NCBI GenBank assembly: GCA_958295785.1
Contig: OY282377.1
Coordinates: forward strand, 124,001 to 188,000
Length of the DNA: 64,000 nucleotides
Direction of reading: 5' to 3'
Source of the DNA: an uncultured Latescibacterota bacterium
GTDB taxonomy: Bacteria; Latescibacterota; UBA2968
Shown: positions 1 to 64,000 of the stretch, one piece after another
How positions within the stretch are numbered: position 1 is the first letter of the stretch
Layout: every line of letters begins with the position of its first letter
Program-made: the position numbers and the translations under genes
The notes under the pieces: generated by a model
What the model was told of the DNA's origin: nothing
What the model saw: only the letters and a program-made list of their open reading frames with translations
Database searches by the model: none

Positions 1-34
1 GTCAGAATCCACGCCTGACGGGGGGTTTAACTTT

Positions 35-1039
35 TTACGGACGGGGTGAATGCCATTCAAATACCACGCCCAACGCTTTTTGTGGCGCGTCGGCGAGCAG
101 GTCGTAGGTGGTCTGGCAATCGACGGGTTTTGCGACATGGGTAATCAGGTCTTCGATGGGCAATTTGCCCGCGGCCATCAAGCGCAAGACCAGATCGCGG
201 TCTCTGCTTTTGTTCCAAGGATAATAGAGGTGGGCGTTGTCCGGCGTTTTGGGTTGATGCGCGCCCAGAATGGTGACTTCGCGCTGGTGAACGTCGGGCA
301 AAAAGCTCACTTCCACTTTGCCGCGCGGAGACCCCAGCGCGACCAACCGCCCACCCAGCCTGGGCAAAGCGAGTGCCGTGGGATAGACCGCGGGTATGCC
401 GGTTGCTTCAATGACCAAATCCGCGCCGTCGGCTGTGCAGTGTTCGCGCACGGCTTGTGCGACATCGGCTACGGCCTGGGGATTGAGGCAGACATCTGCG
501 CCCCGGGTATGGGCTTTGTCCAACCGAAAGGCGTTTATGTCGATGGCAATGACCGGGAGTGCGCCGGCCAAGCGGGCAAAGGTGGCTGCCAATTGACCCA
601 CAATGCCCATGCCCGTGATGGCGACGGCCTCGCCCAATTCGGGACGCCCAACCCGATGCCCGTGCAGGGCGATGGCACACATGACCATAAAAGCCGCGGA
701 TTTGGGCGACACGCCCGCGGGCACTTTGAAGAAATTCTGGGTCAGGACCGCGTGATGCGCGTGATTGCCCTGCCCGGCGATGCGGTCGCCGGGTTTGATC
801 CCCTTCACATCTTTGCCGATTTCGAGCACCACGCCCGTGTTGCAATAGCCCGTTGTGCGCGGGAATGCGCTCGGCCGGGATGGCTCGCCCCCGTGTGCGT
901 AGGTGTAGATTTCCGTGCCAACGCTGACGGCGGTGTAATCGTTTTGCGCCAAAATGCCGTGGTCCGGCACGCGCGGCAATTCAAATTCCCGCAATTCGAT
1001 TCGCCGGATATCCGTGCATACCAAGTGCTGCGATTTCAT
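35..1039 (-). CDS. Zinc-type medium-chain dehydrogenase (MDR family)
   Basis: Probable NAD(P)-dependent oxidoreductase of about 334 residues. The N-terminal half is a GroES-like fold (GTE at 41-43, then TGYCNTG and KPGDR around 63-86). The C-terminal half is a Rossmann domain with TGMGIVG near 142-148. The four-Cys structural zinc loop of classical alcohol dehydrogenases is absent, as in the sorbitol/threonine-like and BchC-like branch, so the substrate is probably a polyol or sugar derivative; this is inference. The start is set by AGGAG about 8 bases before ATG. It lies 14 bases after the stop of the upstream M20 hydrolase gene, so the two are likely co-transcribed. The exact substrate cannot be read from the sequence. 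Confidence 0.85.
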   Translation of the reverse strand: MKSQHLVCTDIRRIELREFELPRVPDHGILAQNDYTAVSVGTEIYTYAHGGEPSRPSAFPRTTGYCNTGVVLEIGKDVKGIKPGDRIAGQGNHAHHAVLTQNFFKVPAGVSPKSAAFMVMCAIALHGHRVGRPELGEAVAITGMGIVGQLAATFARLAGALPVIAIDINAFRLDKAHTRGADVCLNPQAVADVAQAVREHCTADGADLVIEATGIPAVYPTALALPRLGGRLVALGSPRGKVEVSFLPDVHQREVTILGAHQPKTPDNAHLYYPWNKSRDRDLVLRLMAAGKLPIEDLITHVAKPVDCQTTYDLLADAPQKALGVVFEWHSPRP

Positions 1040-1053
1040 TTTTCGTTCTCCTG

Positions 1054-2376
1054 TTACGGGGGATCGACCGGGACTTTCTGGCGTTTTGGAATGATCGGAT
1101 CGTAGGTAAAGTCCTCGGTTGCCTTTTCAAATTCAGCGCGGGCCGCTCGCAACCGCTCGGCGTCCAAAATCAGATCAATGGCCGATCCGGCAAAGACTTT
1201 GGCCGTTTGCAAAATCGCACGCTCGGCAAAGGGCATTGCGGCTTGGGCGGTCATGTCGCGGTGATGACCCGGCGTGCCCTTGGTGTAGCACACCATCTGA
1301 AACCGCCCCATCGGCGCCAGCCACGATACATTGTCTTCATCCGATGAGCCGCGCCCTTGAGACCCCTTGCCCTTTTTGATCTGCCCGTCAAATTTGCCTT
1401 TGTAGCCCAGGGCCTGCACGCGCTCTTCGTCTTTTTTTGAGGCGTGCGGAGGGCCGAATAATTCGAGGTTTTGGCGCACGGTTTCACACATGGCATCGTT
1501 TGGCAACCGGGGATAGACGGCCGTGATCCGGTGCCATTTCACGGTGGTTTCCGTGGCCATGGCCGCGCCTTTGGCGCATTTGGTCAGTCGCTTGCGGATC
1601 TCATCGACCTGTGCGCGATCCTTTCCCCGCACGTAGTACCACACTTTTGCATAAGCCGGCACCACATTGGGCGCGTCGCCACCGTCGCGAATCACGCAGT
1701 GAATACGCACGTTTTCGGGTACGTGTTCGCGCAAATAATTCGCCGCAACATCCATCAACATCGCGCCATCCAATGCGCTGCGCCCATGGTGCGCGCTGGC
1801 GCCGTGAGACGTTTTGCCAAAAAATTCGTACACCAGCGAATCGAGTGATGAGCCCCCGCGATTGTTGACGCCCGTACTCGTTCCCGGATGCCACGCGAGC
1901 ACCGCGTCCAAATCGCGGAACGCGCCGTCGCGGGCCATATAGACTTTGCCCGCCAAGGTTTCTTCGGCCGGGCAGCCGTAATAGATGATCTGCCCGGGGG
2001 ATTTCAAATGTTCCAACACCGCTTTTGCAGCGACCGCACCTGCGGCCGGGGCAACGCCCAACAAATTGTGGCCTCAGCCGTGCCCCCAGGTGCCTTCCTC
2101 GGCACCGCAGTTGGGCAATGCGTCGTATTCGCCCAACATGCCAATGGCGGGGTTGCCCATCCCCCATGTGGCGCGAAAGGCCGTGGGGATGTTTTTGAAC
2201 GGAAATTCGATTTGGAATCCATTGTCTTCCAAATAGGCCGCCAATGCCTTCGACGATTCGCATTCCCGAAAGGGCCGCTCGGCCCAGCCGTGAATTTGTC
2301 GGGACAGATCAAACGCCCGCCGCGATTGGGATTTCACGGCCTGATTGACCTGCGTTTTTTTGCTTTTTGCATCCAT
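1054..2376 (-). CDS. M20-family amidohydrolase, probable selenoprotein (in-frame TGA at residue 101)
   Basis: About 440 residues, the normal length for AbgB/aminoacylase-like M20 metallohydrolases that cleave acyl-amino acid or peptide-like amides. An in-frame TGA at 2074-2076 falls inside the motif GHG-x-GHNL, where the family has Cys (GHGCGHN). Reading continues in the same frame with all later motifs intact: the Glu pair in CPAEE, the His in AWHPG, a dimerisation domain, and the late His in GTPGHH. In M20D enzymes of known structure the Cys and His of this CxH motif bind the metal. A UGA at exactly that Cys, with no other lesion and a hairpin at SECIS distance, argues for selenocysteine rather than decay. 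The ATG at 2376 has AAGGA upstream; a GTG at 2382 is a poorer start. No selenocysteine machinery lies in the window. Confidence 0.75.
2045..2062 (-). promoter_or_regulatory. Candidate bacterial SECIS hairpin after the in-frame UGA
   Basis: Counting the U of UGA as 1, bases 15-21 (GUUGGGC) pair with 25-32 (GCCCCGGC) around a bulged C29, leaving the three-base loop GUU at 22-24. The loop starts with G followed by U and sits about 22 bases from the UGA, matching the E. coli fdhF SECIS layout (loop G23/U24). GGCC at 4-7 can alternatively pair with GGCC at 30-33 to lengthen the stem. Pairing was worked out by hand, with no folding energy calculated. Confidence 0.5.
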
Positions 2377-2552
2377 GATCACATTCCTTTTTCAGTGTCA
2401 ATGTGAATTGACAATTGATTGGCCCAATTGTTCTGCGAGTTTTACCGAGACAGCATTGCCAATCTGACTGGATAAAGACAAAAAAGAAGAACCGAAAAAT
2501 TCATAATCATCTCCAATTCGCGTTTATGGCTTTAATCATGGCATACCTCGCG

Positions 2553-2643
2553 GATCTCTAACCTCGGCAACCCCTCCACAATCGCCACCGTCTCCAAGCT
2601 CACTGCAATCACCTTTCTGATCAGTTTGAGGATGTACTGCTTG
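2553..2643 (-). repeat. Second copy of the 3' end of the type ISP gene (remnant)
   Basis: On the minus strand this stretch reads KLIRKVIAVSLETVAIVEGL, nearly identical to the C-terminus of the restriction-methylation gene at 3284-3369 (KLIGKVIAVSLETVAIVEGL), at DNA level as well. It has no start and lies directly after the TIR gene stop, so the TIR gene is flanked by two copies of the same sequence. The rest of the gap between 2383 and 2653 shows no gene. Confidence 0.8.
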
Positions 2644-2653
2644 TTTCCTAATA

Positions 2654-3223
2654 TTAGCGAAACATAGAAGGGTGTTTCTGCTCAAGAGATTCATAGAATA
2701 GTTGCGGCGTAGCTTTTGTTTTACGTTCTATGCACCAATTTTCTAAGTCGTTCATGTCTTTCAAAACAGGCCATTTCCACAGGTAAGACGGGAAATCCCT
2801 TTTTGTGTAGGGATATTCTAATACCAAGAACGTGCCCAAGGGCAAATCCTTTGTTATAGCAATACCGATTTCCAAAGGAACCCACCAAGAATGAGCCGTA
2901 TTGTGCGAGACTACGGCGATTAAACTCTTACAGCATTCAATGACGGAATGTATGTAATCAACCAATTCCGGTCCGTCACCATCAACATTAGGATCCCAAA
3001 TATCCAAATATGCCGTCAATCCACATTGTGCAATCTCGGTCGCTACCTTCTTAGCAATAATCTCGTCCTCGCTTTTATGAGACACAAAGACATCCGGGTT
3101 TTCTATACGAAGTTTGTGGCACAAATTATCAATACGGCCCTCGATGCTATATCCTTCTATTAGGATATCGCGAGGAGTATAAGTATAGCCTCTGTAGATA
3201 TAACCTCTCCTATTCGTTTTCAT
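2654..3223 (-). CDS. TIR-domain protein, probable NADase-type defence effector
   Basis: 189 residues. A TIR domain covers about residues 43-150: DVFVSHKSEDE opening (44-54), a central DGDGPEL segment, then VVSHNTAHSWW and E118 in W114-V-P-L-E118. This Glu in a WxxxE context matches the catalytic residue of NAD-cleaving bacterial TIR proteins. The first 40 residues (rich in Tyr, Arg) are unfamiliar and might be a sensor or oligomerisation segment. The gene starts 12 bases after the stop of the restriction-methylation gene, with the Shine-Dalgarno AGGAGG lying in the gap, so it was built as the second gene of that operon. A role in phage defence is inferred from family and context. Confidence 0.8.
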   Translation of the reverse strand: MKTNRRGYIYRGYTYTPRDILIEGYSIEGRIDNLCHKLRIENPDVFVSHKSEDEIIAKKVATEIAQCGLTAYLDIWDPNVDGDGPELVDYIHSVIECCKSLIAVVSHNTAHSWWVPLEIGIAITKDLPLGTFLVLEYPYTKRDFPSYLWKWPVLKDMNDLENWCIERKTKATPQLFYESLEQKHPSMFR

Positions 3224-3235
3224 TGTGTTCCTCCT

Positions 3236-4163
3236 TTATTTTTCGGTTCGTTTTGCCTCGCTCTGATTATTTTTATTTCCAACACCCTCCAACTCCGGCA
3301 ACCCCTCCACAATCGCCACCGTCTCCAAACTCACTGCAATCACCTTGCCGATCAGTTTGTAGATGTACTTCGGATCGGCCTCGCGATTCGGGTCGTTGAT
3401 GATGCCGCTGCCGCTGCGTTTGTCCGTCTTGACGCAGTATTGGTCGATGATCCATTCGAGGGCCGACCGGTTGCCGAGTTGGTAGTCAAACGCCTTTGGT
3501 GGAATCCCGTCGAGTGTCAAGAAGTCATTGTACTCAATCTGTGTTTTGTCTTTGGACAAGCGCATCTTCTCCACGCGCCAGTTGAGCGGCGCGTCTGGGT
3601 TTTCGATGTCCTTGAGGCAGTATTCGGGTTGGGCCTCATAGCCGACGTGGATTTCCGCCAATCGCGCCCCCGCGTTTGCAAACGCCCAGAAGCCTGCGCT
3701 ACCCGATTCAGCATTTGATGGCACGGGGTCGTCCCCTGCGTTCGGAACGGGGCCATCCGCGGCCGTAGGGACAACCCGGTCGATCTCGAAACTGCGTGCG
3801 GTCTCGCGGAGGGCCATCCGCGGCCGTAGGGACAACCCCCTGTGGTTGTCCCACAAATGGAATGTGCGGCAGGTCGCGCTTGAGGTTGGCGCGGTATCGC
3901 GTGCGGTATTGCGGATGGTGGAGCAAGCCATAGACATAATGGAAAATGTCCCACTTACCAATCGCGTTGTCGCCGTAATGCGAGCGGAATTGTGCCAATG
4001 CCCAATCCGTGATGTTCTCGCGGCGGTTGCTGCCGTCTTCATTGTAGGTATAGAAGGGGAAACACTGAGCACCGTCAAGGGAGGTCAGCGTCAGGCTGGG
4101 AATTATGTCGGTGCAAAAACACCAATAATTAGCACGGCCTCCGGCACTTGGAACAATAATTAT
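3236..4163 (-). pseudogene. Type ISP-like restriction-methylation enzyme, 3' part (broken)
   Basis: C-terminal part of the gene whose 5' part is at 5253-7633. After the insertion sequence the frame resumes at VPSAGGRANYW and runs through CFPFYTYNED and the WDIFHYVYGLLHHPQYR segment typical of the target-recognition end of these enzymes, to HIPFV near 3850. About 130-150 bases of repeat DNA then interrupt the gene and shift the frame. The true C-terminus continues from GFWAFANAGARLAEIHVGYE to the stop at 3236. The enzyme is therefore disrupted twice here, and a full-length product is not possible. Confidence 0.8.
3725..3855. repeat. REP-like repeat insertion inside the type ISP gene
   Basis: Two 28-base direct copies (3750-3777 and 3811-3838), each ending CCGTAGGGACAACCC, spaced 61 bases apart. 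The second runs into a perfect 9-base inverted repeat, GGGACAACC then GGTTGTCCC. Related GTAGGGGC-type units occur at 6602, 32132, 33252 and 34924. The insertion breaks the reading frame of the restriction enzyme gene. Confidence 0.75.
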
Positions 4164-5252
4164 AGGACTTACGCATGCTGAGTTAAAAAAGGGTGCAATT
4201 CCGTAAAATTTATCACTTTGAGGAGGTGTCAATGCGCCACCCGACGCGTTTGGATTACTGTCAGTATCTGCTTAGCCGTCCCCTCAACGATACCCTGACC
4301 CATTTCGCCGACCACAGCGAAGGGTTCAGTCATGATATGATCAACCGCTATCTCGCCGGTGAGCGTATCCCCCCCGCTTGGTGTGGGAACACGTCAAAGA
4401 CCACATCGCGTTGACGCCCAAAGGCTATGTGATCTTTGATGACCCGGTTTTAGACAAGCGACATGCGCGCAAGATCGCGTTAGTGCGTCGTCAATAGAGC
4501 GGCAACGCCCAAGGCGTCATCAACGGCATCGGGGTGGTCACATGTGTCTATGTCAATCCGCAACAGGATCGGTTCTGGCTGATTGACGATCGGATTTATG
4601 ACCCGCAAGGCGATGGCAAAACCAAATTGGATCCTCTCAAGGACATGCGCTCTGTGTGGGTCTATCAGAAGTGCCTTCCTTTTACCGGGGTCTTGATGGA
4701 CAGTTGGTATGCGACCAAAACGGTCATGTTACACAGAGAGCAGATGCAAAAAACCTATTCTTGTCCCCTCAAGACGAACCGGCGCGTGGACGAGTAGGCA
4801 GGCACAACCCCCTACCAGCGCGTAGATAGCTTAACTTGGACTCAAGCGGAGCGCAAACAAGGCAAGCCCATTAAAATCAGAGGGTTTCCCAAAGACCACA
4901 AAGTGAAATTATTCCGGGTAGCGTCTTCTGATAGACGCACGGCGTATGTCGTGACCAACGACCATGCTCAAAACGATTCTTCAGGGGTACAACAGGTGTG
5001 TCACAGGCGATGGAAAATTGAGCCCTTTCACCGCGAAGTCAAACAGGTGACCGGGCTTGAAAAGTGTCCATGTCGGTTGGCACGCATGGTACGAAATCAT
5101 ATTGGGTGTGCGATGTTCGTTTGGATTCGACTCGCGCAGGTGGCCTATCAAACAGGACAAACCATTTATCAAGTCAAATACCGGGGGCTGGCTGACTTCT
5201 TGAGACAACAACTCAAAGTACCTCATATTCCAATGGAGATTGCGTAAGTCCT
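4164..5252 (+). mobile_element. Insertion sequence, copy 1 (DDE transposase, decayed), 1089 bp
   Basis: Ends are AGGACTTACGCA and its reverse complement (12-base perfect inverted repeat). The 7-mer ATAATTA flanks both sides (4156-4162 and 5253-5259), consistent with target duplication. It sits inside the restriction-methylation gene; joining the flanks over one repeat restores the frame (ENRVI-IVPSAGG). A second copy, about as long, is at 50625-51715. The family looks like an IS4/IS701-type DDE element, but the exact assignment is uncertain. Confidence 0.85.
4193..5247 (+). pseudogene. Transposase of IS copy 1 (broken)
   Basis: Recognisable DDE transposase in pieces: an N-terminal segment from MRHPTRLDYCQYLLSR, a frameshift near 4370 after IPP, an amber stop after VRRQ (near 4495), another TAG after RRVDE (4796), then the C-terminal part with YVVTNDHAQN and RWKIEPFHREVKQVTGLEKC, the usual YREK-like end. 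The amber after VRRQ is present at the same place in the other copy, so the shared parent was already broken. Confidence 0.85.
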
Positions 5253-7633
5253 ATAATTACCCTATTCTCCATTTCTGTCTCAGGCGTGGGGAATATGGAT
5301 GGGAATAAGGATACTCTATCGATCATCACTCTGTCAAAGTAGAGGTTCGATTTCGTAAAGGGACGATAGAGAGATGCCCTCACCTTTGCGTGCGAAAAAG
5401 CAGCAGTTTTCCCTCTTTTTAAGTTCCCTTTAAGTGTTTCGCTCCACTTAATTTTTTTCTCATCAGAAATCACAAAATTATCGACATTTTCATCTCGATT
5501 CTCCCGCCGTTCCCACTTGAACACTTGCTCATTGTAGGTTTCAATCATCCGCTTCAGGTTTTCGGCGAGGGCGTTTCGGTTAAAGTTGTAAGCCCATGCA
5601 TCCCGAGCGGTATTGACACCGGGACTATAAAGTTTGAAAATCACATCCACCGCCTCGTCTTTTCCTGCCTTTGCTTCTTTGCTCCCTATCGGTATGAAAG
5701 TATCAAACGCGGCGTCGAGTCCTTCGGTGAGCCATGTATATCGCTTATCAGGCGTTATTGGCTTCCATTCGACGTTGCGGTAATGTTCCTTTGAATCGAG
5801 ATAGCGATACTTTTCTTCTTTCCGCCAGAACTCGTCAACGCGAGCGTAGAAAATTTTGGCGGGGGAATTTGCGCTGTCGTTCTTTTTGATGAAAAAATTG
5901 ATGCTCACACCGACTTGGATTCCAAAGACGTTGTGCGTTGTGCCTGAGAGCTTTGGGTTCTTGCGGACGTTCCCACTCAAATCGAGAATGTAAATCGAGT
6001 CGAAATCTTCTGCGAGGTGTTTTCGCATGCCATCAAACGCCCTGCCGTCGAGAAATCCGTTGTTCGTTACCAGCGCGACAACGCCTTCATTGCCAATCCG
6101 ATCCGATGCCCACCGAATCGCCTTCACATACGGGTCTTGTAAGTATCTTTTAAGCGTCGCCTTCGAGTCTTTGGCATACGTCTCCGCAACCCGCCTATCT
6201 ATCGTCTCGTATTTCCGATTTTTGTTATTGTCGTTCTCGTTGACCTGCCCCGCGTTGTAGGGTGGATTGCCGACAACCACAAACATATCCGTTTTCTTTT
6301 GTCGCTCAACGCGCTCCGCGTTTTTCGCCGTGAACAGGGCCAGTTGGCGATCCTCGGCCAGTTCAAAGGTATCGACCAAGCGCAGCCCTTCAAAGGGTTG
6401 ATAGTAGCCCGTCGCCTCGTAGAACTCGTGCTCAATGTTCATAGACGCGATGTAGTACGGCAACAGCATCACCTCGTTGCAGTGGAGTTCGGACGAGTAC
6501 TTGTCCGCCAGCGCGGTTTTGCGAATTTCGCGCATCATGCGGACGATGAAATTGCCAGTGCCGACAAACGGGTCGATGATGTGGACGCCCGGATCCGATA
6601 ACGTAGGGGCAACGTCCCCGTGCCTGCCCGCAAACTCGGTCTGCAAAATTTGCTCAACGCTTTTCACCATGAAATCGACGATGGGCTGCGGCGTATAGAC
6701 AATGCCGTGCGTATCGGCGACCTCCACCGAAAAGCCCTGAAAGAACTGCTCATAGACCGTGTTGAGGAAGTGCTGTTTTTGGGAGAAGTCATTGATCGTC
6801 GCCGCGGTCTGCTCGATAGCCATATAGAAATGGTTGAGGCTGTCGAGAAAATCGCGGCGGCTGAACGATTGAGACGTGAGCGCGTCGATGACCTTCTCGA
6901 TCTCGTTGGCGATGACATTGCGGCGGGTGAAGTCGGGATTGCTGAAGACGGTGCGGAAAATCCGCTCGGTCAAGAGGTGTTGAATGAGCATCTCCTCGAC
7001 GGCAGCTTGGGAGAGATTGGGGTTGATGGATTGACGGCATTTTTCGTAGAAGTCCGCAAAGGCCGTGGTGAACCGGCGGTTGGTCTGCCGCTCCTGTTGG
7101 ATCAACGCCGCCAACCCGCGCCCGATGTCGGGAACTTTGTCCTTGAACTGTGCGACCACCTGTTCCCATTTGGCGATCTCTGGCGGACGATGGGAAAAGA
7201 AGGTTTCGAGCGTCTGGACGAGTTGCTTTGGATCGGTCAAATCGGCGTCGAGAACGAGCGCGTCATTCTGCCACAGAATAGCCCTGCGCGGCGTTTGGAA
7301 CAGGATGTTGTCCCGCGGATAGCCCGTTGCAAACTTGCGTTGCACTTCGGCGTCGAGGTCGTCGTGAATATCCTTTGCTTCCCAATAGCCGTGCGGCAAG
7401 TTGAAGGCGTCGATCAACGCGCCATCGACGACAATCCGCTTGTTTCGGCGTAGCGTGATGGAATGCTCCGGTACGAGCGTCCACTTAAACTGCCGAGCGC
7501 ATGATTCGAGCAGCGATTGAAACGCCGAGCGCACGGCGGTTTCATGCGTGACGCCGATCCGATCAAATTGATCGAGCGATTCATAGTACGCACGCACGGG
7601 CTTGTGCGTGGGTTTGAGATTGAGGGTTGGCAT
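5253..7633 (-). pseudogene. Type ISP-like restriction-methylation enzyme, 5' part (interrupted by IS)
   Basis: About 795 residues before the IS. The N-terminal domain has a PD-(D/E)xK nuclease signature: D70 in VVDG and E85-A-K87 in YWEAKD. A helical linker follows. An N6-adenine methyltransferase domain has motif I DPFVGTG (354-360) and motif IV NPPY (456-459). The fused nuclease-methylase-specificity layout without a helicase fits the type ISP-like/type IIG class, which protects self DNA by methylation and cuts unmodified DNA. The 3' third is at 3236-4163. In this state nuclease and methylase domains remain but target recognition is lost. The product now ends in IS sequence after ENRVII. 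Start ATG 7633. Confidence 0.85.
6602..6629. repeat. REP-like unit in coding sequence
   Basis: GTAGGGGCAACGTCCCCGTG followed by CCTGCCC, the same type of unit found in intergenic DNA at 33252. Here it encodes part of residues 335-347 of the restriction-methylation enzyme just before motif I, so a repeat has been absorbed in frame. Confidence 0.6.
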
Positions 7634-7687
7634 TTTGACATCCTTCCCGATATCATGGCTTCATTGCGCTGTGACTTTCTCGACTTT

Positions 7688-8725
7688 CTATCCTCTCACC
7701 GCATCGACAATTCGCGCGATGACTTCATTCTGGCTTGCGGTCTTGTTATTCTCTGCGCTGAACTGATCCCACAGCCCCGGGTTTTGTGCAATGACCAACC
7801 CCAGTCGCGGGCACATCCAGATGTGTTTCGCGCCCGCGCCCGACGCGGCAAAGGAATCTCTGGGCGCGTCTGCCCACTGCTTTCCGTGGTCGTTGCACCA
7901 GAAGCCGTGCCCGTATTTCCAGTTTTCTTCTGGCGCGTTTTTCAAAATGAAGGCATTGGTTTGGGTGGCTTCTTTGAGGTAATTTTCGGGGGCAACCTGA
8001 ACGCCGTTCCAATGGCCGTAATTGAGCCACAAGTGCCCTGCGCGCAGTTGATCGCGCAGCGTGGTATGCACCTGCGTGTAATACCCGAAGATGTTGATTC
8101 GCGCATTGTTGCCCAGGTCAAAATTGGTGTGCGAATGCGTCCACATCCCGCCGATGGGGTCGCGCATCTTTTCTGCGATCACCTTGCCACACCCCGGCGA
8201 CCCCTCGGGATCGTTCGCGTCGTAATACCCGTACAGTTTGGCGATAGCGTGCGTGAGGATGTTCATGCCGTAAGTTTGATAGTGAAAGACTCCGCCCGGT
8301 TTTTCCCCCGGTTTCATGTAGCCCGACACATTGCAGATGAGGTGCCGAAAGGTAATCTCGCGGTCTTTTTCAAACGCATACCGTCCTGGCTTTGGGCCTT
8401 CCTGTTCGCCCACATCCATCATTTCCGGATAGTAATTGACGACCCGTTCATCTGGCGAAGACAATTTGCCCTCGGCGACCACAATGCCCAAGAGCGTGGC
8501 GTAATACGATTTTGCGGCAGATGCCTGCGAATGCACGGAACCCGCCGCAACGCCTTGCCGCCACTCGGCAACGAGATAGCCGAAACGCGCAATCCCCACC
8601 TGAAAGGGCCGATCGCCTGCCACCTCGTGCAACCACGCCTGCACCCGCGCGAGTTTGTCCGCATCAAAGCCGAGATCGCCGGGCAATCGCGTCTCCCACT
8701 CCGCGTTTGGAAATATCATATCCAT
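7688..8725 (-). CDS. Serine hydrolase of the beta-lactamase/class C fold
   Basis: About 345 residues from ATG 8725. The nucleophile motif SxxK is S69-A-A-K72 (in QASAAKSYY), followed about 77 residues later by the Tyr motif in FHYQTYGMNIL (Y149) and a C-terminal GAGAKHIWMCP strand in place of the KTG box. This is the layout of penicillin-binding-protein-like esterases and amidases rather than true beta-lactamases. The reading frame is open upstream to a GTG at 8779, but those residues look like remnant sequence, so the later ATG is preferred. No clear signal peptide is visible. Substrate unknown; such enzymes are common in these genomes next to catabolic genes. Confidence 0.8.
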   Translation of the reverse strand: MDMIFPNAEWETRLPGDLGFDADKLARVQAWLHEVAGDRPFQVGIARFGYLVAEWRQGVAAGSVHSQASAAKSYYATLLGIVVAEGKLSSPDERVVNYYPEMMDVGEQEGPKPGRYAFEKDREITFRHLICNVSGYMKPGEKPGGVFHYQTYGMNILTHAIAKLYGYYDANDPEGSPGCGKVIAEKMRDPIGGMWTHSHTNFDLGNNARINIFGYYTQVHTTLRDQLRAGHLWLNYGHWNGVQVAPENYLKEATQTNAFILKNAPEENWKYGHGFWCNDHGKQWADAPRDSFAASGAGAKHIWMCPRLGLVIAQNPGLWDQFSAENNKTASQNEVIARIVDAVRG

Positions 8726-8779
8726 ACTAAGAAGCCCTAACATAAAGAAATCAAGCGTCTGAAACAGAGGAGTGAACAC

Positions 8780-8966
8780 CCGCAGGAACGCCTCAAAGTC
8801 GGCCTCTCACAAATCCCTGTCAACGCTTTTTGTTAGGGACTCTAAAAATCTCCTCGCAAAAGCTCCTGCGGTTCATCCGTCATAACCCACGCCCTCTTTG
8901 CGAATATTCCGGAGCAGGGGACCTTAGAAGCCATCTTAAAATTATCGGGACCTACCCCCCTAATTA
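8780..8966 (-). other. Remnant DNA between hydrolase and IS630 element
   Basis: No intact gene. The right edge (next to the TA at 8965) is the sequence that once followed the 3' end of the GT-C gene at 10156, and translation across the restored junction soon meets a stop near a G6 run. Short open stretches (about 30 residues, for example CSGIFAKRAWVMTDEPQELL) look like fragments but I do not recognise them. Confidence 0.4.
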
Positions 8967-10155
8967 CTCTGTAAATTAAGTTATCCTAAGTTTTGAATTG
9001 TCTGGATAAACGCGTTGATAATGGGTATTCATCTTGTCTCTGGCCTTGGGCAAAGTGAACTGCCAATTCAAGGGGATGCCCTTGGCCTCCCGCTCCTGAA
9101 AGAAGGCCAAAACTTCCCGGCGTAGTTCCGCCTGCGTCGCAATGCGCCTATTCAAACATCCTCGCGCCAGAGCCGAAAATTCGATCTCGATCATGTTGAG
9201 CCAACTCGCCGCCTTGGGAGTAAAGAAGAACTCAAACTTCTGCGCGAGGGCAAACGCCTCATCGGCCGGCAAGTAACGATAGAAGGCATGGCGGGTATGC
9301 GTATTGAGATTGTCTTGCACCAAGCGGATTTTCTCCGCCTGTGGCCAATGCTGTGTCAGAGCCTGACAAAAGTGGGTGTCTTCCTTCATCGTGCGCCGAG
9401 GATAGATTTCGGCAAGCCGTTTGCCGGTTAAAGGCTCAATGGCGGCCAACAAAGCACACGAACCGTGTTTGGTATAGGCATAATGTTCTTTGGTCACTTG
9501 GCCTGTTGTTAGGGGCAAGGGATCCAGGACTTGTCCGATGAGAAAACAAGGACGTTCATCAAAGCAGACCACAGGAACATTGGGATCATAAGGTTGGTCA
9601 TACAGCCAAAGCAAGGCTTCCATGCGTGCGAGAAAGGACGCATCCACTTTGCGGATGCACCAAGTTTTCTTCAAGTGGGGCTTCAATTCGTTTTTTTAGA
9701 CTCGTTTTAACATGCGTGTGTGAGAGATGCTCACAAGAGCCCAATGCCACGCAGTGATCCGCCAAGAGGCGCAACGTCCATCTGCCATGGCCTGCCGGGG
9801 GGGTTGAACAGGCCAAGGCGGTGATTTGGGCCCGTTGCTTGCCGGTCATCTCCACCGGGCGTCCTGGCCGCGGGGCATCTTTGAGGCCATCCAAGCCGAG
9901 GGTGCGGTATTTCTTTGCCCAATGACTCAGGGTCTGCCCGGTCATGCCGAGGGTTTGAGCCACTTGGGGGTAGGTTTTGCCTCGGTCGAGTTCAAGCAAG
10001 CCCAAAGCGCGTTTGTAGATTCGGGCTTTTTGGTCTCCTTTGGTGATCAAGGCGGTCAAAGTGTCTCGGTCTGTGGGGGTGAGTTGGACGTGTTGTTTGG
10101 GCATGAGAACGCCTCCTTGAAATAATTGAAATTCCAAAGTATTTAATTTACAGAG
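8967..10155 (-). mobile_element. IS630-type insertion sequence, 1189 bp
   Basis: Terminal inverted repeats begin CTCTGTAAATTAA and match as reverse complement at the right end. A TA dinucleotide flanks each end (8965-8966, 10156-10157), the signature target duplication of IS630/Tc1-mariner elements. It truncates the 3' end of the GT-C glycosyltransferase gene to its right. Confidence 0.9.
8976..10104 (-). pseudogene. IS630 transposase, two frames joined at an A7 run
   Basis: The first frame starts at MPKQHVQLTP (ATG 10104) and holds a helix-turn-helix (YPQVAQTLGMTGQTLSHWAKK) region and the linker RPGRPVEMT. The second frame (8976-9686) has the DDE catalytic core: CFDERP, LVQDNLNTH and PKAASWLNMIEIEF. 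The switch falls at the minus-strand run CTAAAAAAACGAATTG near 9692-9698. Six As would give one frame reading SLKNELKPHLKK. Seven As need a +1 or slippage event, so either a one-base insertion broke the gene or slippage on A7 makes the full transposase. Confidence 0.8.
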
Positions 10156-11630
10156 TACTAGGAAGATTCTATCTGGAATATTGGGGAACGAGGCGATCAA
10201 ATCGATCATCTCACGGAGACACGGACGGAGACCCGGTTCGGCGGGGGTCGTACACCAGCGGGTCCCATAGTAGTGATTGTCTGGACTTCCCTCTTCTCCG
10301 TGGTAGAACCGGATGGCCGGGGCCGTCCCCTTGAATGCGTAAACCATGTCATCTTCCCGCACCCGTTCTTCCAGTGCGGCAAGAACGGATTTGATGTTTT
10401 GACGTGTCTTGTATGGACTGTCCTGCCTCATGGCGCCCACTCCGGCTAGGGCTGTGGCGCCAGCGACCGCGAGACCAGCGCCGGGCGCCAGCCACACCCG
10501 GTGCGTCGGCGCAGCCAGACGATCAGCTATCCAATGGATGGCGACGCCGGCGACCAGGAAGACGACCGGCCCCAGATAGATAACCTGGCGAATGCCCCCA
10601 AGAGGGTATATTCCCAGCAAGGCGGCGCCGACGGAAACCGCGATGCAAAGCGGAAATAAAACCGCGATGGCACCGCCGGGAAACGCTCCTTGAAACTTTC
10701 CAAGGAATGCCGCGACCAGGAGGAGCGCGAAGGCGACAAGCGCCGCTGTCGCGACAACCCACGGCAAATGATACGTCAATAAACCCCAGGTCCCGTCGAT
10801 CGAAAACTCGAAGATCGAGTGCGCTTCAAATTTCCCCTGGTAGTAATTCTTCTGTAAGTAGCTTTTCGAGGCAAATCCTCCCTCTTGCCATTGATAGCGC
10901 AAAGTGACCGCGTAGCTTATGGCGCACCCCGCCAGGAAGCACCCCGCCGGCCAGACCAGAGCGATGCGCCGCTGGAACCAATGGCGAATCCGGCTCGGGC
11001 GTAAATCCCCTTCTGGCGTTGCCGGGGTCGGGAGGGGGGCAGAACCGTAGCGGCACTCATCAGGGCGACGCCGAACAGGACCAAGCCGTACTGGAGCAAG
11101 GGCGCGAGGAACAGCGAAGCGCAGAGCAGGGCCTTCCTGCCGTCCCGCAGATACCACAGCAGCCCCGCTATCATCAGCGCGGCAAGCAGCGCGTCGATGG
11201 AGTATTCCCGCGCATCCTGGGCGTGCTCTATTGCGGCAACCGAAAGAGTCGCCAGCAGGGCCGCCAGAAAGGCGGCTCCCCGGGCAATTCCCAGGCGCGG
11301 CAACAAGAATAATATCACGGCCACGGTCAAGACGCTGGCCGTGGCCGGCAGAACGCGGATGCTGAAGTCCGAGATAGCCACTCTCTGGACCGCCCACAGC
11401 ACCAGGGGGTACAGTATGGGAGAGGAGTTATGGTCGCGGGTATTGTGGACGACTTCCGAGAGGGTGCCACTCGAATTATTGGCGGCAACCGCTTCGTCAT
11501 ACCCTACGGATTTCCCCGACAGGCCATGGAAGCGCAGCCCCGCCGCCACTAGGAGCAGGCACACGAACGCCGCAAGGGTCAGCCGTTCCCGAGAAACGCG
11601 CAGAGGGTGGGCGGGGACGGGAATGTTCAT
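10156..11630 (-). pseudogene. GT-C membrane glycosyltransferase, frameshifted and 3'-truncated
   Basis: ArnT/PMT-like lipid-sugar-dependent glycosyltransferase. The start ATG at 11630 overlaps the stop of the previous gene (ATGA). The N-terminus shows a first transmembrane segment then KSVGYDEAVAANNSS, the acidic first periplasmic loop of the PMT_2 family. The frame breaks at a C6 run (plus-strand G6, 11034-11039); one more C would give LPPLPTPATPEGD and continue. About ten membrane segments follow, then a soluble tail ending at FPNIPDRIFLV, where the IS630 element is inserted. It lacks the Ig-like module of its upstream neighbours. Last gene of the GC-rich operon. Confidence 0.75.
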
Positions 11631-13627
11631 TTGCGTTCTTTCCAAGGGAACTCCGCCTTCCAAAGGTGGTTGAAACCGCCTGCCACGGGCACGTACTGGC
11701 CGGTACTGATAGAGGCAATGTCGTATTCCAGTAGGGGGACTTTCGCCAAGCATCTCCCGTCGAATATCACGCCGAGCTGGATGAAATCGAAGTCCAGGTT
11801 GTCGAAGCCATGCCCCCGGCGATGGTCGGGCAGGTCGTTCACTTCAACCGGGTATAGGTGCAGAAAGAACGTTGCCTCCGTGTCGGCGCGGGCGCACGGC
11901 TCCTTGAAGTAGATCAGCGTGTCTTCGTGAAGGTAGATGTTGAAGTCTGAGCGGACTGCCGGTTCGCCGGATACGAGCGCCTCGTAGTCGGATACGAACG
12001 CCTCGAAGGCGGACTGACGTGCGCCGGTGCTGTCGAAGGCTTCATTCACCCTGAATATGGTGCCATCGACCAGTTCCGCCACCGGCTCCAACGGGAGAGG
12101 CGACTCCATCTGCAAGAGGCCGCAAACTATCCGGCTGCCCTGGCCGACCCATACGACATACTCTTCGGGTTCCTCGTACTGCCGGGATTTCAGGATGGCC
12201 CGCTCGAACCAACGCGGGCAATCGTAGATGTTCTGCAGGTTCCGCCGGGGCATCGGAACCCAAGTCACCCGCGTTCCCGGAACACCCGCGTTCCACCGGA
12301 GTAAATTGGGGTAGTTGCTGTAGTACCGGCCGGAGACGGGGTTCGCCCGGATATATGCCACGAGCTCGGAATCCTTCCAGTACGCCGTGTTGAAACTCTG
12401 GCCGATGTACCCCGATTCCAGTGCTTCGGCGGTCAATCGCAGATTCTGCTGCACCGAGACGCCGACATGCCAGGAACCGCCGACGAGCGCGAGAGCAACC
12501 AGCGCCCACCGGCCCATGGACATCCTGCCCGTCGCCTTGCTGCGCAGGAGTCCGTCCAGCCAGAACGCCGCGACGAACAGCAGCGGGACGTAGACCGGCG
12601 CCAAGAATCGACTGTCTATGCCCTGCCCGCTCGTGAGCGGCGCCACCACGGCGATGATCGCAAGGTACATCAGCGAGAAGATCCGGAAGACGGAAGACGC
12701 CCTTCCCGGACGGGGGGTGATGATGAGAAGTGCCGCGAGCAGCAGAAACAGGCCGGCAAGCAGCCACGGCGAGAGCGGCAACTGCCAGTGGATAGGGGCC
12801 AGCGGGTCGGCCCACCCGTAGAACACCGCGGCGATCTGGCTCAGCGAATCGAACAGGGACTGTCCCGACGCGTCGGTCCTGTCCCCGGTGAGGGTTCCGG
12901 TGACCCGTTGGTTGCGCGCCAGCGCCGCCGCGAGCGGGAGCGACGAAATGGCGCCGAAGACCAGTGCATGCTTCAACCGCTCGCGTACCGGGGCGTTCCG
13001 GCGCGAAAGGAGCATGAGGACTGCGGAGAGGATGAGCGCAGCTCCCATGTACCGCGTCAGTGCGGCGAATGCGGCGAATACCGCGGAAAGCACGAGGGCC
13101 GGCATGCCGCTTCTCCGGTTCAGGAACGACTCCAGCGGCATCAGGGCGAGGAGGGTGAACAGGATGAAGAGGGGTTCGCTCAGGAAGGTCGAAGCGGCAT
13201 GAGCGAGGGGGAGGGCTGCCATCACCGCCACCGCTACGCCCAGCGCGATCAGCCGCGACTCGAGACGCCGGCTCAGCCAGAGGCCCGACACCAGGATGAG
13301 CAGGCCGAAGGCAGTTGCGTTCAGGAGCCGGCCCCCGTCCACCGGTTCGATGCCGAACAGGCTCAGGAACGCCATTGCCATGGAGAAGAAAGGTGCAAAG
13401 AGCACCATTTGCCCGCCGCTGGGGCTCAGCAGGCCCTCTCCGGCGGCCAGGCTCTCGGCTGCCGACAGGTAGTTGAGGGCGTCGTCGTTGAGCGCCGCGC
13501 CGTAGGTGGACGTGCGGACGAGGATATGCGCCGCGCCCAAGGCCGCGACGAGTGCGATGAGCGCGGGAAATGCGGTGCTCCTCATCTCTAGGCGCCCATT
13601 TAACAGCGTTGTCCAAATCTTCATCAT
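11627..13627 (-). CDS. GT-C membrane glycosyltransferase (PMT_2/ArnT-like) with C-terminal soluble domain
   Basis: 666 residues with about ten or eleven membrane segments in the first 390. The first loop carries the acidic motif ALNDDALNYLSAAESL. This is the fold that transfers a sugar from polyprenyl phosphate on the periplasmic side. After the membrane part comes the motif EPVAELVDGTIFRV shared with the sister enzymes. A C-terminal domain from about 565 follows, with YLHEDTLIYF, one Cys (EPCARAD), FFLHLYPV, FDNLDFDF, a second Cys (DGRCLA) and SISTGQYVP. The same Cys pair and TGQ motif end the enzymes at 18626 and 22454. Start overlaps the previous stop (ATGATGA). Confidence 0.85.
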   Translation of the reverse strand: MMKIWTTLLNGRLEMRSTAFPALIALVAALGAAHILVRTSTYGAALNDDALNYLSAAESLAAGEGLLSPSGGQMVLFAPFFSMAMAFLSLFGIEPVDGGRLLNATAFGLLILVSGLWLSRRLESRLIALGVAVAVMAALPLAHAASTFLSEPLFILFTLLALMPLESFLNRRSGMPALVLSAVFAAFAALTRYMGAALILSAVLMLLSRRNAPVRERLKHALVFGAISSLPLAAALARNQRVTGTLTGDRTDASGQSLFDSLSQIAAVFYGWADPLAPIHWQLPLSPWLLAGLFLLLAALLIITPRPGRASSVFRIFSLMYLAIIAVVAPLTSGQGIDSRFLAPVYVPLLFVAAFWLDGLLRSKATGRMSMGRWALVALALVGGSWHVGVSVQQNLRLTAEALESGYIGQSFNTAYWKDSELVAYIRANPVSGRYYSNYPNLLRWNAGVPGTRVTWVPMPRRNLQNIYDCPRWFERAILKSRQYEEPEEYVVWVGQGSRIVCGLLQMESPLPLEPVAELVDGTIFRVNEAFDSTGARQSAFEAFVSDYEALVSGEPAVRSDFNIYLHEDTLIYFKEPCARADTEATFFLHLYPVEVNDLPDHRRGHGFDNLDFDFIQLGVIFDGRCLAKVPLLEYDIASISTGQYVPVAGGFNHLWKAEFPWKERK

Positions 13628-15593
13628 CGGCGGAACTCCGCTTCCCAGGGGTTATCGAAACCGCCAAGCACAGGTGCGGACGGCGCGGTCATCGTTCTGA
13701 TTGTCTTCCCGTCTTTTTCCGTACAGTCCGCGGAGGCCCTCAGGCGATGGCCAACGTCCGCGGCGGTGGGTGTGTATTGGTAGGTTGCCCCGCGGGGCGT
13801 GACTTTGGTCCAGCCAGTCGCATCGCTGCCCCGTTCCCATAGCCATCGGCCGGAACGCCTGCATTCAAGCCAAGCGGACAACTTGACATCGAACGGCTCG
13901 CCTGCTATCGGAGCGACGATGCTGATGAAAAAGGCAGGAGCGGGATCGGCGCCGCTGCGGGTTACGCGATAGATTGAACCGTCGGACAACTCGGCCACCG
14001 GCTCCAGTCCCAGCAATTTCCTCAACACGGCGATAGTCTTCGAATCCATCCAATTCAAATCTATCCAAGCGACATAATCGCCGGGCGCAGCATTTTCTAT
14101 ATCCCTTCTCATCCCTCTCATCGTAGGCTTGGTGGGGAGATAGTGACAGTCCGCATGATCTGTGCGGATGTATATGGCATCTCCTGCATTGCTGAATATC
14201 CGGTCCGCCATTAGATGCTCCTCGATGTACCGCAAGGTTTCCGAGTTGACCAATACCGCGGCCATTTCCATGCCTCGGCCCTCATTATTCTGTCTGATTT
14301 CACGCACGTTCAGCACCACCTGCCAAGCCAGCCAAAGGGAAAGGGTTGTCACCAGGACAACCAATAGCAGACTCGCCGTTCTGCCCCTCCCCGCACTATT
14401 TTGTTCTGAATCACCGGTAGTCCGCCGGAGGTTCTCAAGGAACTTGTCCAGCGCGAATACCGCCGCGAACAGGAGCGGGATATATGCGGGAGAGAGATAG
14501 CGTTCGCCCAAGGGGAGGATTTCGGTGGCCGCTTGCGAGGCGGTGAGAAAGAGTACACCAGGGCAAAGCCGCCGAACAAGTGGAAAGGACTCCATCCGGC
14601 GTCGTTCCCCACCCTTCCGGCACGAACGGACGAACGCACGAACGCACGGCTGACGGACACTGCCAGCACCAATAGGGCCACTCCGACCAGTGCCGCGGCG
14701 GCTACTCTGACACTCCCAGATGGCAAGTAGAGGAAGACCCACCCGGCCAGATCGCTCAGGAACTTGTCCAGAATCTCCAGCAATGTCCACGGCGGCGGGT
14801 TTCTGGGCCCATGGTATCTTCCGTGGACCAGGACGTTCCGCAACAGCCACAGCGCCACCGGCAGCGCGGCAATCAACAGGTACGAGCCAACGCGCTTCGC
14901 TTTCTCCAATGGCACGCCGCCGCGCTGGAAGATCAGCAGGGGTAAGGTGGTGATGATCAAGGTGACGCCGATATAGCGGGTCAGAAAGGCCAGGGAAGCG
15001 AACGCCGCGGCCCAAATCAGGTCCGAACGCTTGCCGGTATCCAGAAATGTGGACATTCGGACCAGAGAGAGCGTCACGAACAGGATGAAGGGCGCCTCGG
15101 AAATTGCGTGAGAGGCCACCCGGGTCAAGGGGATTGCCAGCATGAGGGCGAGACAAGCCCAAATAACCAGGAAAGGGTGTTGCACATGCCGCCGCAAGTA
15201 TTGACCGGCGACGAATAGAGTCAGGCCGAAGACGACGGCATTCAACGGCCCGGCGACGTCGTAGGGGTCAAACGCAAAGAGGCTGGCCGCGGCGAGCAGC
15301 ATCGGATACAGCGGCGGCCAGTGCAAATAGGGCCAACCGTAAATTTGAACGAAGCCCTCTCCCGCCAACAGACTCCGGGCCACGGACAGGTAACTGGCCC
15401 AATCCGAGGTTAGTCCCACTCCGTAGGTGGCCTGCCGCGCCAGGATGAGTACGGCGCCTAGCACTGCAAGGGCGGCGAGGAGCAGGGTGAAGCGGTCGGG
15501 CCGCCTGTCTGCCGCCCAAGCAGGGAACCGGACACTTTTCTTGCGAGAGGGTTCCCCTTGCACTCCCCGGCCGAAGTCAGCAGTATCGCTCAT
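13624..15593 (-). pseudogene. GT-C membrane glycosyltransferase with Ig-like module, one frameshift
   Basis: Starts at ATG 15593 (MSDTADFG) behind AAGGAG. The first part has membrane segments, the acidic loop GLTSDWASYLSVARSL and WPPLYPMLLA. The frame breaks near 14548 after GGFALVY: a missing C in TAC-CTC-TTT would restore YLFLTASQAATEILPLGERY, and the rest is open to 13624. The soluble tail has EPVAELSDGSIYRV and an Ig-like module WLWERGSDATGWTKV...YQYTPTAADVGHRLRAS, then GGFDNPWEAEF. Unlike the break at 11034 this one is not in a long homopolymer. Could be an assembly error; if so the product is a 656-residue sister of the neighbours. Confidence 0.75.
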
Positions 15594-15663
15594 ATTATTC
15601 TCCTTCCGTAGTTTCCCCCTTCGTCCCCCGGCCTCGGGATCCTCGCTCGCTGGTCGCTTCAAC

Positions 15664-16758
15664 TCACGCATTGGGGGTCGTCCTCGCGGTTGCCGGCTTC
15701 ATCCCATAGCAACCGCGGCAGTAGTGCGGAATGTCGTTTCCGGCGATTCGCTGGCGCAACTTCCGGTATTTGCCGTTGTTCCAGATATTGGCGAAGGGTT
15801 CATCGAAAACGTTGCCCATTTTTACGACGCTGGAATCGGCTATTTGACAGCAGGGGACGACGTCGCCGTTTGCCGCGATGTAGGAACTCTGCCAAGGCCA
15901 GGGGCACCGGTTTGCCCTGGAATATCTTTGACCATGCTCGACGCTGAGCGGCATCCCGATCTCAGCGGCGACTTCTCTTGACTCCCGGATATACTGGTCC
16001 ACCCGGGGATCTTCCCGGGAAACGTCTATCGGCGCAATTGACCCCTCCATATCCTCTTTCCCCCAGTCGGTGAGCAAAGTTGTTGCCGTCAGCTTGTCCA
16101 CACCGAGGCGTTTCGCCAACCGCACGAGGTCTGGAAGTTCGTGGGCGTTCCGGAGCGTAACCACCGACCGCAGTTCGATACCGGGCCAGACGCTGCGGCC
16201 GCGGCGGCGTACCATGTCGGCAACGTTAGCGACAACTTTCTGAAAGTTGCCGTTAACCCGGATTGCCTCGAAAGTCTCAGCCGTCGCGCCATCCATGCTG
16301 ATGATAATCGTCGTTCCCCGCAAGGAGCTAAGCCGCTGGGCGATATTCTCGGTATAAACCGAACCATTGGTTACGATGGAGACGGCGCCCCCTCCATCCT
16401 CTCCCTCTTCCAGCATCTCAATCAGATGCCGGTTCAGCAGGGGTTCTCCCATTCCCTGGAGCTTGATCTGACGAAGCATCGGCAACTGGCGGAGAATTGA
16501 GATGAACCGCTCGGTGGTCAACCGGGTCGTCTTCCGTGTCCAATGCGTCACCTGGCAATGGTCGCAGGCAAAGTTGCACGTATCGATGGGCTCGACATCA
16601 ACGCTGGTGGGCAGAAAGGGTGTCCTTTTCAGCCCGAGACGCTTGGCTACCCGACCGCCGACGGTGTGATAGACCTTTCGAAGGCTGTCCATTCCTATCC
16701 GGCGCGATAGCCGCAAGAGACTTCGGAAACTATGATTCATTCCAAGCGAACTCCACAT
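15664..16758 (-). CDS. Radical SAM/SPASM enzyme
   Basis: 364 residues. The radical SAM cluster motif is C61-x3-C65-x2-C68 (CNFACDHC). A GEP motif (GMGEPLLN) and an ISMDG strand follow, as in the radical SAM barrel. The C-terminal SPASM domain carries further Cys residues for auxiliary FeS clusters: CPWPW, DVVPCCQIAD and HYCRGCY, with GNVFDEPFANIWN between. Enzymes of this type oxidise or rearrange peptide or sugar substrates. In this locus a sugar or glycolipid modification is the likely role, by context only. It lies 25 bases after the ligase gene. ATG at 16740 with GGAG upstream is an alternative start. Confidence 0.85.
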   Translation of the reverse strand: MWSSLGMNHSFRSLLRLSRRIGMDSLRKVYHTVGGRVAKRLGLKRTPFLPTSVDVEPIDTCNFACDHCQVTHWTRKTTRLTTERFISILRQLPMLRQIKLQGMGEPLLNRHLIEMLEEGEDGGGAVSIVTNGSVYTENIAQRLSSLRGTTIIISMDGATAETFEAIRVNGNFQKVVANVADMVRRRGRSVWPGIELRSVVTLRNAHELPDLVRLAKRLGVDKLTATTLLTDWGKEDMEGSIAPIDVSREDPRVDQYIRESREVAAEIGMPLSVEHGQRYSRANRCPWPWQSSYIAANGDVVPCCQIADSSVVKMGNVFDEPFANIWNNGKYRKLRQRIAGNDIPHYCRGCYGMKPATARTTPNA

Positions 16759-16783
16759 AACTCAATTTTTGCCCCGCCTGCCG

Positions 16784-18424
16784 TCACGCCGCAGTTGGGT
16801 CTCTTTGCTTCTGAACGAGGAACGCCGCCGTGGCGCAGGTCAGGCCGATAACGAAATTGTAGTACCCTATGATGAGTAAATGGTGATACGACAAGCCGTA
16901 CAGGGCCATCACAATAACCCATCCGACGACCAGATCTCTGCCTAGGGACTTCGGCACGATCCAAAGCAACCGCATCAAGAAGAACAGGGATAACAAGTAT
17001 AATGCCAATGGAATAATGCCCGCTTCGCCAACCAGCATCAGGTACACATTATGGACGCCAGTCGGTCTCCCCTGGTTTCCGATAGGGGAACCCTCCATAT
17101 AGTGGAGTTGATACAAGCCGTGACCTGCGATGGGCGATTCCAGGACCTTGTTGAAGCCCATCCCCCACAAGAGCATTCGTCTCGATAGAGCTCTCGCACT
17201 GCCGATGTTGGAATCGGCTTTGCCTCGGAAAGCCTCCACGGTATTGCCCGGGTCCTTCAGTAGCTGGCCCAGCGCGCCGGCATCCGTCGCGGCCGTTGCG
17301 GATGCCGCCATGATCGGGCCTATGGCCTTCGTCTGAACCCGGTGCGTCATGCCGTTCTTCTCGTAGGACACCCAGGCGCGCAAGAACTTGCCCCCGTCTT
17401 CGTCCGCCGGGGTGTAGTTGGGTGAGAGCGCGTCTTCGATGTTGGTCCAAGTGGCGTCGTCGGGCATATTGGCATCGCCGGGCCGGGCGTCGGCCCGCTG
17501 CCATCGCCAGGGATTGACCGGGTTGTCGTCAGCCCGGTGGGACTTGTCGTAAACCAGGAAAACGGTGACAGTGTCTCCCACCCGCTTTGCTTCGTGCGGG
17601 TCAACAATCCAGGCCTCGTCGGTATACCCTACCGGCGCCCCCGGAATGAGCCAAACCAGGACGCCGGCCATGCACAGAACAGTCAGGCCGGTATGCATGA
17701 GGTCTTGTCTTAGGCGGCGGACGTTCAGCAGCAGGAACAAAGTCAGCATCCCGCCCAGAACAATAACCGCCGTATAGGAAACCGATGCGAGTCCCGCGGC
17801 GCATCCCAGGACCAGGGCCACACACCCGAAGGGACGTTGTCGTCCGTTGGATTGAAACGCCAACGCCAGCACTGCCGTCAGGCAAGCGATGAAGCCCGCG
17901 TCGTTGGGGTCGGTAAAAGTGCCGGTCAGGCGATAGGGATGCTGGTACTCCGGCAACACGCCAATATCGCGTAGCAACGGCGAGGCCAGAACGACGGCGC
18001 AACTTGCCACCAGAATCACGAGCGTCCACTTCAACAACGTCTCGGCCCCGATTCGCTCCAGTAGCCAGCGGCCGCCCAGTATGGCAGCCAGGGTGACGAG
18101 GAAGAAGAAGGCTTGGCGCAGCACGTCTTTGGTCAACAATTCGGCGTCGGTGGCGAGCGAAGTGCCGGAGGAAATGAAGAGGTAGGACGCTATCGAGGCG
18201 AGGAGGAACCATCCGGGCGTTCCAAGAGACTTCCACCAGCGGAGGCGCACGAAACCCAGCAGGAGCAGGCAACACAGGAGCATCGCCCCAAGGACGAGCG
18301 GCTCTATCACACCGCCTTGCAGCTTTATGTGGACCAGGACGGCCAGCACCCAGAAGGAAAAGGAGATGCAGGCGACCGATGCGAACTCGAGTCGCCTCCA
18401 GAGTAACGGAATAAGCCGCAGCAT
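16784..18424 (-). CDS. O-antigen ligase/polymerase (WaaL/Wzy-like) with embedded Ig-like module
   Basis: 546 residues, about eleven membrane segments. The Wzy_C-type large periplasmic loop holds the family motifs RMLLWGMGFNKVLESPIAGHG (416-436) and GVHNVYLMLVGEAG (456-469). Such proteins link or join polyprenyl-bound glycans at the periplasmic face. Odd feature: residues about 303-370 of the loop form an Ig-like module (NPWRWQRAD, ATWTNIEDA, YTPADEDGGKFLRAWVSY, VQTKAIGP) like the one fused to the GT-C enzymes nearby. Second oddity: the first 16-17 residues (MLRLIPLLWRRLEFASV) match those GT-C proteins, not ligases. SD AAAGGTGA is four bases before ATG 18424. Confidence 0.85.
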   Translation of the reverse strand: MLRLIPLLWRRLEFASVACISFSFWVLAVLVHIKLQGGVIEPLVLGAMLLCCLLLLGFVRLRWWKSLGTPGWFLLASIASYLFISSGTSLATDAELLTKDVLRQAFFFLVTLAAILGGRWLLERIGAETLLKWTLVILVASCAVVLASPLLRDIGVLPEYQHPYRLTGTFTDPNDAGFIACLTAVLALAFQSNGRQRPFGCVALVLGCAAGLASVSYTAVIVLGGMLTLFLLLNVRRLRQDLMHTGLTVLCMAGVLVWLIPGAPVGYTDEAWIVDPHEAKRVGDTVTVFLVYDKSHRADDNPVNPWRWQRADARPGDANMPDDATWTNIEDALSPNYTPADEDGGKFLRAWVSYEKNGMTHRVQTKAIGPIMAASATAATDAGALGQLLKDPGNTVEAFRGKADSNIGSARALSRRMLLWGMGFNKVLESPIAGHGLYQLHYMEGSPIGNQGRPTGVHNVYLMLVGEAGIIPLALYLLSLFFLMRLLWIVPKSLGRDLVVGWVIVMALYGLSYHHLLIIGYYNFVIGLTCATAAFLVQKQRDPTAA

Positions 18425-18435
18425 ACGTTCACCTT

Positions 18436-18610
18436 TTAGTCATGGTCGTTTGGCCAGCCGCCCGTGCGGGGGGTTGTTTCCGGCACAGGTTGCACAGTTC
18501 GGCGGCCACGCGGTCGTACCAGTCCGCGCTCCGAAAGTGGCCCCCTCGCCGTCTTGCTCCCTCGCAGAGTTGCCGGTACAATATCCCCGGAGTGGTGGGG
18601 AAGGTCGTCC
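18436..18610 (-). repeat. Duplicated 3' end of the GT4 gene, remnant A
   Basis: Near-identical to the last ~150 bases of the GT4 gene at 24875-25020 plus the short gap and Shine-Dalgarno that follow it. It lies between the GT-C gene at 18626 and the ligase gene at 18424. Its reading frame is broken. Homology to the GT4 gene stops at the codons for LYRQL, where other DNA begins. Confidence 0.85.
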
Positions 18611-18625
18611 GTGTTGGCCGTCAAA

Positions 18626-20905
18626 CTACCGCCGTTTCTCCTCGAACCAGTGCTCCGTTTCCCAAAGGAGGTTCCCATAGCGGTCAACCTGTCCGGTTCG
18701 GATGCCGACGATGTCTTGGTCGGGAATATAGCGCTCAGCGACGCAGGTTCCGTTGTTCTTCCAGAAATTTTCGTGCCATTCAAAATCCAGCGTATCGCGT
18801 TCCGGCGTTCCACTTTCGGAATCCAACAAATAGACGATCAACGGGAACTGCGTACCGGCTTCGTCTTCCCATCTGCAGTTCCGGTTCCTATAGATCAGCC
18901 TGTTTCCGTGGAGGTACAGATCGTACTTGGAACGAATGCCGCGGTCCGCTTCGGAAGCGCCCCGCCGCGCCCCTCCGTCTTCGCTTCCAAGCGGCGCCAA
19001 TACTTTCAGGATGTCCGGCTGTACGGGTTCGGACGGCTTGGTCATCGCTTTCACTCGGTTGCCGAGGTGGTCTGCGTAGTACACCGAAGCGCGCAGGCGA
19101 TGCCCGACATCGGTAACCGTGGGGGTGTACCCGTAGTCAGACCGTTGAACGGGGAGGCTCGTCCAGCTATCGGCATCGTCGTCTTTCTCCCACCGCCACG
19201 GTTCCCCGGGCAGCCGCTGGCCGTGGGACATGTTGAGAAAGGCGACGAACAACTTGCCCTCCATCGGAGCATCGGAACTGTGGAACATGGCGGGCGGGAA
19301 CTCCCGGAAGTCGCGTTCGCGCAGGCGATACAGCGTGCCGTCCGCCAGTTCCGCCACCAGTTCCAGCAAAGGCTCCCGAGACAAGGCGATTCGGAGGGCG
19401 TCGTCCTGTTGCCAAGAGCATGGGTTCCAAGAGGTCCAGTCACTGGAATAGAGGGCATGGAAATAGAGGACATGCACCTCTCCTCTGCCAAGTGCGTGCG
19501 ACAATGCGGGCCTCACACGATCCGGTTTACACAGTAGTCTGTAATGGCGTGCCGGACTGTCGGCGTGCAAGCGCGGGATGATCGGGTTATTGCCCAGGAT
19601 CGTGCCTGTCAAAGCCGCCTCCCGAATGTACTGCACGCTCTCTGAATTCCTCCACCGCTGTTCGCCATACCCTTGTCGCACACCGGCATTATAGAGCAGT
19701 ATGTCGCGGGCATGCAGCGCAACCAGTCCGGCCGCCTGCAGGGACAGTGCCAACATCAGGATGGCTGCAAGTGTCTTCCCCCGATCGCTTGAACTCCCCC
19801 CACTGGCGCGGTAACGATTCCGCGCATACCGGAGGGCGCCGTCCATCAGTAGCAGCGCCGCGAACAGGAGCGGAACATACACGGGAATGAGGAATCTCCC
19901 CAGGTCGGATTCAACATACCAGGTGGCTCCCAGCATCACCGCGGCGACGAACAGAGTCAGGTACGCGAGCGCAAAACCGCCGAATACGCGCAACGGGCCC
20001 CAAGCAACATCCGAAGCAACGGGAGCGCCGCTTTTCCGGCGCGAGAGGCGGTGGAACGCATGGCAGGCGACCATCACGAGTGCCAACAGGACCGGGGCGG
20101 TCAACCCGCCGATCCACGAGCCCGCAACCGCAAGTCGTAAAAACTCGTACACGATGAAGCCAAATGAGTAGGGATCCCAGCCTCTTTCGCCGGTCGTTGA
20201 TCCGGCAAGCAGAAAGTTCCGCAGCATCCACAGACCCACCGGCACCGCGGCAATCAGCGTATAGACGACGATGCGCTTCATCTTCTCCCGCGGCGCAACC
20301 CGCGCGGCAAGCAACAACGGGACCACCGCCAGGATCAGGGAAACGCCCATGTAGCGGGTCAGGCAGGCCAGCGCGCTGAACGCCGCCGCCCGGATCAGGG
20401 ATGCGCGTCCGCCGCCGCCCAGATGGGCGTCGATCTGCGTCAGCGAGAGCGTTACGAACAGAACGAAAACCGACTCGGTCAAGGCCTGGGACGCGATCTC
20501 GGCGAGCGGAAGGGCAAGTGCGGTCGAGAGGCAGCCCCACAGCCACAGGAGACGGGAGTGCAGATGGCGCCGCAGCCACCAACCCGCGACCAGAACGGTC
20601 AGCCCGAAGATGACGGCGTTGAGCGGCCCGGCGACCGCGTAGGGGTCGAACCCGAACAGTCCCCCGCTGGCGAGCATCGCCGGATACAGCGGCGGCCAGT
20701 ACACCCAAGGGCCACCACCCGTGCCAACAAGACCATCACCCGCCAGGAGGCTGCGGGCCGCTGTGATGTAGCTGGCGGCATCCGTACCCACGCTTGGTCC
20801 GTAGCTGGCCAGCCGCAGGAATACGAGACCTGCGCCCAGCGCGGCGATGCAGGTGACCGATGCGAAATCGAGTCTCCTCCAGAGCAACGGAATAAGTTGC
20901 GGCAT
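18626..20905 (-). CDS. GT-C membrane glycosyltransferase with Ig-like module and Cys-pair C-terminal domain
   Basis: 759 residues, the intact representative of the set. About ten membrane segments lie in 1-395 with the acidic loop motif D42 in SVGTDAASYITAARSL and WPPLYPAMLA (70-79). A periplasmic tail follows: LVAELADGTLYRL (516-528), an Ig-like module about 560-630 (PGEPWRWEKDD, WTSLPV, YTPTVTDVGHRLRASVYYAD), and a terminal domain 660-755 with YLHGNRLIY, Cys677 and Cys721, TLDFEW and RTGQV. A polyprenyl-phosphate sugar donor is expected for the family. The protein at 22454-24859 is a close paralogue, so this is a duplication product. SD AAAGGT upstream of ATG 20905. Confidence 0.85.
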   Translation of the reverse strand: MPQLIPLLWRRLDFASVTCIAALGAGLVFLRLASYGPSVGTDAASYITAARSLLAGDGLVGTGGGPWVYWPPLYPAMLASGGLFGFDPYAVAGPLNAVIFGLTVLVAGWWLRRHLHSRLLWLWGCLSTALALPLAEIASQALTESVFVLFVTLSLTQIDAHLGGGGRASLIRAAAFSALACLTRYMGVSLILAVVPLLLAARVAPREKMKRIVVYTLIAAVPVGLWMLRNFLLAGSTTGERGWDPYSFGFIVYEFLRLAVAGSWIGGLTAPVLLALVMVACHAFHRLSRRKSGAPVASDVAWGPLRVFGGFALAYLTLFVAAVMLGATWYVESDLGRFLIPVYVPLLFAALLLMDGALRYARNRYRASGGSSSDRGKTLAAILMLALSLQAAGLVALHARDILLYNAGVRQGYGEQRWRNSESVQYIREAALTGTILGNNPIIPRLHADSPARHYRLLCKPDRVRPALSHALGRGEVHVLYFHALYSSDWTSWNPCSWQQDDALRIALSREPLLELVAELADGTLYRLRERDFREFPPAMFHSSDAPMEGKLFVAFLNMSHGQRLPGEPWRWEKDDDADSWTSLPVQRSDYGYTPTVTDVGHRLRASVYYADHLGNRVKAMTKPSEPVQPDILKVLAPLGSEDGGARRGASEADRGIRSKYDLYLHGNRLIYRNRNCRWEDEAGTQFPLIVYLLDSESGTPERDTLDFEWHENFWKNNGTCVAERYIPDQDIVGIRTGQVDRYGNLLWETEHWFEEKRR

Positions 20906-20928
20906 GCGTTTACCTTTGAATCACGGTC

Positions 20929-20972
20929 GTTTGGCCAGCCGCCCGTGCGGGGTCTATTTCCGGCGCATATCC
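20929..20972 (-). repeat. Short remnant of the GT4 3' end, remnant B
   Basis: About 40 bases matching the very end of the GT4 gene (minus strand CCGCACGGGCGGCTGGCCAA) directly before the Shine-Dalgarno of the GT-C gene at 20905. It is the minimal form of the unit seen at 18436 and 22447. Confidence 0.7.
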
Positions 20973-21021
20973 GGTAGCGACAGCACTCGGGGCTCGTCTA
21001 TCAGTCAGCTAGTGCGTGACG

Positions 21022-22173
21022 TCAGGCGTAGCGGCCGACGATTTTGACGCCGTACTCATCGGCGGGCATTCCCTTGCAATAGCCGCACGTTCGTGGGAAC
21101 AGACCGTTGTGAAAATCGCCTCGTATGGCGCGTATCCGATGGTCGTTCCAGATTTCTTCCAGGCTCTTTTCGAAGACATTTCCCAAGCTGTATCTGGCGG
21201 AGCAGCAGAGGTTTACGTTGCCGTCCTGACTGATCTGAATCTGTCCGGTCCAGGGCGCCAAGCAACAGCCTCCTCCCGAGGGATCAACCCGCCGCTTCAC
21301 AAGCGGCAATATGTTGAGCTCGATGGGAAGCAGCCGCGACGCCCGGTGCGCCGCCTGTTTTAGGCTCACGCCATGAGCAGCGGCAAATTCCATATTGCCG
21401 GCCTCAATGGTGATGCCCAGTTCCTGCGCTCGTTCCCGAATACGCGGCAACTGGTCGAGGAATGTCTGGCCGACCTCGCGGTTGAACTGCTCGTGATACC
21501 GGTAAACGAAATCCTCAGCTTCACGATATGCCCCCTTGAGAATCTTCGGGTTCGGGTCCAGCTTCATGAACCGCACCTTGGAAACTCCCGTGCGATGGGC
21601 AAGCAGTAGAAAGTCATCGATCTCGTTTACGGTTTCCTTCACGACGATATAGCTGAACCAGAACTCGTTGTCCGGGGAACCGCTCAGGGTGCTTTTTTCG
21701 GTCAGGTAGGAGATATTGTCCATGACCCGTTGTAGGTCCTGCCCCATGATCTTCCGGTAGGTCGCGGACGTTCCGGCGTGGATGGAGAACATGATGTGGA
21801 GCCTGGTCGCCAGGAGGCGGTCGACCAACTCGGGTTTGAGAAAGAAACCGGTGGAGTTCATATGCAGATAACAGTCGTTCGCGCGCGTCGCCTCAATGAA
21901 GTAATCGATGTTGCGGCTGATCAGGGGTTCACCATACAGGTGAATGCCCAGTATTTCCAGATATTGGAAATACGGGCTTACTCTGTTGAGCAAGTCTTGA
22001 CTGACGTCGACCGACTTTCTGCCGTGTTCGTCAGGCACTTTGCACATGATGCAGGTATACGGACACCCGCGCGTCGCCTCGAGGTACATTACGGACGGAA
22101 AGGACTTCACGGTAACCGCCCGAGAGGAGAGGTCTTCCGCCAGGAGATGATCGTTTTGCCGGGATACTGACAT
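21022..22173 (-). CDS. Radical SAM/SPASM enzyme
   Basis: 383 residues from ATG 22173, which has AAGGAG nine bases upstream; the frame is open further but without such a site. Cluster motif C37-x3-C41-x2-C44 (CPYTCIMC), LYGEPLIS for the GEP motif, and a C-terminal SPASM domain with GGGCCLAPW, NLCCSARY, LGNVFEKSLEEIWN and CGYCKG. It is only distantly like the radical SAM enzyme at 15664, so two different modifications are likely. It sits between the two paralogous GT-C genes, in the operon. Substrate unknown; a sugar, lipid carrier or peptide are all possible. Confidence 0.85.
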   Translation of the reverse strand: MSVSRQNDHLLAEDLSSRAVTVKSFPSVMYLEATRGCPYTCIMCKVPDEHGRKSVDVSQDLLNRVSPYFQYLEILGIHLYGEPLISRNIDYFIEATRANDCYLHMNSTGFFLKPELVDRLLATRLHIMFSIHAGTSATYRKIMGQDLQRVMDNISYLTEKSTLSGSPDNEFWFSYIVVKETVNEIDDFLLLAHRTGVSKVRFMKLDPNPKILKGAYREAEDFVYRYHEQFNREVGQTFLDQLPRIRERAQELGITIEAGNMEFAAAHGVSLKQAAHRASRLLPIELNILPLVKRRVDPSGGGCCLAPWTGQIQISQDGNVNLCCSARYSLGNVFEKSLEEIWNDHRIRAIRGDFHNGLFPRTCGYCKGMPADEYGVKIVGRYA

Positions 22174-22446
22174 ACTGGTATGCTCCTTCTGGTCGGCGGC
22201 CGGCGTGGCCCGGACAGACAACGTTACCCGCCTCGGTACGGATATTCTACTGCCATACGTCTCCGAGGTCAACGGATAGTCCGTATTCGTTAGTGCTATC
22301 CCGCCCCTGTTCTTCAACCCTGCCCCGCCCGGGAAACCCGGTTCATCCCGCCGCCCGACGGCGCGGATTGTCCTCATCATGTCCACACGAGAGGCGGTTG
22401 TCAAGGTCGAAAGGGGGCGGATGTATTAGCGACAACATACGATGAT

Positions 22447-22610
22447 TTATCCTTTAGTCATGGCCGTTTGGCCGGCCGCCCGTGCGGGATCTGTTTCCGG
22501 CACAGGTTGCACAGTTCGGCGGCCACGCGGTCGTACCAGTCCGCGCTCCGAAAGTGGGCCCCTCGCCATCTTGCTCCCTCGCAGAGCTACCGGTACAATA
22601 GCCCCGGAGT
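22447..22610 (-). repeat. Duplicated 3' end of the GT4 gene, remnant C
   Basis: Same unit as at 18436, matching the end of the GT4 gene at 24875-25020. Here it lies between the paralogous GT-C gene and the radical SAM gene. Because the GT-C stop codon is lost, the GT-C frame runs through this remnant to 22454. Confidence 0.85.
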
Positions 22611-24859
22611 GATGGGGAAGGTCGTCCGTGTTGGCCGTCAAACCACCGACGTTTCTCCTTGAACCAGTGCTCCGCTTCCCAAAGGAGGTTCCCATCGCGG
22701 TCAACCTGTCCGGTTTGGATGCCGAAGATGTCCTTGTTGGGAAGCTGGCGCTCGGTGACGCAGGTGCCGTTGTTCTTCCAAGAATCCTTGCGCCATTCAA
22801 AATCCAGCGTATCGCGTTCGCGCTTTCCACTTTCGGAATCCAACGAATAGACGAGCAACGGGAACCGCGTACCGTATTCGTCTTCCCAGCTGCAACTCTG
22901 GTTTTCATAGATCAGCCTGTTTCCGCGGAGATACACAGCGTACTTGGAACGAATGCCGCGGTCCGCTTCGGAAGCGCCCGCCACGCCCCTGCCGTCTTCG
23001 CTTCTGGGCGGTGCCAAGAGCACTTTCGGGATGGCCGGCTGTACGGGTTCGGACAGCTTGGTAGTCGCTCTGACTCGGTTGCCGCCCTGGTCTGCGTAGT
23101 ACACCGAAGCGCGCAGGCGATGCCCGACATTGGCAGCCGTGGGGGTGTACACGTAGGTGGGCCGTTGAACGGGGAGGCTCGTCTAGCCATCGGAATCGCC
23201 GCCTTTCTCCCACCGCCACGGTTCCCCGGGCAGCCGCCGGCCGTGGGACTGGTTGAAAAAGGCGGCGAACGACTCGTCCACCACCGGAGCATCAGAACTG
23301 CGGAACATGGCGGGCCGGGACTCCAGGGATTCGCGTTCGCGCAGGCGATACAGCGTGCCGTCCGCCAGTTCCGCCACCAACTCCAGCAAGGGCGACCGAG
23401 ACAAGGCCCTTCCGAGGTCGTCGTGCTGCTGCCGAGAGCATTCTCCCCGCCAGTCACTGAAATAGAGGACATGCACCTCTCCGCTGCCAAGTGCGACCGA
23501 CAAGGCGGACCGCAGACGATCCGGTTCACACGGTAGTGCGTAATGGCGTACCGGACTGTCGGCGTACAAACTCGTGACGGTCAGGGCCTTGCTCACGATC
23601 GCGCCTGTCAGAGCCGCCTCCCGAAGGTACTGCACGCTCTCTGAATGCCTCCACCGCGGTGCGAGATACCCTTGTCGCACACCGGCATTCCAGAGCCGTA
23701 TCTCGCGGTCATGCAGCACAACCAGCCAAGCCACCTGCAGAGACAGCACCGACATCAGGACGGCGGCAAGTGTCTTCCGCACATACCGCAGGGTACCGTC
23801 CAGCAGTAGCAATGCCGTGAGCAAGAACGGAACATACACCGGAGCGAGGAATCGCCACTGCAATCCATCCCAGGTGCCTCCCGACATCATCGCGGCGACG
23901 AGCAGCGTCAGGTAGGCGAGCGCAAAACCGCCGCATACGCGCAACGGACCCCAGGCAACATCCGAAGCGACAGGAGCATCTCTTTTCCGTTGCGAGAGGC
24001 GATGGAACGCATGGCAGGCGGCCATCACGAGGGCCAACAGGACCGGGGCGGTTAACCCGACGAGCCACCAGTCATTGACGGCGAGGCGCACCGCCTCGGC
24101 CACGATGAAGCCAAATGAGTAGAAACCCATGTCTCTTGCGCCGGTCGGTGATCCGACAAGCAGATAGTTCCGTAGCATCCACAGACCCACCGGCGCCGCG
24201 GCAATCAGCGTATAGACGGCGATGCGCTTCATCTTCTCTCGCGGCGCAACCCGTGCGGCAAGCAGCAGCAGCGGGACCACTGCCAGGATCACGGCAGCGC
24301 CCATGTAGCGGGTCAGGCAGGCCAGCGCGCTGAACATCGCCGCCCGGATCAGGGAGGCGCGTTTGCCGCCGCCCAGGTGGGCGTCGATCTGCGTCAGTGC
24401 GAGCGTTACGAACAGAATGAAAGCCGACTCGCTCATGGCCTCGGACGCGATCTCGGCGAGCGGCAGGGCCAGCGCGATCGAGACGCAGCCCCACAGCCAC
24501 AGGAAGCGGGAGTGCAGATGGCACCGTAGCCACCAACCCGCGACCAGAACGGTCAGCCCGAAGATGACGGCGTTGAGCGGCCCGGCGACGGCGGACGGGT
24601 CGAGCCCGAACAATCCCCCGCCAGCGAGCATCGCCGGATACAGCGGCGGCCAAAACACCAAAGGGTTACTACTCAAGCCGACAAGGCCATCACCCGCCAA
24701 GAGATTGCGGACCACCGTGATGTAGTTGACGGCATCCCACCCCATGCTCGGTCGGTAGCTGGCCACCCGCAGGAGCACGAGACCCGCGCCCAGCGCGGCG
24801 ATGCAGGTGACCAATGCGAACTCGAGTCGCCTCCAGAGTAACGGAATAAGTCGCAACAT
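22454..24859 (-). pseudogene. GT-C membrane glycosyltransferase with Ig-like module, amber codon inside
   Basis: Close paralogue of the protein at 18626 (same N-terminus MLRLIPLLWRRLEFA, same acidic loop GWDAVNYITVVRNL, same tail motifs). The frame is open from 24859 to 23183, where TAG stands in place of the Trp of WTSLPV in the Ig-like module. It then resumes in frame with TYVYTPTAANVGHRLRASV and the Cys-pair domain (Cys in NQSCSWED and NGTCVTE). At the position of the sister gene's TAG stop (22643-22645) this copy has TGG, so reading continues into the GT4 remnant. As it stands the translated part keeps the whole membrane domain but loses the Ig-like and terminal domains. Confidence 0.8.
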
Positions 24860-24874
24860 ACGTTCACCTTTCAG

Positions 24875-25999
24875 TCATGGCCATTTGACCAGCCGCCCGT
24901 GCGGGATCTGTTTCCGGCACAGGTTGCACAGTTCGGCGGCCACGCGGTCGTACCAGTCGGCGCTCCGAAAGTGGGCCCCTCGCCGTCTTGCTCCCTCGCA
25001 GAGTTGCCGGTACAGATCAGGCTCGTCCAGTAGCCGCCTGATCGCGGCCTCGACCTCTGCGGCGGAACGGGGTTCCACCAGCAACCCGCTATCTTCGTGC
25101 TCGACCAGTTCGGCAACGCCGCCCCACCTGGCGGCGACGACGGGCAGGCCGCATTGGAAGGCTTCGAGGATGGCACCGGGGTAGCCCTCGCTCCGGTAGT
25201 AGCTGGGATACACCAGCAGGTCGTGTTCACTGAGGACTCGCGGTATTTCCGCCGGGTCCAGGACACCGCCGTAGGTCGCCCTGGGATGGTCCTCGAACAG
25301 GGAGAAGTCCGTGTCGGACATGCCGGGGCCGAAGACGTTGAGATGACAATTCTCCGGCAGATGGCGGCAGGCGGCGAGGGCTTCGGTCAGCCCCTTGTCC
25401 ATGTCCAAACGGGCGACGAAAATCAGCTTTTCCACCCGGTCGCGCCCGGCCCGGGCGGGCACCTCTATGTCCCTCGTATTCGGGAACCACTTAAAGTTGT
25501 CCCGGTTGTCGAAGTTGCGGTGCAGATACTGCGTCTCCACGTACACCAGCGAAGAGCGCATATAGGTACGGTCGGTCAGCCAGCGGGCGAAGGCGCCATA
25601 TCCCAAGTAATCCAACATCATATCGCCCCCGGTGAGACGCAGTGCCAGGGGCCTGCGCGTCATCTTGCAGACGACCCACATGAACGATGCCAGGCTCAGG
25701 GCCGAATAGGGCGCGATGATGAGGAACACGCCGTCGGAGTGCCATATCTTCCTTGCGGCTCCCCAAGCCACTCTCAGGAACCTCGCCAGACGATGGGCCC
25801 TGATTTTCCAGGTGGGCAGATTGGTCACGGCCCCGGACGTGTCGATGACGTCCACCTCGAAGCCGCGTGCCTCCAATTCCCGAACCTGCTCGTCGGCCAT
25901 CACCTTGTTGCCGCCGACCACGTTGGTATCGGACGCCCCGGTCTTCTGTATCGGAGCGATGAGCAGGATGCTGGGTGCTCGGCTCTCTTTCCCGGTCAA
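24875..25999 (-). CDS. GT4-family glycosyltransferase
   Basis: About 374 residues. N-terminal GT-B half begins PSILLIAPIQKTGASDTNVVGG. The C-terminal donor-binding half has EKLIFVARLDMDKG, then EGYPGAILEAFQCGLPVV, the E-x7-E region of GT4 enzymes. A cytoplasmic enzyme that adds a sugar from a nucleotide donor. TTG at 25999 is preferred as start because GGAGG lies seven bases upstream and TTGA overlaps the stop of the flippase gene. Its last ~45 codons are duplicated at 18436, 20929 and 22447, which marks this gene as the left border of the amplified unit. Confidence 0.85.
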   Translation of the reverse strand: MTGKESRAPSILLIAPIQKTGASDTNVVGGNKVMADEQVRELEARGFEVDVIDTSGAVTNLPTWKIRAHRLARFLRVAWGAARKIWHSDGVFLIIAPYSALSLASFMWVVCKMTRRPLALRLTGGDMMLDYLGYGAFARWLTDRTYMRSSLVYVETQYLHRNFDNRDNFKWFPNTRDIEVPARAGRDRVEKLIFVARLDMDKGLTEALAACRHLPENCHLNVFGPGMSDTDFSLFEDHPRATYGGVLDPAEIPRVLSEHDLLVYPSYYRSEGYPGAILEAFQCGLPVVAARWGGVAELVEHEDSGLLVEPRSAAEVEAAIRRLLDEPDLYRQLCEGARRRGAHFRSADWYDRVAAELCNLCRKQIPHGRLVKWP

Positions 26000-27459
26000 C
26001 GTGATTCCTCCTCTTTCTCGAGTTGAGCATGGGCGGCGGATATCCCCCTGATCCCGCCGGACAGCGCGGACCGGCCCGCGGCCCACAAGAAACTGGCGTC
26101 GCGACGCCGCGGCAACCAGACCGCGGGCAGACCCGTTCGAGTCGTTCTGTGGAAAGCTATGGCGAGGAACAACCATCCGCACACCATGCCGATGGTCATG
26201 CCCCACGCCGCGGCCTCGACGCCGAGTCTCGGGTAGAGCAGGAGAAGCGCGCTGAGATTGGCGCACAGTCCCAGGAAGACCGCCCACGAGCAGATATGCG
26301 GGCGGTTGGCGCCCTTGAAGTGTGTCATGAAGATTCCCGAGATGGCGTAGGCGAGCATCCCCGGCGCGATGATCCACAAGAGCGGAACCGCCGGCAGGAA
26401 GGCTTCCGAAAGCAGGAGGCGCACTAGGGGCGCACTGAACGCGAGCAGGACGAGCATGGGAATCGCGGTGCCCACGCAGACCAGGCGCAGGCCGAGCGCG
26501 ACCATCTCGACGCGCTCGGCACCCGCGACACGGGGGAACAGCGCGTTGCCCACCGCGTTGGAGACCAGCATGAACCCAAGCATGAGCGCGCTCGCGGCTG
26601 CGAACAGCCCAATTTCGCCCTGGCTGGCGATCAATCCCAGGATGACGACTCCGAGGTGAGGTTCGATGGCGTTGCCAAGCCGCGCGGCATGGTATTTCAA
26701 GCCGTAGCCGAGAACGCGGCTGATATTCGAGCGGCCCGGCATCTCGAAGACCAGCCCGCAATGCCGACGCAGGTACAGCAGGCAGGCGGCTATCATGACG
26801 CCATGCCCAGCGGCAAAGGCGATGATGGCGCCGTCCACCCCAAGCCCCAGGCTCCGGACGAGGACCAGGAGCGTGAGCGCGTTCGCCGCGACGCGGAGCA
26901 TTGAGAAGACTGCCAAGTGCCGGAAGCGCCGGAGCGCGACGAGTTGGTGGTCGAGCGCGATGGAGATGACCGTGAGGGGCCCCAACGCAAGCGACAGCAG
27001 GAACGTGTGGGTCTCCGCCTTTTCAAAGAAGGCGAGGCCGCTGTAGATCAGCGGGACCGCCAGCGCGGCGGCCAGCCCTCCGCCGCCGAAGCAAATAATC
27101 AGGGATGAGGACACGCCTTGCGAGACGCTCATCTGCCGCGCCGCCACGAAATACTGCGCGCCCTGTTGCGCGCCAGGCGTGAGGAGCAGACCGAGCAGAG
27201 TCCCGAACGCGATGCAGACCGCGTAGGCGCCCCTTCCTTCGGGAAGCAGCATGTAGGCGAGCAACCCCTGTATCAGCAGGGTCAGACCCGCCATGCCGGC
27301 CAGGGTCGCAAACGTTACGGACACGTCCTGCCCGCCGGTTGTGGCCGGGACTTCCAGCGCATCTGCCGTTGCCGGCTTCGGTTGGAGCCTGACGCGGATG
27401 GGTGAACCGGACGCTGGACTTCGAGCTATGAGGTGTTTGCCAATGGGTTCAGAGTTCAT
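25996..27459 (-). CDS. Wzx-type polysaccharide flippase (MATE/MOP superfamily)
   Basis: 487 residues with about 12-14 hydrophobic segments, starting VSVTFATLAGMAGLTLLIQG near residue 47 after a hydrophilic N-terminal stretch. The pattern fits the polysaccharide exporter branch that moves polyprenyl-linked repeat units across the inner membrane. The start ATG 27459 overlaps the stop of the GT2 gene (ATGA) and its own stop overlaps the GT4 start (TTGA), so the three are translationally coupled. The 46-residue soluble N-terminus is longer than usual. Confidence 0.85.
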   Translation of the reverse strand: MNSEPIGKHLIARSPASGSPIRVRLQPKPATADALEVPATTGGQDVSVTFATLAGMAGLTLLIQGLLAYMLLPEGRGAYAVCIAFGTLLGLLLTPGAQQGAQYFVAARQMSVSQGVSSSLIICFGGGGLAAALAVPLIYSGLAFFEKAETHTFLLSLALGPLTVISIALDHQLVALRRFRHLAVFSMLRVAANALTLLVLVRSLGLGVDGAIIAFAAGHGVMIAACLLYLRRHCGLVFEMPGRSNISRVLGYGLKYHAARLGNAIEPHLGVVILGLIASQGEIGLFAAASALMLGFMLVSNAVGNALFPRVAGAERVEMVALGLRLVCVGTAIPMLVLLAFSAPLVRLLLSEAFLPAVPLLWIIAPGMLAYAISGIFMTHFKGANRPHICSWAVFLGLCANLSALLLLYPRLGVEAAAWGMTIGMVCGWLFLAIAFHRTTRTGLPAVWLPRRRDASFLWAAGRSALSGGIRGISAAHAQLEKEEESR

Positions 27460-28496
27460 TGATCTCTTTTTGATTTCGAGAATGTCCTGAATATCGGGAA
27501 GGGGGACGGAATGAAGAAGCCTAGCCCCCAACTCAGGTGCATGGTCGCCAGCACCAGCGGAAGGCGGATGGCCGCCGCGTCCCGTCGCCGAAAGCCCACG
27601 ACCGCCGCCCCTGCCGCGAGGGTCAGCACGTAAGCAAGCATCAGCGCGGCCAACGGCCAGGGGAATCCGGCCAGGGCCAGCGCCGCCCCGGCCACCAGGC
27701 CCAAGGCCAACCCGGGAGCGGCGAGGTGGCGAGGGCGAACCGAGCCCGGATGCCTTATGACAACCGCCGACTTCCCTCGACCGTAGTTGAAATACTGCCG
27801 CGCCAGCGTCCAGAATGTGCCGCGGGGCCGGTAATTCACCACCAGTTTGGGATCGAACCATACGGTCTTTCCCCGCTCGCGCAACCGGTAGTTGAACTCA
27901 TAGTCCTCGTTCGTGGCCACGTTGGCATATCCTCCGCCTATCTCCTCCAGCGTCTCACGAGAGAACACGCCCAGATAGGCGGTGTCGGAGACTCCCTCCT
28001 TCCCGCCCAGCCGATGGCGAGCGTCGCCTACTCCCAATGGGGTGGTCATGGCCATCGCCACCGTTCGTTCGAAGGGGGTGGTCCCCACCGATAGTTGTCG
28101 CCCGCCGACGTTTGCCGCCCCTGTTCGCTCCAGGGTTTCCACGGCGCGGCTCACGTAACCGGGCGGAAGGGTCGCATGGGCGTCGCACCGCACCATGATG
28201 TCTCCGGTGGCCGCCCGAAACGCTGCGTTGGCTCCGGGCACGAGGATTCTTTTTGGGTTGGGAATCAACTTCACCGACGGGTGAGACCGCCGGATAAGTT
28301 CGGACATGGCCGGGGTTTCGGAGCCGTCGGCGACGATGACCTCTATCGGCCCCTCATAGTCCTGGGCGAATATCGAATCAAGGGTGGCAATGATGGTCGC
28401 TTCGGCATTGCGCGCCGGAATGATTACCGATACGCGCGGGGGGGGGGGCACAGAATATCCCTCGGGATTCGAGGTTTGCTGATTTTCGATGTTCAT
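27456..28496 (-). CDS. GT2-family glycosyltransferase with C-terminal membrane segments and a C11 tract
   Basis: 346 residues. The nucleotide-binding start is PRVSVIIPARNAEATI, followed by VIVADGS, the D-x-H pair in VRCDAHATLP and the catalytic ATNEDYEFNYRLRERG. Three to four hydrophobic segments close the protein, as in membrane-attached GT2 enzymes. Codons near 15-18 (Pro run) are written with 11 consecutive Cs (plus-strand G11, 28438-28448), so a one-base slip would abolish the enzyme just after its start. Starts at ATG 28496, 15 bases after the oxidoreductase stop. Confidence 0.85.
   Translation of the reverse strand: MNIENQQTSNPEGYSVPPPPRVSVIIPARNAEATIIATLDSIFAQDYEGPIEVIVADGSETPAMSELIRRSHPSVKLIPNPKRILVPGANAAFRAATGDIMVRCDAHATLPPGYVSRAVETLERTGAANVGGRQLSVGTTPFERTVAMAMTTPLGVGDARHRLGGKEGVSDTAYLGVFSRETLEEIGGGYANVATNEDYEFNYRLRERGKTVWFDPKLVVNYRPRGTFWTLARQYFNYGRGKSAVVIRHPGSVRPRHLAAPGLALGLVAGAALALAGFPWPLAALMLAYVLTLAAGAAVVGFRRRDAAAIRLPLVLATMHLSWGLGFFIPSPFPIFRTFSKSKRDQ
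28438..28448 (-). repeat. Homopolymer C11 in the GT2 coding start
   Basis: Eleven Cs on the coding strand at the fifteenth to eighteenth codons. The current length keeps the frame open. Long G/C tracts early in glycosyltransferase genes are classic slipped-strand switches. Confidence 0.8.
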
Positions 28497-28510
28497 GGCA
28501 CCGCATCCTG

Positions 28511-29602
28511 CTACGGCCGCTCGCGTTGTTCGCGCCGCTGACGGCGTGGGGAGTCCATCCGCTCCGCCTGGGATTGCAACTGTTCGCTGATGACGCTCAT
28601 GACCCGCACCGTCTCGAGGCCGTCCTCGGATGTGATGGCTGGGGGCAGACCGTTGACGCTTCGCTTGAAGAACTCGCTGATGGTCCTGTCGTGGATGTTC
28701 CTGAATCGGCCTGCGAGATAGTCGAAGCCATTGGCGAAGGCGCCTGAGGCGATCTGGGCGGCCTCGCCGACAGCAGAAAGGCCGATTCCCCAAGGGGACT
28801 GGTTGACCCTATCGTAGTTGACGAGCACCTTGCTCTGCATATCGATCTTTATTATGCCTTCGGTGCCCCACAATTCCAATAGAAAGGCCGAATGTTTGCT
28901 GGTGTACGTCAGCACAATGCTGCTGGCGGCATGGTCGCCCACAAGCTCCAATCGATAGTCCTCGAAGGGCGACCAGGGGTACTCCGGCAACATTTTTCGG
29001 CCCCGGACGCGGATGTCGCGGATAGGACCGATGAATGCCTGGGAGAGGTACACCACATGGGGCCCTGTCTCTCCTATTGACCCGCCGGGCAGCCGGTTGG
29101 CGAAGTGGCCGGGGTCCGTCGTCCACAGAGTGACCGGCGTGGAGTAGAAAATACGCATCCCGGTGAGGTGCCCGATGTCGCCGCGCTCGATGCGCTGGCG
29201 GGCCTCGATGACCCGCGGATGGAACAACTCGGTATGAGCCACGCCGACCCGGCCTTTGGACCCCCGCTCGGCCTCGATGATCCTTTCACACTCCTCCACC
29301 GTCGTAGCCAAAGGCTTCTCAATCAGTGCATTGGAGTCCGCTTTCAGCGCCGCCACTGCGATATCGGCATGGGCACTGGGCGGCGTGCATACGTCAACAA
29401 AGTCGGGACGCTCCATGCCCAGCATTTGCTCGACGTCATCATAGGCCGCCGGAACTCCGAATTGGCGGCTCACCGCTTCGGCCCGGCTGCGGTCGAGATC
29501 GCAGACGGCGACGACTCTCACGTCGCGGCGCAACCGGAGCCAGGCCGGCAGGTGCTTTTTGGTTGATATGAACCCGGCTCCTATGATGGCTACTGTGTAC
29601 AT
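28511..29602 (-). CDS. Gfo/Idh/MocA-family oxidoreductase
   Basis: 363 residues. N-terminal NAD(P)-binding motif VAIIGAGFISTKKHLPAW, DVCTPPSAHADI, and the family's EKPLATT Lys-Pro motif; the C-terminal half is the alpha/beta dimerisation and substrate domain. Enzymes of this family oxidise or epimerise sugars, here likely a nucleotide sugar for the polysaccharide. It is the first gene of the GC-rich minus-strand operon. ATG 29602 follows AGAGA. The preceding 270 bases hold the divergent intergenic region. Confidence 0.85.
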   Translation of the reverse strand: MYTVAIIGAGFISTKKHLPAWLRLRRDVRVVAVCDLDRSRAEAVSRQFGVPAAYDDVEQMLGMERPDFVDVCTPPSAHADIAVAALKADSNALIEKPLATTVEECERIIEAERGSKGRVGVAHTELFHPRVIEARQRIERGDIGHLTGMRIFYSTPVTLWTTDPGHFANRLPGGSIGETGPHVVYLSQAFIGPIRDIRVRGRKMLPEYPWSPFEDYRLELVGDHAASSIVLTYTSKHSAFLLELWGTEGIIKIDMQSKVLVNYDRVNQSPWGIGLSAVGEAAQIASGAFANGFDYLAGRFRNIHDRTISEFFKRSVNGLPPAITSEDGLETVRVMSVISEQLQSQAERMDSPRRQRREQRERP

Positions 29603-29708
29603 CCGGCATTCTCTTTGCAGTCCCCACCATCGTCCCAAGCGAGCAGAGGCGCGGTATTGGGCAGGTACAGGCGATGCTTGGGTTCTGCCTTCTGGTCAGC
29701 CCCAAGCG

Positions 29709-29763
29709 GGATGGCTTTTCTCGATGACTTTTTGTGATGGCATTTTTGCGATGGTTTATCTGA
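29709..29763. promoter_or_regulatory. Four tandem GATG(N)2TTTT repeats between divergent genes
   Basis: GATG occurs at 29710, 29723, 29736 and 29750, each followed by a T-rich stretch (GATGGCTTTT, GATGACTTTT, GATGGCATTT, GATGGTTTAT), spacing 13, 13 and 14 bases. The site lies about 110 bases upstream of the minus-strand operon start and 110 upstream of the MBL gene. It may be an operator; this is inference from position. Nothing else recognisable lies in 29603-29872. Confidence 0.35.
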
Positions 29764-29872
29764 ATACTGCGTAACGCCAATTATTCAATGAATAACCCAT
29801 CCAAATTTGGCTTGTCTGATAAAAAATAAAAGACTAAACTCCACTGAGCAAATTTACACTTGGGAGGTCGCG

Positions 29873-30751
29873 ATGGACAACATGCATCTCAGATGGTGGG
29901 GTTGTGGTGCTTTTGAAATTCTCTTGGGAGATGTCAACATCGCCATTGATCCATATCTTTTTGACGATAATCTAAAAAATGCCGAACCCATCTACGACTA
30001 CATCTTTATCACGCACGAACATTTTGACCACTGTCACCCCAAAACCCTAAAAAAACTCTGCCGGGGGAATCGCTTCAAAAAACTCTTTGTCAATGTCTGT
30101 TGCATCACCCCAAACGAACCCGTTGACGAAAATTATGGCGACGCAGCTTTTTCCCGCGACCTGCCCATCAGCAAGCATATATCAAAAGAAAAAATTCAAG
30201 TCCTCTATCCCAAATATCTGACCGATAATACGCGTACTTTTCCAGGCCCCTTTGCGTGTGACCTAGGCACTGTGCGGGTAGAAGCCATTGAAAGCGGTGA
30301 AAATGCGCGGCCCGATTTGCCCACCTGTGGATACATCATCACACACCCTCAAAAAAACGTCTCATTCTACCACACCGGCGACCTTCACGAGACCTACCCT
30401 GCACTCGGCAATCTCAAAGGGCGTGTGGATTATCTCATCCACATGAAAACAGGGCTGAAGCAATGGCCTGTTTTCTCGCGCCTTCTCGATCTCGTACAAC
30501 CCCGTTTTTTGATTCCAACCCATTATCGCACCGACCGCAAAACCGATCCCATTCCCGAAGGGCATTGGCCTCCCGATGTTACAGATGCCAATGCCTTTAT
30601 CGAAAGCATCCGCGAACACGCCGGCAACCGAACCCAAATTTTGCCCTTCACGGCCGGCATCCAGTACGAGATTGAATTGCCATCGAAAAAAGTTGTGTGG
30701 GATTGGGATTGGCACAACACATGGACCGTACCCCCGTGGCGGGAGGGATAG
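29873..30751 (+). CDS. Metallo-beta-lactamase-fold hydrolase (UlaG-like)
   Basis: 292 residues. Start ATG 29873 is chosen for GGGAGG seven bases upstream. The metal motif HEHFDHCH and the downstream HTGDLHE and IPTHYRT His residues match the MBL fold. The opening MHLRWWGCGAFEILLGD resembles the UlaG/lactonase-like branch that acts on sugar lactones or phosphodiesters. Substrate not known. It is the only plus-strand gene facing away from the polysaccharide operon and looks like normal chromosome content (lower GC). Its stop is three bases from the convergent dehydrogenase stop. Confidence 0.85.
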   Translation: MDNMHLRWWGCGAFEILLGDVNIAIDPYLFDDNLKNAEPIYDYIFITHEHFDHCHPKTLKKLCRGNRFKKLFVNVCCITPNEPVDENYGDAAFSRDLPISKHISKEKIQVLYPKYLTDNTRTFPGPFACDLGTVRVEAIESGENARPDLPTCGYIITHPQKNVSFYHTGDLHETYPALGNLKGRVDYLIHMKTGLKQWPVFSRLLDLVQPRFLIPTHYRTDRKTDPIPEGHWPPDVTDANAFIESIREHAGNRTQILPFTAGIQYEIELPSKKVVWDWDWHNTWTVPPWREG

Positions 30752-30754
30752 CCT

Positions 30755-31846
30755 TCAAACATCAAACCGAATGACCTGCCGCGCGACTTCGCCCTTGAGC
30801 AGGGCATTGAACGCATCGTTGATATCGTCTAAGGCAATGGTGTGCGAAATCATCTCATCCAACTTGAGATGCCCCCTCAAATACATATCCACGTACCGAG
30901 GCATATCCACGCGAAAGCGATTCGATCCCATGCTCGATCCCTGAATTTTGCGCTCGCCCAACAAGTCGTGTCCGGTCAGCTCAATTTTAACGCCCTCGGG
31001 AATCATGCCAATCACCGTGGCCGTGCCGCCTCTTTCGAGCATCTCAAAACACTGCTCTGCTGTTCGCTTCAACCCAACCGCTTCAAACGAATACGCCGCG
31101 CCCTCCCCGCCTGTCAGATCCATAATTTGCTCGACTGGATCCCCGTCATTTGCATTGACGAGATCGGTCGCGCCCAACTCTTTGGCCAATTGCAATTTGG
31201 AAGCAATCGCATCCACGGCAATGATGCGCCCCGCGCCTCCAATGCGCGCGCCTTGAACCGCGCTCAACCCAATGCCCCCGCACCCGACAACCACCACCGT
31301 GCTGCCCGGCTCGACTTTCGCCGTATTGAGCGCGGCCCCCACTCCGGTTGTCACGCCGCACCCGATCAGCGCGGCCTTATCCAGCGGCATATCGTCGCGC
31401 ACTTTGCAGACCGCGTTCTCGTGTACCAACAACTGTTCAGCGTAAGAGGCGAGGTTTGCAAACTGAAACAATTCCCGACCATCTTGGGACAAGCGCGGAC
31501 TGTCCGTCTCTTTGCGCTGTGTCGATTCTCGGTCCTCGCACAGATTTGGACGTCCGGTGGTGCAATACCGGCAATGCCCGCAAAAAACCGACAAACACGT
31601 AATCACATGGTCGCCGGGTTTTGTGTATGTCACGTCTGCGCCAACGGCTTCCACAATCCCCGCGGATTCATGGCCCATCACCGCGGGCATCGGACAGGTG
31701 TGAAGCCCTTGCTGAAAGTGAACATCGCTGTGACAAACCCCCGCCGCGACAGTGCGAACCAAGACCTCGCGTCCGATGGGATCGGCGATTTCGACGTCTT
31801 CCACACGGATCGGCTGATGGGCTTCGCGCAAGACAGCAGCTTTCAT
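30755..31846 (-). CDS. Zinc-dependent alcohol dehydrogenase (class III-like MDR)
   Basis: 363 residues. Catalytic zinc ligands C38 (GVCHSD) and H59-E60 (GHE). A structural zinc loop has C89, C92, C95 and C103 (CGHCRYC...C). Rossmann motif VVVVGCGGIGLSAVQGA. This is the full Adh class III/formaldehyde dehydrogenase-like layout, so oxidation of alcohols or thiol adducts with NAD is expected. AGGAGG seven bases before ATG 31846 fixes the start. Convergent with the MBL-fold gene; no operon partner. Confidence 0.9.
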   Translation of the reverse strand: MKAAVLREAHQPIRVEDVEIADPIGREVLVRTVAAGVCHSDVHFQQGLHTCPMPAVMGHESAGIVEAVGADVTYTKPGDHVITCLSVFCGHCRYCTTGRPNLCEDRESTQRKETDSPRLSQDGRELFQFANLASYAEQLLVHENAVCKVRDDMPLDKAALIGCGVTTGVGAALNTAKVEPGSTVVVVGCGGIGLSAVQGARIGGAGRIIAVDAIASKLQLAKELGATDLVNANDGDPVEQIMDLTGGEGAAYSFEAVGLKRTAEQCFEMLERGGTATVIGMIPEGVKIELTGHDLLGERKIQGSSMGSNRFRVDMPRYVDMYLRGHLKLDEMISHTIALDDINDAFNALLKGEVARQVIRFDV

Positions 31847-32241
31847 GGTGTGCCTCCTGTTGTGAATTTGTTTGCACAACATGCCAAATTTCTCCATCCT
31901 GTTGGTCAAACTAATTATAGTGTCAACCGCCCAAATACCAAAGCATTTTTACATCCACGCAACAATTAACTTGACATTGCGCCCATAGCAAGCATAAATA
32001 GCGGTCAGCAGTCAGCGAAACAAGCGGTAAGCCCATACATCGCTTTGGGCAGCGTGGCGGGGAACGCACGGACTGCGCCACTACAATTCATCTGGATTTA
32101 TCTGCGTCAGGATACTCGCTTCTTGTATCTTCGGGCGGGCACGGGGGCTACGTTCCTGAATGACACCCCGGGTCTCGCGTTTGTACCCCTTCGTGGATCA
32201 CTCCTCACTTCTCACTCCTCACCAGTACTGGAGGAATCACC
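31847..32241. other. Intergenic region with repeat remnants
   Basis: No gene seen. It should hold promoters for both divergent neighbours. At 32132-32152 is a degenerate copy of the GTAGCCCCCGTGCCCGCCC repeat (reverse orientation). Runs such as ATTTATCTGCGTCAGGAT resemble the repeats at 33640. Confidence 0.6.
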
Positions 32242-33192
32242 ATGTTAAAAGCCGGATTTATCGGCGCGGGGAACCGCAGTCAGGGCGCGCATTATCCGAG
32301 TGTCCATCGCTTGGAAGGCGAGGTCGAAATGCGTGCGGTTTGCGAACTCGACGAAGAACGCTTGAATCAAGTCGCCAAAAAGTACGAATTTCTGCAAACC
32401 TATACGGACCACCGCCAAATGCTCGACAAAGCCGACCTCGACATCATCTATTGCGTGATGAACGAAAAATGGCTCTTGCAAACCGCCCTTGACTGCATGA
32501 ACGCGGGGAAACACATTTTCATCGAGAAGCCCCCTGGCGCGAATCTGGAAGAAACCGAGCAGTTGCTTGAGGCGGCCGTGTCCAACAATGTCTTTGCGAT
32601 GGTCGGCTTTCAGCGCCGATACACAGCGGTCACGCGCGAAGCCACGCGCCTCGTCTCGAAAAAAGGCCCGGTCTCATCTGTAATCACCACATTCAACAAG
32701 CAGATGCTCGGCGGCGATGGCAAAGAATTTACCTCCACCTTGTGGAACGACGTCTGCCATATCGTCGATCTCACGCGCTATATGGCCGGCAGCGAACCGG
32801 TTGAAGTCACTGCCTACCAGGACAAATTTGGGGGCGAAAGCTACAACAACTACACGGCCCTCATCCGCTTTGAAAACAACGCCACCGGTGCCATCTTTGG
32901 CAATCGCGCCTCCGGCGGGCGCGTGCTCCGCTCCGAGTTGCACGGTGTAGGAATCGGGTGTTATATGAAAATTCCCCAAGAGATCGAGATTCACGAAGAC
33001 AACCAAGTGCGTACTTTGGGGGGATGGGAAATCGACGGCGTGGATGAAGAAGATGTCGCCAGTTACGAGGGCGTCTTGACCATGCACCGGCATTTTGTCG
33101 ATTGCATCAACAACAACGAAATGCCCCACAACGACCTGCGCGACGTCATCCACTCCATCCGCTTGGTGGATCAACTCGAAGCTAAGAGGTAA
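32242..33192 (+). CDS. Gfo/Idh/MocA-family oxidoreductase
   Basis: 316 residues. LKAGFIGAGNRSQGAHYPSV is the dinucleotide-binding start, EKPPGANLEE is the family Lys-Pro motif, and the C-terminal domain includes HIVDLTRYMAG. Start ATG 32242 has GGAGGAATCACC in front. Stands alone between repeat-rich spacers. Probably a sugar or inositol dehydrogenase; its substrate cannot be told. It is not a close copy of the other Gfo-type proteins in the window (28511, 48229). Confidence 0.85.
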   Translation: MLKAGFIGAGNRSQGAHYPSVHRLEGEVEMRAVCELDEERLNQVAKKYEFLQTYTDHRQMLDKADLDIIYCVMNEKWLLQTALDCMNAGKHIFIEKPPGANLEETEQLLEAAVSNNVFAMVGFQRRYTAVTREATRLVSKKGPVSSVITTFNKQMLGGDGKEFTSTLWNDVCHIVDLTRYMAGSEPVEVTAYQDKFGGESYNNYTALIRFENNATGAIFGNRASGGRVLRSELHGVGIGCYMKIPQEIEIHEDNQVRTLGGWEIDGVDEEDVASYEGVLTMHRHFVDCINNNEMPHNDLRDVIHSIRLVDQLEAKR

Positions 33193-33753
33193 GATGGATC
33201 GCGGATTAAACGGATTGCGCGGATGAAAGGCGAAAACCAACCCCACAAAAACGTAGGGGCGGTGCCTCCGTGCCCGCCCGAAAAGGCAAGATACAAGACA
33301 GGAGAGGCAAAAGGCGAAACGCAACCTCCGATGAACACGGATGAAAGGCGAGAGGTACGTGCAGAGTGCAGAGGGTTTGGGCGGACTGACAAGCAAAAAA
33401 AGAAGCTATCAGCGTTTAGCTATCAGCTTTCAGCCTTTTCCGCTCCACTACTGACCGCTAACCGCTTGGGAACCGGGACCGATGGGATTTGCAATTTTCA
33501 CCCACACCCCCATCAGAGAGATGGCGAGGATGAGATTGCACACGGAAGGGCAGGATGGATGGGGCACGCATACGGGGAGGCGAGGTGGCGGATGGGATCG
33601 CACATGGGCGGCTGAAGGGCTGGGTGGACTGACACTAATGCCTTGCTTTTTATCTGCGTTTATCTGCGTTTATCTGTGGTTGCTTTTTGAATGGTTTTTG
33701 TCCATATTTGACCTGTTTTGAAATCCGGACAACTTTTGGCCTATCGAAAAAAT
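33193..33753. other. Intergenic region, repeat-rich
   Basis: No convincing gene. Contains a GTAGGGGCGGTGCCTCCGTG-type unit at 33252-33280, GCGGATTAAACGGATTGCGC-like sequence at 33200, and three tandem copies of TTTATCTGCG/TG at about 33650-33679. The promoter for the dehydratase gene is presumably here, but no clear one is visible. Confidence 0.6.
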
Positions 33754-34848
33754 ATGACCGAATTCCGTTTGGAACAACTGCTCGGCAGAGATGAAATTGA
33801 CACCGATCTAAAAGAAATCGCGGCCTATCTCAATGATCAAACCGTTCTCGTGACCGGTGCGGGTGGGTCTATTGGTTCTGAACTTTGCCGCCAAATCAGT
33901 CGTTTTAAGCCCAAAAACCTCTTGCTACTCGGACGCGGGGAACAGAGCATCTACACCATTCATCTCGAATGTCGCACCCGTTTTCCAAAGCTCAACGTCC
34001 TGCCCATCATCGCAGACATCCGCGACACAAATCGCATGCGACAGGTCTATGAGGCACATCGGCCCGCGGTTATTTTTCACACTGCGGCCCACAAACACGT
34101 CGAACTCATCGAAGCCTTTCCAGAAGAAGTCGTCAAAAACAACATCATCGGCACCAAAATCGTATCGGAACTCGCGCAGGAATACGGTGTCCAGCGTTTT
34201 GTGATGATCTCCACGGACAAGGCCGTCAAGCCCGTGTGCGTTTACGGCGCGGGCAAGCGGCTTTCAGAATTTCAGATCGAGGGGCTCTCAAGGTGGTCCG
34301 ACACGATCTTTGTCACGGTTCGCTTTGGCAATGTGCTCGGCGCACGGGGATCTATTGTCCCCCTTTTTCAAAAGCAAATCGCCGAAGGCGGCCCGGTGAC
34401 GGTGCATCCCGAAGCCACCCGGTATTTTATGACCGTCCCCGAAGCCGCTCGCCTCGTGATTCAAAGTGGGGCTATGGGCAAGAATGGCGAAATTTTTATT
34501 CTCGACATGGGCAAATCCCTGCCCATTATCGATCTGGCCATAGAGATGATACGCTTGGAAGGCAAAGAACCCGGCGTTGACATCCAACTCGAATTTATTG
34601 ACCTGCGCCCGGGCGACAAACTCCACGAAGAACTCCTCACGCAAACAGAAGGCGTTTGCATGACAAAAAATAAGAAAATTTTTATCGCCCAACCCGATCA
34701 AATCGACATCAACGCGCTTGAAGCGACAATTGCAGAACTCAAACAACTGGCCGCAGAAACCAAACGCCTCGACATCATTCAGAAATTGGCTGAATTTCTC
34801 CCCGACTACAAACCCTCCGCGCTTTGGACAAAAAAAAGGGCGTTATGA
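33754..34848 (+). CDS. UDP-sugar 4,6-dehydratase-like protein (CapD/PseB type, soluble)
   Basis: 364 residues from ATG 33754; the frame is open to a TTG at 33718. Short-chain dehydrogenase motifs: VLVTGAGGSIGSEL (NAD binding), HTAAHKHVELIE, ISTDKAVKPVCVYGAGKR (catalytic Y/K region) and RFGNVLGARGSIVPLF. This matches the catalytic domain of WbpM/FlaA1/CapD without membrane segments, close to the size of PseB. It makes a 4-keto-6-deoxy sugar from UDP-GlcNAc or similar. Convergent with the initiating transferase operon and probably feeds it. Confidence 0.85.
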   Translation: MTEFRLEQLLGRDEIDTDLKEIAAYLNDQTVLVTGAGGSIGSELCRQISRFKPKNLLLLGRGEQSIYTIHLECRTRFPKLNVLPIIADIRDTNRMRQVYEAHRPAVIFHTAAHKHVELIEAFPEEVVKNNIIGTKIVSELAQEYGVQRFVMISTDKAVKPVCVYGAGKRLSEFQIEGLSRWSDTIFVTVRFGNVLGARGSIVPLFQKQIAEGGPVTVHPEATRYFMTVPEAARLVIQSGAMGKNGEIFILDMGKSLPIIDLAIEMIRLEGKEPGVDIQLEFIDLRPGDKLHEELLTQTEGVCMTKNKKIFIAQPDQIDINALEATIAELKQLAAETKRLDIIQKLAEFLPDYKPSALWTKKRAL

Positions 34849-34860
34849 CCTAACGCCCTT
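34831..34860. terminator. Bidirectional intrinsic terminator
   Basis: Perfect 10-base stem AAGGGCGTTA / TAACGCCCTT with loop TGACC. On the minus strand it is followed by a run of Ts (plus-strand A run 34830-34837), so it terminates the operon ending at 35030. On the plus strand the stem includes the stop codon of the dehydratase gene. Confidence 0.75.
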
Positions 34861-34923
34861 CAGCTATCAGCCTTCAGCGATTAGCTCCCCGCCTCCCAAC
34901 CTCTCGTTACACCCTATCCTCTC

Positions 34924-34951
34924 TTAGGGCACGGGGGCCACGCCCCTACAT
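34924..34951. repeat. REP-like unit
   Basis: TTAGGGCACGGGGGCCACGC followed by CCCTAC, the reverse orientation of the GTAGGGGC...GTGCCC repeat, 80 bases after the terminator. Confidence 0.6.
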
Positions 34952-35029
34952 GCCTTTCACTGAATAACAGCATGTCAGCACATGCTTCGTGTTTCTTCCT
35001 GCCCTTAGTGGATCCCTTCTCTGCCTTCC

Positions 35030-36478
35030 TCAATACGCCCCTTGTCCTTTGAGCACTGCGGGAATTGTTCTGAGCAAAATTTGTAAATCCAGTATTGGAG
35101 ACCAATTTTCAACATAATAAATATCCAAACGGGCCATTTCATCCAGCGATAAATTTTTCCGCCCACTGATTTGTGTTAAGCCCGTAATCCCCGGCAAAAT
35201 ATCATGTCTTCCATAGTGCCAATTTTTGTATCCCTTCACTTCCTCTATCGTGTGCGGACGCGGCCCGATCCAACTCATTTCCCCCTTCAATACATTGATC
35301 AGTTGAGGAAACTCATCCAGACTAAAGCGCCTCATAAAACGACCTATCCTTGTCACTCTGAAATCTTTTTTTAAATTTAACAAAATATCATTCGAAGGAT
35401 TATGTGCAACAACTTCATCGAGTCTCTTCTCTGCATCCTGAACCATTGACCTGAACTTGTAAACATGGAATACGTTCTCGCCCTTTCCAACTCGTTGCTG
35501 TCGAAATAACACAGGCCCCTTAGAGTCCAAGCGAATGCAAATGGCGAGCAAAAGCCAAACCGGTGCGAGAAAAACGGACACACATAGCGAAAAAACAATA
35601 TCCATTCCCCGCTTGAAAAAACGCCCCGACTGATGAAATATCCGTTCATCAAGCTGAAAAATGGGAATATTTGCAATTTCCTCAACGCGCATTTGATGCA
35701 TTAAAATTTGAAAAAAATTGGGAACGATGCTAAATTGAACATCTGCGCGTTTACAAATTTTAATTGTTGACGCTATTACATCGGTATCCAAATTCGTACT
35801 CGCCAGCACAACCTCATTCACCCGCTCGGACCGCAAGACAGATGGCAAATTGTCGATCCCTCCGAAAATCTGAACATCCCCGATCTCGTTGGATAGGCGA
35901 TCAATTTCAGCCCTGGACTCGCCATTGGTTAAAAATCCAATGGGCAGATACGCCAACTCATCAGTCTCCTTTATGGCGCAATAAAATTCACGCGCAGTTT
36001 TACCTGTACCCACAATAACGATCCGTTTCAGAGCATTTCCGCGTCTGAAAAGATACCGCAGAAAACGATAAAATCCCCATCGCCACAACGTCAATGCGAT
36101 CAGATTCACTATCCAAGCTGTTGCGATAATCAATCGGGAATATGCCTCAATATCGTATTGCGTGTTGAAACCCCTTAAGGCAAAACCCATAGCCATAACG
36201 ACCAAAAGGGTCAATGTGACAGCCCGGAAAACCAAAAAAGAATCCTCTATTTTGAATACAGGATTCTTTAAGCGATACATTCCGGAATTATAGGCCATCA
36301 AAAAACCCATAAACGCAACCAAGAAAGCAAAATTAAAATAGAGGTCAAAAGGAGGGATGGGGCGTTGCGGAAAGAGTGTCAGGGAGAACCGCAAATGATA
36401 CGAGAGCAAAAACCCCCCGAACAAAATCAATACATCGCCAACTGCCAAAATAAATTTAAATAATAAGTGCCTTTTCAT
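35030..36478 (-). CDS. Polyprenyl-phosphate sugar phosphotransferase (WcaJ/WbaP-like)
   Basis: 482 residues. Four or five membrane segments (about 1-130), a CoA-binding-like cytoplasmic domain with VIVGTGKTAREF, and a C-terminal bacterial sugar transferase domain from about 290: KRGMDIVFSLCVSV, PVLFRQQRVGKG, FRSMVQDAE, RRFSLDEFPQL, GPRPH and ITGLTQISGR. It transfers a sugar phosphate to undecaprenyl phosphate and starts the repeat unit at the inner membrane. Last gene of its minus-strand operon, followed by the terminator at 34831. Confidence 0.9.
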   Translation of the reverse strand: MKRHLLFKFILAVGDVLILFGGFLLSYHLRFSLTLFPQRPIPPFDLYFNFAFLVAFMGFLMAYNSGMYRLKNPVFKIEDSFLVFRAVTLTLLVVMAMGFALRGFNTQYDIEAYSRLIIATAWIVNLIALTLWRWGFYRFLRYLFRRGNALKRIVIVGTGKTAREFYCAIKETDELAYLPIGFLTNGESRAEIDRLSNEIGDVQIFGGIDNLPSVLRSERVNEVVLASTNLDTDVIASTIKICKRADVQFSIVPNFFQILMHQMRVEEIANIPIFQLDERIFHQSGRFFKRGMDIVFSLCVSVFLAPVWLLLAICIRLDSKGPVLFRQQRVGKGENVFHVYKFRSMVQDAEKRLDEVVAHNPSNDILLNLKKDFRVTRIGRFMRRFSLDEFPQLINVLKGEMSWIGPRPHTIEEVKGYKNWHYGRHDILPGITGLTQISGRKNLSLDEMARLDIYYVENWSPILDLQILLRTIPAVLKGQGAY

Positions 36479-36532
36479 GAGTTTATATCCAAATTATCCA
36501 AAAGGACACGACAAAATACACATCGGGACTAT

Positions 36533-38047
36533 TCAATCTCTTTCTTTCATATAGCGGGCGATCAGGGCGATAACCAATGTGGCAAGCGATATCGCAACGA
36601 CCCCTGTGGCATACCCAACCAAGTCCGAACTGTCAATTATCGATTCAGAAGTTATTTTATCGCTGTCTATTCTGTAAAGTGCTGTATCATACCCGAAATT
36701 TTCCTTGTTAAGCAGGCTGTGGAAGCGATGGAACACATCCAAGTAATCGCGTATCTTAGATAGAAGTAGGGGAAACTGTGCGTCTATATATGCTAATTGA
36801 GTTTGCCGAATTTTCTCATTTGGAACGTTTTGCAAAGCTGTAAGGAGTGCCTGCTTGTGTGCAATCTCAAGATCTATAAATGCCAAATTTTCATTGTGCT
36901 CAAGTATCTGATCGTAAATTTTTTGTTTGTATTTCAAGTCCTCGCTTTGCTTAATGAGATCAGAAATCTTGTCCAAGAAATCTCCACTGGCTTGAATCAT
37001 GTCAGCAGGATTGTCAACGGCATTGTTATTTGAAAGAATATGGGTAGTTTGATTAGTATAGTGCTGCAGGGTTTTTTCTAAGAAACTGATTTGTACAGTT
37101 TCGTAATTTTTTTCTCGGTTAAGTCTATCAATCTCGTATTCATAATAGAGACTTACCTCTGCCACCTTATTGGTCGTGCCACTTGCTTGAACGGTAGCAG
37201 TTAGCAGGCGAAGATCGTAATTGTTGACATCCAAAAGCAATTTTTCGAGATCAGCCAGATAGTAGCCAGTTTCTGGTTCTACCACACGTTTACTAGAGGG
37301 GACCTTCTGCAACTCTGAGATGCTCTTTAAAAAGATCTGAATATTTGTCTGTAGCAAATCCAGGGCAATGATGTAATCCAGATTTTTGTAGGTTGATTGC
37401 TCAAACAGTGATTTGGAGATTACTGAGATATCTAATTCCAGAACACCGTGCTTGTTTATCATATTACTTGACCAGTGACGCGGCACACTCAGCATAATAT
37501 TTTTTAATTTTTCTTTTGTTATTTTACCCCATTTGGACTTAAAGAGCAACTTTGCTGATCGGTTTTGTATCTGGCTGATCTCGAGTTCCATCTCCTGATG
37601 CAATTTTCGTATTTCACTAGGTTGGAGATCTGCTTTCTCCAAAAGGATATCGTACTTCTTTTTTATTATCGCGTAAGTAGGTGAATGGGGTAAAACGCTA
37701 AAATTGCGGATAAAGTCCGATTGGGATATTTCCTCATCGGACAGACCGCTGGCTTCATATATCTGCCCCAGCAAGTTGGGGGCTATCAAGTCGGAGGTAT
37801 CGAACCGCATCCCATTGGGATAACGTCCCTCATCCACCCCCTGAAAGGTAAAATGGATGACATAGCTATGAGTAATCAGGGATGAAACTATGAATAGCTG
37901 GTAAACCCTAAAGCCCCAATAGCCTACCGTGACAATCAGCACCGAGAGCAGTACTGGTTTCCGCACCGCCCACACATCGTTTAAAAACTTACGCAGATCA
38001 AATACGTCATCTTGTTCACGACGATCTGACTGATCCACTTGATTCAT
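36533..38047 (-). CDS. Wzz/chain-length determinant-like protein
   Basis: 504 residues. One membrane segment at about 33-50 and another at about 478-498, with a long helical periplasmic part between them (many E/K/Q heptad-like stretches). This is the topology of Wzz/GNVR-type polysaccharide co-polymerases. There is no cytoplasmic kinase domain. Sequence is clearly more AT-rich than the genes 10-29 kb to the left. Wzz proteins set glycan chain length together with Wzy. The assignment rests on topology and context, as motifs are weak. Confidence 0.7.
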   Translation of the reverse strand: MNQVDQSDRREQDDVFDLRKFLNDVWAVRKPVLLSVLIVTVGYWGFRVYQLFIVSSLITHSYVIHFTFQGVDEGRYPNGMRFDTSDLIAPNLLGQIYEASGLSDEEISQSDFIRNFSVLPHSPTYAIIKKKYDILLEKADLQPSEIRKLHQEMELEISQIQNRSAKLLFKSKWGKITKEKLKNIMLSVPRHWSSNMINKHGVLELDISVISKSLFEQSTYKNLDYIIALDLLQTNIQIFLKSISELQKVPSSKRVVEPETGYYLADLEKLLLDVNNYDLRLLTATVQASGTTNKVAEVSLYYEYEIDRLNREKNYETVQISFLEKTLQHYTNQTTHILSNNNAVDNPADMIQASGDFLDKISDLIKQSEDLKYKQKIYDQILEHNENLAFIDLEIAHKQALLTALQNVPNEKIRQTQLAYIDAQFPLLLSKIRDYLDVFHRFHSLLNKENFGYDTALYRIDSDKITSESIIDSSDLVGYATGVVAISLATLVIALIARYMKERD

Positions 38048-38133
38048 AATTTTTCCTTTTCAGAAATGCGATGATTGATCCACGACTTGTTTTCGACAAC
38101 TTGACTGGGCCGCTCCCGATGCCCCTTTTCCAA

Positions 38134-39369
38134 CTACTGCGATACGGTTTTCAAGACCCCACGCAAGACCTGCGCGTACCGGGCAGCCAGTTCCGTACGT
38201 GAATAATGTGCTTCGACAAAACGCTTGCCGCGCCTTCCCAGTGTTTTCCCCAACTGGCGATTTTCGCACAGTTTCAGGATTGCATCTTTCATCATTTCGG
38301 GATTTTCCGGTTCTATACACAAACCGGCTTGCGCTCGTTCCACCAAAGCCTTTGCCTCCCCTCTGACACTGAGGATAATCGGCCGGGAGGCCGCCATAAT
38401 TTCGAATATCTTTGATGGCAGAACAGCGGAAAATAGAGCCTCATCCCGCAGCGGGACGAGCGAAACATCGGAAGCTTTGAGAAATAGCGGCACCATCTCG
38501 TGATCCTGTTGTCCCAAGAAAGTCACATTTTCCAAGCCTTCCACATCCCTGCGGCGCAATAGGTCGTCCCTTTCCGCGCCTTCGCCCACAAACAGAAAAT
38601 GTATATCCTCAAACTGTCTTAAAAGCACGGCGGTTGTCAATACGCTTTGTAGGGCGTGCGCCATCCCGTGTGTGCCAATGTAGGAAACGACGAACTTCCC
38701 GTCCAGACCATATTGCCTTCGCACAGATTTCGCATCGTGTTGTCTGAAAAATAAACCCGTATCAATGCCATTTGGAACGACCTCAATTTTGTTTCTCGGA
38801 ATCCCTCTTGCCGCCAAAATTTCCCGCGTTGACTCGGCCACTGCGACAATTAGAGAAGCCCTGACATAGAGAAAATGCGCGATTTTGCTCAACACCCCAA
38901 TGAGCCAAGGATTCTTGAGCGCACCGACTGCCACAATGGATTCGGGCCATAAATCGCGCACTTCAAAAACAAAAGGCCGCCGTTTGAGCCTGCTGATGAG
39001 ATAGCCCGCTATGGCGACAAAAAATTGGGGCGAAGTCGCAATGACGACTTGCGGATTGCACCTGATAAAAGGGGAAAAAAATACAGCGGATAGCATAAAG
39101 GAAATGTAGCTCAATGTTCTTTTTAAAAAGCCTTTGTTGGCCGTCGCATAAACATAAGTTCTCATTAAGCTAATACTTTTGACCTTTTCGCGCAAAATAA
39201 ATTTTCGGCGATAATACGGGGGCACAATGCCTGTGGGATGATGCGGGAATGCGGTTAAAACCGTAACATCGTGCCCGCTTTGCACCCACGCTTTGCACAA
39301 TTGATATGTGCGCGTGGCTGGCGCGCCCATTTCCGGGGGAAAATACTGTGATATAAACAGGATACGCAT
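38134..39369 (-). CDS. GT4-family glycosyltransferase (WbuB-like)
   Basis: 411 residues. Starts MRILFISQYFPPEMGAPATR, the WbuB subfamily signature, with VFEVRDLWPES in the acceptor half and GTHGMAHALQSVL, PSKIFEIMAASRPIIL in the donor half. WbuB-type enzymes add N-acetyl-amino sugars such as FucNAc to the lipid-linked intermediate. Starts four bases before the stop of the heparinase-like gene's end spacer, so the two are coupled. Confidence 0.85.
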   Translation of the reverse strand: MRILFISQYFPPEMGAPATRTYQLCKAWVQSGHDVTVLTAFPHHPTGIVPPYYRRKFILREKVKSISLMRTYVYATANKGFLKRTLSYISFMLSAVFFSPFIRCNPQVVIATSPQFFVAIAGYLISRLKRRPFVFEVRDLWPESIVAVGALKNPWLIGVLSKIAHFLYVRASLIVAVAESTREILAARGIPRNKIEVVPNGIDTGLFFRQHDAKSVRRQYGLDGKFVVSYIGTHGMAHALQSVLTTAVLLRQFEDIHFLFVGEGAERDDLLRRRDVEGLENVTFLGQQDHEMVPLFLKASDVSLVPLRDEALFSAVLPSKIFEIMAASRPIILSVRGEAKALVERAQAGLCIEPENPEMMKDAILKLCENRQLGKTLGRRGKRFVEAHYSRTELAARYAQVLRGVLKTVSQ

Positions 39370-39372
39370 GCG

Positions 39373-41049
39373 CTACAACAGCTCCATTTGAATCGTCCCT
39401 TTGAGATTTGCGACAAAACTCGAGAACGCCAGACATGGGTTGGGAAGCTCAATCCCAAACTCCGGGCAGTAGAAAGACTCATCCTCGGCAACGGTTTCCC
39501 ACCCCGACCAGGCGATTCGCGCACACCCGCTGGAAAAATATAACATACAGGTTTCGCTGCCAAGATCGTGGATTCGACATTCCGGGTGAAAGTGAAGCCG
39601 TGCTACTGACCGCAACGGACGCGCTGAATCTACCCTGTCGCGGACCTCGACCCTGCCGCGCTGTTGCCAGAGAAAGGCCCGCGTATGGACCGGTCGTCCC
39701 GGCAGATGTCGATACCCGTCGTGGCGCCCTGACAACTCAAAGCCATCTTCAAACGCCCGCCACTTGACATCTCGAGGGCGGCAGCGTCGCCCTACCCGAA
39801 ACGCCGCCCACACCTCCACTTGGTTTTCCCCTTCGATCTCCACGGTGTTGTGTGCGCGTGTTGAGCGGCAGTAGTCGCGCATTGGGCCGGCCTGATATGT
39901 GGAGACGCCGCTATCGACCACGACCCTCGCGCCTTGCAACGAAAGCTCGAATGAGAACACGTCGGCGTGCCCATGCCCGGGCTGATAATCCGGGCCAATG
40001 GCCCCCGCGTCGCAGATAATATAGTTCCCATCGCTGGTTCGGGCACTGTAGTAGCCACTTTCGGCGAGCGCGAAAGAACCGATACGCAACGATTCTACAC
40101 CGGCTTTTTTTATTAACACTTGCGGCCTTGGGTAAATGCCAAACGCACTGTCGTTGAACAACGTAATGCCGCCATCGGGATGGGTCATGGCGGAGAGCGA
40201 ACTCGCCAGAGGCTCGAGGTATGGCTGCACCCGTTCTTTCAGGATGCCATCCCCAGTCGCGTTGAGGAGAAGGAGATCGTAGAGCACCCGACATTGGTAC
40301 ATCGGCGAGCGTTCAAAGTGCCCGCCATCCGCGAGAATTTGCTCGGGCAATTCCCTGTCGAGAATCGCACAACCCGTCTCGAACCATGCCTCGGCAGCGG
40401 GATGCACAAAGCAACTTCCCACCAGTGCCAAGGCCACCGCGTTCTCCAACAGGTGGTTGCCCAACAAATGCCACTCCAGATTTCGTCGCAGATGCTCCGC
40501 CTGATCGCAGATACTCGCCCACAGCGTTTGGCAGAACTGCTCATCCATCTGCGTCTGTGCGCGGTAACGACCAAAGAAGATCGCACACCAATTGACGAGC
40601 CGAAGCGAGGTCGGATAGGCTTCCCAACCTACTTGCACCGTCCCTGACTCGTGGTTTGCGACCCAATCCTGAACGACCTCTCGCGCTTGCTCAAATTCCA
40701 ACGGCCACAAAAATTCGTGGTAGTGCAGATTGTAGAGCCACAGCCGCGGCAGATCCGTGCGATTCCAGTCCGGGGGAAAGCCAATCGTCTCCCGCCGGTT
40801 CAGGAACACAAGTGAGCCCGACAGGATGGCGTCCGAATCGTTGGCGGTGGTGCCCATAGGCGCGGGAAAGTCCACCTCTTGAGACCAGCGCAATCTCGGC
40901 ATCTGCCCCGCTTTGCCGCAATGTCTGTAACGCTTCCGCCTCAGCCGATAGAAGATCTGATATGCGAGTTGACAAGTTTGCAGATGCCGAATCGTTCTCA
41001 AAGAGCGCGTGAAGGACAAGAAACAATACCCTTCTTCGATAGGTGGCAA
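39373..41049 (-). CDS. Heparinase II/III-like polysaccharide lyase
   Basis: 558 residues. The helical toroid half includes WLYNLHYHEFLWPLEF and NHLLENAVALALVG. The beta-sheet half begins near 325 with the diagnostic GHGHADVFSF (358-367) and a catalytic-type Tyr/His setting. In polysaccharide loci such proteins cut or edit the polymer, probably in the periplasm, although no clear signal peptide is visible. The frame opens with TTG 41049. I see no strong Shine-Dalgarno, so the start is uncertain. Three bases separate it from the GT4 gene downstream. Confidence 0.8.
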   Translation of the reverse strand: MPPIEEGYCFLSFTRSLRTIRHLQTCQLAYQIFYRLRRKRYRHCGKAGQMPRLRWSQEVDFPAPMGTTANDSDAILSGSLVFLNRRETIGFPPDWNRTDLPRLWLYNLHYHEFLWPLEFEQAREVVQDWVANHESGTVQVGWEAYPTSLRLVNWCAIFFGRYRAQTQMDEQFCQTLWASICDQAEHLRRNLEWHLLGNHLLENAVALALVGSCFVHPAAEAWFETGCAILDRELPEQILADGGHFERSPMYQCRVLYDLLLLNATGDGILKERVQPYLEPLASSLSAMTHPDGGITLFNDSAFGIYPRPQVLIKKAGVESLRIGSFALAESGYYSARTSDGNYIICDAGAIGPDYQPGHGHADVFSFELSLQGARVVVDSGVSTYQAGPMRDYCRSTRAHNTVEIEGENQVEVWAAFRVGRRCRPRDVKWRAFEDGFELSGRHDGYRHLPGRPVHTRAFLWQQRGRVEVRDRVDSARPLRSVARLHFHPECRIHDLGSETCMLYFSSGCARIAWSGWETVAEDESFYCPEFGIELPNPCLAFSSFVANLKGTIQMELL

Positions 41050-41183
41050 AGCGTCAAGGGAAGCCTATAGCGCGATCGAGCACAAAGATGAATGCAGCCA
41101 GCTACCGCCATGCAGTCTCCGAACTTTAGGCCGGTGATTTTCGTCATTGTTCCCTCCTGCCGGAGGCATAGCAATAGTATCTA

Positions 41184-42245
41184 TTACCCTGTGTCAAGTT
41201 CTACGCAAAAGCATCGGGCATCGGCATTTTCGAGGGCCACACCTTGGAAGTACAGACCGTCCTCAACACCAGGGCCAAGTGGGAAGTGCAATGTCCCCGG
41301 TAGCAACTTCACCGGCCATCGATCCTTGTCAAAACTCACCACCCGCTCTAATGCGCCCTCATTGACCGTCCAGAGAGTAGCCGATTTTCCGTCCTGACTC
41401 GGACAAAGTTCCGCTGTTACGGCGAAGAACAAGTTTTCGCGCCACTTCACCGAATAATAGACGGGGCCATCAACCGCGCCTATTTCAGAACGCTGTCGCG
41501 TCGCATGGTCAATGCGGAACACCTTGTTCTGGGTAAATTCCGCATCCGTAGCGTACCAGATCGCATCGCGGGTGAACAGGACGCTCACCGCCCGCCAGCT
41601 TTCATCTCCCGAACCGATTGTCGTCAGCGTCTCAAAGTCATCATCCGTAACCAGAATGCGCGCCTCGTGACCCATATCACCCGTGAGACACCACAGGCGG
41701 CGGTCAACCAGATCGCGATAGATCCCATGAACATGGCGAATGGCCCCCGGCGAAAAGGTGTACACCACGCTGACGTCTCTATCGCCCGGAAGGTACCGAT
41801 AAATCCGCACCGGCCCGCGCTCGGCGTTGTCCAGATATTCTCCAAAGAAAACCTGCCCGTCTTCGGCGACTGCTCCGCGCAATACCCGGCACGGTCGGAC
41901 GAGTCCCTTTAGCCAGCGATAGGTGCCATCCCGAAACACCCCAACTTCCTTGGCGTAGGTGACAAAAATCGAACCGTCAGCCAAGGGCAAGACATTGTAG
42001 AACATCTGCCGCAACGCCCTTTGCACCAAACGCCTGCGAATGACGAGCGACTTCCACAATGGTTGAGAGATCGCGCCAACGCGGCGCATTGAACTGCGAC
42101 CTATCCCCTCGGACTCGTACAAGATGTTTCGCTTCGACAACAAGACGCGCTCGGGCGACAGCCATTCGATTGCAAAGCCGCGCAAGGACGACACCTCCCG
42201 CACGCGGTACAGAGACGACAAATTCGACTTGATCCCACCACTCAT
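41184..42245 (-). CDS. Probable beta-propeller protein of unknown function
   Basis: 353 residues from ATG 42245, whose ATGA overlaps the carbamoyltransferase stop. No domain was recognised by name. The protein has repeated blade-like stretches, such as GSIFVTYAKEVGVFRDGTYR, GQVFFGEYLDNAERGPVRIY, RLWCLTGDMGHEARILVTDD and AIWYATDAEFTQNKVFRID, about 45-50 residues apart, which points to a six-bladed propeller. Overlap with the carbamoyltransferase gene suggests a shared job, perhaps binding or turning over the modified glycan. Function is unknown. Confidence 0.6.
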   Translation of the reverse strand: MSGGIKSNLSSLYRVREVSSLRGFAIEWLSPERVLLSKRNILYESEGIGRSSMRRVGAISQPLWKSLVIRRRLVQRALRQMFYNVLPLADGSIFVTYAKEVGVFRDGTYRWLKGLVRPCRVLRGAVAEDGQVFFGEYLDNAERGPVRIYRYLPGDRDVSVVYTFSPGAIRHVHGIYRDLVDRRLWCLTGDMGHEARILVTDDDFETLTTIGSGDESWRAVSVLFTRDAIWYATDAEFTQNKVFRIDHATRQRSEIGAVDGPVYYSVKWRENLFFAVTAELCPSQDGKSATLWTVNEGALERVVSFDKDRWPVKLLPGTLHFPLGPGVEDGLYFQGVALENADARCFCVELDTG

Positions 42246-43978
42246 GAATCGTCCTTGCGACAAAAGAAGGGACCGAGTGCCAGCACATCCATCTTCGTGC
42301 GGATGAAGCAGTCAGCCGCCTCGGCCGGGTGCTCGACGATTGGCTCATTCTCGTTGAAACTCGTGTTGAGCACAACAGGGATACCCGTTCGCGTTTCAAA
42401 TGTCCGAATGAGATCGTAATAGAGAGGATTGTCTTCGCGTGACACGCTTTGAAGACGCCCCGTGTCATCTACGTGATTGACCGCGCACAGGCGTTCCCGC
42501 CACGGGGAGCGAATTTTATAGACGTGCAACATGAATGGGGATGGGTGCTCTCGTTCAAATATTTCGGATTGCCTTTCCGCGAGCACCGAAGGCGCGAACG
42601 GCCTGAATGCCTCGCGATGCTTGATTCGCGCATTGAGGGCGTCCTTCATGTCAGGCAGACCGGGATGTGCGAGGATAGAACGGTTCCCCAAGGCTCGAGG
42701 CCCCCACTCGCTGCGGCCCTGAAACCAACCCACGACACACCCGCGCTCGATCTCTTCAACTGTCTCGTTGAGAAGATCATCGCGGTTTAGCTTGCGATAG
42801 GCGATTCCTCTAGCCTTCAATACGCGCTTCATCGTCTCGTGCGAATACTCCGGCCCCAGAAATGCGTTGGACATCACCCACCGCCTGCCCTCTTTTTTTA
42901 TTGAATTGCTCACGTAGAGGGCTGCCCCAAGGGCGAGGCCATCGTCGCCTGCGGCCGGCTGAATCACTGTCTCCCTAAATGGGGTCTCGTCAAACAGCTT
43001 GCCATTTGCCACGCTGTTGAGCACGCAACCACCCGCGAGGCAAACGCGATCATTCGGCGCGTTGTGGTGGGCCAAGCGAAGCAGGTGCATATAGATATCC
43101 TCGAAACGCGCTTGTAGGCCACATGCGAGATTCTCGTCGCGCCGCGCGATCTCTGCACCGCGTCGCCGGGGAGCACCAAATCGCTTTACCATCTCGTCTG
43201 AATAGTGCCGAGCCAGCTTCATTGTGCCATCGTCGGCGATAGAGATTCCCTGATTGGAACCGAACGGAAGAAAGTATTTCGGGTTCAAACGCAGGCCACC
43301 GGAGGTCGTTTCGATCATATCTACGAACGTCTCCCGATACGCGTCCTCCCCCAAAGGTGCCAAGCCCATCACCTTGCCCTCGTCGCCGTAGCGATCATAA
43401 CCAATAAATTCGCATACCATCGTGTACAACGAGCCGAGCGACTGCGGCACGTAGATGCGGCGCTTGATTTGGATTTCGGCCCCCACGCATTCGGTCATCA
43501 AACAAGTGGCAAAATCGCCAGAACCATCTACTGTCAGCCCCGTCGCTTGCTCCCATGGCGAGATGAAATAGGCACTTGCCGTGTGGGCTATGTGATGTTC
43601 GACATTGTACTGCTCAAAGCGGAGTTGGTCCCGATTCGCGCCACAGTGATCTACTATCTGACTCTTGATGTCGTCTAGTGCTGATCGCGCTGACCGAAGC
43701 TTGGCGAAATTTAGGAGTTTACTGGGGTGTTGTGTAGCATATGCCAATTTTCGAACGCGATTGGCTGATTTGTCGCGACCTATGGCCACTGCGTCGATAT
43801 CCGAAAAGGTCAATCCCGCGTACTCGATACAGCGTTGAATGGAGAGCGCGGGAAAGCCAGCATAGTACTTCACTCTGTTGAGCCGCTCCTCTGCAATGGC
43901 GACTACGGGTTCGCCGTTGATGACCAAGGCGGTAGCCGCGCCCGCGTGGAATGCGTTGATTCCCAAAACGATGCTCAT
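42242..43978 (-). CDS. NodU/CmcH-type carbamoyltransferase
   Basis: 578 residues, full length. The N-terminal Kae1-like/ASKHA domain has GINAFHAGAATALV, EHHIAHTASAY and TVDGSGDFATC. The C-terminal YrdC-like domain includes WFQGRSEWGPRALGNRSILA, FRPFAPSVLAE and NTSFNENEPIVEHPAEA. These enzymes move a carbamoyl group from carbamoyl phosphate through carbamoyl-AMP to a hydroxyl, as on Nod factors and cephalosporins. In this locus it probably carbamoylates the surface glycan or its donor sugar. Translationally coupled to the propeller gene downstream. Confidence 0.9.
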   Translation of the reverse strand: MSIVLGINAFHAGAATALVINGEPVVAIAEERLNRVKYYAGFPALSIQRCIEYAGLTFSDIDAVAIGRDKSANRVRKLAYATQHPSKLLNFAKLRSARSALDDIKSQIVDHCGANRDQLRFEQYNVEHHIAHTASAYFISPWEQATGLTVDGSGDFATCLMTECVGAEIQIKRRIYVPQSLGSLYTMVCEFIGYDRYGDEGKVMGLAPLGEDAYRETFVDMIETTSGGLRLNPKYFLPFGSNQGISIADDGTMKLARHYSDEMVKRFGAPRRRGAEIARRDENLACGLQARFEDIYMHLLRLAHHNAPNDRVCLAGGCVLNSVANGKLFDETPFRETVIQPAAGDDGLALGAALYVSNSIKKEGRRWVMSNAFLGPEYSHETMKRVLKARGIAYRKLNRDDLLNETVEEIERGCVVGWFQGRSEWGPRALGNRSILAHPGLPDMKDALNARIKHREAFRPFAPSVLAERQSEIFEREHPSPFMLHVYKIRSPWRERLCAVNHVDDTGRLQSVSREDNPLYYDLIRTFETRTGIPVVLNTSFNENEPIVEHPAEAADCFIRTKMDVLALGPFFCRKDDS

Positions 43979-44018
43979 AAATGAACTCTGACAAACGGAT
44001 TATGCGACGTCAAAACCG

Positions 44019-45437
44019 CTACCCAATCGGCACAGGAGTTTTCATATAATCCGGCACTGGAACGGCGTAATTTTTCAGGATCGTCGGAGCGATCTCAAGC
44101 GTCGATACCTGCGGCCTCGATCTTTCTTTTTTGGGGAGTTTTGCCGACTTGGGATTATAGATGAGGAGCACACCGCTCGGTATATGGTAAGCGGTCGTGT
44201 TCGACTTGTCCTCAATAGGCGTATTTTCAAGTCCCATTGAGTCGAACGAAATTTCTCTGCCACCCATCCACACGGATTGCGATTTCTCGTAAAGATTTTC
44301 GTGTCCAAGCTTAACCACAAAAAAACATTTCTTCGCCTCTGCCCACTCCACAGGAGCACCGTCCACTAAAAGGGACCTCAGATTGTCCCTAAAAATTTTT
44401 GCCTTCGCCTCGCTCACAAAACAATTGTAGCGCGGGAGCATTGACGGCTTTGCCTCCCAATGGGATTTTTCTACCCCGAGTTGTGACATAAATTTATCGC
44501 GATCTTTAATGTAAAGTTGCGTCTCCAAAGGCTTTGCGATCGTCGCTTCCTGTCCCATGCTCGAACTTATCCACAAAACGTACTCGGGATTGCGATCTAC
44601 AAATTTGATGAGTGCTTTGAACATCGCGTCGAATTTCTTCATGACAAAATCAATTTCTTTCGAATAGGTGTTTACCCAATCGTCTGGAAATTCAAATTCA
44701 TCGTAATCTTTTGGAAAACAAGCTGCCCAATAACGATGCATTGACGACGCTATATGATTCGTAAAAAACGTCACAAATGCTGGTTTGGTTGACCTGAGTT
44801 GTTTCATAAAGATGTCGAACGCGAGCACCACTTGATACGTACGCCTGTGCGTTTTTTTCCACCCATCGGACCATTCGGAGATGAGGTGCTTGCCGACCTT
44901 TCCATACGTACTAACCTTTAGTCCCAAGTCCGGGCTCTTGGCAATTACATTCATCGCCGACTTCCATGGCACACGTCTCGAGACATTACGCGCTGATTCT
45001 CTGGCCATCTCGAGATTGAAAGCCTGAAAGGTTGACAGCATATCCGGAAAGCACTCGGACCCTGCAGCAAAAGTATCCGGAAAGTAAAACGTGTAGTTCT
45101 CGAGTGGTTCGGGTAGCGGATAGGTGTGCAGGCTGCCAAAGACCCCGCTCTTGATACCGTTTTGCGTCAAGATTTTCCAGAGCGGAGGATAAACTTTGTC
45201 GACCTCGGTCAAGTCCTGACCGAAATCGTGCAAGAAATGTTTTCCATCGATCACGCCGCGATGCACAGTTGGCCAAGTCTTCCACGGCGAGAGTGAAGAC
45301 ACATCTTCAGAATAACTCTCGTATTGATGCAACGAGGGCATGAGGCGTGCCAGTGTGGAATGGGGATTGATCTGGCAAAAATAGTCGATTACTCGGAATG
45401 GTACTTCGTTCAGTTCAAAGAGTATTATTTTATTCAT
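44019..45437 (-). CDS. Alkaline-phosphatase-superfamily hydrolase/transferase
   Basis: 472 residues. Starts MNKIILFELNEVPFRVIDYF. The nucleophile region is SPWKTWPTVHRG with T57 as likely nucleophile, as in the nucleotide pyrophosphatase/phosphodiesterase branch. Later segments (SSSMGQEA, HIPSGVLLIYNP, EIAPTIL) fit the metal-binding end. The start has AAGGAG eight bases before ATG. It may cleave or transfer a phosphate-linked group on the polysaccharide. No signal peptide visible. Forty bases separate it from the carbamoyltransferase. Confidence 0.7.
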   Translation of the reverse strand: MNKIILFELNEVPFRVIDYFCQINPHSTLARLMPSLHQYESYSEDVSSLSPWKTWPTVHRGVIDGKHFLHDFGQDLTEVDKVYPPLWKILTQNGIKSGVFGSLHTYPLPEPLENYTFYFPDTFAAGSECFPDMLSTFQAFNLEMARESARNVSRRVPWKSAMNVIAKSPDLGLKVSTYGKVGKHLISEWSDGWKKTHRRTYQVVLAFDIFMKQLRSTKPAFVTFFTNHIASSMHRYWAACFPKDYDEFEFPDDWVNTYSKEIDFVMKKFDAMFKALIKFVDRNPEYVLWISSSMGQEATIAKPLETQLYIKDRDKFMSQLGVEKSHWEAKPSMLPRYNCFVSEAKAKIFRDNLRSLLVDGAPVEWAEAKKCFFVVKLGHENLYEKSQSVWMGGREISFDSMGLENTPIEDKSNTTAYHIPSGVLLIYNPKSAKLPKKERSRPQVSTLEIAPTILKNYAVPVPDYMKTPVPIG

Positions 45438-45520
45438 GATGCATCTCCTTGACAGATTTCACAAAAATGATAAGGTAGATTTGAGTGTTGTCCCACGCAA
45501 CACGCATGCCATAACGCGAA

Positions 45521-47692
45521 TTACATGATATTGACCCTCTCACCGGTCTCAAGACTACGCATAGCCCCGAAGCATACGCGGTGTGTGCCGACCATAGTCT
45601 GCCAAGATATGGGCCATGTACCGCCATTGCGGCAGACATCGAGGAAAGTGTGCAGTTCCTCCGCAAAGCCCTTGGCCTGCTTGCCGCGCACATTCCTGCC
45701 CCCGCCATAGAATCGGGTCGTGCGGAAATCGTCCACAACCGCGCTCTTGCCATCTGCAAACATCTCGCAACGCTCCTTTGGCATATCCTTGTGCCCCTCG
45801 GCTAGGTACTGAATGGTCGCCAGCGAGCCATCGGTATATTGGATCGTGATCGCGACAGAATCTTCCGCCACAACGTCGCGTCGATCCGAGGAGATGTTAT
45901 TGGCCGTTACCGCCACCGGTTCATTGACTATCAGTGCCGTGCAAAAATCCACAAAGTGGCAGGCTTCGCCGATGAGGCGCCCGCCGCCTTCAGTGGGGTC
46001 GCGAATCCAATTATCCGCTGGAACGCGCCCGGCATTCACCCGATAGCTCACCACCATCGGGGTGTTGCGTTCCCTGAACGCGGCCTGCAACGCACGCGCA
46101 TGGGGCGAAAATCGACGGTTGAAACCGACCATTAGACACGGCCGTTGCCCGGCATTGCGGGCGTCCTTGAGTGCTTGTTCGATCTCGCCGAGTTCGGCTT
46201 CGTGGATGCAAAGCGGCTTCTCGACGAAGACATGCTTGCCGGCGTGCAACGCCGCGCTGACCAAAGAAGCGTGGCTGCCGTGCCGCGTGGCGATGAACAC
46301 GGCGTCGGTATCGTCCTGCCCGAGCAACGCCGCCGGATCAGTCGTCGCCAACCCGAAGTTGAATTGCCGTGCGGCCTGTTGCGCGCTCTTGCCAGTGCTC
46401 GTGCAGACCCCCGTCAGCTTGACGCCGCTCCGTTTGGTCAGATGCGGTAGCAATACGCCCTTGGCGAAGTTGCCTGCGCCGATAAAGCCCACGCCGATCT
46501 CGTTGTCACCCGAACCGACAGCATCGCCGTGATGTACCGTGCGTTCCAATGGCGCGTCTTTTGAGTATTCCAACAGAATACCGAGGTACTTGGGATCGAG
46601 TGCGCTGCCCTTGGGCACCTTGCCCTCTATCAGGGTGTATGCGTCGAGCGCGTCTTCAAAAGCCAAGCGATGCGTCACCAACGCCGACGGCGTTACTTTG
46701 CCCTGTTGTACCAAATACAAAAAGCTCTCCATGTTGCGTTGCTCGGTGAAGCGCACGTAAGCGAAGGGGTAGTCGTGCCCCCGTTCTTCATAAGCGGGAT
46801 CGAATCGCCCCGGGCCGTAGGACATTGACAGGCGCAGGTCGAGCTCCTTGCGGTAGAATGCCTCGCGCGGAATGTTCATGCCCACTGTCCCGACAGCGAT
46901 CACGCGGCCCTTGTGTCGAGACATCTCGGCGGCACGTATGACTGGCTCGCTACTGGGCGTGGCCGCAGTGATAATGACGGTATCGGCCCCGCGTCCTTCG
47001 GTAAACGCTTCGCAGGCTTTTTCGGGATCGGTATTGACAGCGACATCTGCCCCTAACTTTCCGGCGAGTGCCGCCCGTTCTTCGTCCAGGTCAAACCCCA
47101 GCACAGCGCAACCGTTGGCTTTCAGGATTTGCACGGTCAACAAGCCGAGCAAACCCAAGCCGATAACTGCGACGCGCTCGCCGATTATCGGCTGGGCCTG
47201 ACGCACGCCCTGAAGCGCGACTGCGCCGATGGTGGCAAAAGCAGCGTCTGGATATGAGACGCCTTCGGGAATCTTCGCGCATAGGTTCCGGGGAACAAAA
47301 TTGAACTCGGCGTGAGTCGCGTACCCCGCGCCGGCCACTGCCACGCGGTCGCCGGGCTTCAGTTCGGTGGCCTCGCGCCCGGCCTCGACGACATCGCCTG
47401 CGGCGGAATAGCCGAGACTGATCGGCTCGTTGAGTCTGGAGAAGACCTTTTCCATCGTGGGCTTGATCCCTTCGGTTTTCACTTTCTTCAGTACCTGTCT
47501 GACCAAATCGGAACGCGCCAGCGCCTTGCCGAGCAAGCTCTTCTTGGCGAGCATCAGCGAAGTCCTTTCCGTGCCAGATGAGACCACACTGGCCCTCGTC
47601 CGCACCAAAACACCGCCGCGCCCACACGCGGGCACCGGCACTTCGGCGAGCCGCAATTCACCGGTTCGATAGGACTGGAGAATCTGCTTCAT
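45521..47692 (-). CDS. Bi-domain oxidoreductase: zinc-type dehydrogenase fused to Gfo/Idh/MocA
   Basis: 723 residues. Residues 1-370 are an MDR dehydrogenase (VSSGTERTSL, SLGYSAAGDV, AVIGLGLLGLLTVQIL). Residues from about 390 are a Gfo/Idh/MocA domain (VGFIGAGNFAKGVLLPHL, EKPLCIHEAE, GFNRRFSP, EGGGRLIGEACHFVDF). This fusion is common in polysaccharide loci and is thought to process nucleotide sugars in two redox steps. ATG 47692 is used; an upstream TTG at 47722 has no Shine-Dalgarno. The fused arrangement is full length and intact. Confidence 0.9.
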   Translation of the reverse strand: MKQILQSYRTGELRLAEVPVPACGRGGVLVRTRASVVSSGTERTSLMLAKKSLLGKALARSDLVRQVLKKVKTEGIKPTMEKVFSRLNEPISLGYSAAGDVVEAGREATELKPGDRVAVAGAGYATHAEFNFVPRNLCAKIPEGVSYPDAAFATIGAVALQGVRQAQPIIGERVAVIGLGLLGLLTVQILKANGCAVLGFDLDEERAALAGKLGADVAVNTDPEKACEAFTEGRGADTVIITAATPSSEPVIRAAEMSRHKGRVIAVGTVGMNIPREAFYRKELDLRLSMSYGPGRFDPAYEERGHDYPFAYVRFTEQRNMESFLYLVQQGKVTPSALVTHRLAFEDALDAYTLIEGKVPKGSALDPKYLGILLEYSKDAPLERTVHHGDAVGSGDNEIGVGFIGAGNFAKGVLLPHLTKRSGVKLTGVCTSTGKSAQQAARQFNFGLATTDPAALLGQDDTDAVFIATRHGSHASLVSAALHAGKHVFVEKPLCIHEAELGEIEQALKDARNAGQRPCLMVGFNRRFSPHARALQAAFRERNTPMVVSYRVNAGRVPADNWIRDPTEGGGRLIGEACHFVDFCTALIVNEPVAVTANNISSDRRDVVAEDSVAITIQYTDGSLATIQYLAEGHKDMPKERCEMFADGKSAVVDDFRTTRFYGGGRNVRGKQAKGFAEELHTFLDVCRNGGTWPISWQTMVGTHRVCFGAMRSLETGERVNIM

Positions 47693-47734
47693 TAAGTAAT
47701 TGCTTTTTTTGGAGGAGTTCAAACGATGCCTTTG

Positions 47735-47983
47735 TTACGACAAGGGCTGCCCATGACGCCATAATTCGTATTCGCTTATATCAATTTCGCTATTCCAATA
47801 CACGGCATACCCTCCTTTTTCTACCTGTACAGACTTAAAGAATGCAGGATTTTTAAGAGGAGCAAACATATCTTTGTCAAGTAATCGCGTGATGTCATAC
47901 TTCCTTTTCTCGCGATTATTAAATTCCACCAATAAAGTATGATCACCTATGGGAATAACTGAAAGCACTCTGGGTATCGGCAT
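47735..47983 (-). CDS. DUF2442-family small protein
   Basis: 82 residues: MPIPRVLSVIPIGDHTLLVEF, then YDITRLLDKDMFAPLKNP and a C-terminal EIDISEYELWRHG, which is the DUF2442 pattern. It follows the DUF4160 gene by four bases. Such pairs recur in many bacteria and have been proposed as toxin-antitoxin-like modules; the activity is unproven here. AT-rich compared with the genes on each side, which suggests a separate arrival. Confidence 0.75.
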   Translation of the reverse strand: MPIPRVLSVIPIGDHTLLVEFNNREKRKYDITRLLDKDMFAPLKNPAFFKSVQVEKGGYAVYWNSEIDISEYELWRHGQPLS

Positions 47984-47987
47984 ACGC

Positions 47988-48236
47988 TTACTCCAAGGGA
48001 GGTAGTTTGTGAAATTCTTGAGAATCCCACATCTTCTTCAACTCAGCTTGGTTTGTCTTTGCCCATTCATCAACGAGTTTTTTTGCTCTTTTGGGAAGGT
48101 CTCCCTCAATCATATCCAGCGTATCAATATTGAATAAACCAACATACTCTCCATAGACAGCATGAAAATGAGGTGGAGGGTGATCTCCGAAAAATAATTT
48201 TATGACAAGACCGTAAAATCTCGCTACTTCAGGCAT
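47988..48236 (-). CDS. DUF4160-family small protein
   Basis: 82 residues with the family core FYGLVIKLFFGDHPPPHFHA, then GLFNIDTLDMIEGDLP and a Trp/Lys-rich helix at the C-terminus. It overlaps the stop of the Gfo-type gene upstream by eight bases and is followed at once by the DUF2442 gene. Likely partner of that protein. AT-rich. Confidence 0.75.
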   Translation of the reverse strand: MPEVARFYGLVIKLFFGDHPPPHFHAVYGEYVGLFNIDTLDMIEGDLPKRAKKLVDEWAKTNQAELKKMWDSQEFHKLPPLE

Positions 48237-49443
48237 CTGAGATCACCGACTCAATAGGTTTGAAAATTTTGTTTTGATGGGGGATGGAAGCTTTCAGCGA
48301 TTCGATACCGGAGGAGTCCAGCACGATCTCCCGGTCGGCTTCAAGAGCTACACGGGTCGCGAGGAAGAGCTCGGCGGTTTGGCGTATGTACTCAATGTCA
48401 ACACCCGGCGCGTTGCCCCCGCGCTCGCTCATGCCATAACTCGCGAGGATAGTCTGTTTGTGACCGTGCTGTCGAAACAGTGGTCGAAAGCGATTCTTGC
48501 ATTCCATGTTTGCGATGACCAATTCGCTAAAGTTGGTCATAGAAACCAGAAGGTCTCCCTTGTGGACATGGAGTTGTTCGTGTACGCCTTCGAAGGGTTC
48601 GCCCTTTTCAGAGAACGTGATGGCGGAGATTGACCCGTCGCCGAACACGCAGGACACGGCGATGTTGCAGTCGCTCCTATCTGCCCTTCCCGGGATAATG
48701 CGGATCGGATAGCGTCCTTCGGTCGGAATCAGATGCAAGTTGAAGTCCGTCCAATGGCACAGATTACCGAGTACGCGACCACCCTCAGACGGATGCAAAT
48801 ACCAGTGGTCCGGATCGAGTTTGTGACCAGCCACGAACCAGTTAATAATGCTCGTGCCTTCTTGAGTATCCATGGTTGTCAGCAAGTGCTGACTCAGAGG
48901 ACTTAAGGGACGATTGAAACCAAGACGGATGAGGGCATTTCCGACGGTTTCTGCGGTTGCCAACAGGCGGTGCAACTGGTCTTCATTGACGACATGGGGT
49001 TTCTCGATATGCACCGCCTTACCCGCCTCAATGGCGGCAATGGCGTACTCCGCATGGCTAGCGTGGTTCGAGGCGATGTAGACAAGGTCGATTGCCGGAT
49101 CGGACAGCACCTCCTCCGCGTCCGTTGTGTAATAAGCGGCCCGATAGTGCTCAAACAGCGACGCGGCTCGGTGAATGTCAATGTCCATAACGCCGCGCAA
49201 AACCTGCCCCACCTCTTTGTTCAGGTGGTAGGCGATGGTGCTGAAAGCGAAGTTGCCGCAACCGATTATCCCTACGTGGCGGGCACCGGAAGCCGATTTC
49301 TTGCGGACGGGGAGCACATCGTACTGGGCGTGCATGTGGTATTGCCCGCGTACCTTGGCCAAGGTACGCGATACCCCGTACATACGTGCGTAGCGAAGGA
49401 CCTTGCGGATCCGGAACCAGAGCGGTGATTTCGTGTAGTCCAT
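48229..49443 (-). CDS. Gfo/Idh/MocA-family oxidoreductase with N-terminal extension
   Basis: 404 residues. About 53 residues of basic N-terminus precede the dinucleotide-binding motif HVGIIGCGNFAFSTIAYHL. IEKPHVVNED is the family Lys-Pro motif, and GGRVLGNLCHWTDFNLHL lies in the C-terminal domain. It resembles the Gfo half of the fused enzyme at 45521 and probably acts on the same class of sugar. ATG 49443 follows AGGAT. It lies 9 bases after the truncated GT4 fragment. Confidence 0.85.
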   Translation of the reverse strand: MDYTKSPLWFRIRKVLRYARMYGVSRTLAKVRGQYHMHAQYDVLPVRKKSASGARHVGIIGCGNFAFSTIAYHLNKEVGQVLRGVMDIDIHRAASLFEHYRAAYYTTDAEEVLSDPAIDLVYIASNHASHAEYAIAAIEAGKAVHIEKPHVVNEDQLHRLLATAETVGNALIRLGFNRPLSPLSQHLLTTMDTQEGTSIINWFVAGHKLDPDHWYLHPSEGGRVLGNLCHWTDFNLHLIPTEGRYPIRIIPGRADRSDCNIAVSCVFGDGSISAITFSEKGEPFEGVHEQLHVHKGDLLVSMTNFSELVIANMECKNRFRPLFRQHGHKQTILASYGMSERGGNAPGVDIEYIRQTAELFLATRVALEADREIVLDSSGIESLKASIPHQNKIFKPIESVISDA

Positions 49444-49452
49444 ATCCTATTT

Positions 49453-49860
49453 TCACTTTGCAGAAGACTGAGCGATCAATTTTCGATAAAGGCCAGCCAT
49501 TGACGCGGCGATTGCGGGCCAAGTGTACTTTTCTCGCACCAGATTCCGGCCATTGTGTCCCATGCGGGTGCGGAGTTGATCGTCTGACAGCAAGGTGCTG
49601 ATCGCCTCAGTCACAGCCGCATCATTGGGTTCAACGACAAACCCTGCATCGTGTTCAGACACTTCAGGGAAGTTGCATTGCTTGGAGATGACCACGGGCA
49701 ATCCGGCCGCCAGTGCTTCGAGTATCGCCATGCTGAACCCCTCCGAGTGGGAGGGCAGGACGAACAGATCCGCGCACGCCAGTGCCGCCAACTTGGCCGT
49801 GCCGGTCAACAGGCCAGTGAATACGGTACTGCCTGAAGCCGGCGATCCCACACATGGCGG
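49453..49860 (-). pseudogene. GT4 glycosyltransferase, C-terminal fragment
   Basis: About 132 residues of the donor-binding half only: STVFTGLLTGTAKLAALAC, DLFVLPSHSEGFSMAILEAL and GLPVVISKQCNFPEV, ending in a normal C-terminus. No N-terminal half lies upstream. 49861-49985 is AT-rich sequence in which I see nothing. A 5' deletion has removed the first ~250 codons. Confidence 0.8.
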
Positions 49861-49985
49861 TTAGAACCTCCACCTAAAAGTTTTGGAAGTTGTCCGAAGA
49901 GTATCTAACGTCATGGCCCGTTCTTCCTTACTAGATCTGCTACTTCAACAACTTCACTTTTACTCTTTTCGAACCTTTTTGGGTA

Positions 49986-50624
49986 TCAAATTTTCCGACC
50001 AACAACAAGCATTTTATTTTTTACTGGGAACAAAATCAGCATTGTTCTGACCAAAGGGAAGAATAGATTAGCCAAAAAATTCGATTTGATAATACGTTTA
50101 AGATAGAAGACTAAAGGAAACGATAGTTCGTGGAACTTGTAAAGCTTTACAACTTCTAGACCAACCTGCCGAAATAGAATATCTCGCATTTCACTGGTAG
50201 AAAATATTTGTTTGTGTCCGAACTTGTGTGACGAATACATTGAGTTTAAAATTGAGAATCTTCCATTAGTGAGTTTGTAAGTCAATTCACCTACTCGGTG
50301 ATAGAAGCTATCCCTGCACGGTGTATCAATAAAAAGTAGGCCGTTCTTTTTTAAGACAGATGTTGCCGCCTGTAATGTAAGCAACGGATAATTGACGTGT
50401 TCAATAACGTCCCATAGCGTAACTGCATCAAAAGTAGCAGGGTGTTTCAACCAATACTCATTCTCAATAGGACGCTTAATGACGTCAAGTTTATACTTCT
50501 GTTTTGAGTAACAGGCTCTTTGATCATTTAGTTCTATTCCGGTAACATCGGCACCCTCAGCAACGAGCATAGAAAGAAACAGTCCTACACCACAACCGAT
50601 ATCTAGTACTTTGGTTTTTTTATT
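49986..50624 (-). pseudogene. SAM-dependent methyltransferase, main part (interrupted by IS copy 2)
   Basis: About 210 residues with the class I motif VLDIGCGVGLFLSMLVAEGADVTGIE, DAVTLWDVIEHV and LKKNGLLFIDTP. The N-terminal piece lies beyond the insertion sequence at 51719-51822. Removing the IS and one 3-base ATT repeat joins SGQPN to KKTKVLDIGCG in frame. Likely a glycan or lipid-carrier methyltransferase before disruption. AT-rich. A truncated product might still start at an internal codon but would lack the first SAM-binding strand. Confidence 0.75.
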
Positions 50625-51715
50625 AGGACTTACGCAATCTCCATTGGAATATGAGGTGCTTTGAGTTGTTGTCTCAAGAAGTCAGCCACCCCCCGGTATT
50701 TGACTTGATAAATGGTTTGTCCTGTTTGATAGGCCACCTGCGCGAGTCTTATCCAAACGAACATCGCACACCCAATATGATTTCGTACCATGCGTGCCAA
50801 CCGGCATTGACACTTTTCAAGCCCGGTCACCTGTTTGACTTCGCGGTGAAATTGCTCAATTTTCCATCTTTGGTGACACACCTTTTGTACCCCTGAAGAA
50901 TCGTTTTGAGCATGGTCGTTGGTCACGACATACGCCGTGCGTCTATCAGCAGACGCCACCCGGAATCATTTCACTTTGTGGTCTTTGGGAAACCCTCTGA
51001 TTTTAATTGGCTTGCCTTGTTTGCGTTGCGCTTGAGTCCAAGTTAAGCTATCTACGCGCTGGTAGGGGGTTGTGCCTGCCGAATCGTCCACGCGTCGGTT
51101 CGTCTTGAGGGGACAATAATAGGTTTTTTGCATCTGCTCTCTGTGTCGCATGACCGTTTTGGTCGCATACCCACTGTCCATCAAGACCCCGGTAAAAGGA
51201 AGGTCCTTCTGATAGACCAACGCAGAGAGCATGTCCTTGAGAGGATCCCATTTGGTTTTGCCATCGCCTTGCGGGTCATAAATCCGATAGTCAATCAACC
51301 AGAACCGATCCTGTTGCGGATTGACATAGACACATGTGACCCCCCCAATGCCATTGATGACGCCTTGGGCGTTGCCGCTCTATTGACGACGCACTCACGC
51401 GATCTTGCGCGCGTGTCGCTTGTCTAAAACCGTGTCATCAAAGATCACATCGCCTTCAGGCGTCAACGCGATGTGGTCTTTGACGTGTTCCCACACCAAG
51501 CGGGGGGGGATACGATCACCGGCGAGATAGCGGTTGATCATATCATGACTGAACCCTTCGCTATGGTCGGCGAAAGGGGTCAGGGTATCGTTGAGGGGAC
51601 GGCTAAGCAGATACTGACAGTAATCCAAACGCGTCGGGTGGCGCATTGACACCTCCTCAAAGTGATAAATTTTACGGAATTGCACCCTTTTTTAACTCAG
51701 CAGGCGTAAGTCCTA
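50625..51715 (-). mobile_element. Insertion sequence, copy 2 (same element as at 4164), 1091 bp
   Basis: Same ends (AGGACTTACGC and its complement) and nearly the same sequence as the copy at 4164-5252, in opposite orientation. ATT flanks both sides (50622-50624, 51716-51718). The flank match here is 3 bases whereas copy 1 shows 7, so the true target-duplication length is unclear. Interrupts the methyltransferase gene. Confidence 0.85.
50630..51685 (-). pseudogene. Transposase of IS copy 2 (broken)
   Basis: Better preserved than copy 1: MRHPTRLDYCQYLLSRPLND, IPPRLVWEHVKDHIALTP and DDTVLDKRHARKIA in one frame. A TGA then replaces Leu (TTA in copy 1), followed by VRRQ and the same TAG as copy 1. 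The frame continues through LIDYRIYDPQGDGKTK, a TGA after HKVK (TTA in copy 1), and RWKIEQFHREVKQVTGLEKC. Three in-frame stops, no frameshift. Confidence 0.85.
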
Positions 51716-51718
51716 TTA

Positions 51719-51822
51719 GGTTGACCTGAAATTCGCTCTTTTTTGCAATTGTCGATATTTTCCATAACCGTGTATCTCTTCAAGCAAAAACCACTTAAGA
51801 TCTCAAGGATGCCTCTACCCAT
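51719..51822 (-). pseudogene. Methyltransferase, N-terminal piece (right of IS copy 2)
   Basis: MGRGILEILSGFCLKRYTVM...ERISGQPN from ATG 51822 up to the insertion, in frame with KKTKVLDIGCG on the other side. A later ATG at 51765 is also possible. Starts 30 bases after the GT4 stop at 51852. Confidence 0.6.
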
Positions 51823-51851
51823 ACAAACGGCGAAAGAAACACAAGGAATAT

Positions 51852-52958
51852 TCAGGTGCCGCGTAACACTTGTTGATAAAGACAAACGAGGCGAGCCACC
51901 ACCACAGAATAGGCATACTCCATTTGAGCCTTACGGCGATTGAACTCGCCCATCTGCAACCGCATCTCTGGATCGGCGATCAGAGTTCGCAGAGCAGAAA
52001 CGAGTTCGTCCGTATCGGGACGACTAACAAGCAACCCGCCTTTGCCCTGCTCAATCATTTCAGGTATCGCACCAACTCGTGTGGCAACGACCGGCAAGCC
52101 TACCGCCATGGTTTCCAGCACCACATTGGGAAAACCTTCAGCATGAGAAGTAGGAAACAAGAACAACTCACTCGCGCTCATCTGTTGCAACACCATATTG
52201 GGGGATACCTCCCCTCCCAGCGTGACATTGGCTGGAAGTGACTGCAAATGGGGTTCCATATCGGCCTTCACGGGCCCCAGCAAGATGAATTCCACCTCAG
52301 GCAATTGCCGTGCTACTGCCAGAATCTCTCGACAGCCTTTGACGACTGTAATCCAACCGGCATACAATACCTTGATGCGTTCGGATGGCTTCACTGTGCA
52401 AGTAGCGCGGTATTGAAAAGCCGAATCCTGAATGAAATTGGGGAGTAAAACAGGATCGCGTTGTTCGCCGTGTTGCAAGTCAGCCAGACACGCGAAAGAA
52501 TCCCGATTCATCGCAATATTGAGTTTCGACAAATTGATCAGTTTTCGCAATGCCCACCAACTGATGCCGTTCCCGCGACCACCCGCGAACTCAGGGACAT
52601 TCCCGCGATAATGCACCACTACCGAGATACCCCAAAGACGCGCCAACAGAGCGCAGACCAAATCGCGGGCCGCCCCCCTAGGGCTCAAGCTACAATTCAG
52701 ATGAATTATATGGGGACGAACAAGGGTTAATTGCCAGAGAAGCGAAGCGATAATACGTACGGTACGCCTCCCTTCTCCAGCCCACAAGGAAATTGATCGG
52801 GCGCGTGCTTTATTGCGAATACCGGTATCGACAACATGCACGCGATAACCATCGGAGAGATCCTGCTCGACGATTCTTTGTGTCCACGACGCAATGCCGC
52901 CCGTGGCCCCGTGTAATGGAGAAATAAATAAGACATTCGTTTCAGAAGGAGAGATCAT
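51852..52958 (-). CDS. GT4-family glycosyltransferase
   Basis: 368 residues. NVLFISPLHGATGGIASWTQ at the start, GGxxSW-type acceptor loop, IKVLYAGWITVVKGCREILA and EGFPNVVLETMAVGLPVVAT for the donor-binding half. Its start overlaps the last 17 bases of the asparagine synthase gene, so the two are translationally coupled. A cytoplasmic sugar-adding step on the lipid-linked intermediate is expected. Linkage cannot be told. Confidence 0.9.
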   Translation of the reverse strand: MISPSETNVLFISPLHGATGGIASWTQRIVEQDLSDGYRVHVVDTGIRNKARARSISLWAGEGRRTVRIIASLLWQLTLVRPHIIHLNCSLSPRGAARDLVCALLARLWGISVVVHYRGNVPEFAGGRGNGISWWALRKLINLSKLNIAMNRDSFACLADLQHGEQRDPVLLPNFIQDSAFQYRATCTVKPSERIKVLYAGWITVVKGCREILAVARQLPEVEFILLGPVKADMEPHLQSLPANVTLGGEVSPNMVLQQMSASELFLFPTSHAEGFPNVVLETMAVGLPVVATRVGAIPEMIEQGKGGLLVSRPDTDELVSALRTLIADPEMRLQMGEFNRRKAQMEYAYSVVVARLVCLYQQVLRGT

Positions 52959-54813
52959 AGGTATCGAACCACAAAGATAGATGAAGTGCTTTCCACAAGA
53001 GAAAACCGCGATCCCGTTGACCCGATGTGTGTTCCATCAAGCATCGCCGCAACTGCAGAGGTTCGAAAAGTCCGCTTTTAGCTATCCTGCTGTCCAGAAG
53101 CACTGAACGAAGGTAGGCATTCAGCGGTTTGCGTAGCCAATATTCGTATGGTACACCGAAACTGGTTTTTGGTGCATCGAGAATCGAGTTGGGCACTGTT
53201 CCACGCAAGGCGCGGCGTAGAATGTACTTCTTTTTTCCCCATCGAACTTTCAAGTTCGCAGGCAACCCTAAGACATAATCAACCAGACTTTTATCGAGCA
53301 TGGGAACCCGCACTTCAATGCCATGAGCCATGGTGGCCTTGTCAACTTTTTCCAGAAATATGTTGGGCAATAGGATGCGTGTATCCGTGTACAACATGCG
53401 CTGGACGATATCCAGATGCCCAAGTCGCCGATCCCATTTGTAATACTCCGCAAAAGGATCCGTATCCAGAAGACGTTGTTGCAGAGAAGTATTCAGGATA
53501 CGCAAAGGTGCGGCTCTCGTCTCTTGCGTCAACAACAACGCCATGCGCAGGCCGGTATCGGACGTCCCGATCGTACTGAGGAAGCGATCACCTCGGTAAT
53601 AGAATGAATGCCACCGAGTACAGGAATTCATCCAGCGGACGAGCGGCAATATCCGTCGCCATGCCAAATAGAAGGACAGGACATTATAGCGTCGATAACC
53701 GGCAAAGATCTCGTCACCGCCGTCCCCTTGCAAAATGACCTTTGGATTTCCGGAGAGCTCGCGGCACAGAAGATAAAGCGGAAGATTGGCTGCGTCTCCG
53801 AAGGGCTCATCGTGGCAGGATACCAAGTGCTCAATGACGTGCTGTAGACGATAACCTTGAATATGGAGTTCATGGTGCTCAGTGCCATACTGTCGGGCGA
53901 CTTGTCGCGCCTTGGAGAGTTCGTTCACACCCCGATCATAATCGAAACCGACAGAAAAAGTCTGTAGTCGTCCTTGGTAATGCTTTGACGCCAGCGCGGT
54001 GATCGCGGAGGAATCGATCCCTCCGCTGAGAAAAACGCCCACTGGAACGTCACTAACGAGATGAGTTCGAACGGCTTGCTCCAGACGCTCTCGAATAACA
54101 GCAACCGCTTCTCTGGGTCTGACCTGCACCTGTTCAATGTCTTCAATTCGCCAATATGGCGTTGACCGGACGCTCGATTTATTGATTGTCGTGAAATGAG
54201 CTGGCAACACTTTCGCGATGCCTTCAAACAGGGTATTTGCACCCAAGGCGGCACCGTAGTAAAGGTACTCGTGCAAACCGGCGGTATGCACCCGCCGTGA
54301 TACGCGCCCCGAAGCGAGAATCGCTTTGATTTCCGATCCAAAAACGACTCCCGAGGACAGACGATAGTAATAGAGTGGTTTGATCCCAAAACGATCTCTG
54401 GCCAAGTGGAGCGTGTCGGTTCTCGCATCCCAAATCGCCAGTGCAAACATGCCATTGAAACGTCGGAACGCATCACTGCCCCAGCGAAGATAGGCATGCA
54501 GAACGACTTCGGAGTCGGAGCGTCCCAGAAAGACATGCCCATTCTGTTCCAGGGTTTCGCGCAAGTCCGTGAAATTATACACCTCACCGTTATAGACGAG
54601 GGTGACACGACCATCGGGCGACTGCATCGGCTGATGCCCGGCACTGGTCAAATCGATGATGCTGAGCCGCGTATGCCCGAACCCCATCGCACCTGACACC
54701 GCGATTCCCATATCATCAGGCCCGCGATGGCGCAAGGTCCCCGTCATGGCACGGAGCACACCTTCGTCCATTGAAGAACCTGCAAAATCAACAACCCCAC
54801 AAATCCCGCACAC
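52942..54813 (-). CDS. asnB: Asparagine synthase (glutamine-hydrolysing), AsnB-type
   Basis: About 623 residues from GTG 54813, chosen because it leaves Cys2 (MCGICGVVDF) as the N-terminal nucleophile of the glutaminase domain and has AGGAAAG upstream. Glutaminase motifs RHRGPDD, YNGEVYNF and SDSEVVL follow. The synthetase half has the ATP pyrophosphatase loop SGGIDSS (263-269) and EVRVPMLDK. In polysaccharide loci such enzymes often amidate uronic acid or amino acid groups on the glycan with nitrogen from glutamine, rather than making free asparagine. That role is inferred from position. Confidence 0.9.
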   Translation of the reverse strand: MCGICGVVDFAGSSMDEGVLRAMTGTLRHRGPDDMGIAVSGAMGFGHTRLSIIDLTSAGHQPMQSPDGRVTLVYNGEVYNFTDLRETLEQNGHVFLGRSDSEVVLHAYLRWGSDAFRRFNGMFALAIWDARTDTLHLARDRFGIKPLYYYRLSSGVVFGSEIKAILASGRVSRRVHTAGLHEYLYYGAALGANTLFEGIAKVLPAHFTTINKSSVRSTPYWRIEDIEQVQVRPREAVAVIRERLEQAVRTHLVSDVPVGVFLSGGIDSSAITALASKHYQGRLQTFSVGFDYDRGVNELSKARQVARQYGTEHHELHIQGYRLQHVIEHLVSCHDEPFGDAANLPLYLLCRELSGNPKVILQGDGGDEIFAGYRRYNVLSFYLAWRRILPLVRWMNSCTRWHSFYYRGDRFLSTIGTSDTGLRMALLLTQETRAAPLRILNTSLQQRLLDTDPFAEYYKWDRRLGHLDIVQRMLYTDTRILLPNIFLEKVDKATMAHGIEVRVPMLDKSLVDYVLGLPANLKVRWGKKKYILRRALRGTVPNSILDAPKTSFGVPYEYWLRKPLNAYLRSVLLDSRIAKSGLFEPLQLRRCLMEHTSGQRDRGFLLWKALHLSLWFDTYDLSF

Positions 54814-55085
54814 GGCTCTTTCCTTCAGAAATCCATCGAAAATAGTCAAAGAAGACGAATGGTGCTACAGCTTCATACACAATCACACGAGGCTTCTGCG
54901 GACTTTCATCACGCCTAAAACCATCTACTCATCAATGGAGCTCTATGTAAAGAGAGGTATGCCCTGGGGCTTTTTTTTCTGGTCTGCGTACTGCCAATCC
55001 ACATTGCAATCCCGCCACATATCGGAGGCCCCTCGCCTATCACTGACTTCTTCAGGTGTTATAGATCCACTTCATCACTCTCGCA

Positions 55086-55223
55086 TTAAGTGCCGCCCCC
55101 TCGCTTGCGGTACAGCACCAACCATCGAAACACCGTCCGCAAGTTGACACCCATAGCCACTGTCACTGTCACCGGATTGCCTCCTGCATGCGCCCTTGCT
55201 ATGGCAGGTCTGTACAACTTCAT
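55086..55223 (-). pseudogene. IS630-type transposase, N-terminal remnant
   Basis: 45 residues, MKLYRPAIARAHAGGNPVTV then AMGVNLRTVFRWLVLYRKRG, the helix-turn-helix start of a winged-helix/IS630-like transposase. It stops after GGGT and nothing of the catalytic domain follows. Not the same element as at 8967. The rest of 54814-55251 shows no gene. Confidence 0.65.
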
Positions 55224-55251
55224 CAGCGTCTTTTGATCCCAGAGTTTGATT

Positions 55252-56241
55252 CTACAGATAGGGGCCAACAGATTCGAGAGGACGTCGACAACGTGCCTCA
55301 ACGCCGTTGCCGCCATAGGCCACTTCGATATCCACAGCACCAAGATTTGTTAGGATGCGTTTGATCTGGTTCTTTGATCGAAAATGTTTATACCAATCCG
55401 TCAGACTATCATGAGTATCCAGTAAGGCCCACTCGTACTGTAATCTGTCGTTCAATTCAGGATAAGCATGATAATAAGTCACAATCGGAGAAACCCTGGA
55501 CAGAATAATTTGAAAGAGCCAAACATGTGAAACAGCGCGATGCAAAGGCAAGAAAATATCAACCAACCGCCGAGTGTATGTAAGTCGCTTCTCCGAAGGC
55601 ATACGTTTGAGTAAGGGGCGAAGCAACCAACCAATCTTCGTCAAATTCCTAATGCTGAAATTATAGTGATCCAGCACCAACGCGCCGCCTGGCTTTACCG
55701 AATCATACAACTTGGCTATAGTTTCCTCTGGGCACGGTGTGTGTTGAATGACACCAAGGCAGAATACAAGGTCAAACTGACGTGAAGCGAAGGGCAGACA
55801 GTTAATGTCAGCCTGAAAGATGCGGTGCGAGTCATCTTGGGGACAGTTATCCTGATTAGCGTCAACCGCCGAGGTGTAATCTACCGAAAAGACGTGCGTC
55901 AACGGGGTGTTAAGCAGCACTTCCGTGAAACGACCTGCGCCACAGCCGGCTTCAAGAACATCGCATGGCTGAGGCGATGAAAGTTGTCGCCACAATTCCT
56001 CGCCCAAGCAACGGCGTGCGCGTTCGTAGGAGATACGCAATCCCGTATATGAATCGAGTTGGGTCTTGCGCCACACCTGCCACTGCACGCCAAAAGCCGC
56101 CGCATAGTTGTCTGTTCCCTTCACAAATCGCGGAATTGAATTCACAATCTCCCACACATGACCATTCTTGCATTGAAGTTCCTCCCCCGCGCGTACGAGC
56201 TTCAATCCGTCATTAGGGCATTGCAGGATAATACATGACAT
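55252..56241 (-). CDS. SAM-dependent methyltransferase with N-terminal zinc-ribbon-like segment
   Basis: 329 residues. The N-terminus CPNDGLKL...LQCKNGHVWEI resembles the Trm112-like zinc-binding lead found before methyltransferase domains. Class I motifs are VLEAGCGAGRFTEVLL, FSVDYTSAVDA, INCLPFASRQFDLVFCLGVI and LYDSVKPGGALVLDHY. ATG 56241 with GAGGTGG upstream is chosen over an earlier one. Likely methylates a sugar or lipid-linked intermediate in the locus. Confidence 0.85.
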   Translation of the reverse strand: MSCIILQCPNDGLKLVRAGEELQCKNGHVWEIVNSIPRFVKGTDNYAAAFGVQWQVWRKTQLDSYTGLRISYERARRCLGEELWRQLSSPQPCDVLEAGCGAGRFTEVLLNTPLTHVFSVDYTSAVDANQDNCPQDDSHRIFQADINCLPFASRQFDLVFCLGVIQHTPCPEETIAKLYDSVKPGGALVLDHYNFSIRNLTKIGWLLRPLLKRMPSEKRLTYTRRLVDIFLPLHRAVSHVWLFQIILSRVSPIVTYYHAYPELNDRLQYEWALLDTHDSLTDWYKHFRSKNQIKRILTNLGAVDIEVAYGGNGVEARCRRPLESVGPYL

Positions 56242-56350
56242 GATAACCACCTCGAGAATTGTTTGGATAGTAGTTCTGAGTGAGCGACGGCACCAGCAAC
56301 GTCAATGCCCTCAATGTCCACTTATTCATTGCCCTTTCCTTTTTATTCTG

Positions 56351-56524
56351 TCATGAATCGCGGCTTCCCACATTTTCATGATCTTTTCCAGGCGGTTCAT
56401 TCCTATCGTCAAAGGTAAGGAGCGTAATCTGCCAGCCTTCCTCCGCCCAATAATTTGCTAGCGTGGATATGACCCGTTCTGCGCCGCCACAGGACAAAAA
56501 AGAAATGACAAGCGTTAACTTCAT
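56351..56524 (-). pseudogene. GT4 glycosyltransferase, N-terminal fragment
   Basis: 57 codons from ATG 56524: [20 protein letters not shown] then [19 protein letters not shown], the clear start of a GT4 enzyme of the SxGGAERV type. It ends at a stop after GSRDS. The rest of the gene is missing; 56242-56350 shows nothing recognisable. The start lies 9 bases after the flippase stop, so it was once part of the operon. Confidence 0.75.
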
Positions 56525-56533
56525 TGTTTTTCG

Positions 56534-57897
56534 TCACCTTAGAAGAGTCAGGTAGCTGATAATTACTAAAAAGCCGCAAGAAAAAATATAAACGCAAGCA
56601 GTTGACAAAGCGATCCCAGCAACACCCAGATATTGGACAAAAATGTAATTTAAGACAATATTCAAAAGGAAATTCAGAAATGCCCCAAACATAAGGATGT
56701 GATTGGCAGTTGCCGAAGATATAAGGCGTACAAATAAAATTCCCCATATATAAAACGGTATCTGCAATCCGTACACCGCTTGGATCTGCCCAACGAGTTG
56801 GGTATCCGTTTCTGTAAATTTCCCACGTTCAAATATCAGGCGAACCAATGGTTCAGAGAAAAAAAAAGCAGAAGTGTGATTGGGATAGTCACCAACAGAA
56901 TCAATAGACTATACTTTTTGAGAATATGTCGTACCGTAGTCCAATCTCCATCGCCTACCAATTTTGACAAAAACGGTAATACTGCCGTTCCCAGCGTGCC
57001 TGCCCCAATACCCGTAATAGCAGCAGCAATTTTGTTCCCGTAATTCAGTGCTGCCACACTGCCTGGAGCGAGTGTGGCAGCCATAGCACCATCTACCAAT
57101 GTTATACCCCCCATGAACGCAGCACCGGTTAACATGGGAAAATATTGACCAATCACTTGACGAAGAGCGGGGCTTTTACGGCGCCAGTGAGGGATCAATG
57201 CAGTCTTGGATCGATTCAATCCCCAACCCACTAGAAGCAGTTCCAACAAAACCCCACCCATAGTGCCAATCACAAGCGCGTAGATGCCAAGAGCAGAACC
57301 CAATGCAAGCAGTGCGATAATGGACGATACAGGTACTGTAATAGGGGCTAAGGCAGCCATTCCGAAATATTCGCCAGCATTAAGTATCGCTGACCAAATG
57401 GTTGCTACACCTCTGATGATAATGGCTGGTAGTAGAAAATAAAAAAGCCTTTGGGTCAGTGCCAGTTTTTCCACATCAAAACCAAGCCCCAAGAACGGCA
57501 AAAAATAAGGAGCCAAAAGAGCAATCACCGCGGCGACTATAATCAATAATGCCACGGCCACGACCATGATCTGAGAGAAAAGGTCTTGAGCTGCTTGCTG
57601 TCCTTGTTGCTCTCTCACTTGGACATAAGTCGGAATCAAGGCGGGAGTGAACGATCCAACGACAACGGATATTAGGAATGAAATAGGCAAAAAAGCAATG
57701 AGAAAAGCGTCTAGGGCATCTCCCACGCCGAATGATGCGGCAACGACCAACTCTTTGCCCGTAGATGCGATGGACACACCAAAGGTTAGTAAACCTACCG
57801 TCAGCACCGCACCTAAAATTTTGCCATCGATGGATGGTTCCACCCAATGGGACCATCGACGGTACAATGCGTTGATTAAAAACCATTTCATAAACAT
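56534..57897 (-). pseudogene. MurJ/MviN-type lipid-linked glycan flippase, frame broken at T9
   Basis: About 455 residues if one frame. The first frame holds about ten membrane segments from GKILGAVLTVGLLTFGVSIA through TAVLPFLSKLVGDGDW to LLILLVTIPITLLLFF. It then meets a run of nine Ts (plus-strand A9, 56859-56867) and ends early (SLNHWFA). In the next frame the protein continues SEPLVRLIFERGKFTETD with four more membrane segments. Ten Ts would join the two halves. The family flips lipid-linked precursors. The gene may switch by slippage, or the break may be an assembly indel. Confidence 0.75.
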
Positions 57898-57923
57898 TTG
57901 GGCAAAGACGCTACCCACTCCAT

Positions 57924-59234
57924 CTACTCATCAATAAGGCATCGGGTAAAAAGAAATTTTCCCTGCGGAGTCTTTTCAATCTGATCCACGTACAGCCATT
58001 CCACAGCGCAATCCTTCCCCATAACGGTGCGTATGTTAACATTGATGTCTGCTACATCGCGTTCGTCAACTTTAGAATCTGGCACAACAGAAATCCTGAC
58101 ATGATCGTAGTCAATCTGAGCAATCTGAAATTGTTTGACCCAATCTCGAAAATAAAACAGGTGGGTGAAAAACTCTCCGTGTACTAGATTGCCATCTTTC
58201 AAACGGAAGTGGTCCGTAACGCGCCCCGTCAGTCTTTCAATAATCGGCAGTGATGATCCGCAGACGCAACGGTCAAAGCTCATCGCCCCCGTATCTCCGA
58301 TATCGTAACGGATCATAGGCATGGCGTAGTTATGTAAGTTCGTGATAATAATTCTCCCGTCTTCGCCATCATTTACCGGACGGTCCGCGTCGCTCAAAAT
58401 TTCAATTGCGTTGTTCATGATGAACACGTGCCTGCGACCTGCCGAACACTCGCCCGCGATTGCGCCGACCTCCCTGGAGCCATAGTAGTCGTACACCTTT
58501 GCATTGAATTGTTCTTCGATTTCCTTTCGCATAAAGTCGCGCAACATCTCAGCCGCGGAATATACGAACTTTGGTTTGTACAGGCAGATATTGTATTTCC
58601 GAGCTACACGCGCTATCTGATACAGCGAACCAGCGTATCCAGCCACATAGTACGGGCGGTAAGACCGGATCCGTTCAATATATTCCAACCAATACTGATC
58701 GCTTGTCTCAAATGTGTTGAGAAAAAGTTGATTCTGGAGATACAGCCCAACTTTGGTGCGCCACGAGTTTATTTTTGACAGGTCGCGCTCCGAACCCCAG
58801 AGCCAAACGCTCTTTACAGCATTTTTCCCAACGCCCAGAAATTCGCGAAAGTAGTATTCTTGCGTTGCCTCTGACCAACTATTATAGTTCGTATCTTGGA
58901 TCATGGTCACTGGTTTGCCGGTTGAACCGCCAGAGCTATTTTTGTACGTAGTAGCCGCTATTTGTTTGGTGCTTTGTAGTTCTTTGAACTGCCGCCGAAT
59001 GATATCCTTTGTCAAAATCGGCAAGTTATTGAGTTCATGGTTTTTGCAAAGATACAGGGCGTAGTATTTATTATGGGCACTGACAAATGACAGAAGTTGA
59101 CGGAGGTGTTCGCGAGATAGGACCAATGGATCTGTATTTGCCAGCTTGCATATAGCATTGCGATAGTTTTGGTAATATCGTCGCTTCAAAAAAAGATAGA
59201 CCTGAAACTTTAGCGTGTGATCATAACGCCGCAT
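57924..59234 (-). CDS. CapK/PaaK-like AMP-forming ligase
   Basis: 436 residues from ATG 59234 (GGAGG nine bases upstream). The adenylate-forming signature is YKNSSGGSTGKPVTM. Later parts include KPKFVYSAAEML, VYDYYGSREVGAIAGEC, IRYDIGDTG and ERLTGRVTDHF. This is the phenylacetate-CoA ligase fold, of which the CapK branch is found in capsule loci, where an acyl group may be activated for transfer to the glycan. No dedicated acyl carrier is visible nearby. Start overlaps the stop of the DUF362 gene by 14 bases. Confidence 0.85.
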   Translation of the reverse strand: MRRYDHTLKFQVYLFLKRRYYQNYRNAICKLANTDPLVLSREHLRQLLSFVSAHNKYYALYLCKNHELNNLPILTKDIIRRQFKELQSTKQIAATTYKNSSGGSTGKPVTMIQDTNYNSWSEATQEYYFREFLGVGKNAVKSVWLWGSERDLSKINSWRTKVGLYLQNQLFLNTFETSDQYWLEYIERIRSYRPYYVAGYAGSLYQIARVARKYNICLYKPKFVYSAAEMLRDFMRKEIEEQFNAKVYDYYGSREVGAIAGECSAGRRHVFIMNNAIEILSDADRPVNDGEDGRIIITNLHNYAMPMIRYDIGDTGAMSFDRCVCGSSLPIIERLTGRVTDHFRLKDGNLVHGEFFTHLFYFRDWVKQFQIAQIDYDHVRISVVPDSKVDERDVADINVNIRTVMGKDCAVEWLYVDQIEKTPQGKFLFTRCLIDE

Positions 59235-60702
59235 CGTACCACTCCTCCGGAATCGCAAATTCAAGACTCGACAATTGCCCTAAAGACTTCCGCTCTCCAT
59301 CCTCTATGATTTTCATTTTCCGCAGTGGGGGTAGATGTATTGACAGCCGACTTTTCGCATGTGTGAACCCGTAGCGGAGAAGTCGTACTTTCATTGGGTC
59401 AAATCCGATGATTTTTGCCCCACACGCATCGACCAACAAAGGATTCCAGCCTCCCAAAACAACGCCCGATGCCTTTGGAGTTGGCCGCAGTGGACCATAT
59501 CCTTCACCGGCAATAACACCGTCAACGATATGGAGTACGTTTCTAACAGAAGTTGGTGACAGACTATGCGTGTTTAAGTCATAAAAGTAAAGCGCGTGGT
59601 TTAAGTCGAGAGTAGTCCTTGGAATTGTGTCATTTCCCGACCAGCCGCCATCGAACAGACGGTCTTTATCCAGCAACTTGGTGGGTTGGTGGAGAACTCG
59701 AATGAGCAGTGCCTCCAATATGTTGCGGACTTTTCCGCGATCATTGATATTCGCCCAATAGTCGTCGTTCACTCGATTGATCAATGGTTTGATAAGGCTT
59801 CTGTATTGATATTGGTCTCCTCCAGTGGCAGGGCAACCATTGGTATGGTGGGGCAAATATTCCTTGTGTCCATTGATGCCTACAAGATTTTTCAGTGCGC
59901 CTGTAATCCCCGCCTTGATGTGGCACTTTAATTTTGGCAAGTTGAGGATGAAGTCCGCCGACAGAACAGAGTTGGCAATGAGATACTCATGTTTTTCTCG
60001 GTTGTGGTGCTCGTGCATCAGCCGATGATCATACATGGTAACGCGAAATCGCTCGAACTTGTCCTGTATCTCCGTGAGTAGGCTCTCCTGCCCGAGATTG
60101 ATTAGCGTATAACCGCACGGGTCGCCACTTTCTACAGACTGACTCTCGAGGCCCGTTATCTGATTGCTCCCATTGCACAAGATGGTCTTTCTCAAATCGA
60201 GAATGGCAAACGTCACCCTTGAAAAACGTTTTCGGTAATGCTCAATCAGTTCCCCGACCAAACTCCGTCGCACGAGTTCGTTAAAGTCACAACCTTGCAG
60301 AGGAGCGTCCGCAATTTCGATTATTCCCTCTTGATCGAGTGCCAGTATCAAATAATCGATCACTACGCGAATCAACGACGTGTGAGTGATCAGAGACTCA
60401 ATTGACCCATCTAATTGGTTTTCATGGAGCACCCAGTTTGGCTTGATCAAGGCTCTCTGACCGCTCGTGATGAAACTCCGCAGAGGATTCCACGTCGGCT
60501 TGCCAAAGTTATGCCGATCAAGTTGCAGATCCACAAGGATATTTCGCACGGCTTCATATACTTGGTTCGTCCGATCAATTTGCACGTCAAATGCCGAGAA
60601 CTCCGGATAGTGGCGTGGCGGATGATATGGAAATTGGGGATAACGCGGGACACCGACCCGGCGAATTGTAATTTTCGTATCGACAGCGATTTTGCCAGAC
60701 AT
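59221..60702 (-). CDS. DUF362-domain protein
   Basis: 493 residues from ATG 60702, which has AGGAGG nine bases upstream. The DUF362 core is visible: QRALIKPNWVL near the start, then LPKLKCHIKAGITGALKNLVG and the C-terminal GVVLGGWNPLLVDACGAKIIGFDP. DUF362 proteins are often tied to iron-sulfur or redox steps, but this one has no ferredoxin-like Cys cluster. Its gene starts 13 bases after the GT4 stop and overlaps the CapK-like ligase gene, so the two are likely partners. Biochemical role is unknown. Confidence 0.8.
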   Translation of the reverse strand: MSGKIAVDTKITIRRVGVPRYPQFPYHPPRHYPEFSAFDVQIDRTNQVYEAVRNILVDLQLDRHNFGKPTWNPLRSFITSGQRALIKPNWVLHENQLDGSIESLITHTSLIRVVIDYLILALDQEGIIEIADAPLQGCDFNELVRRSLVGELIEHYRKRFSRVTFAILDLRKTILCNGSNQITGLESQSVESGDPCGYTLINLGQESLLTEIQDKFERFRVTMYDHRLMHEHHNREKHEYLIANSVLSADFILNLPKLKCHIKAGITGALKNLVGINGHKEYLPHHTNGCPATGGDQYQYRSLIKPLINRVNDDYWANINDRGKVRNILEALLIRVLHQPTKLLDKDRLFDGGWSGNDTIPRTTLDLNHALYFYDLNTHSLSPTSVRNVLHIVDGVIAGEGYGPLRPTPKASGVVLGGWNPLLVDACGAKIIGFDPMKVRLLRYGFTHAKSRLSIHLPPLRKMKIIEDGERKSLGQLSSLEFAIPEEWYDAAL

Positions 60703-60715
60703 CCGCTTCGCCCTC

Positions 60716-61780
60716 CTATGCCAGCCAACGCGCAGCGATTTCTTTGACATCAAACATTTTTACTCGCTCCAGACCTTTGACTACGAGGTTTCGCCGCAAG
60801 GCTTCGTCGTCGAGCACTCGGGCAATGGCCTTCGTTAGCCCTTCGACATCCCCTTCCGGTACCAGCAGACCGTTCTCACTGTCTTGGATGATTTCCGAAG
60901 GGCCGTACTTGCAATCGAAGCTGACGACCGGACAGCCGTTGGCCAGGGCTTCCATCAGCACATTTGGCCATCCCTCATAACGTGAACTCAGCACAAAACA
61001 CGCCGCATGCCGATACCAGACTTCGACATCTTTGACAAATCCCGGGAAATGTACGTATTTTTCTACTCCGAGTTCTCGTGCCAAGTTGACGAGTGTCAAT
61101 TGCTCTTCGCCCTCGCCGAGAATGACCAAATGAAAATCTGACCGGCCCAGTCCACGAAAGGCCCTCAACAACCGGTCAAAACCTTTCTGCCTAGAAAGCC
61201 GTCCGACTCCCAATATGAAACGGTTCGACAGCGGCGATGCCGACTTTTGTTCGACAACTTCCCTGTCCATCCAGACGATCGGATTGGGGATAAAGGATAT
61301 CCTTTTAGCCTGGGCGCACACCGATTCCAGTCCCCGCATTACGCCCTCGGAGCACGCGATGACGCCAGACGGAAAACGGTACAACCGTGGAATCAAGACC
61401 CGGGACAGGAAGGGAAAAATCGCAGGGTTGACGCGTACACTCACGTAGAGTCGATTCAGGTAACCTGCTAGGATCGCGGCGACGATGGTGGGAAAATTCG
61501 CGTTCTCCATGAAAGAGATAACCCGATCCGGGGATTCTTTCTGCAACAGGCCTCTCAGCCTCATCGCACGCACGCCGACGTTGTAGATTTTCCTCAGAGG
61601 GTGGTCCGATGCAGGTACCCGTAAATCCACGATTTGTCCTCCGCAATCGTAAACCCGGCCTGATGCGTCGAACAGCACAAGCGTCACCTGGTGAGATTTG
61701 GACCACTCTTTGGTCAGCACGGAAACAACCCGTTGGGCACCGCCACCCCAAAGCGTGGGAATGATTACCAAGATTTTCAT
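60716..61780 (-). CDS. GT4-family glycosyltransferase
   Basis: 354 residues from ATG 61780 (AGGAG eight bases upstream). MKILVIIPTLWGGGAQRVVS is the acceptor-half start. The donor half has FILGVGRLSRQKGFDRLLRA, VILGEGEEQ and EGWPNVLMEALANGCPVVSFD. It was the gene next to the methyltransferase at 63033 before the IS1595 element came between them. Confidence 0.9.
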   Translation of the reverse strand: MKILVIIPTLWGGGAQRVVSVLTKEWSKSHQVTLVLFDASGRVYDCGGQIVDLRVPASDHPLRKIYNVGVRAMRLRGLLQKESPDRVISFMENANFPTIVAAILAGYLNRLYVSVRVNPAIFPFLSRVLIPRLYRFPSGVIACSEGVMRGLESVCAQAKRISFIPNPIVWMDREVVEQKSASPLSNRFILGVGRLSRQKGFDRLLRAFRGLGRSDFHLVILGEGEEQLTLVNLARELGVEKYVHFPGFVKDVEVWYRHAACFVLSSRYEGWPNVLMEALANGCPVVSFDCKYGPSEIIQDSENGLLVPEGDVEGLTKAIARVLDDEALRRNLVVKGLERVKMFDVKEIAARWLA

Positions 61781-61818
61781 ACAGGCTCCTGTCAGTACCC
61801 TCTCACTGCTCAAAATTT

Positions 61819-63058
61819 GGGAATTATATACTTGACAACCTAAATTTTCTTGTTAAAGTAATCACGGGTTTTTGGTGTTGAATGCAAGCGACCTCTGATT
61901 TTCGGCATGCCTGCCCCTAACATCTGGCGTTTTAAAACGTTTTCCTTCGAGTCTTTCAGGAACGGATAACATTTGCATGCGTGGATAAGATGTCCCGTTG
62001 ACTTCCATATCGCCCGCTTGTGCCATAAAGGTTGTTCATGCAACCCCCTCACTGGCTATAAGTTGCTTGTAAGTCAACCGTGCGCCCATCGCCCTATTCA
62101 ACATCTCATCAACACGACTTAAGGTATCAACTTTTTTTCGATTGATGCGAAACACGCAAGCATTCAGGTACTTTTGCATGTGTTTGTCTGACCCGTGGTG
62201 ATGAATACCCATATAGACACGCTTAACCAATGCCCACAAACTCTCAATGGCGTTCGTATGGACACCATCACGTTCATATTCGTCGGCAGAATGATTGATT
62301 TGTTCCACTTCGTAATCATCCCTCAATGCGCCGTATGCGCGGTTCTCGTCTGCATGAATAGTTGCGCCCGTCAAGACCTGGTTCAACATCTGATCGCGTA
62401 ATGTTGCCCCTTTTGCGTCCTGTACATGAACCGCCATTGCCTCACCATCTTCCCCTTTTTCCCGCATTCCGAAAGCAACCGATTGACCTACTGTTCCGCG
62501 ACCCGCATTCAACTTTTTGGATTTATGTTTGTTCTTTTCTTTGCCACCGATGTAGGTTTCATCAATTTCAACGATACCAGACAGAAAATCATCATCATCA
62601 TCGTCTTTGTTGCCAAAAGCGTTTCGTATTCTTTGAAGCATAAACCAAGCGGTCTTTTGCGTTGTACCGATCATTTTTGCCAACTGAACGCTTGAAATAC
62701 CTTTTGAGGGGTTCGTTTCAATCCATATTGCGGCGAACCATTTAGGCAACATCTTGATTTTTGACGCGCCAAACATCGTTCCGTAAATAATATGAAAATT
62801 ACGCCCACAATCCGAGCACCTATACGCCAAATCAGAACGACGATAGATTTTTCCCATACTACCACAATGCGGACAAGACTCGCCATCCTTAAAGCGGATC
62901 TTTTCAAGGTGCAAAATACACGCTTCAGGCGTGGCAAACTTCTGTGTGAACGCGACGAAACTAAGCTGCTTTGCCATCATAACCCCCTTGTTAATTCGTA
63001 ACTTGTAACTTGTATAAATATAACAAGAAAGGTTAGGGTTGGCAAGTATGTAATTCCC
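61819..63058 (-). mobile_element. IS1595-type insertion sequence, 1240 bp
   Basis: Imperfect inverted repeats of about 37 bases: left GGGAATTATATACTTGACAA, right (complement) GGGAATTACATACTTGCCAA, and on to TTTTCTTGTTA / CTTTCTTGTTA. A perfect 8-base direct repeat, CAAAATTT, flanks the element at 61811-61818 and 63059-63066. The transposase is intact, so this may be an active copy. It inserted into the last codons of the methyltransferase gene. Confidence 0.95.
62036..62977 (-). CDS. IS1595-family transposase (ISXO2-like DDE)
   Basis: 313 residues, complete. Zinc-ribbon N-terminus C-x2-C (CPHCGSMGK) and C-x2-C (YRCSDCGRNFH), then the DDE core with EIDETYIGG, HADENRAYG and the Asn-Glu region GVHTNAIESLWALVKRVYMG. 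This is the ISXO2-like transposase domain. ATG 62977 (MAKQLSF) follows GGGGGTT; an ATG one codon earlier is equally possible. Cuts and moves the surrounding element. Confidence 0.95.
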   Translation of the reverse strand: MAKQLSFVAFTQKFATPEACILHLEKIRFKDGESCPHCGSMGKIYRRSDLAYRCSDCGRNFHIIYGTMFGASKIKMLPKWFAAIWIETNPSKGISSVQLAKMIGTTQKTAWFMLQRIRNAFGNKDDDDDDFLSGIVEIDETYIGGKEKNKHKSKKLNAGRGTVGQSVAFGMREKGEDGEAMAVHVQDAKGATLRDQMLNQVLTGATIHADENRAYGALRDDYEVEQINHSADEYERDGVHTNAIESLWALVKRVYMGIHHHGSDKHMQKYLNACVFRINRKKVDTLSRVDEMLNRAMGARLTYKQLIASEGVA

Positions 63059-63884
63059 CAAAATTTGATCCGCCGTGTTTCGTCCCTACGTACAGAAGGT
63101 ACGGCGAAGTGAAACGATTGGGAAGATCGCGATGCCGAAGAATATTAGTCAGCAGAATGTCGAACACAATCTGTAGTTTGGCCGATACGAAATTTCGGGC
63201 GAGTGGTCGGAACATGAGCGGCAGATTGCACACCCCGAGGTAGTTGCAGCAATGAGTGTCAAGGGGGTAGTTTGAAAAGAGCATGTGAAATTTAGATCGG
63301 CGCATGATACTCAGATTATGCAAGGCAAGTATATCCCGACCTATGATCGACAAGATGGGATGATAGAGGAGGGCACGAAGGTTGGGGATCAAGATGACGA
63401 GTTGTCCCCCCGGTTTGAGCAACTCGAGGTGATAGCCCACGATCTCTATCGGATTCTTGAAGTGTTCAATAAATCCTGCTGAATAGACGACATCGAAGTG
63501 CTCTCCGTATCGATATCGAAATTCCCGATCTGTAAAATCGCCATATATGACTCCGTTTGAATCGACATGCTGTCTCTCAAAATTATCAACGGCCATCCGA
63601 TAACCGAACTCGCTGTATTCGACCCCAAATGGCTCTAAACCAAAATGCGCACAGAGTGCGAGCAACTCATGACTATCTGCACATCCGATTTCGATGATTT
63701 TGCCTCGTCTTGGCAGGTATTGTTCAAGCACATGGGTATAGGTGCTTTTCCAGTGGTAATCAAAGCCGCGGGTCAGCCAATGCCGGACAGATTTGCGCCA
63801 CGAGTTGCGCCTTGGCTGATGTGACTGAAGTTGATGCACGTGCGACCAGTAGTCGCGGGATGTCAGCGGATCGGGTTCGGTCAT
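63033..63884 (-). CDS. SAM-dependent methyltransferase, C-terminus rewritten by IS1595
   Basis: 283 residues. Class I motifs: KIIEIGCADSHELLALCAHF, FGVEYSEFGYRM, FDVVYSAGFIEHFKNP and LELLKPGGQLVILIPNL. The gene runs into the right end of the IS1595 element: the last seven residues (ELHTCQP) are element-encoded. With the element removed the frame would read GGSNFEQ then stop, only a few codons different, so the enzyme is probably still active. Likely acts on the glycan or its carrier. Confidence 0.85.
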   Translation of the reverse strand: MTEPDPLTSRDYWSHVHQLQSHQPRRNSWRKSVRHWLTRGFDYHWKSTYTHVLEQYLPRRGKIIEIGCADSHELLALCAHFGLEPFGVEYSEFGYRMAVDNFERQHVDSNGVIYGDFTDREFRYRYGEHFDVVYSAGFIEHFKNPIEIVGYHLELLKPGGQLVILIPNLRALLYHPILSIIGRDILALHNLSIMRRSKFHMLFSNYPLDTHCCNYLGVCNLPLMFRPLARNFVSAKLQIVFDILLTNILRHRDLPNRFTSPYLLYVGTKHGGSNFGELHTCQP

Positions 63885-63924
63885 GGGAAAAGGGACTCCG
63901 ACAGTGGTTAGGATAGGGTCTATT

Positions 63925-64000
63925 CTATGGAGATTCAGGATAGTTTGGTGACAGCGGGGAAGTGGGGCCGAAAATTTTGATGTGGTTCAGGGCGACATGG
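63925..64000 (-). CDS. Possible C-terminal end of an upstream gene (partial)
   Basis: An open stretch runs in from the window edge and ends at TAG 63925-63927, reading HVALNHIKIFGPTSPLSPNY before the stop. It could be the end of the gene preceding the methyltransferase, but 24 codons give no family match. Confidence 0.25.
   Translation of the reverse strand, partial: HVALNHIKIFGPTSPLSPNYPESP

Follow-up and report, generated by a model that had tools for sequence, protein, structure and literature searches.

The closest described relatives of the enzyme considered here are the amidohydrolases and aminoacylases of the M20D family, such as CsAga (6SLF), HmrA (3RAM), YxeP (1YSJ), AbgB (3IO1) and PM20D2 (7YH4). 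In CsAga the active-site Cys bridges two zinc ions (PMC11511702), and in both 4EWT and 6SLF it is described as a bidentate ligand (PMC11389852). A second group of related systems are selenoproteins whose selenocysteine (Sec) coordinates an active-site metal, namely formate dehydrogenase (Mo/W-Se) and [NiFeSe] hydrogenase (Ni-Se) (PMC13188914). The model of the bacterial SECIS element comprises a stem of 4-16 bp, a loop of 3-9 nt with a G in the first two positions, a distance of 16-37 nt from the UGA, and an MFE of -7.5 or lower (PMC13188914).

The window (the whole stretch of 64,000 nucleotides that was analysed) contains a gene that very probably (roughly 0.93, for both parts of the claim jointly) encodes a selenoprotein belonging to the M20D family, as judged from sequence comparison. 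Its open reading frame (Table 1) consists of 440 codons in a single frame with a single internal TGA, located exactly at the Cys of the motif GHGCGHN (codon 101, GHG-TGA-GHN), as stated in the original prediction. The ATG start at 2376 is preceded by a Shine-Dalgarno-like AAGGA, a GTG 6 nt further upstream (2382) is an alternative start, and the stop codon is TAA (1054-1056). The family sequence had been described as intact on either side of the TGA and in one frame, in agreement with the profile matches: TIGR01891 (amidohydrolases) covers residues 23-384 with 195.6 bits (curated cut-off 153.75), and the M20 dimerisation (satellite) domain M20_dimer (Pfam PF07687) is found at residues 184-271. 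Profile matches among PDB entries are HmrA, human PM20D2, an IAA-amino-acid hydrolase, YxeP, an N-acyl-glutamine aminoacylase and AbgB, with identities of about 17-27%. A Foldseek search using an AlphaFold model (built with 20 close sequences; mean pLDDT 66, residues 85-104 below 50) places M20 enzymes on top, with HmrA (E-value 1e-24) and PM20D2 first.

Table 1. Positions in the window of the amidohydrolase gene, its predicted active-site residues, the candidate RNA elements and the adjacent dehydrogenase gene.
Feature	Position	Strand	Remarks
M20D/AbgB-like amidohydrolase CDS	1054..2376	minus	440 aa with TGA translated as U; TIGR01891 and M20_dimer; orthologues of equal length
In-frame UGA, predicted Sec, residue 101 (GHG-U-GHN)	2074..2076	minus	TGA in 22 complete UGA orthologues and a partial one; TGC in G023
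His103, predicted metal ligand two residues after Sec	2068..2070	minus	invariant; aligns with CGH of HmrA, PM20D2 and 4EWT
Glu138-Glu139, predicted general base and metal ligand (CPAEET)	1960..1965	minus	invariant; aligns with PAEE of M20D structures
His163, predicted metal ligand (WHPG)	1888..1890	minus	invariant; aligned to M20D structures
His371-His372, predicted C-terminal metal ligand (PGHHRD)	1261..1266	minus	invariant; aligns with GHTHRF of HmrA
Candidate bacterial SECIS hairpin CGGCCGC-AGGU-GCGGUCG	2031..2048	minus	7 bp; apical loop 2038-2041; UGA-to-loop distance 32 nt
Possible accessory mini-hairpin GGGC-GUU-GCCC	2049..2059	minus	directly 5' of the SECIS hairpin; 4 invariant pairs
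Zinc-ADH-like dehydrogenase	35..1039	minus	PF00107; 14 nt after the amidohydrolase stop

The metal ligands of the M20D family (Cys-x-His, Glu-Glu, His and the C-terminal His) can all be aligned, with Sec in place of Cys. Residue 101 aligns with the metal Cys of 4EWT and with the CGHN motif of HmrA and PM20D2. It had been proposed that the Cys at this position binds the metal in M20D structures; this is correct, and bridging is explicitly stated for it (PMC11511702, PMC11389852). Since a pair of metal ions is bridged by the Cys at this position in M20D structures, the most likely role of Sec101 is to bind metal in a hydrolase, and by homology we expect such ligation with good confidence. The assignment is based on the alignment, since the active site of the AlphaFold model is poor. 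A role of Sec in redox chemistry or regulation instead, for example as an oxidisable switch or in the reduction of a bound compound, is unlikely: a redox function is assumed for the majority of known prokaryotic selenoproteins (PMC13188914), and the family has other invariant cysteines, for example Cys90, Cys135 and Cys267, but the protein has neither a CxxU nor a UxxC motif, it retains all other M20D ligands together with the Glu pair, and residue 101 is the bridging-metal position in the structures.

As to the insertion of Sec, the original prediction had suggested a search of the genome for selA, selB, selC and selD, and all four components are present: SelA (573 bits), SelB (386 bits, encoded just downstream of SelA), a tRNA-Sec with anticodon UCA (70 bits), and a SelD whose gene adjoins that of the tRNA-Sec and carries a UGA of its own at the catalytic position (CGG-U-ASK). 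SelB and tRNA-Sec are found in all genomes that harbor the UGA gene; in one of them (G005) SelB is distributed between two contigs, and none of its parts reaches the cut-off by itself. We note that SelD (locus L001, G000:C1 near 2160613, minus strand, beside the tRNA-Sec) is itself a selenoprotein, and that a hairpin, TCCAGC-GGT-GCTGGA, has its loop beginning 20 nt downstream of the SelD UGA. The GGU loop in this gene of the same genome suggests the same recognition by SelB as for the hairpin of the amidohydrolase gene.

The latter hairpin is formed by a near-invariant stretch, TGGGC...GCCCCGGCCG(Y)(R)GGTGCGGT(Y)G, which folds into 7 bp with an AGGU or GGGU loop 32 nt from the UGA. Synonymous divergence was computed at fourfold-degenerate sites of nine representative Sec genes in windows of 12 codons. 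For windows starting 2-4 codons past the UGA it amounts to 0.09-0.13, compared to a median of 0.62 (421 windows); these windows just after the UGA, over the hairpin, are the minimum of the whole gene. Those third positions near the hairpin that do vary are situated in a loop or outside the hairpins, or they maintain the pair as G-U, and across 22 distinct sequences every pair of the hairpin is kept in every sequence. Most of these pairs are invariant, and hence pair counting in the 22 sequences yields no two-sided covariation. The predicted energies range from -9.3 to -11.4 kcal/mol, and the bacterial SECIS model is matched in 7 of the 7 Sec genes tested. When the stretch is recoded at random with synonymous codons, a hairpin of equal stability arises in 28-47% of cases, and stability is therefore not used as evidence. 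For a SECIS element the weight lies in the synonymous conservation, the criteria by themselves being weak and of low specificity. An Rfam scan of the region returned no match to a SECIS family, which is expected because bacterial SECIS elements vary. In the possible mini-hairpin only the loop varies (GTT, GTA or ACA), and support for it is weak because there is no covariation.

These observations also bear on how the UGA is read. Decoding as another amino acid, by a reassigned code or by near-cognate read-through, or use of the UGA as a regulatory stop that yields a peptide of 100 residues, is very improbable. Low-level read-through is always possible and a truncated product may arise under selenium shortage, but the genome has the full Sec system, the hairpin is constrained, the checked homologues without UGA have Cys at the site, and TGA ends 21 of the 40 long ORFs of the window. 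It is thus the commonest ordinary stop codon there, and therefore the code is not reassigned. Taking the sequence evidence together, actual incorporation of Sec at residue 101 appears almost certain.

A search of 64 genomes of the phylum identified the gene with exactly one TGA in 23 genomes (the window's own included) from nine genera and three families. The TGA occupies the same codon in 23 of 23 cases, without any other internal stop; in one genome (G010) two contigs each carry part of the gene. The 22 other UGA orthologues are 72-90% identical to the copy in the window. The genome of the latter consists of one contig (5.66 Mb), and a second one-contig genome (G008) also has a TGA orthologue. 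Among all orthologues of the phylum with at least 68% identity, which derive from independent assemblies, a single one (in G023) departs from the pattern of one TGA at this codon. Likewise, column 101 of a 20-sequence alignment holds TGA, or Cys in G023, and is otherwise invariant. Stop codons elsewhere in the gene of close relatives had been named as evidence that would speak against a selenoprotein; there are none in any orthologue. Values of dN/dS are about 0.03-0.15 on both sides of the UGA, the downstream part being approximately as constrained as the upstream part, which indicates that purifying selection is acting on both halves of the gene. A nonsense mutation, gene decay or a sequencing error at a Cys codon, for which a single change from TGC to TGA would suffice and for which the predominance of MAGs among the related genomes might speak, was, as far as a random nonsense mutation is concerned, already considered unlikely in the original prediction and is refuted by the comparative data, with a negligible residual probability: the codon is TGA in 22 other assemblies from 9 genera without any other stop, this agreement making a base error untenable, and dN/dS is far below 1 downstream as well.

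The exception is informative with respect to the alternation of UGA and Cys at this site, which had been suggested as a test and does occur. The orthologue in G023 (68% identity) has TGC at codon 101 and is the sole TGC orthologue in the clade. Its hairpin is broken, and no hairpin in this gene reaches the SECIS energy limit. The best match to SelB in G023 has 188 bits (cut-off 242), the level of elongation factor Tu-like proteins in all these genomes, and the best match to tRNA-Sec is below the cut-off. Absence of SelB and tRNA-Sec from this genome is likely, though not certain, because it is 86% complete; the orthologue itself sits on a 5.8-kb contig. The exchange of U and C at codon 101 would then follow the Sec machinery. 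In the gene tree G023 forms a long branch, unplaced within an unresolved base, and for this reason the tree does not prove which of Sec and Cys replaced the other.

The pattern GHG-UGA-GHN, searched in 84,980 named genomes, matched 72 stretches. Those that are M20 are all found in Latescibacterota, 'Gemmatimonadota/Gemmatimonadetes' or unclassified MAGs, and the remaining stretches have no blastp match to the amidohydrolase protein. Judging by this strict motif, which would not detect Sec forms flanked by other residues, the family probably does not extend beyond Latescibacterota. The pattern HAUGH[DN] has one match in the 64 genomes of the phylum, which is not M20. Two further loci were considered and rejected as additional Sec-M20 genes, neither having a TGA at the metal Cys. 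The first (G039:C97:733-1746, L129) is a distant M20 paralogue with an intact Cys and a TGA elsewhere (RLG-U-VKEG), present in a single genome and perhaps an error. The second (G035:C437, L130) is an M20 remnant with TGA codons that extends across frames and looks broken.

With respect to genomic context, co-transcription of the zinc-ADH-like dehydrogenase gene with the amidohydrolase gene is probable. A homologue of the dehydrogenase is located directly downstream in 8 of 16 neighbourhoods and within about 1.4 kb, with one gene between, in 4 more; in the one of these four that was checked (G015) the intervening gene encodes an M19 dipeptidase. Genes for isopropylmalate/tartrate-dehydrogenase-like, enolase-superfamily and RraA-like proteins as well as sulfatases recur nearby. 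Such a neighbourhood suggests a cassette for the catabolism of a compound that contains an amide. Other genes on the minus strand of the window were also noted. Directly upstream of the amidohydrolase gene, positions 2654-3223 encode a small TIR-domain protein (PF13676) that is similar to ThsB from Thoeris anti-phage defence (PADLOC ThsB, E-value 4e-10). Positions 5213-7633 encode a protein of 806 aa similar to Type ISP/IIG restriction-methyltransferases (PF18135, PF22240, PF02384). The region 16784-24859 encodes three large, near-tandem proteins with the common start M[LP]RLIPLLWRRL(E/D)FA, one of which matches the O-antigen ligase domain Wzy_C.

Taken together, we propose that SelB and Sec-tRNA(UCA) decode the UGA at codon 101, that the hairpin 32 nt downstream guides them, and that the product would be a 440-residue M20D amidohydrolase (AbgB/HmrA-like). 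Sec101 would replace the bridging Cys, leaving the ligands His103, Glu138/139, His163 and His371/372 unchanged. The mechanism would be ordinary metal-dependent hydrolysis of an amide, in which a selenolate rather than a thiolate holds the metal pair. That the enzyme hydrolyses an amide bond is likely on the basis of its family membership, and a plausible class of substrates would be N-acyl amino acids or dipeptide-like compounds, in keeping with a catabolic gene cassette. Selenium might pay off because the ligand is softer and more acidic, or because its oxidation is reversible and not terminal. The full picture, which we hold to be reasonably likely, is that of a selenolate bridging the two catalytic metals of a dinuclear, purely hydrolytic enzyme, in which Sec serves as a structural and electronic ligand, was retained while a bacterial class diversified, and gave way to Cys where the Sec machinery was lost.

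The original prediction knew of no described Sec-containing M20 amidohydrolase, and the inventory of May 2026, which covers 119 families of prokaryotic selenoproteins (Table 1 of PMC13188914), indeed has no entry for M20 or TIGR01891. Neither do the deep-Sep predictions of 2025 include an M20 enzyme, the selenoprotein-specific NCBIfam models do not match the amidohydrolase, and full-text literature searches (subscription papers and protein databases being outside their scope) revealed no Sec-containing M20 protein; a Campylobacter paper met in these searches concerns the absence of selenium genes. The novelty would lie in an uncatalogued combination of a known enzyme family with a known recoding system, with Sec as predicted hydrolytic metal ligand. 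In this group the conserved enzyme will usually be misannotated, because standard gene callers split or truncate the gene.

If the assignment is correct, the enzyme is one of the rare instances where selenium is found in a hydrolase and not in a redox enzyme. Sec as a bridging ligand then poses the question of what selenium gains beyond electron transfer, be it in the choice of metal, in the acidity of the ligand or in avoiding the irreversible oxidation of a thiolate. As G023 and its UGA relatives constitute a natural U/C pair, the effect of Sec versus Cys is testable by a swap of one residue.

In comparison with known systems, the enzyme shares its fold and family (by sequence), the CGH[ND] and PAEE motifs and the C-terminal His site with the M20D amidohydrolases, but has Sec for the bridging Cys and represents a separate subfamily whose C-terminal site reads PGHHRD. 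It resembles the SelD of the same genome, which has a UGA at its catalytic position (motif UxxK) and a downstream GGU apical loop, whereas SelD is an enzyme of selenium metabolism and already a well-known selenoprotein. MerB-like organometallic lyase SaoL and other Sao/UXX-star selenoproteins are likewise non-classical selenoproteins with a Sec predicted to bind metal; they are, however, linked to heavy metals and belong to different families, for which no hydrolytic metal pair has been described. Formate dehydrogenase and [NiFeSe] hydrogenase, finally, are redox enzymes that employ Sec at Mo/W or NiFe centers, whereas the site predicted here is dinuclear and hydrolytic.

Follow-up and report, generated by a model that had tools for sequence, protein, structure and literature searches.

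The window analysed here, a stretch of 64,000 nucleotides from an uncultured Latescibacterota bacterium, is part of a single 5.66-Mb contig. Its longest homopolymer is a G11/C11 run at 28438-28448, which falls within a glycosyltransferase gene of an operon ordered oxidoreductase, GT2, flippase and GT4. The features of the locus are as follows:

28511-29602, minus strand: GFO/IDH/MocA oxidoreductase, first gene of the operon (GFO_IDH_MocA, 6e-31)
27456-28496, minus strand: GT2 glycosyltransferase gene, 346 aa (Pfam Glycos_transf_2, 1.9e-22, and translation)
28438-28448, minus strand: C11 tract (G11 on the plus strand) in the N-terminal proline linker of the GT2 gene (direct reading)
27490-27499 (approximate), minus strand: CCCCCTTCCC at the 3' end of the GT2 gene, where relatives carry C14-C18 (sequence reading)
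25996-27459, minus strand: polysaccharide flippase (Polysacc_synt, 1.2e-11, and sequence)
24875-25996, minus strand: GT4 glycosyltransferase, the scanned part of the open reading frame 24875-26761 (Glycos_transf_1, 9.3e-25)
24797-29715: segment common to MAGs of other phyla at 87-91% DNA identity (blastn)

The oxidoreductase gene ends 14 nt before the ATG of the GT2 gene, and the ATG of the flippase gene overlaps the GT2 stop codon in an ATGA at 27459-27456. The original prediction had placed the glycosyltransferase second in a translationally coupled operon with the flippase downstream; the gene order agrees with this, and the coupling is visible in the sequence as the start/stop overlap. The predicted family also held, with a Glycos_transf_2 score of 80.4 bits against a curated cut-off of 23.3. 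With the flippase and GT4 genes beside it and Wzy_C and GT-C genes nearby, the GT2 gene is of the kind in which contingency loci are sought, namely genes for surface structures or DNA modification.

Translation of 28496 to 27456 on the minus strand gives a protein beginning MNIENQQTSNPEGYSVPPPPRVSVIIP..., in which the tract corresponds to codons 17-20 (PPPP), within the first 20 codons as had been predicted, and lies immediately N-terminal to the conserved PRVSVIIP that starts the GT2 catalytic domain. In silico the reading frame is open with C11, translation stops after 23 residues with C10 and after 39 with C12, and C14 restores the frame, so that the truncation foreseen for gain or loss of a single base was reproduced. 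C11 is accordingly an uninterrupted repeat whose change in length is predicted, from the frame, to alter expression. It is uncertain whether the true start codon lies at 28496 or at 28451, where an in-frame GTG preceded by GAGG (read by eye) stands immediately 5' of the tract; the tract is intragenic with either start. This second start, the ATG or GTG found near the same position in several relatives, and the frame that is open upstream through the linker in all seven close loci except L079 would suit a tract that tunes and does not switch, either because three-base slippage resizes the linker or because the choice between 28496 and 28451 sets expression. Known tracts, however, slip mostly by one base, which here abolishes the GT2 protein, and we consider tuning highly improbable.

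The length of the tract was compared with a chance model of independent bases at 54% GC over 5.66 Mb, after 61 overlapping matches had been resolved to distinct G/C runs. The genome holds 35 runs of at least 9 bases against 63 expected, 11 of at least 10 against 17, and 4 of at least 11 (11, 12, 15 and 17) against 4.6; because of this last figure, the length of C11 is unremarkable by itself. Two runs of at least 15 were seen against 0.024 expected, and only these, G15 and G17, both elsewhere in the genome, are clearly longer than chance as expected of a contingency repeat. They (L072, 15; L056, 17) are better candidates for phase variation than C11, for which the weight comes from its position in a glycan gene and from accompanying tracts, not from length. 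The runs of at least 10 bases in this genome are:

GT2 C11: coding
L041 C10, L054 C10, L068 C12: coding, in three membrane proteins whose C-terminal domain also occurs in the window's 759-aa protein
L064 G10: coding, in a paralogue of the window's 759-aa protein
L046 C10: about 50 nt upstream of a gene for an O-antigen ligase (Wzy_C)
L056 C17 (L056:2501-2517): just 5' of the start of a secreted Ig/fn3/GLUG repeat protein
L072 C15 (L072:2501-2515): 5' of a secreted repeat protein (read by eye, with no Pfam family)
L051: in an IS copy
L065: in a repeat element
L055: no gene class given

Eight of these 11 are inside glycan or secreted-protein genes or shortly upstream of them and five are in coding sequence, the assignment of L041 being based solely on homologues and the shared domain. 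The L056 and L072 runs each stand just ahead of what appears to be the signal peptide of a large secreted repeat protein. The 421-base region 5' of the L056 tract had no match in any of ten congeners, and the genome itself contains a partial second copy. Homologue alignments of L054, L064 and L068 stay in one frame. As a control, 12 open reading frames at 9-base runs (of 24 such runs; L045, L053 and L059 included) were scanned and yielded no glycosyltransferase, one FG-GAP repeat protein and one WD40 protein.

That four runs of at least 11 were seen where 4.6 are expected is what would be found if C11 were incidental, its CCC codons having drifted together in a fast-evolving proline linker while GT2 is always on and slipped cells are lost. 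The relatives of the gene provide a second point of this kind. The GT2 protein is 73-89% identical in 11 loci (L075-L085) from MAGs of Binatia, Dehalococcoidia and Pseudomonadales, and in the seven close loci the C11 site reads C7 (L075-L078 and L080), C5 (L079) or C4 (L082), surrounded by indels and substitutions; in each close relative the linker has another length and sequence but keeps its C-rich proline codons. Runs of C4-C7, in these seven loci of other phyla, are too short to call switches. Against an incidental run, the same operon carries long tracts elsewhere in relatives: the 3' end of the GT2 gene holds C18 in L078, C17 in L079, C14 in L083 and C15 in L084, that is, in four of the 11 closest loci; in these, the C-terminus of GT2 and the spacing to the following gene would depend on tract length. 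Long tracts moreover concentrate in glycan, surface and methyltransferase genes, both in this genome and in related MAGs (see below). We therefore hold the incidental run to be possible though rather doubtful, and lean towards C11 as a simple-sequence switch prone to slippage, in a surface-glycan operon gained by horizontal transfer.

The acquisition of the operon is indicated by the pattern expected of a horizontally transferred island, in which GT2 has no counterpart in congeners, distant matches are close and the right flank is vertically inherited. GT2 was absent from all ten congeners (E 1e-30), and the right flank at 29860-33200 was present in all ten, its main matches having 79-85% DNA identity. 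Blastn alignments covering about 4.85 kb of 24874-29715 gave DNA identities of 87% (L082) and 91% (L078), and an alignment of 2.1 kb in L075 gave 93%. Misbinning is unlikely because most of the matching records are whole-chromosome contigs. Carriage of GT2 by a virus or phage was rejected, as no relative was present among viral contigs. From the mix of taxa, the source bacterium is probably a sponge symbiont.

Several observations concern the structure of the island. Mosaic blocks with 75-93% DNA identity to Chloroflexota, Binatia and Pseudomonadales MAGs comprise 24797-29715 and parts of 11638-24800, and this glycan island is missing from the congeners, as judged by GT2 alone. Repeats of 109-152 nt stand at its module borders (18362-18580, 20843-20951, 22446-22597 and 24797-25014) and are possible recombination sites. 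The 759-aa gene has a second copy at 22454-24859, in which a TAG in frame replaces a Trp codon and so interrupts the gene; a frameshift at a tract in this split paralogue was ruled out on reading by eye.

A tract system spanning the genus was likewise rejected. Runs of at least 11 were found in none of six of the ten congeners, the single-contig G008 included, and most of those in G007, G009 and G010 either belong to stretches of 28-50 or more bases or sit at contig ends. The related MAGs from other taxa gave 184 runs of at least 12 in 14 MAGs (52.5 Mb, 3.5 per Mb), and 10 actinobacterial genomes that also have a GT2 relative gave 12 (74.7 Mb). In G100 all 12 runs are on small contigs and possibly not its own.

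The genes at such tracts were classified for all 40 runs of at least 12 from four Dehalococcoidia MAGs and for 40 random points, drawn with a fixed seed and in equal number per genome as the tracts; a 41st run, from G110, was fetched and excluded from the class count. Genes were assigned by script, save that in L270 the script's short open reading frame was replaced by an LRR gene starting 59 nt beyond the tract. The tracts and controls in the classes of interest were:

glycan genes, 13 tracts: L244, L247, L248, L252 (twice), L256, L264, L268, L269, L271, L272, L274, L281
secreted, lipo- or repeat proteins, 12 tracts: L251, L253, L257, L258, L260, L263, L265, L266, L270, L273, L277, L278
DNA methyltransferases, 5 tracts: L255, L259, L267, L280, L282
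random points, among the matches listed: 4 secreted (L285, L294, L315, L319), 2 methyltransferases (L296, L309), 1 epimerase (L320)

Glycan, secreted-repeat or DNA-methyltransferase genes were thus found at 30 of 40 tracts and at 7 of 40 random points (p 4e-7), with controls counted among the matches listed, classes set by Pfam and by eye and not blind, and several tracts belonging to one gene family; the remaining 10 tracts are of another class or none. L253 and L273 represent a single locus sampled from two MAGs, and the control L319 falls in an fn3 gene that adjoins the fn3 gene of L258 and is probably identical with it. Control classes rest on a pooled scan (among the 25 families listed), on homology to the tract set and on reading by eye, and 10 controls were also scanned singly.

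At some of these tracts the coding frame is broken. Homologue alignments change frame at the tract in two GT-C genes, L268 (C21) and L264 (C13); in L259 two parts of a type III methyltransferase lie in different frames that meet at C16, and in L267 a methyltransferase is split at G13. These four could be off-phase alleles or one-base assembly errors. The evidence is weaker for the related methylase genes L255 and L280, in which some of the alignments change frame close to the run, and alignments of L244, L248, L271 and L272 stay in one frame.

Whether G runs of this size vary in the lineage, as such homopolymers do at contingency loci, can be judged from a high-copy IS, present at 51490-51514 and at 101 further places in the genome, whose site reads G8 or GGGGNGGG. 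Each copy has either an uninterrupted G run or a run broken by another base. Among the 100 of 102 copies listed, with one odd copy set aside, the uninterrupted sites comprised G6 once, G7 six times, G8 28 times and G9 three times, and all 61 interrupted sites had length 8; deviation was thus seen in 10 of 38 pure-G sites and in none of 61 interrupted ones (Fisher p 3e-5). A scripted recount of 30 fetched copies, of 96% median pairwise identity, gave 4 of 11 against 0 of 18, the odd one again apart. In this lineage, G runs of such size are therefore either variable in length or misread, and consensus error may mimic the variation.

Homopolymers are a weak point of long-read consensus, and assembly errors there could mimic length variants and frame breaks alike. 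Applied to C11 itself, this would mean that the true length differs and that GT2 is perhaps off or shorter by whole codons. The tract, however, preserves the frame exactly, and such errors would not predict the class enrichment of tracts in related MAGs; we regard an erroneous length as improbable. Passages of sponge genome notes on similar taxa, not tied to this genome, name PacBio HiFi and metaMDBG (PMC12181767, PMC12648040).

Two further sequence elements recur among these loci. A leader ending in GAACANNNGTNC plus G5-G15 is common to several genomes (L336-L357): five genomes together contain 22 instances of GAACANNNGTNC with at least five Gs after it, one of them in G000, and the reversed-pattern control gave no occurrence. 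The motif resembles the Gram-positive LexA box. In 18 of the 22 occurrences the 45 bases before the motif look alike by eye, and these are joined to different frames, including GT-C types and a GSDH/cytochrome protein; sequence upstream of the motif differs in L348, L349, L353 and L357. The length of the leader run differs among homologues, for example 13, 9, 5 and 5 before one GT-C type. In L349 (G12) and L353 (G11) the tracts precede methyltransferase-like frames; these two are 88% identical over 465 nt, which rules out a near-identical duplicate and makes them weaker evidence. The second element is a C-terminal domain, LPDYxIxxIRTGQ, with no Pfam match, found in 18626-20905, L041, L054, L068, L260, L265, L268 and L272; it is common to GT-C-like enzymes, a GSDH/cytochrome protein and small membrane proteins, and is repeated in L268.

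In combination, the switch proposed in the original prediction keeps the support of the frame effect, the gene class, the variation at IS sites, the G5-G15 range of the leader run and the tracts in related loci, and loses that of length, which is not above chance. Against it stand that length, the C4-C7 at the same site in relatives and the six of ten congeners without runs of at least 11. We favour it because of its context, namely the transferred island, the C14-C18 tracts in relatives, the gene classes at tracts, the frame breaks and the IS-site variation, and, from what the sequence offers, a working switch at C11 is probable by a modest degree. In a fraction of cells, replication slippage would add or remove a single base of the tract and so switch GT2 off, and the lost coupling would lower the flippase; the population would then contain GT2 on and off cells with mixed surface glycans. 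C11 would be one of a wider C/G contingency set in glycan, secreted-repeat-protein and DNA-methyltransferase genes of probable sponge symbionts.

A broader reading, attractive though held with some reserve, is that glycan and surface-protein modules with poly-C/G contingency tracts have spread horizontally among sponge symbionts of several phyla, C11 being one such switch. That one leader, with its run of G5-G15 placed before different genes, belongs to these modules is put forward with the same tentativeness. If true, many unrelated members of the community in one host would draw on a common mobile phase-variation toolkit that shuffles DNA methylation, glycans and eukaryote-like repeat proteins. 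Sponge symbionts are thought to escape host feeding via surface structures and repeat proteins; if these are phase variable, each symbiont population would be a mixture of surface types, which would matter for phage resistance and for recognition by the host. The idea is testable without culture, since existing long reads allow tract lengths to be counted. The mechanism is already known and the cross-phylum setting is the new part; in the titles and abstract openings of the literature searched, no report was found of phase variation in sponge symbionts or uncultured Chloroflexota, nor of the cross-phylum setting.

Phase-variable DNA methyltransferases are known as phasevarions. The type III methyltransferase of L259, with frames meeting at C16, and the tracts of L349 (G12) and L353 (G11) before methyltransferase-like frames resemble these; unlike the window's tract, they belong to related MAGs. 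Likewise, the C14-C18 at the 3' end of GT2, which would change the C-terminus, resemble the repeat-driven C-terminal switching described for Helicobacter canadensis (PMC2823697), an arrangement present in the relatives L078, L079, L083 and L084 and not in the window. For the window's own tract, the comparison draws in part on general knowledge of the contingency loci of Campylobacter and Neisseria. Unlike those, C11 stands in an uncultured, probably sponge-associated lineage, on an island common to several phyla, and its switching is inferred. The likeness is to the poly-G/C loci described in glycan, adhesin and receptor genes of the two genera (PMC8355987, PMC5084427): an uninterrupted G/C run in or before a gene for a surface structure, where a change of one base breaks the frame.
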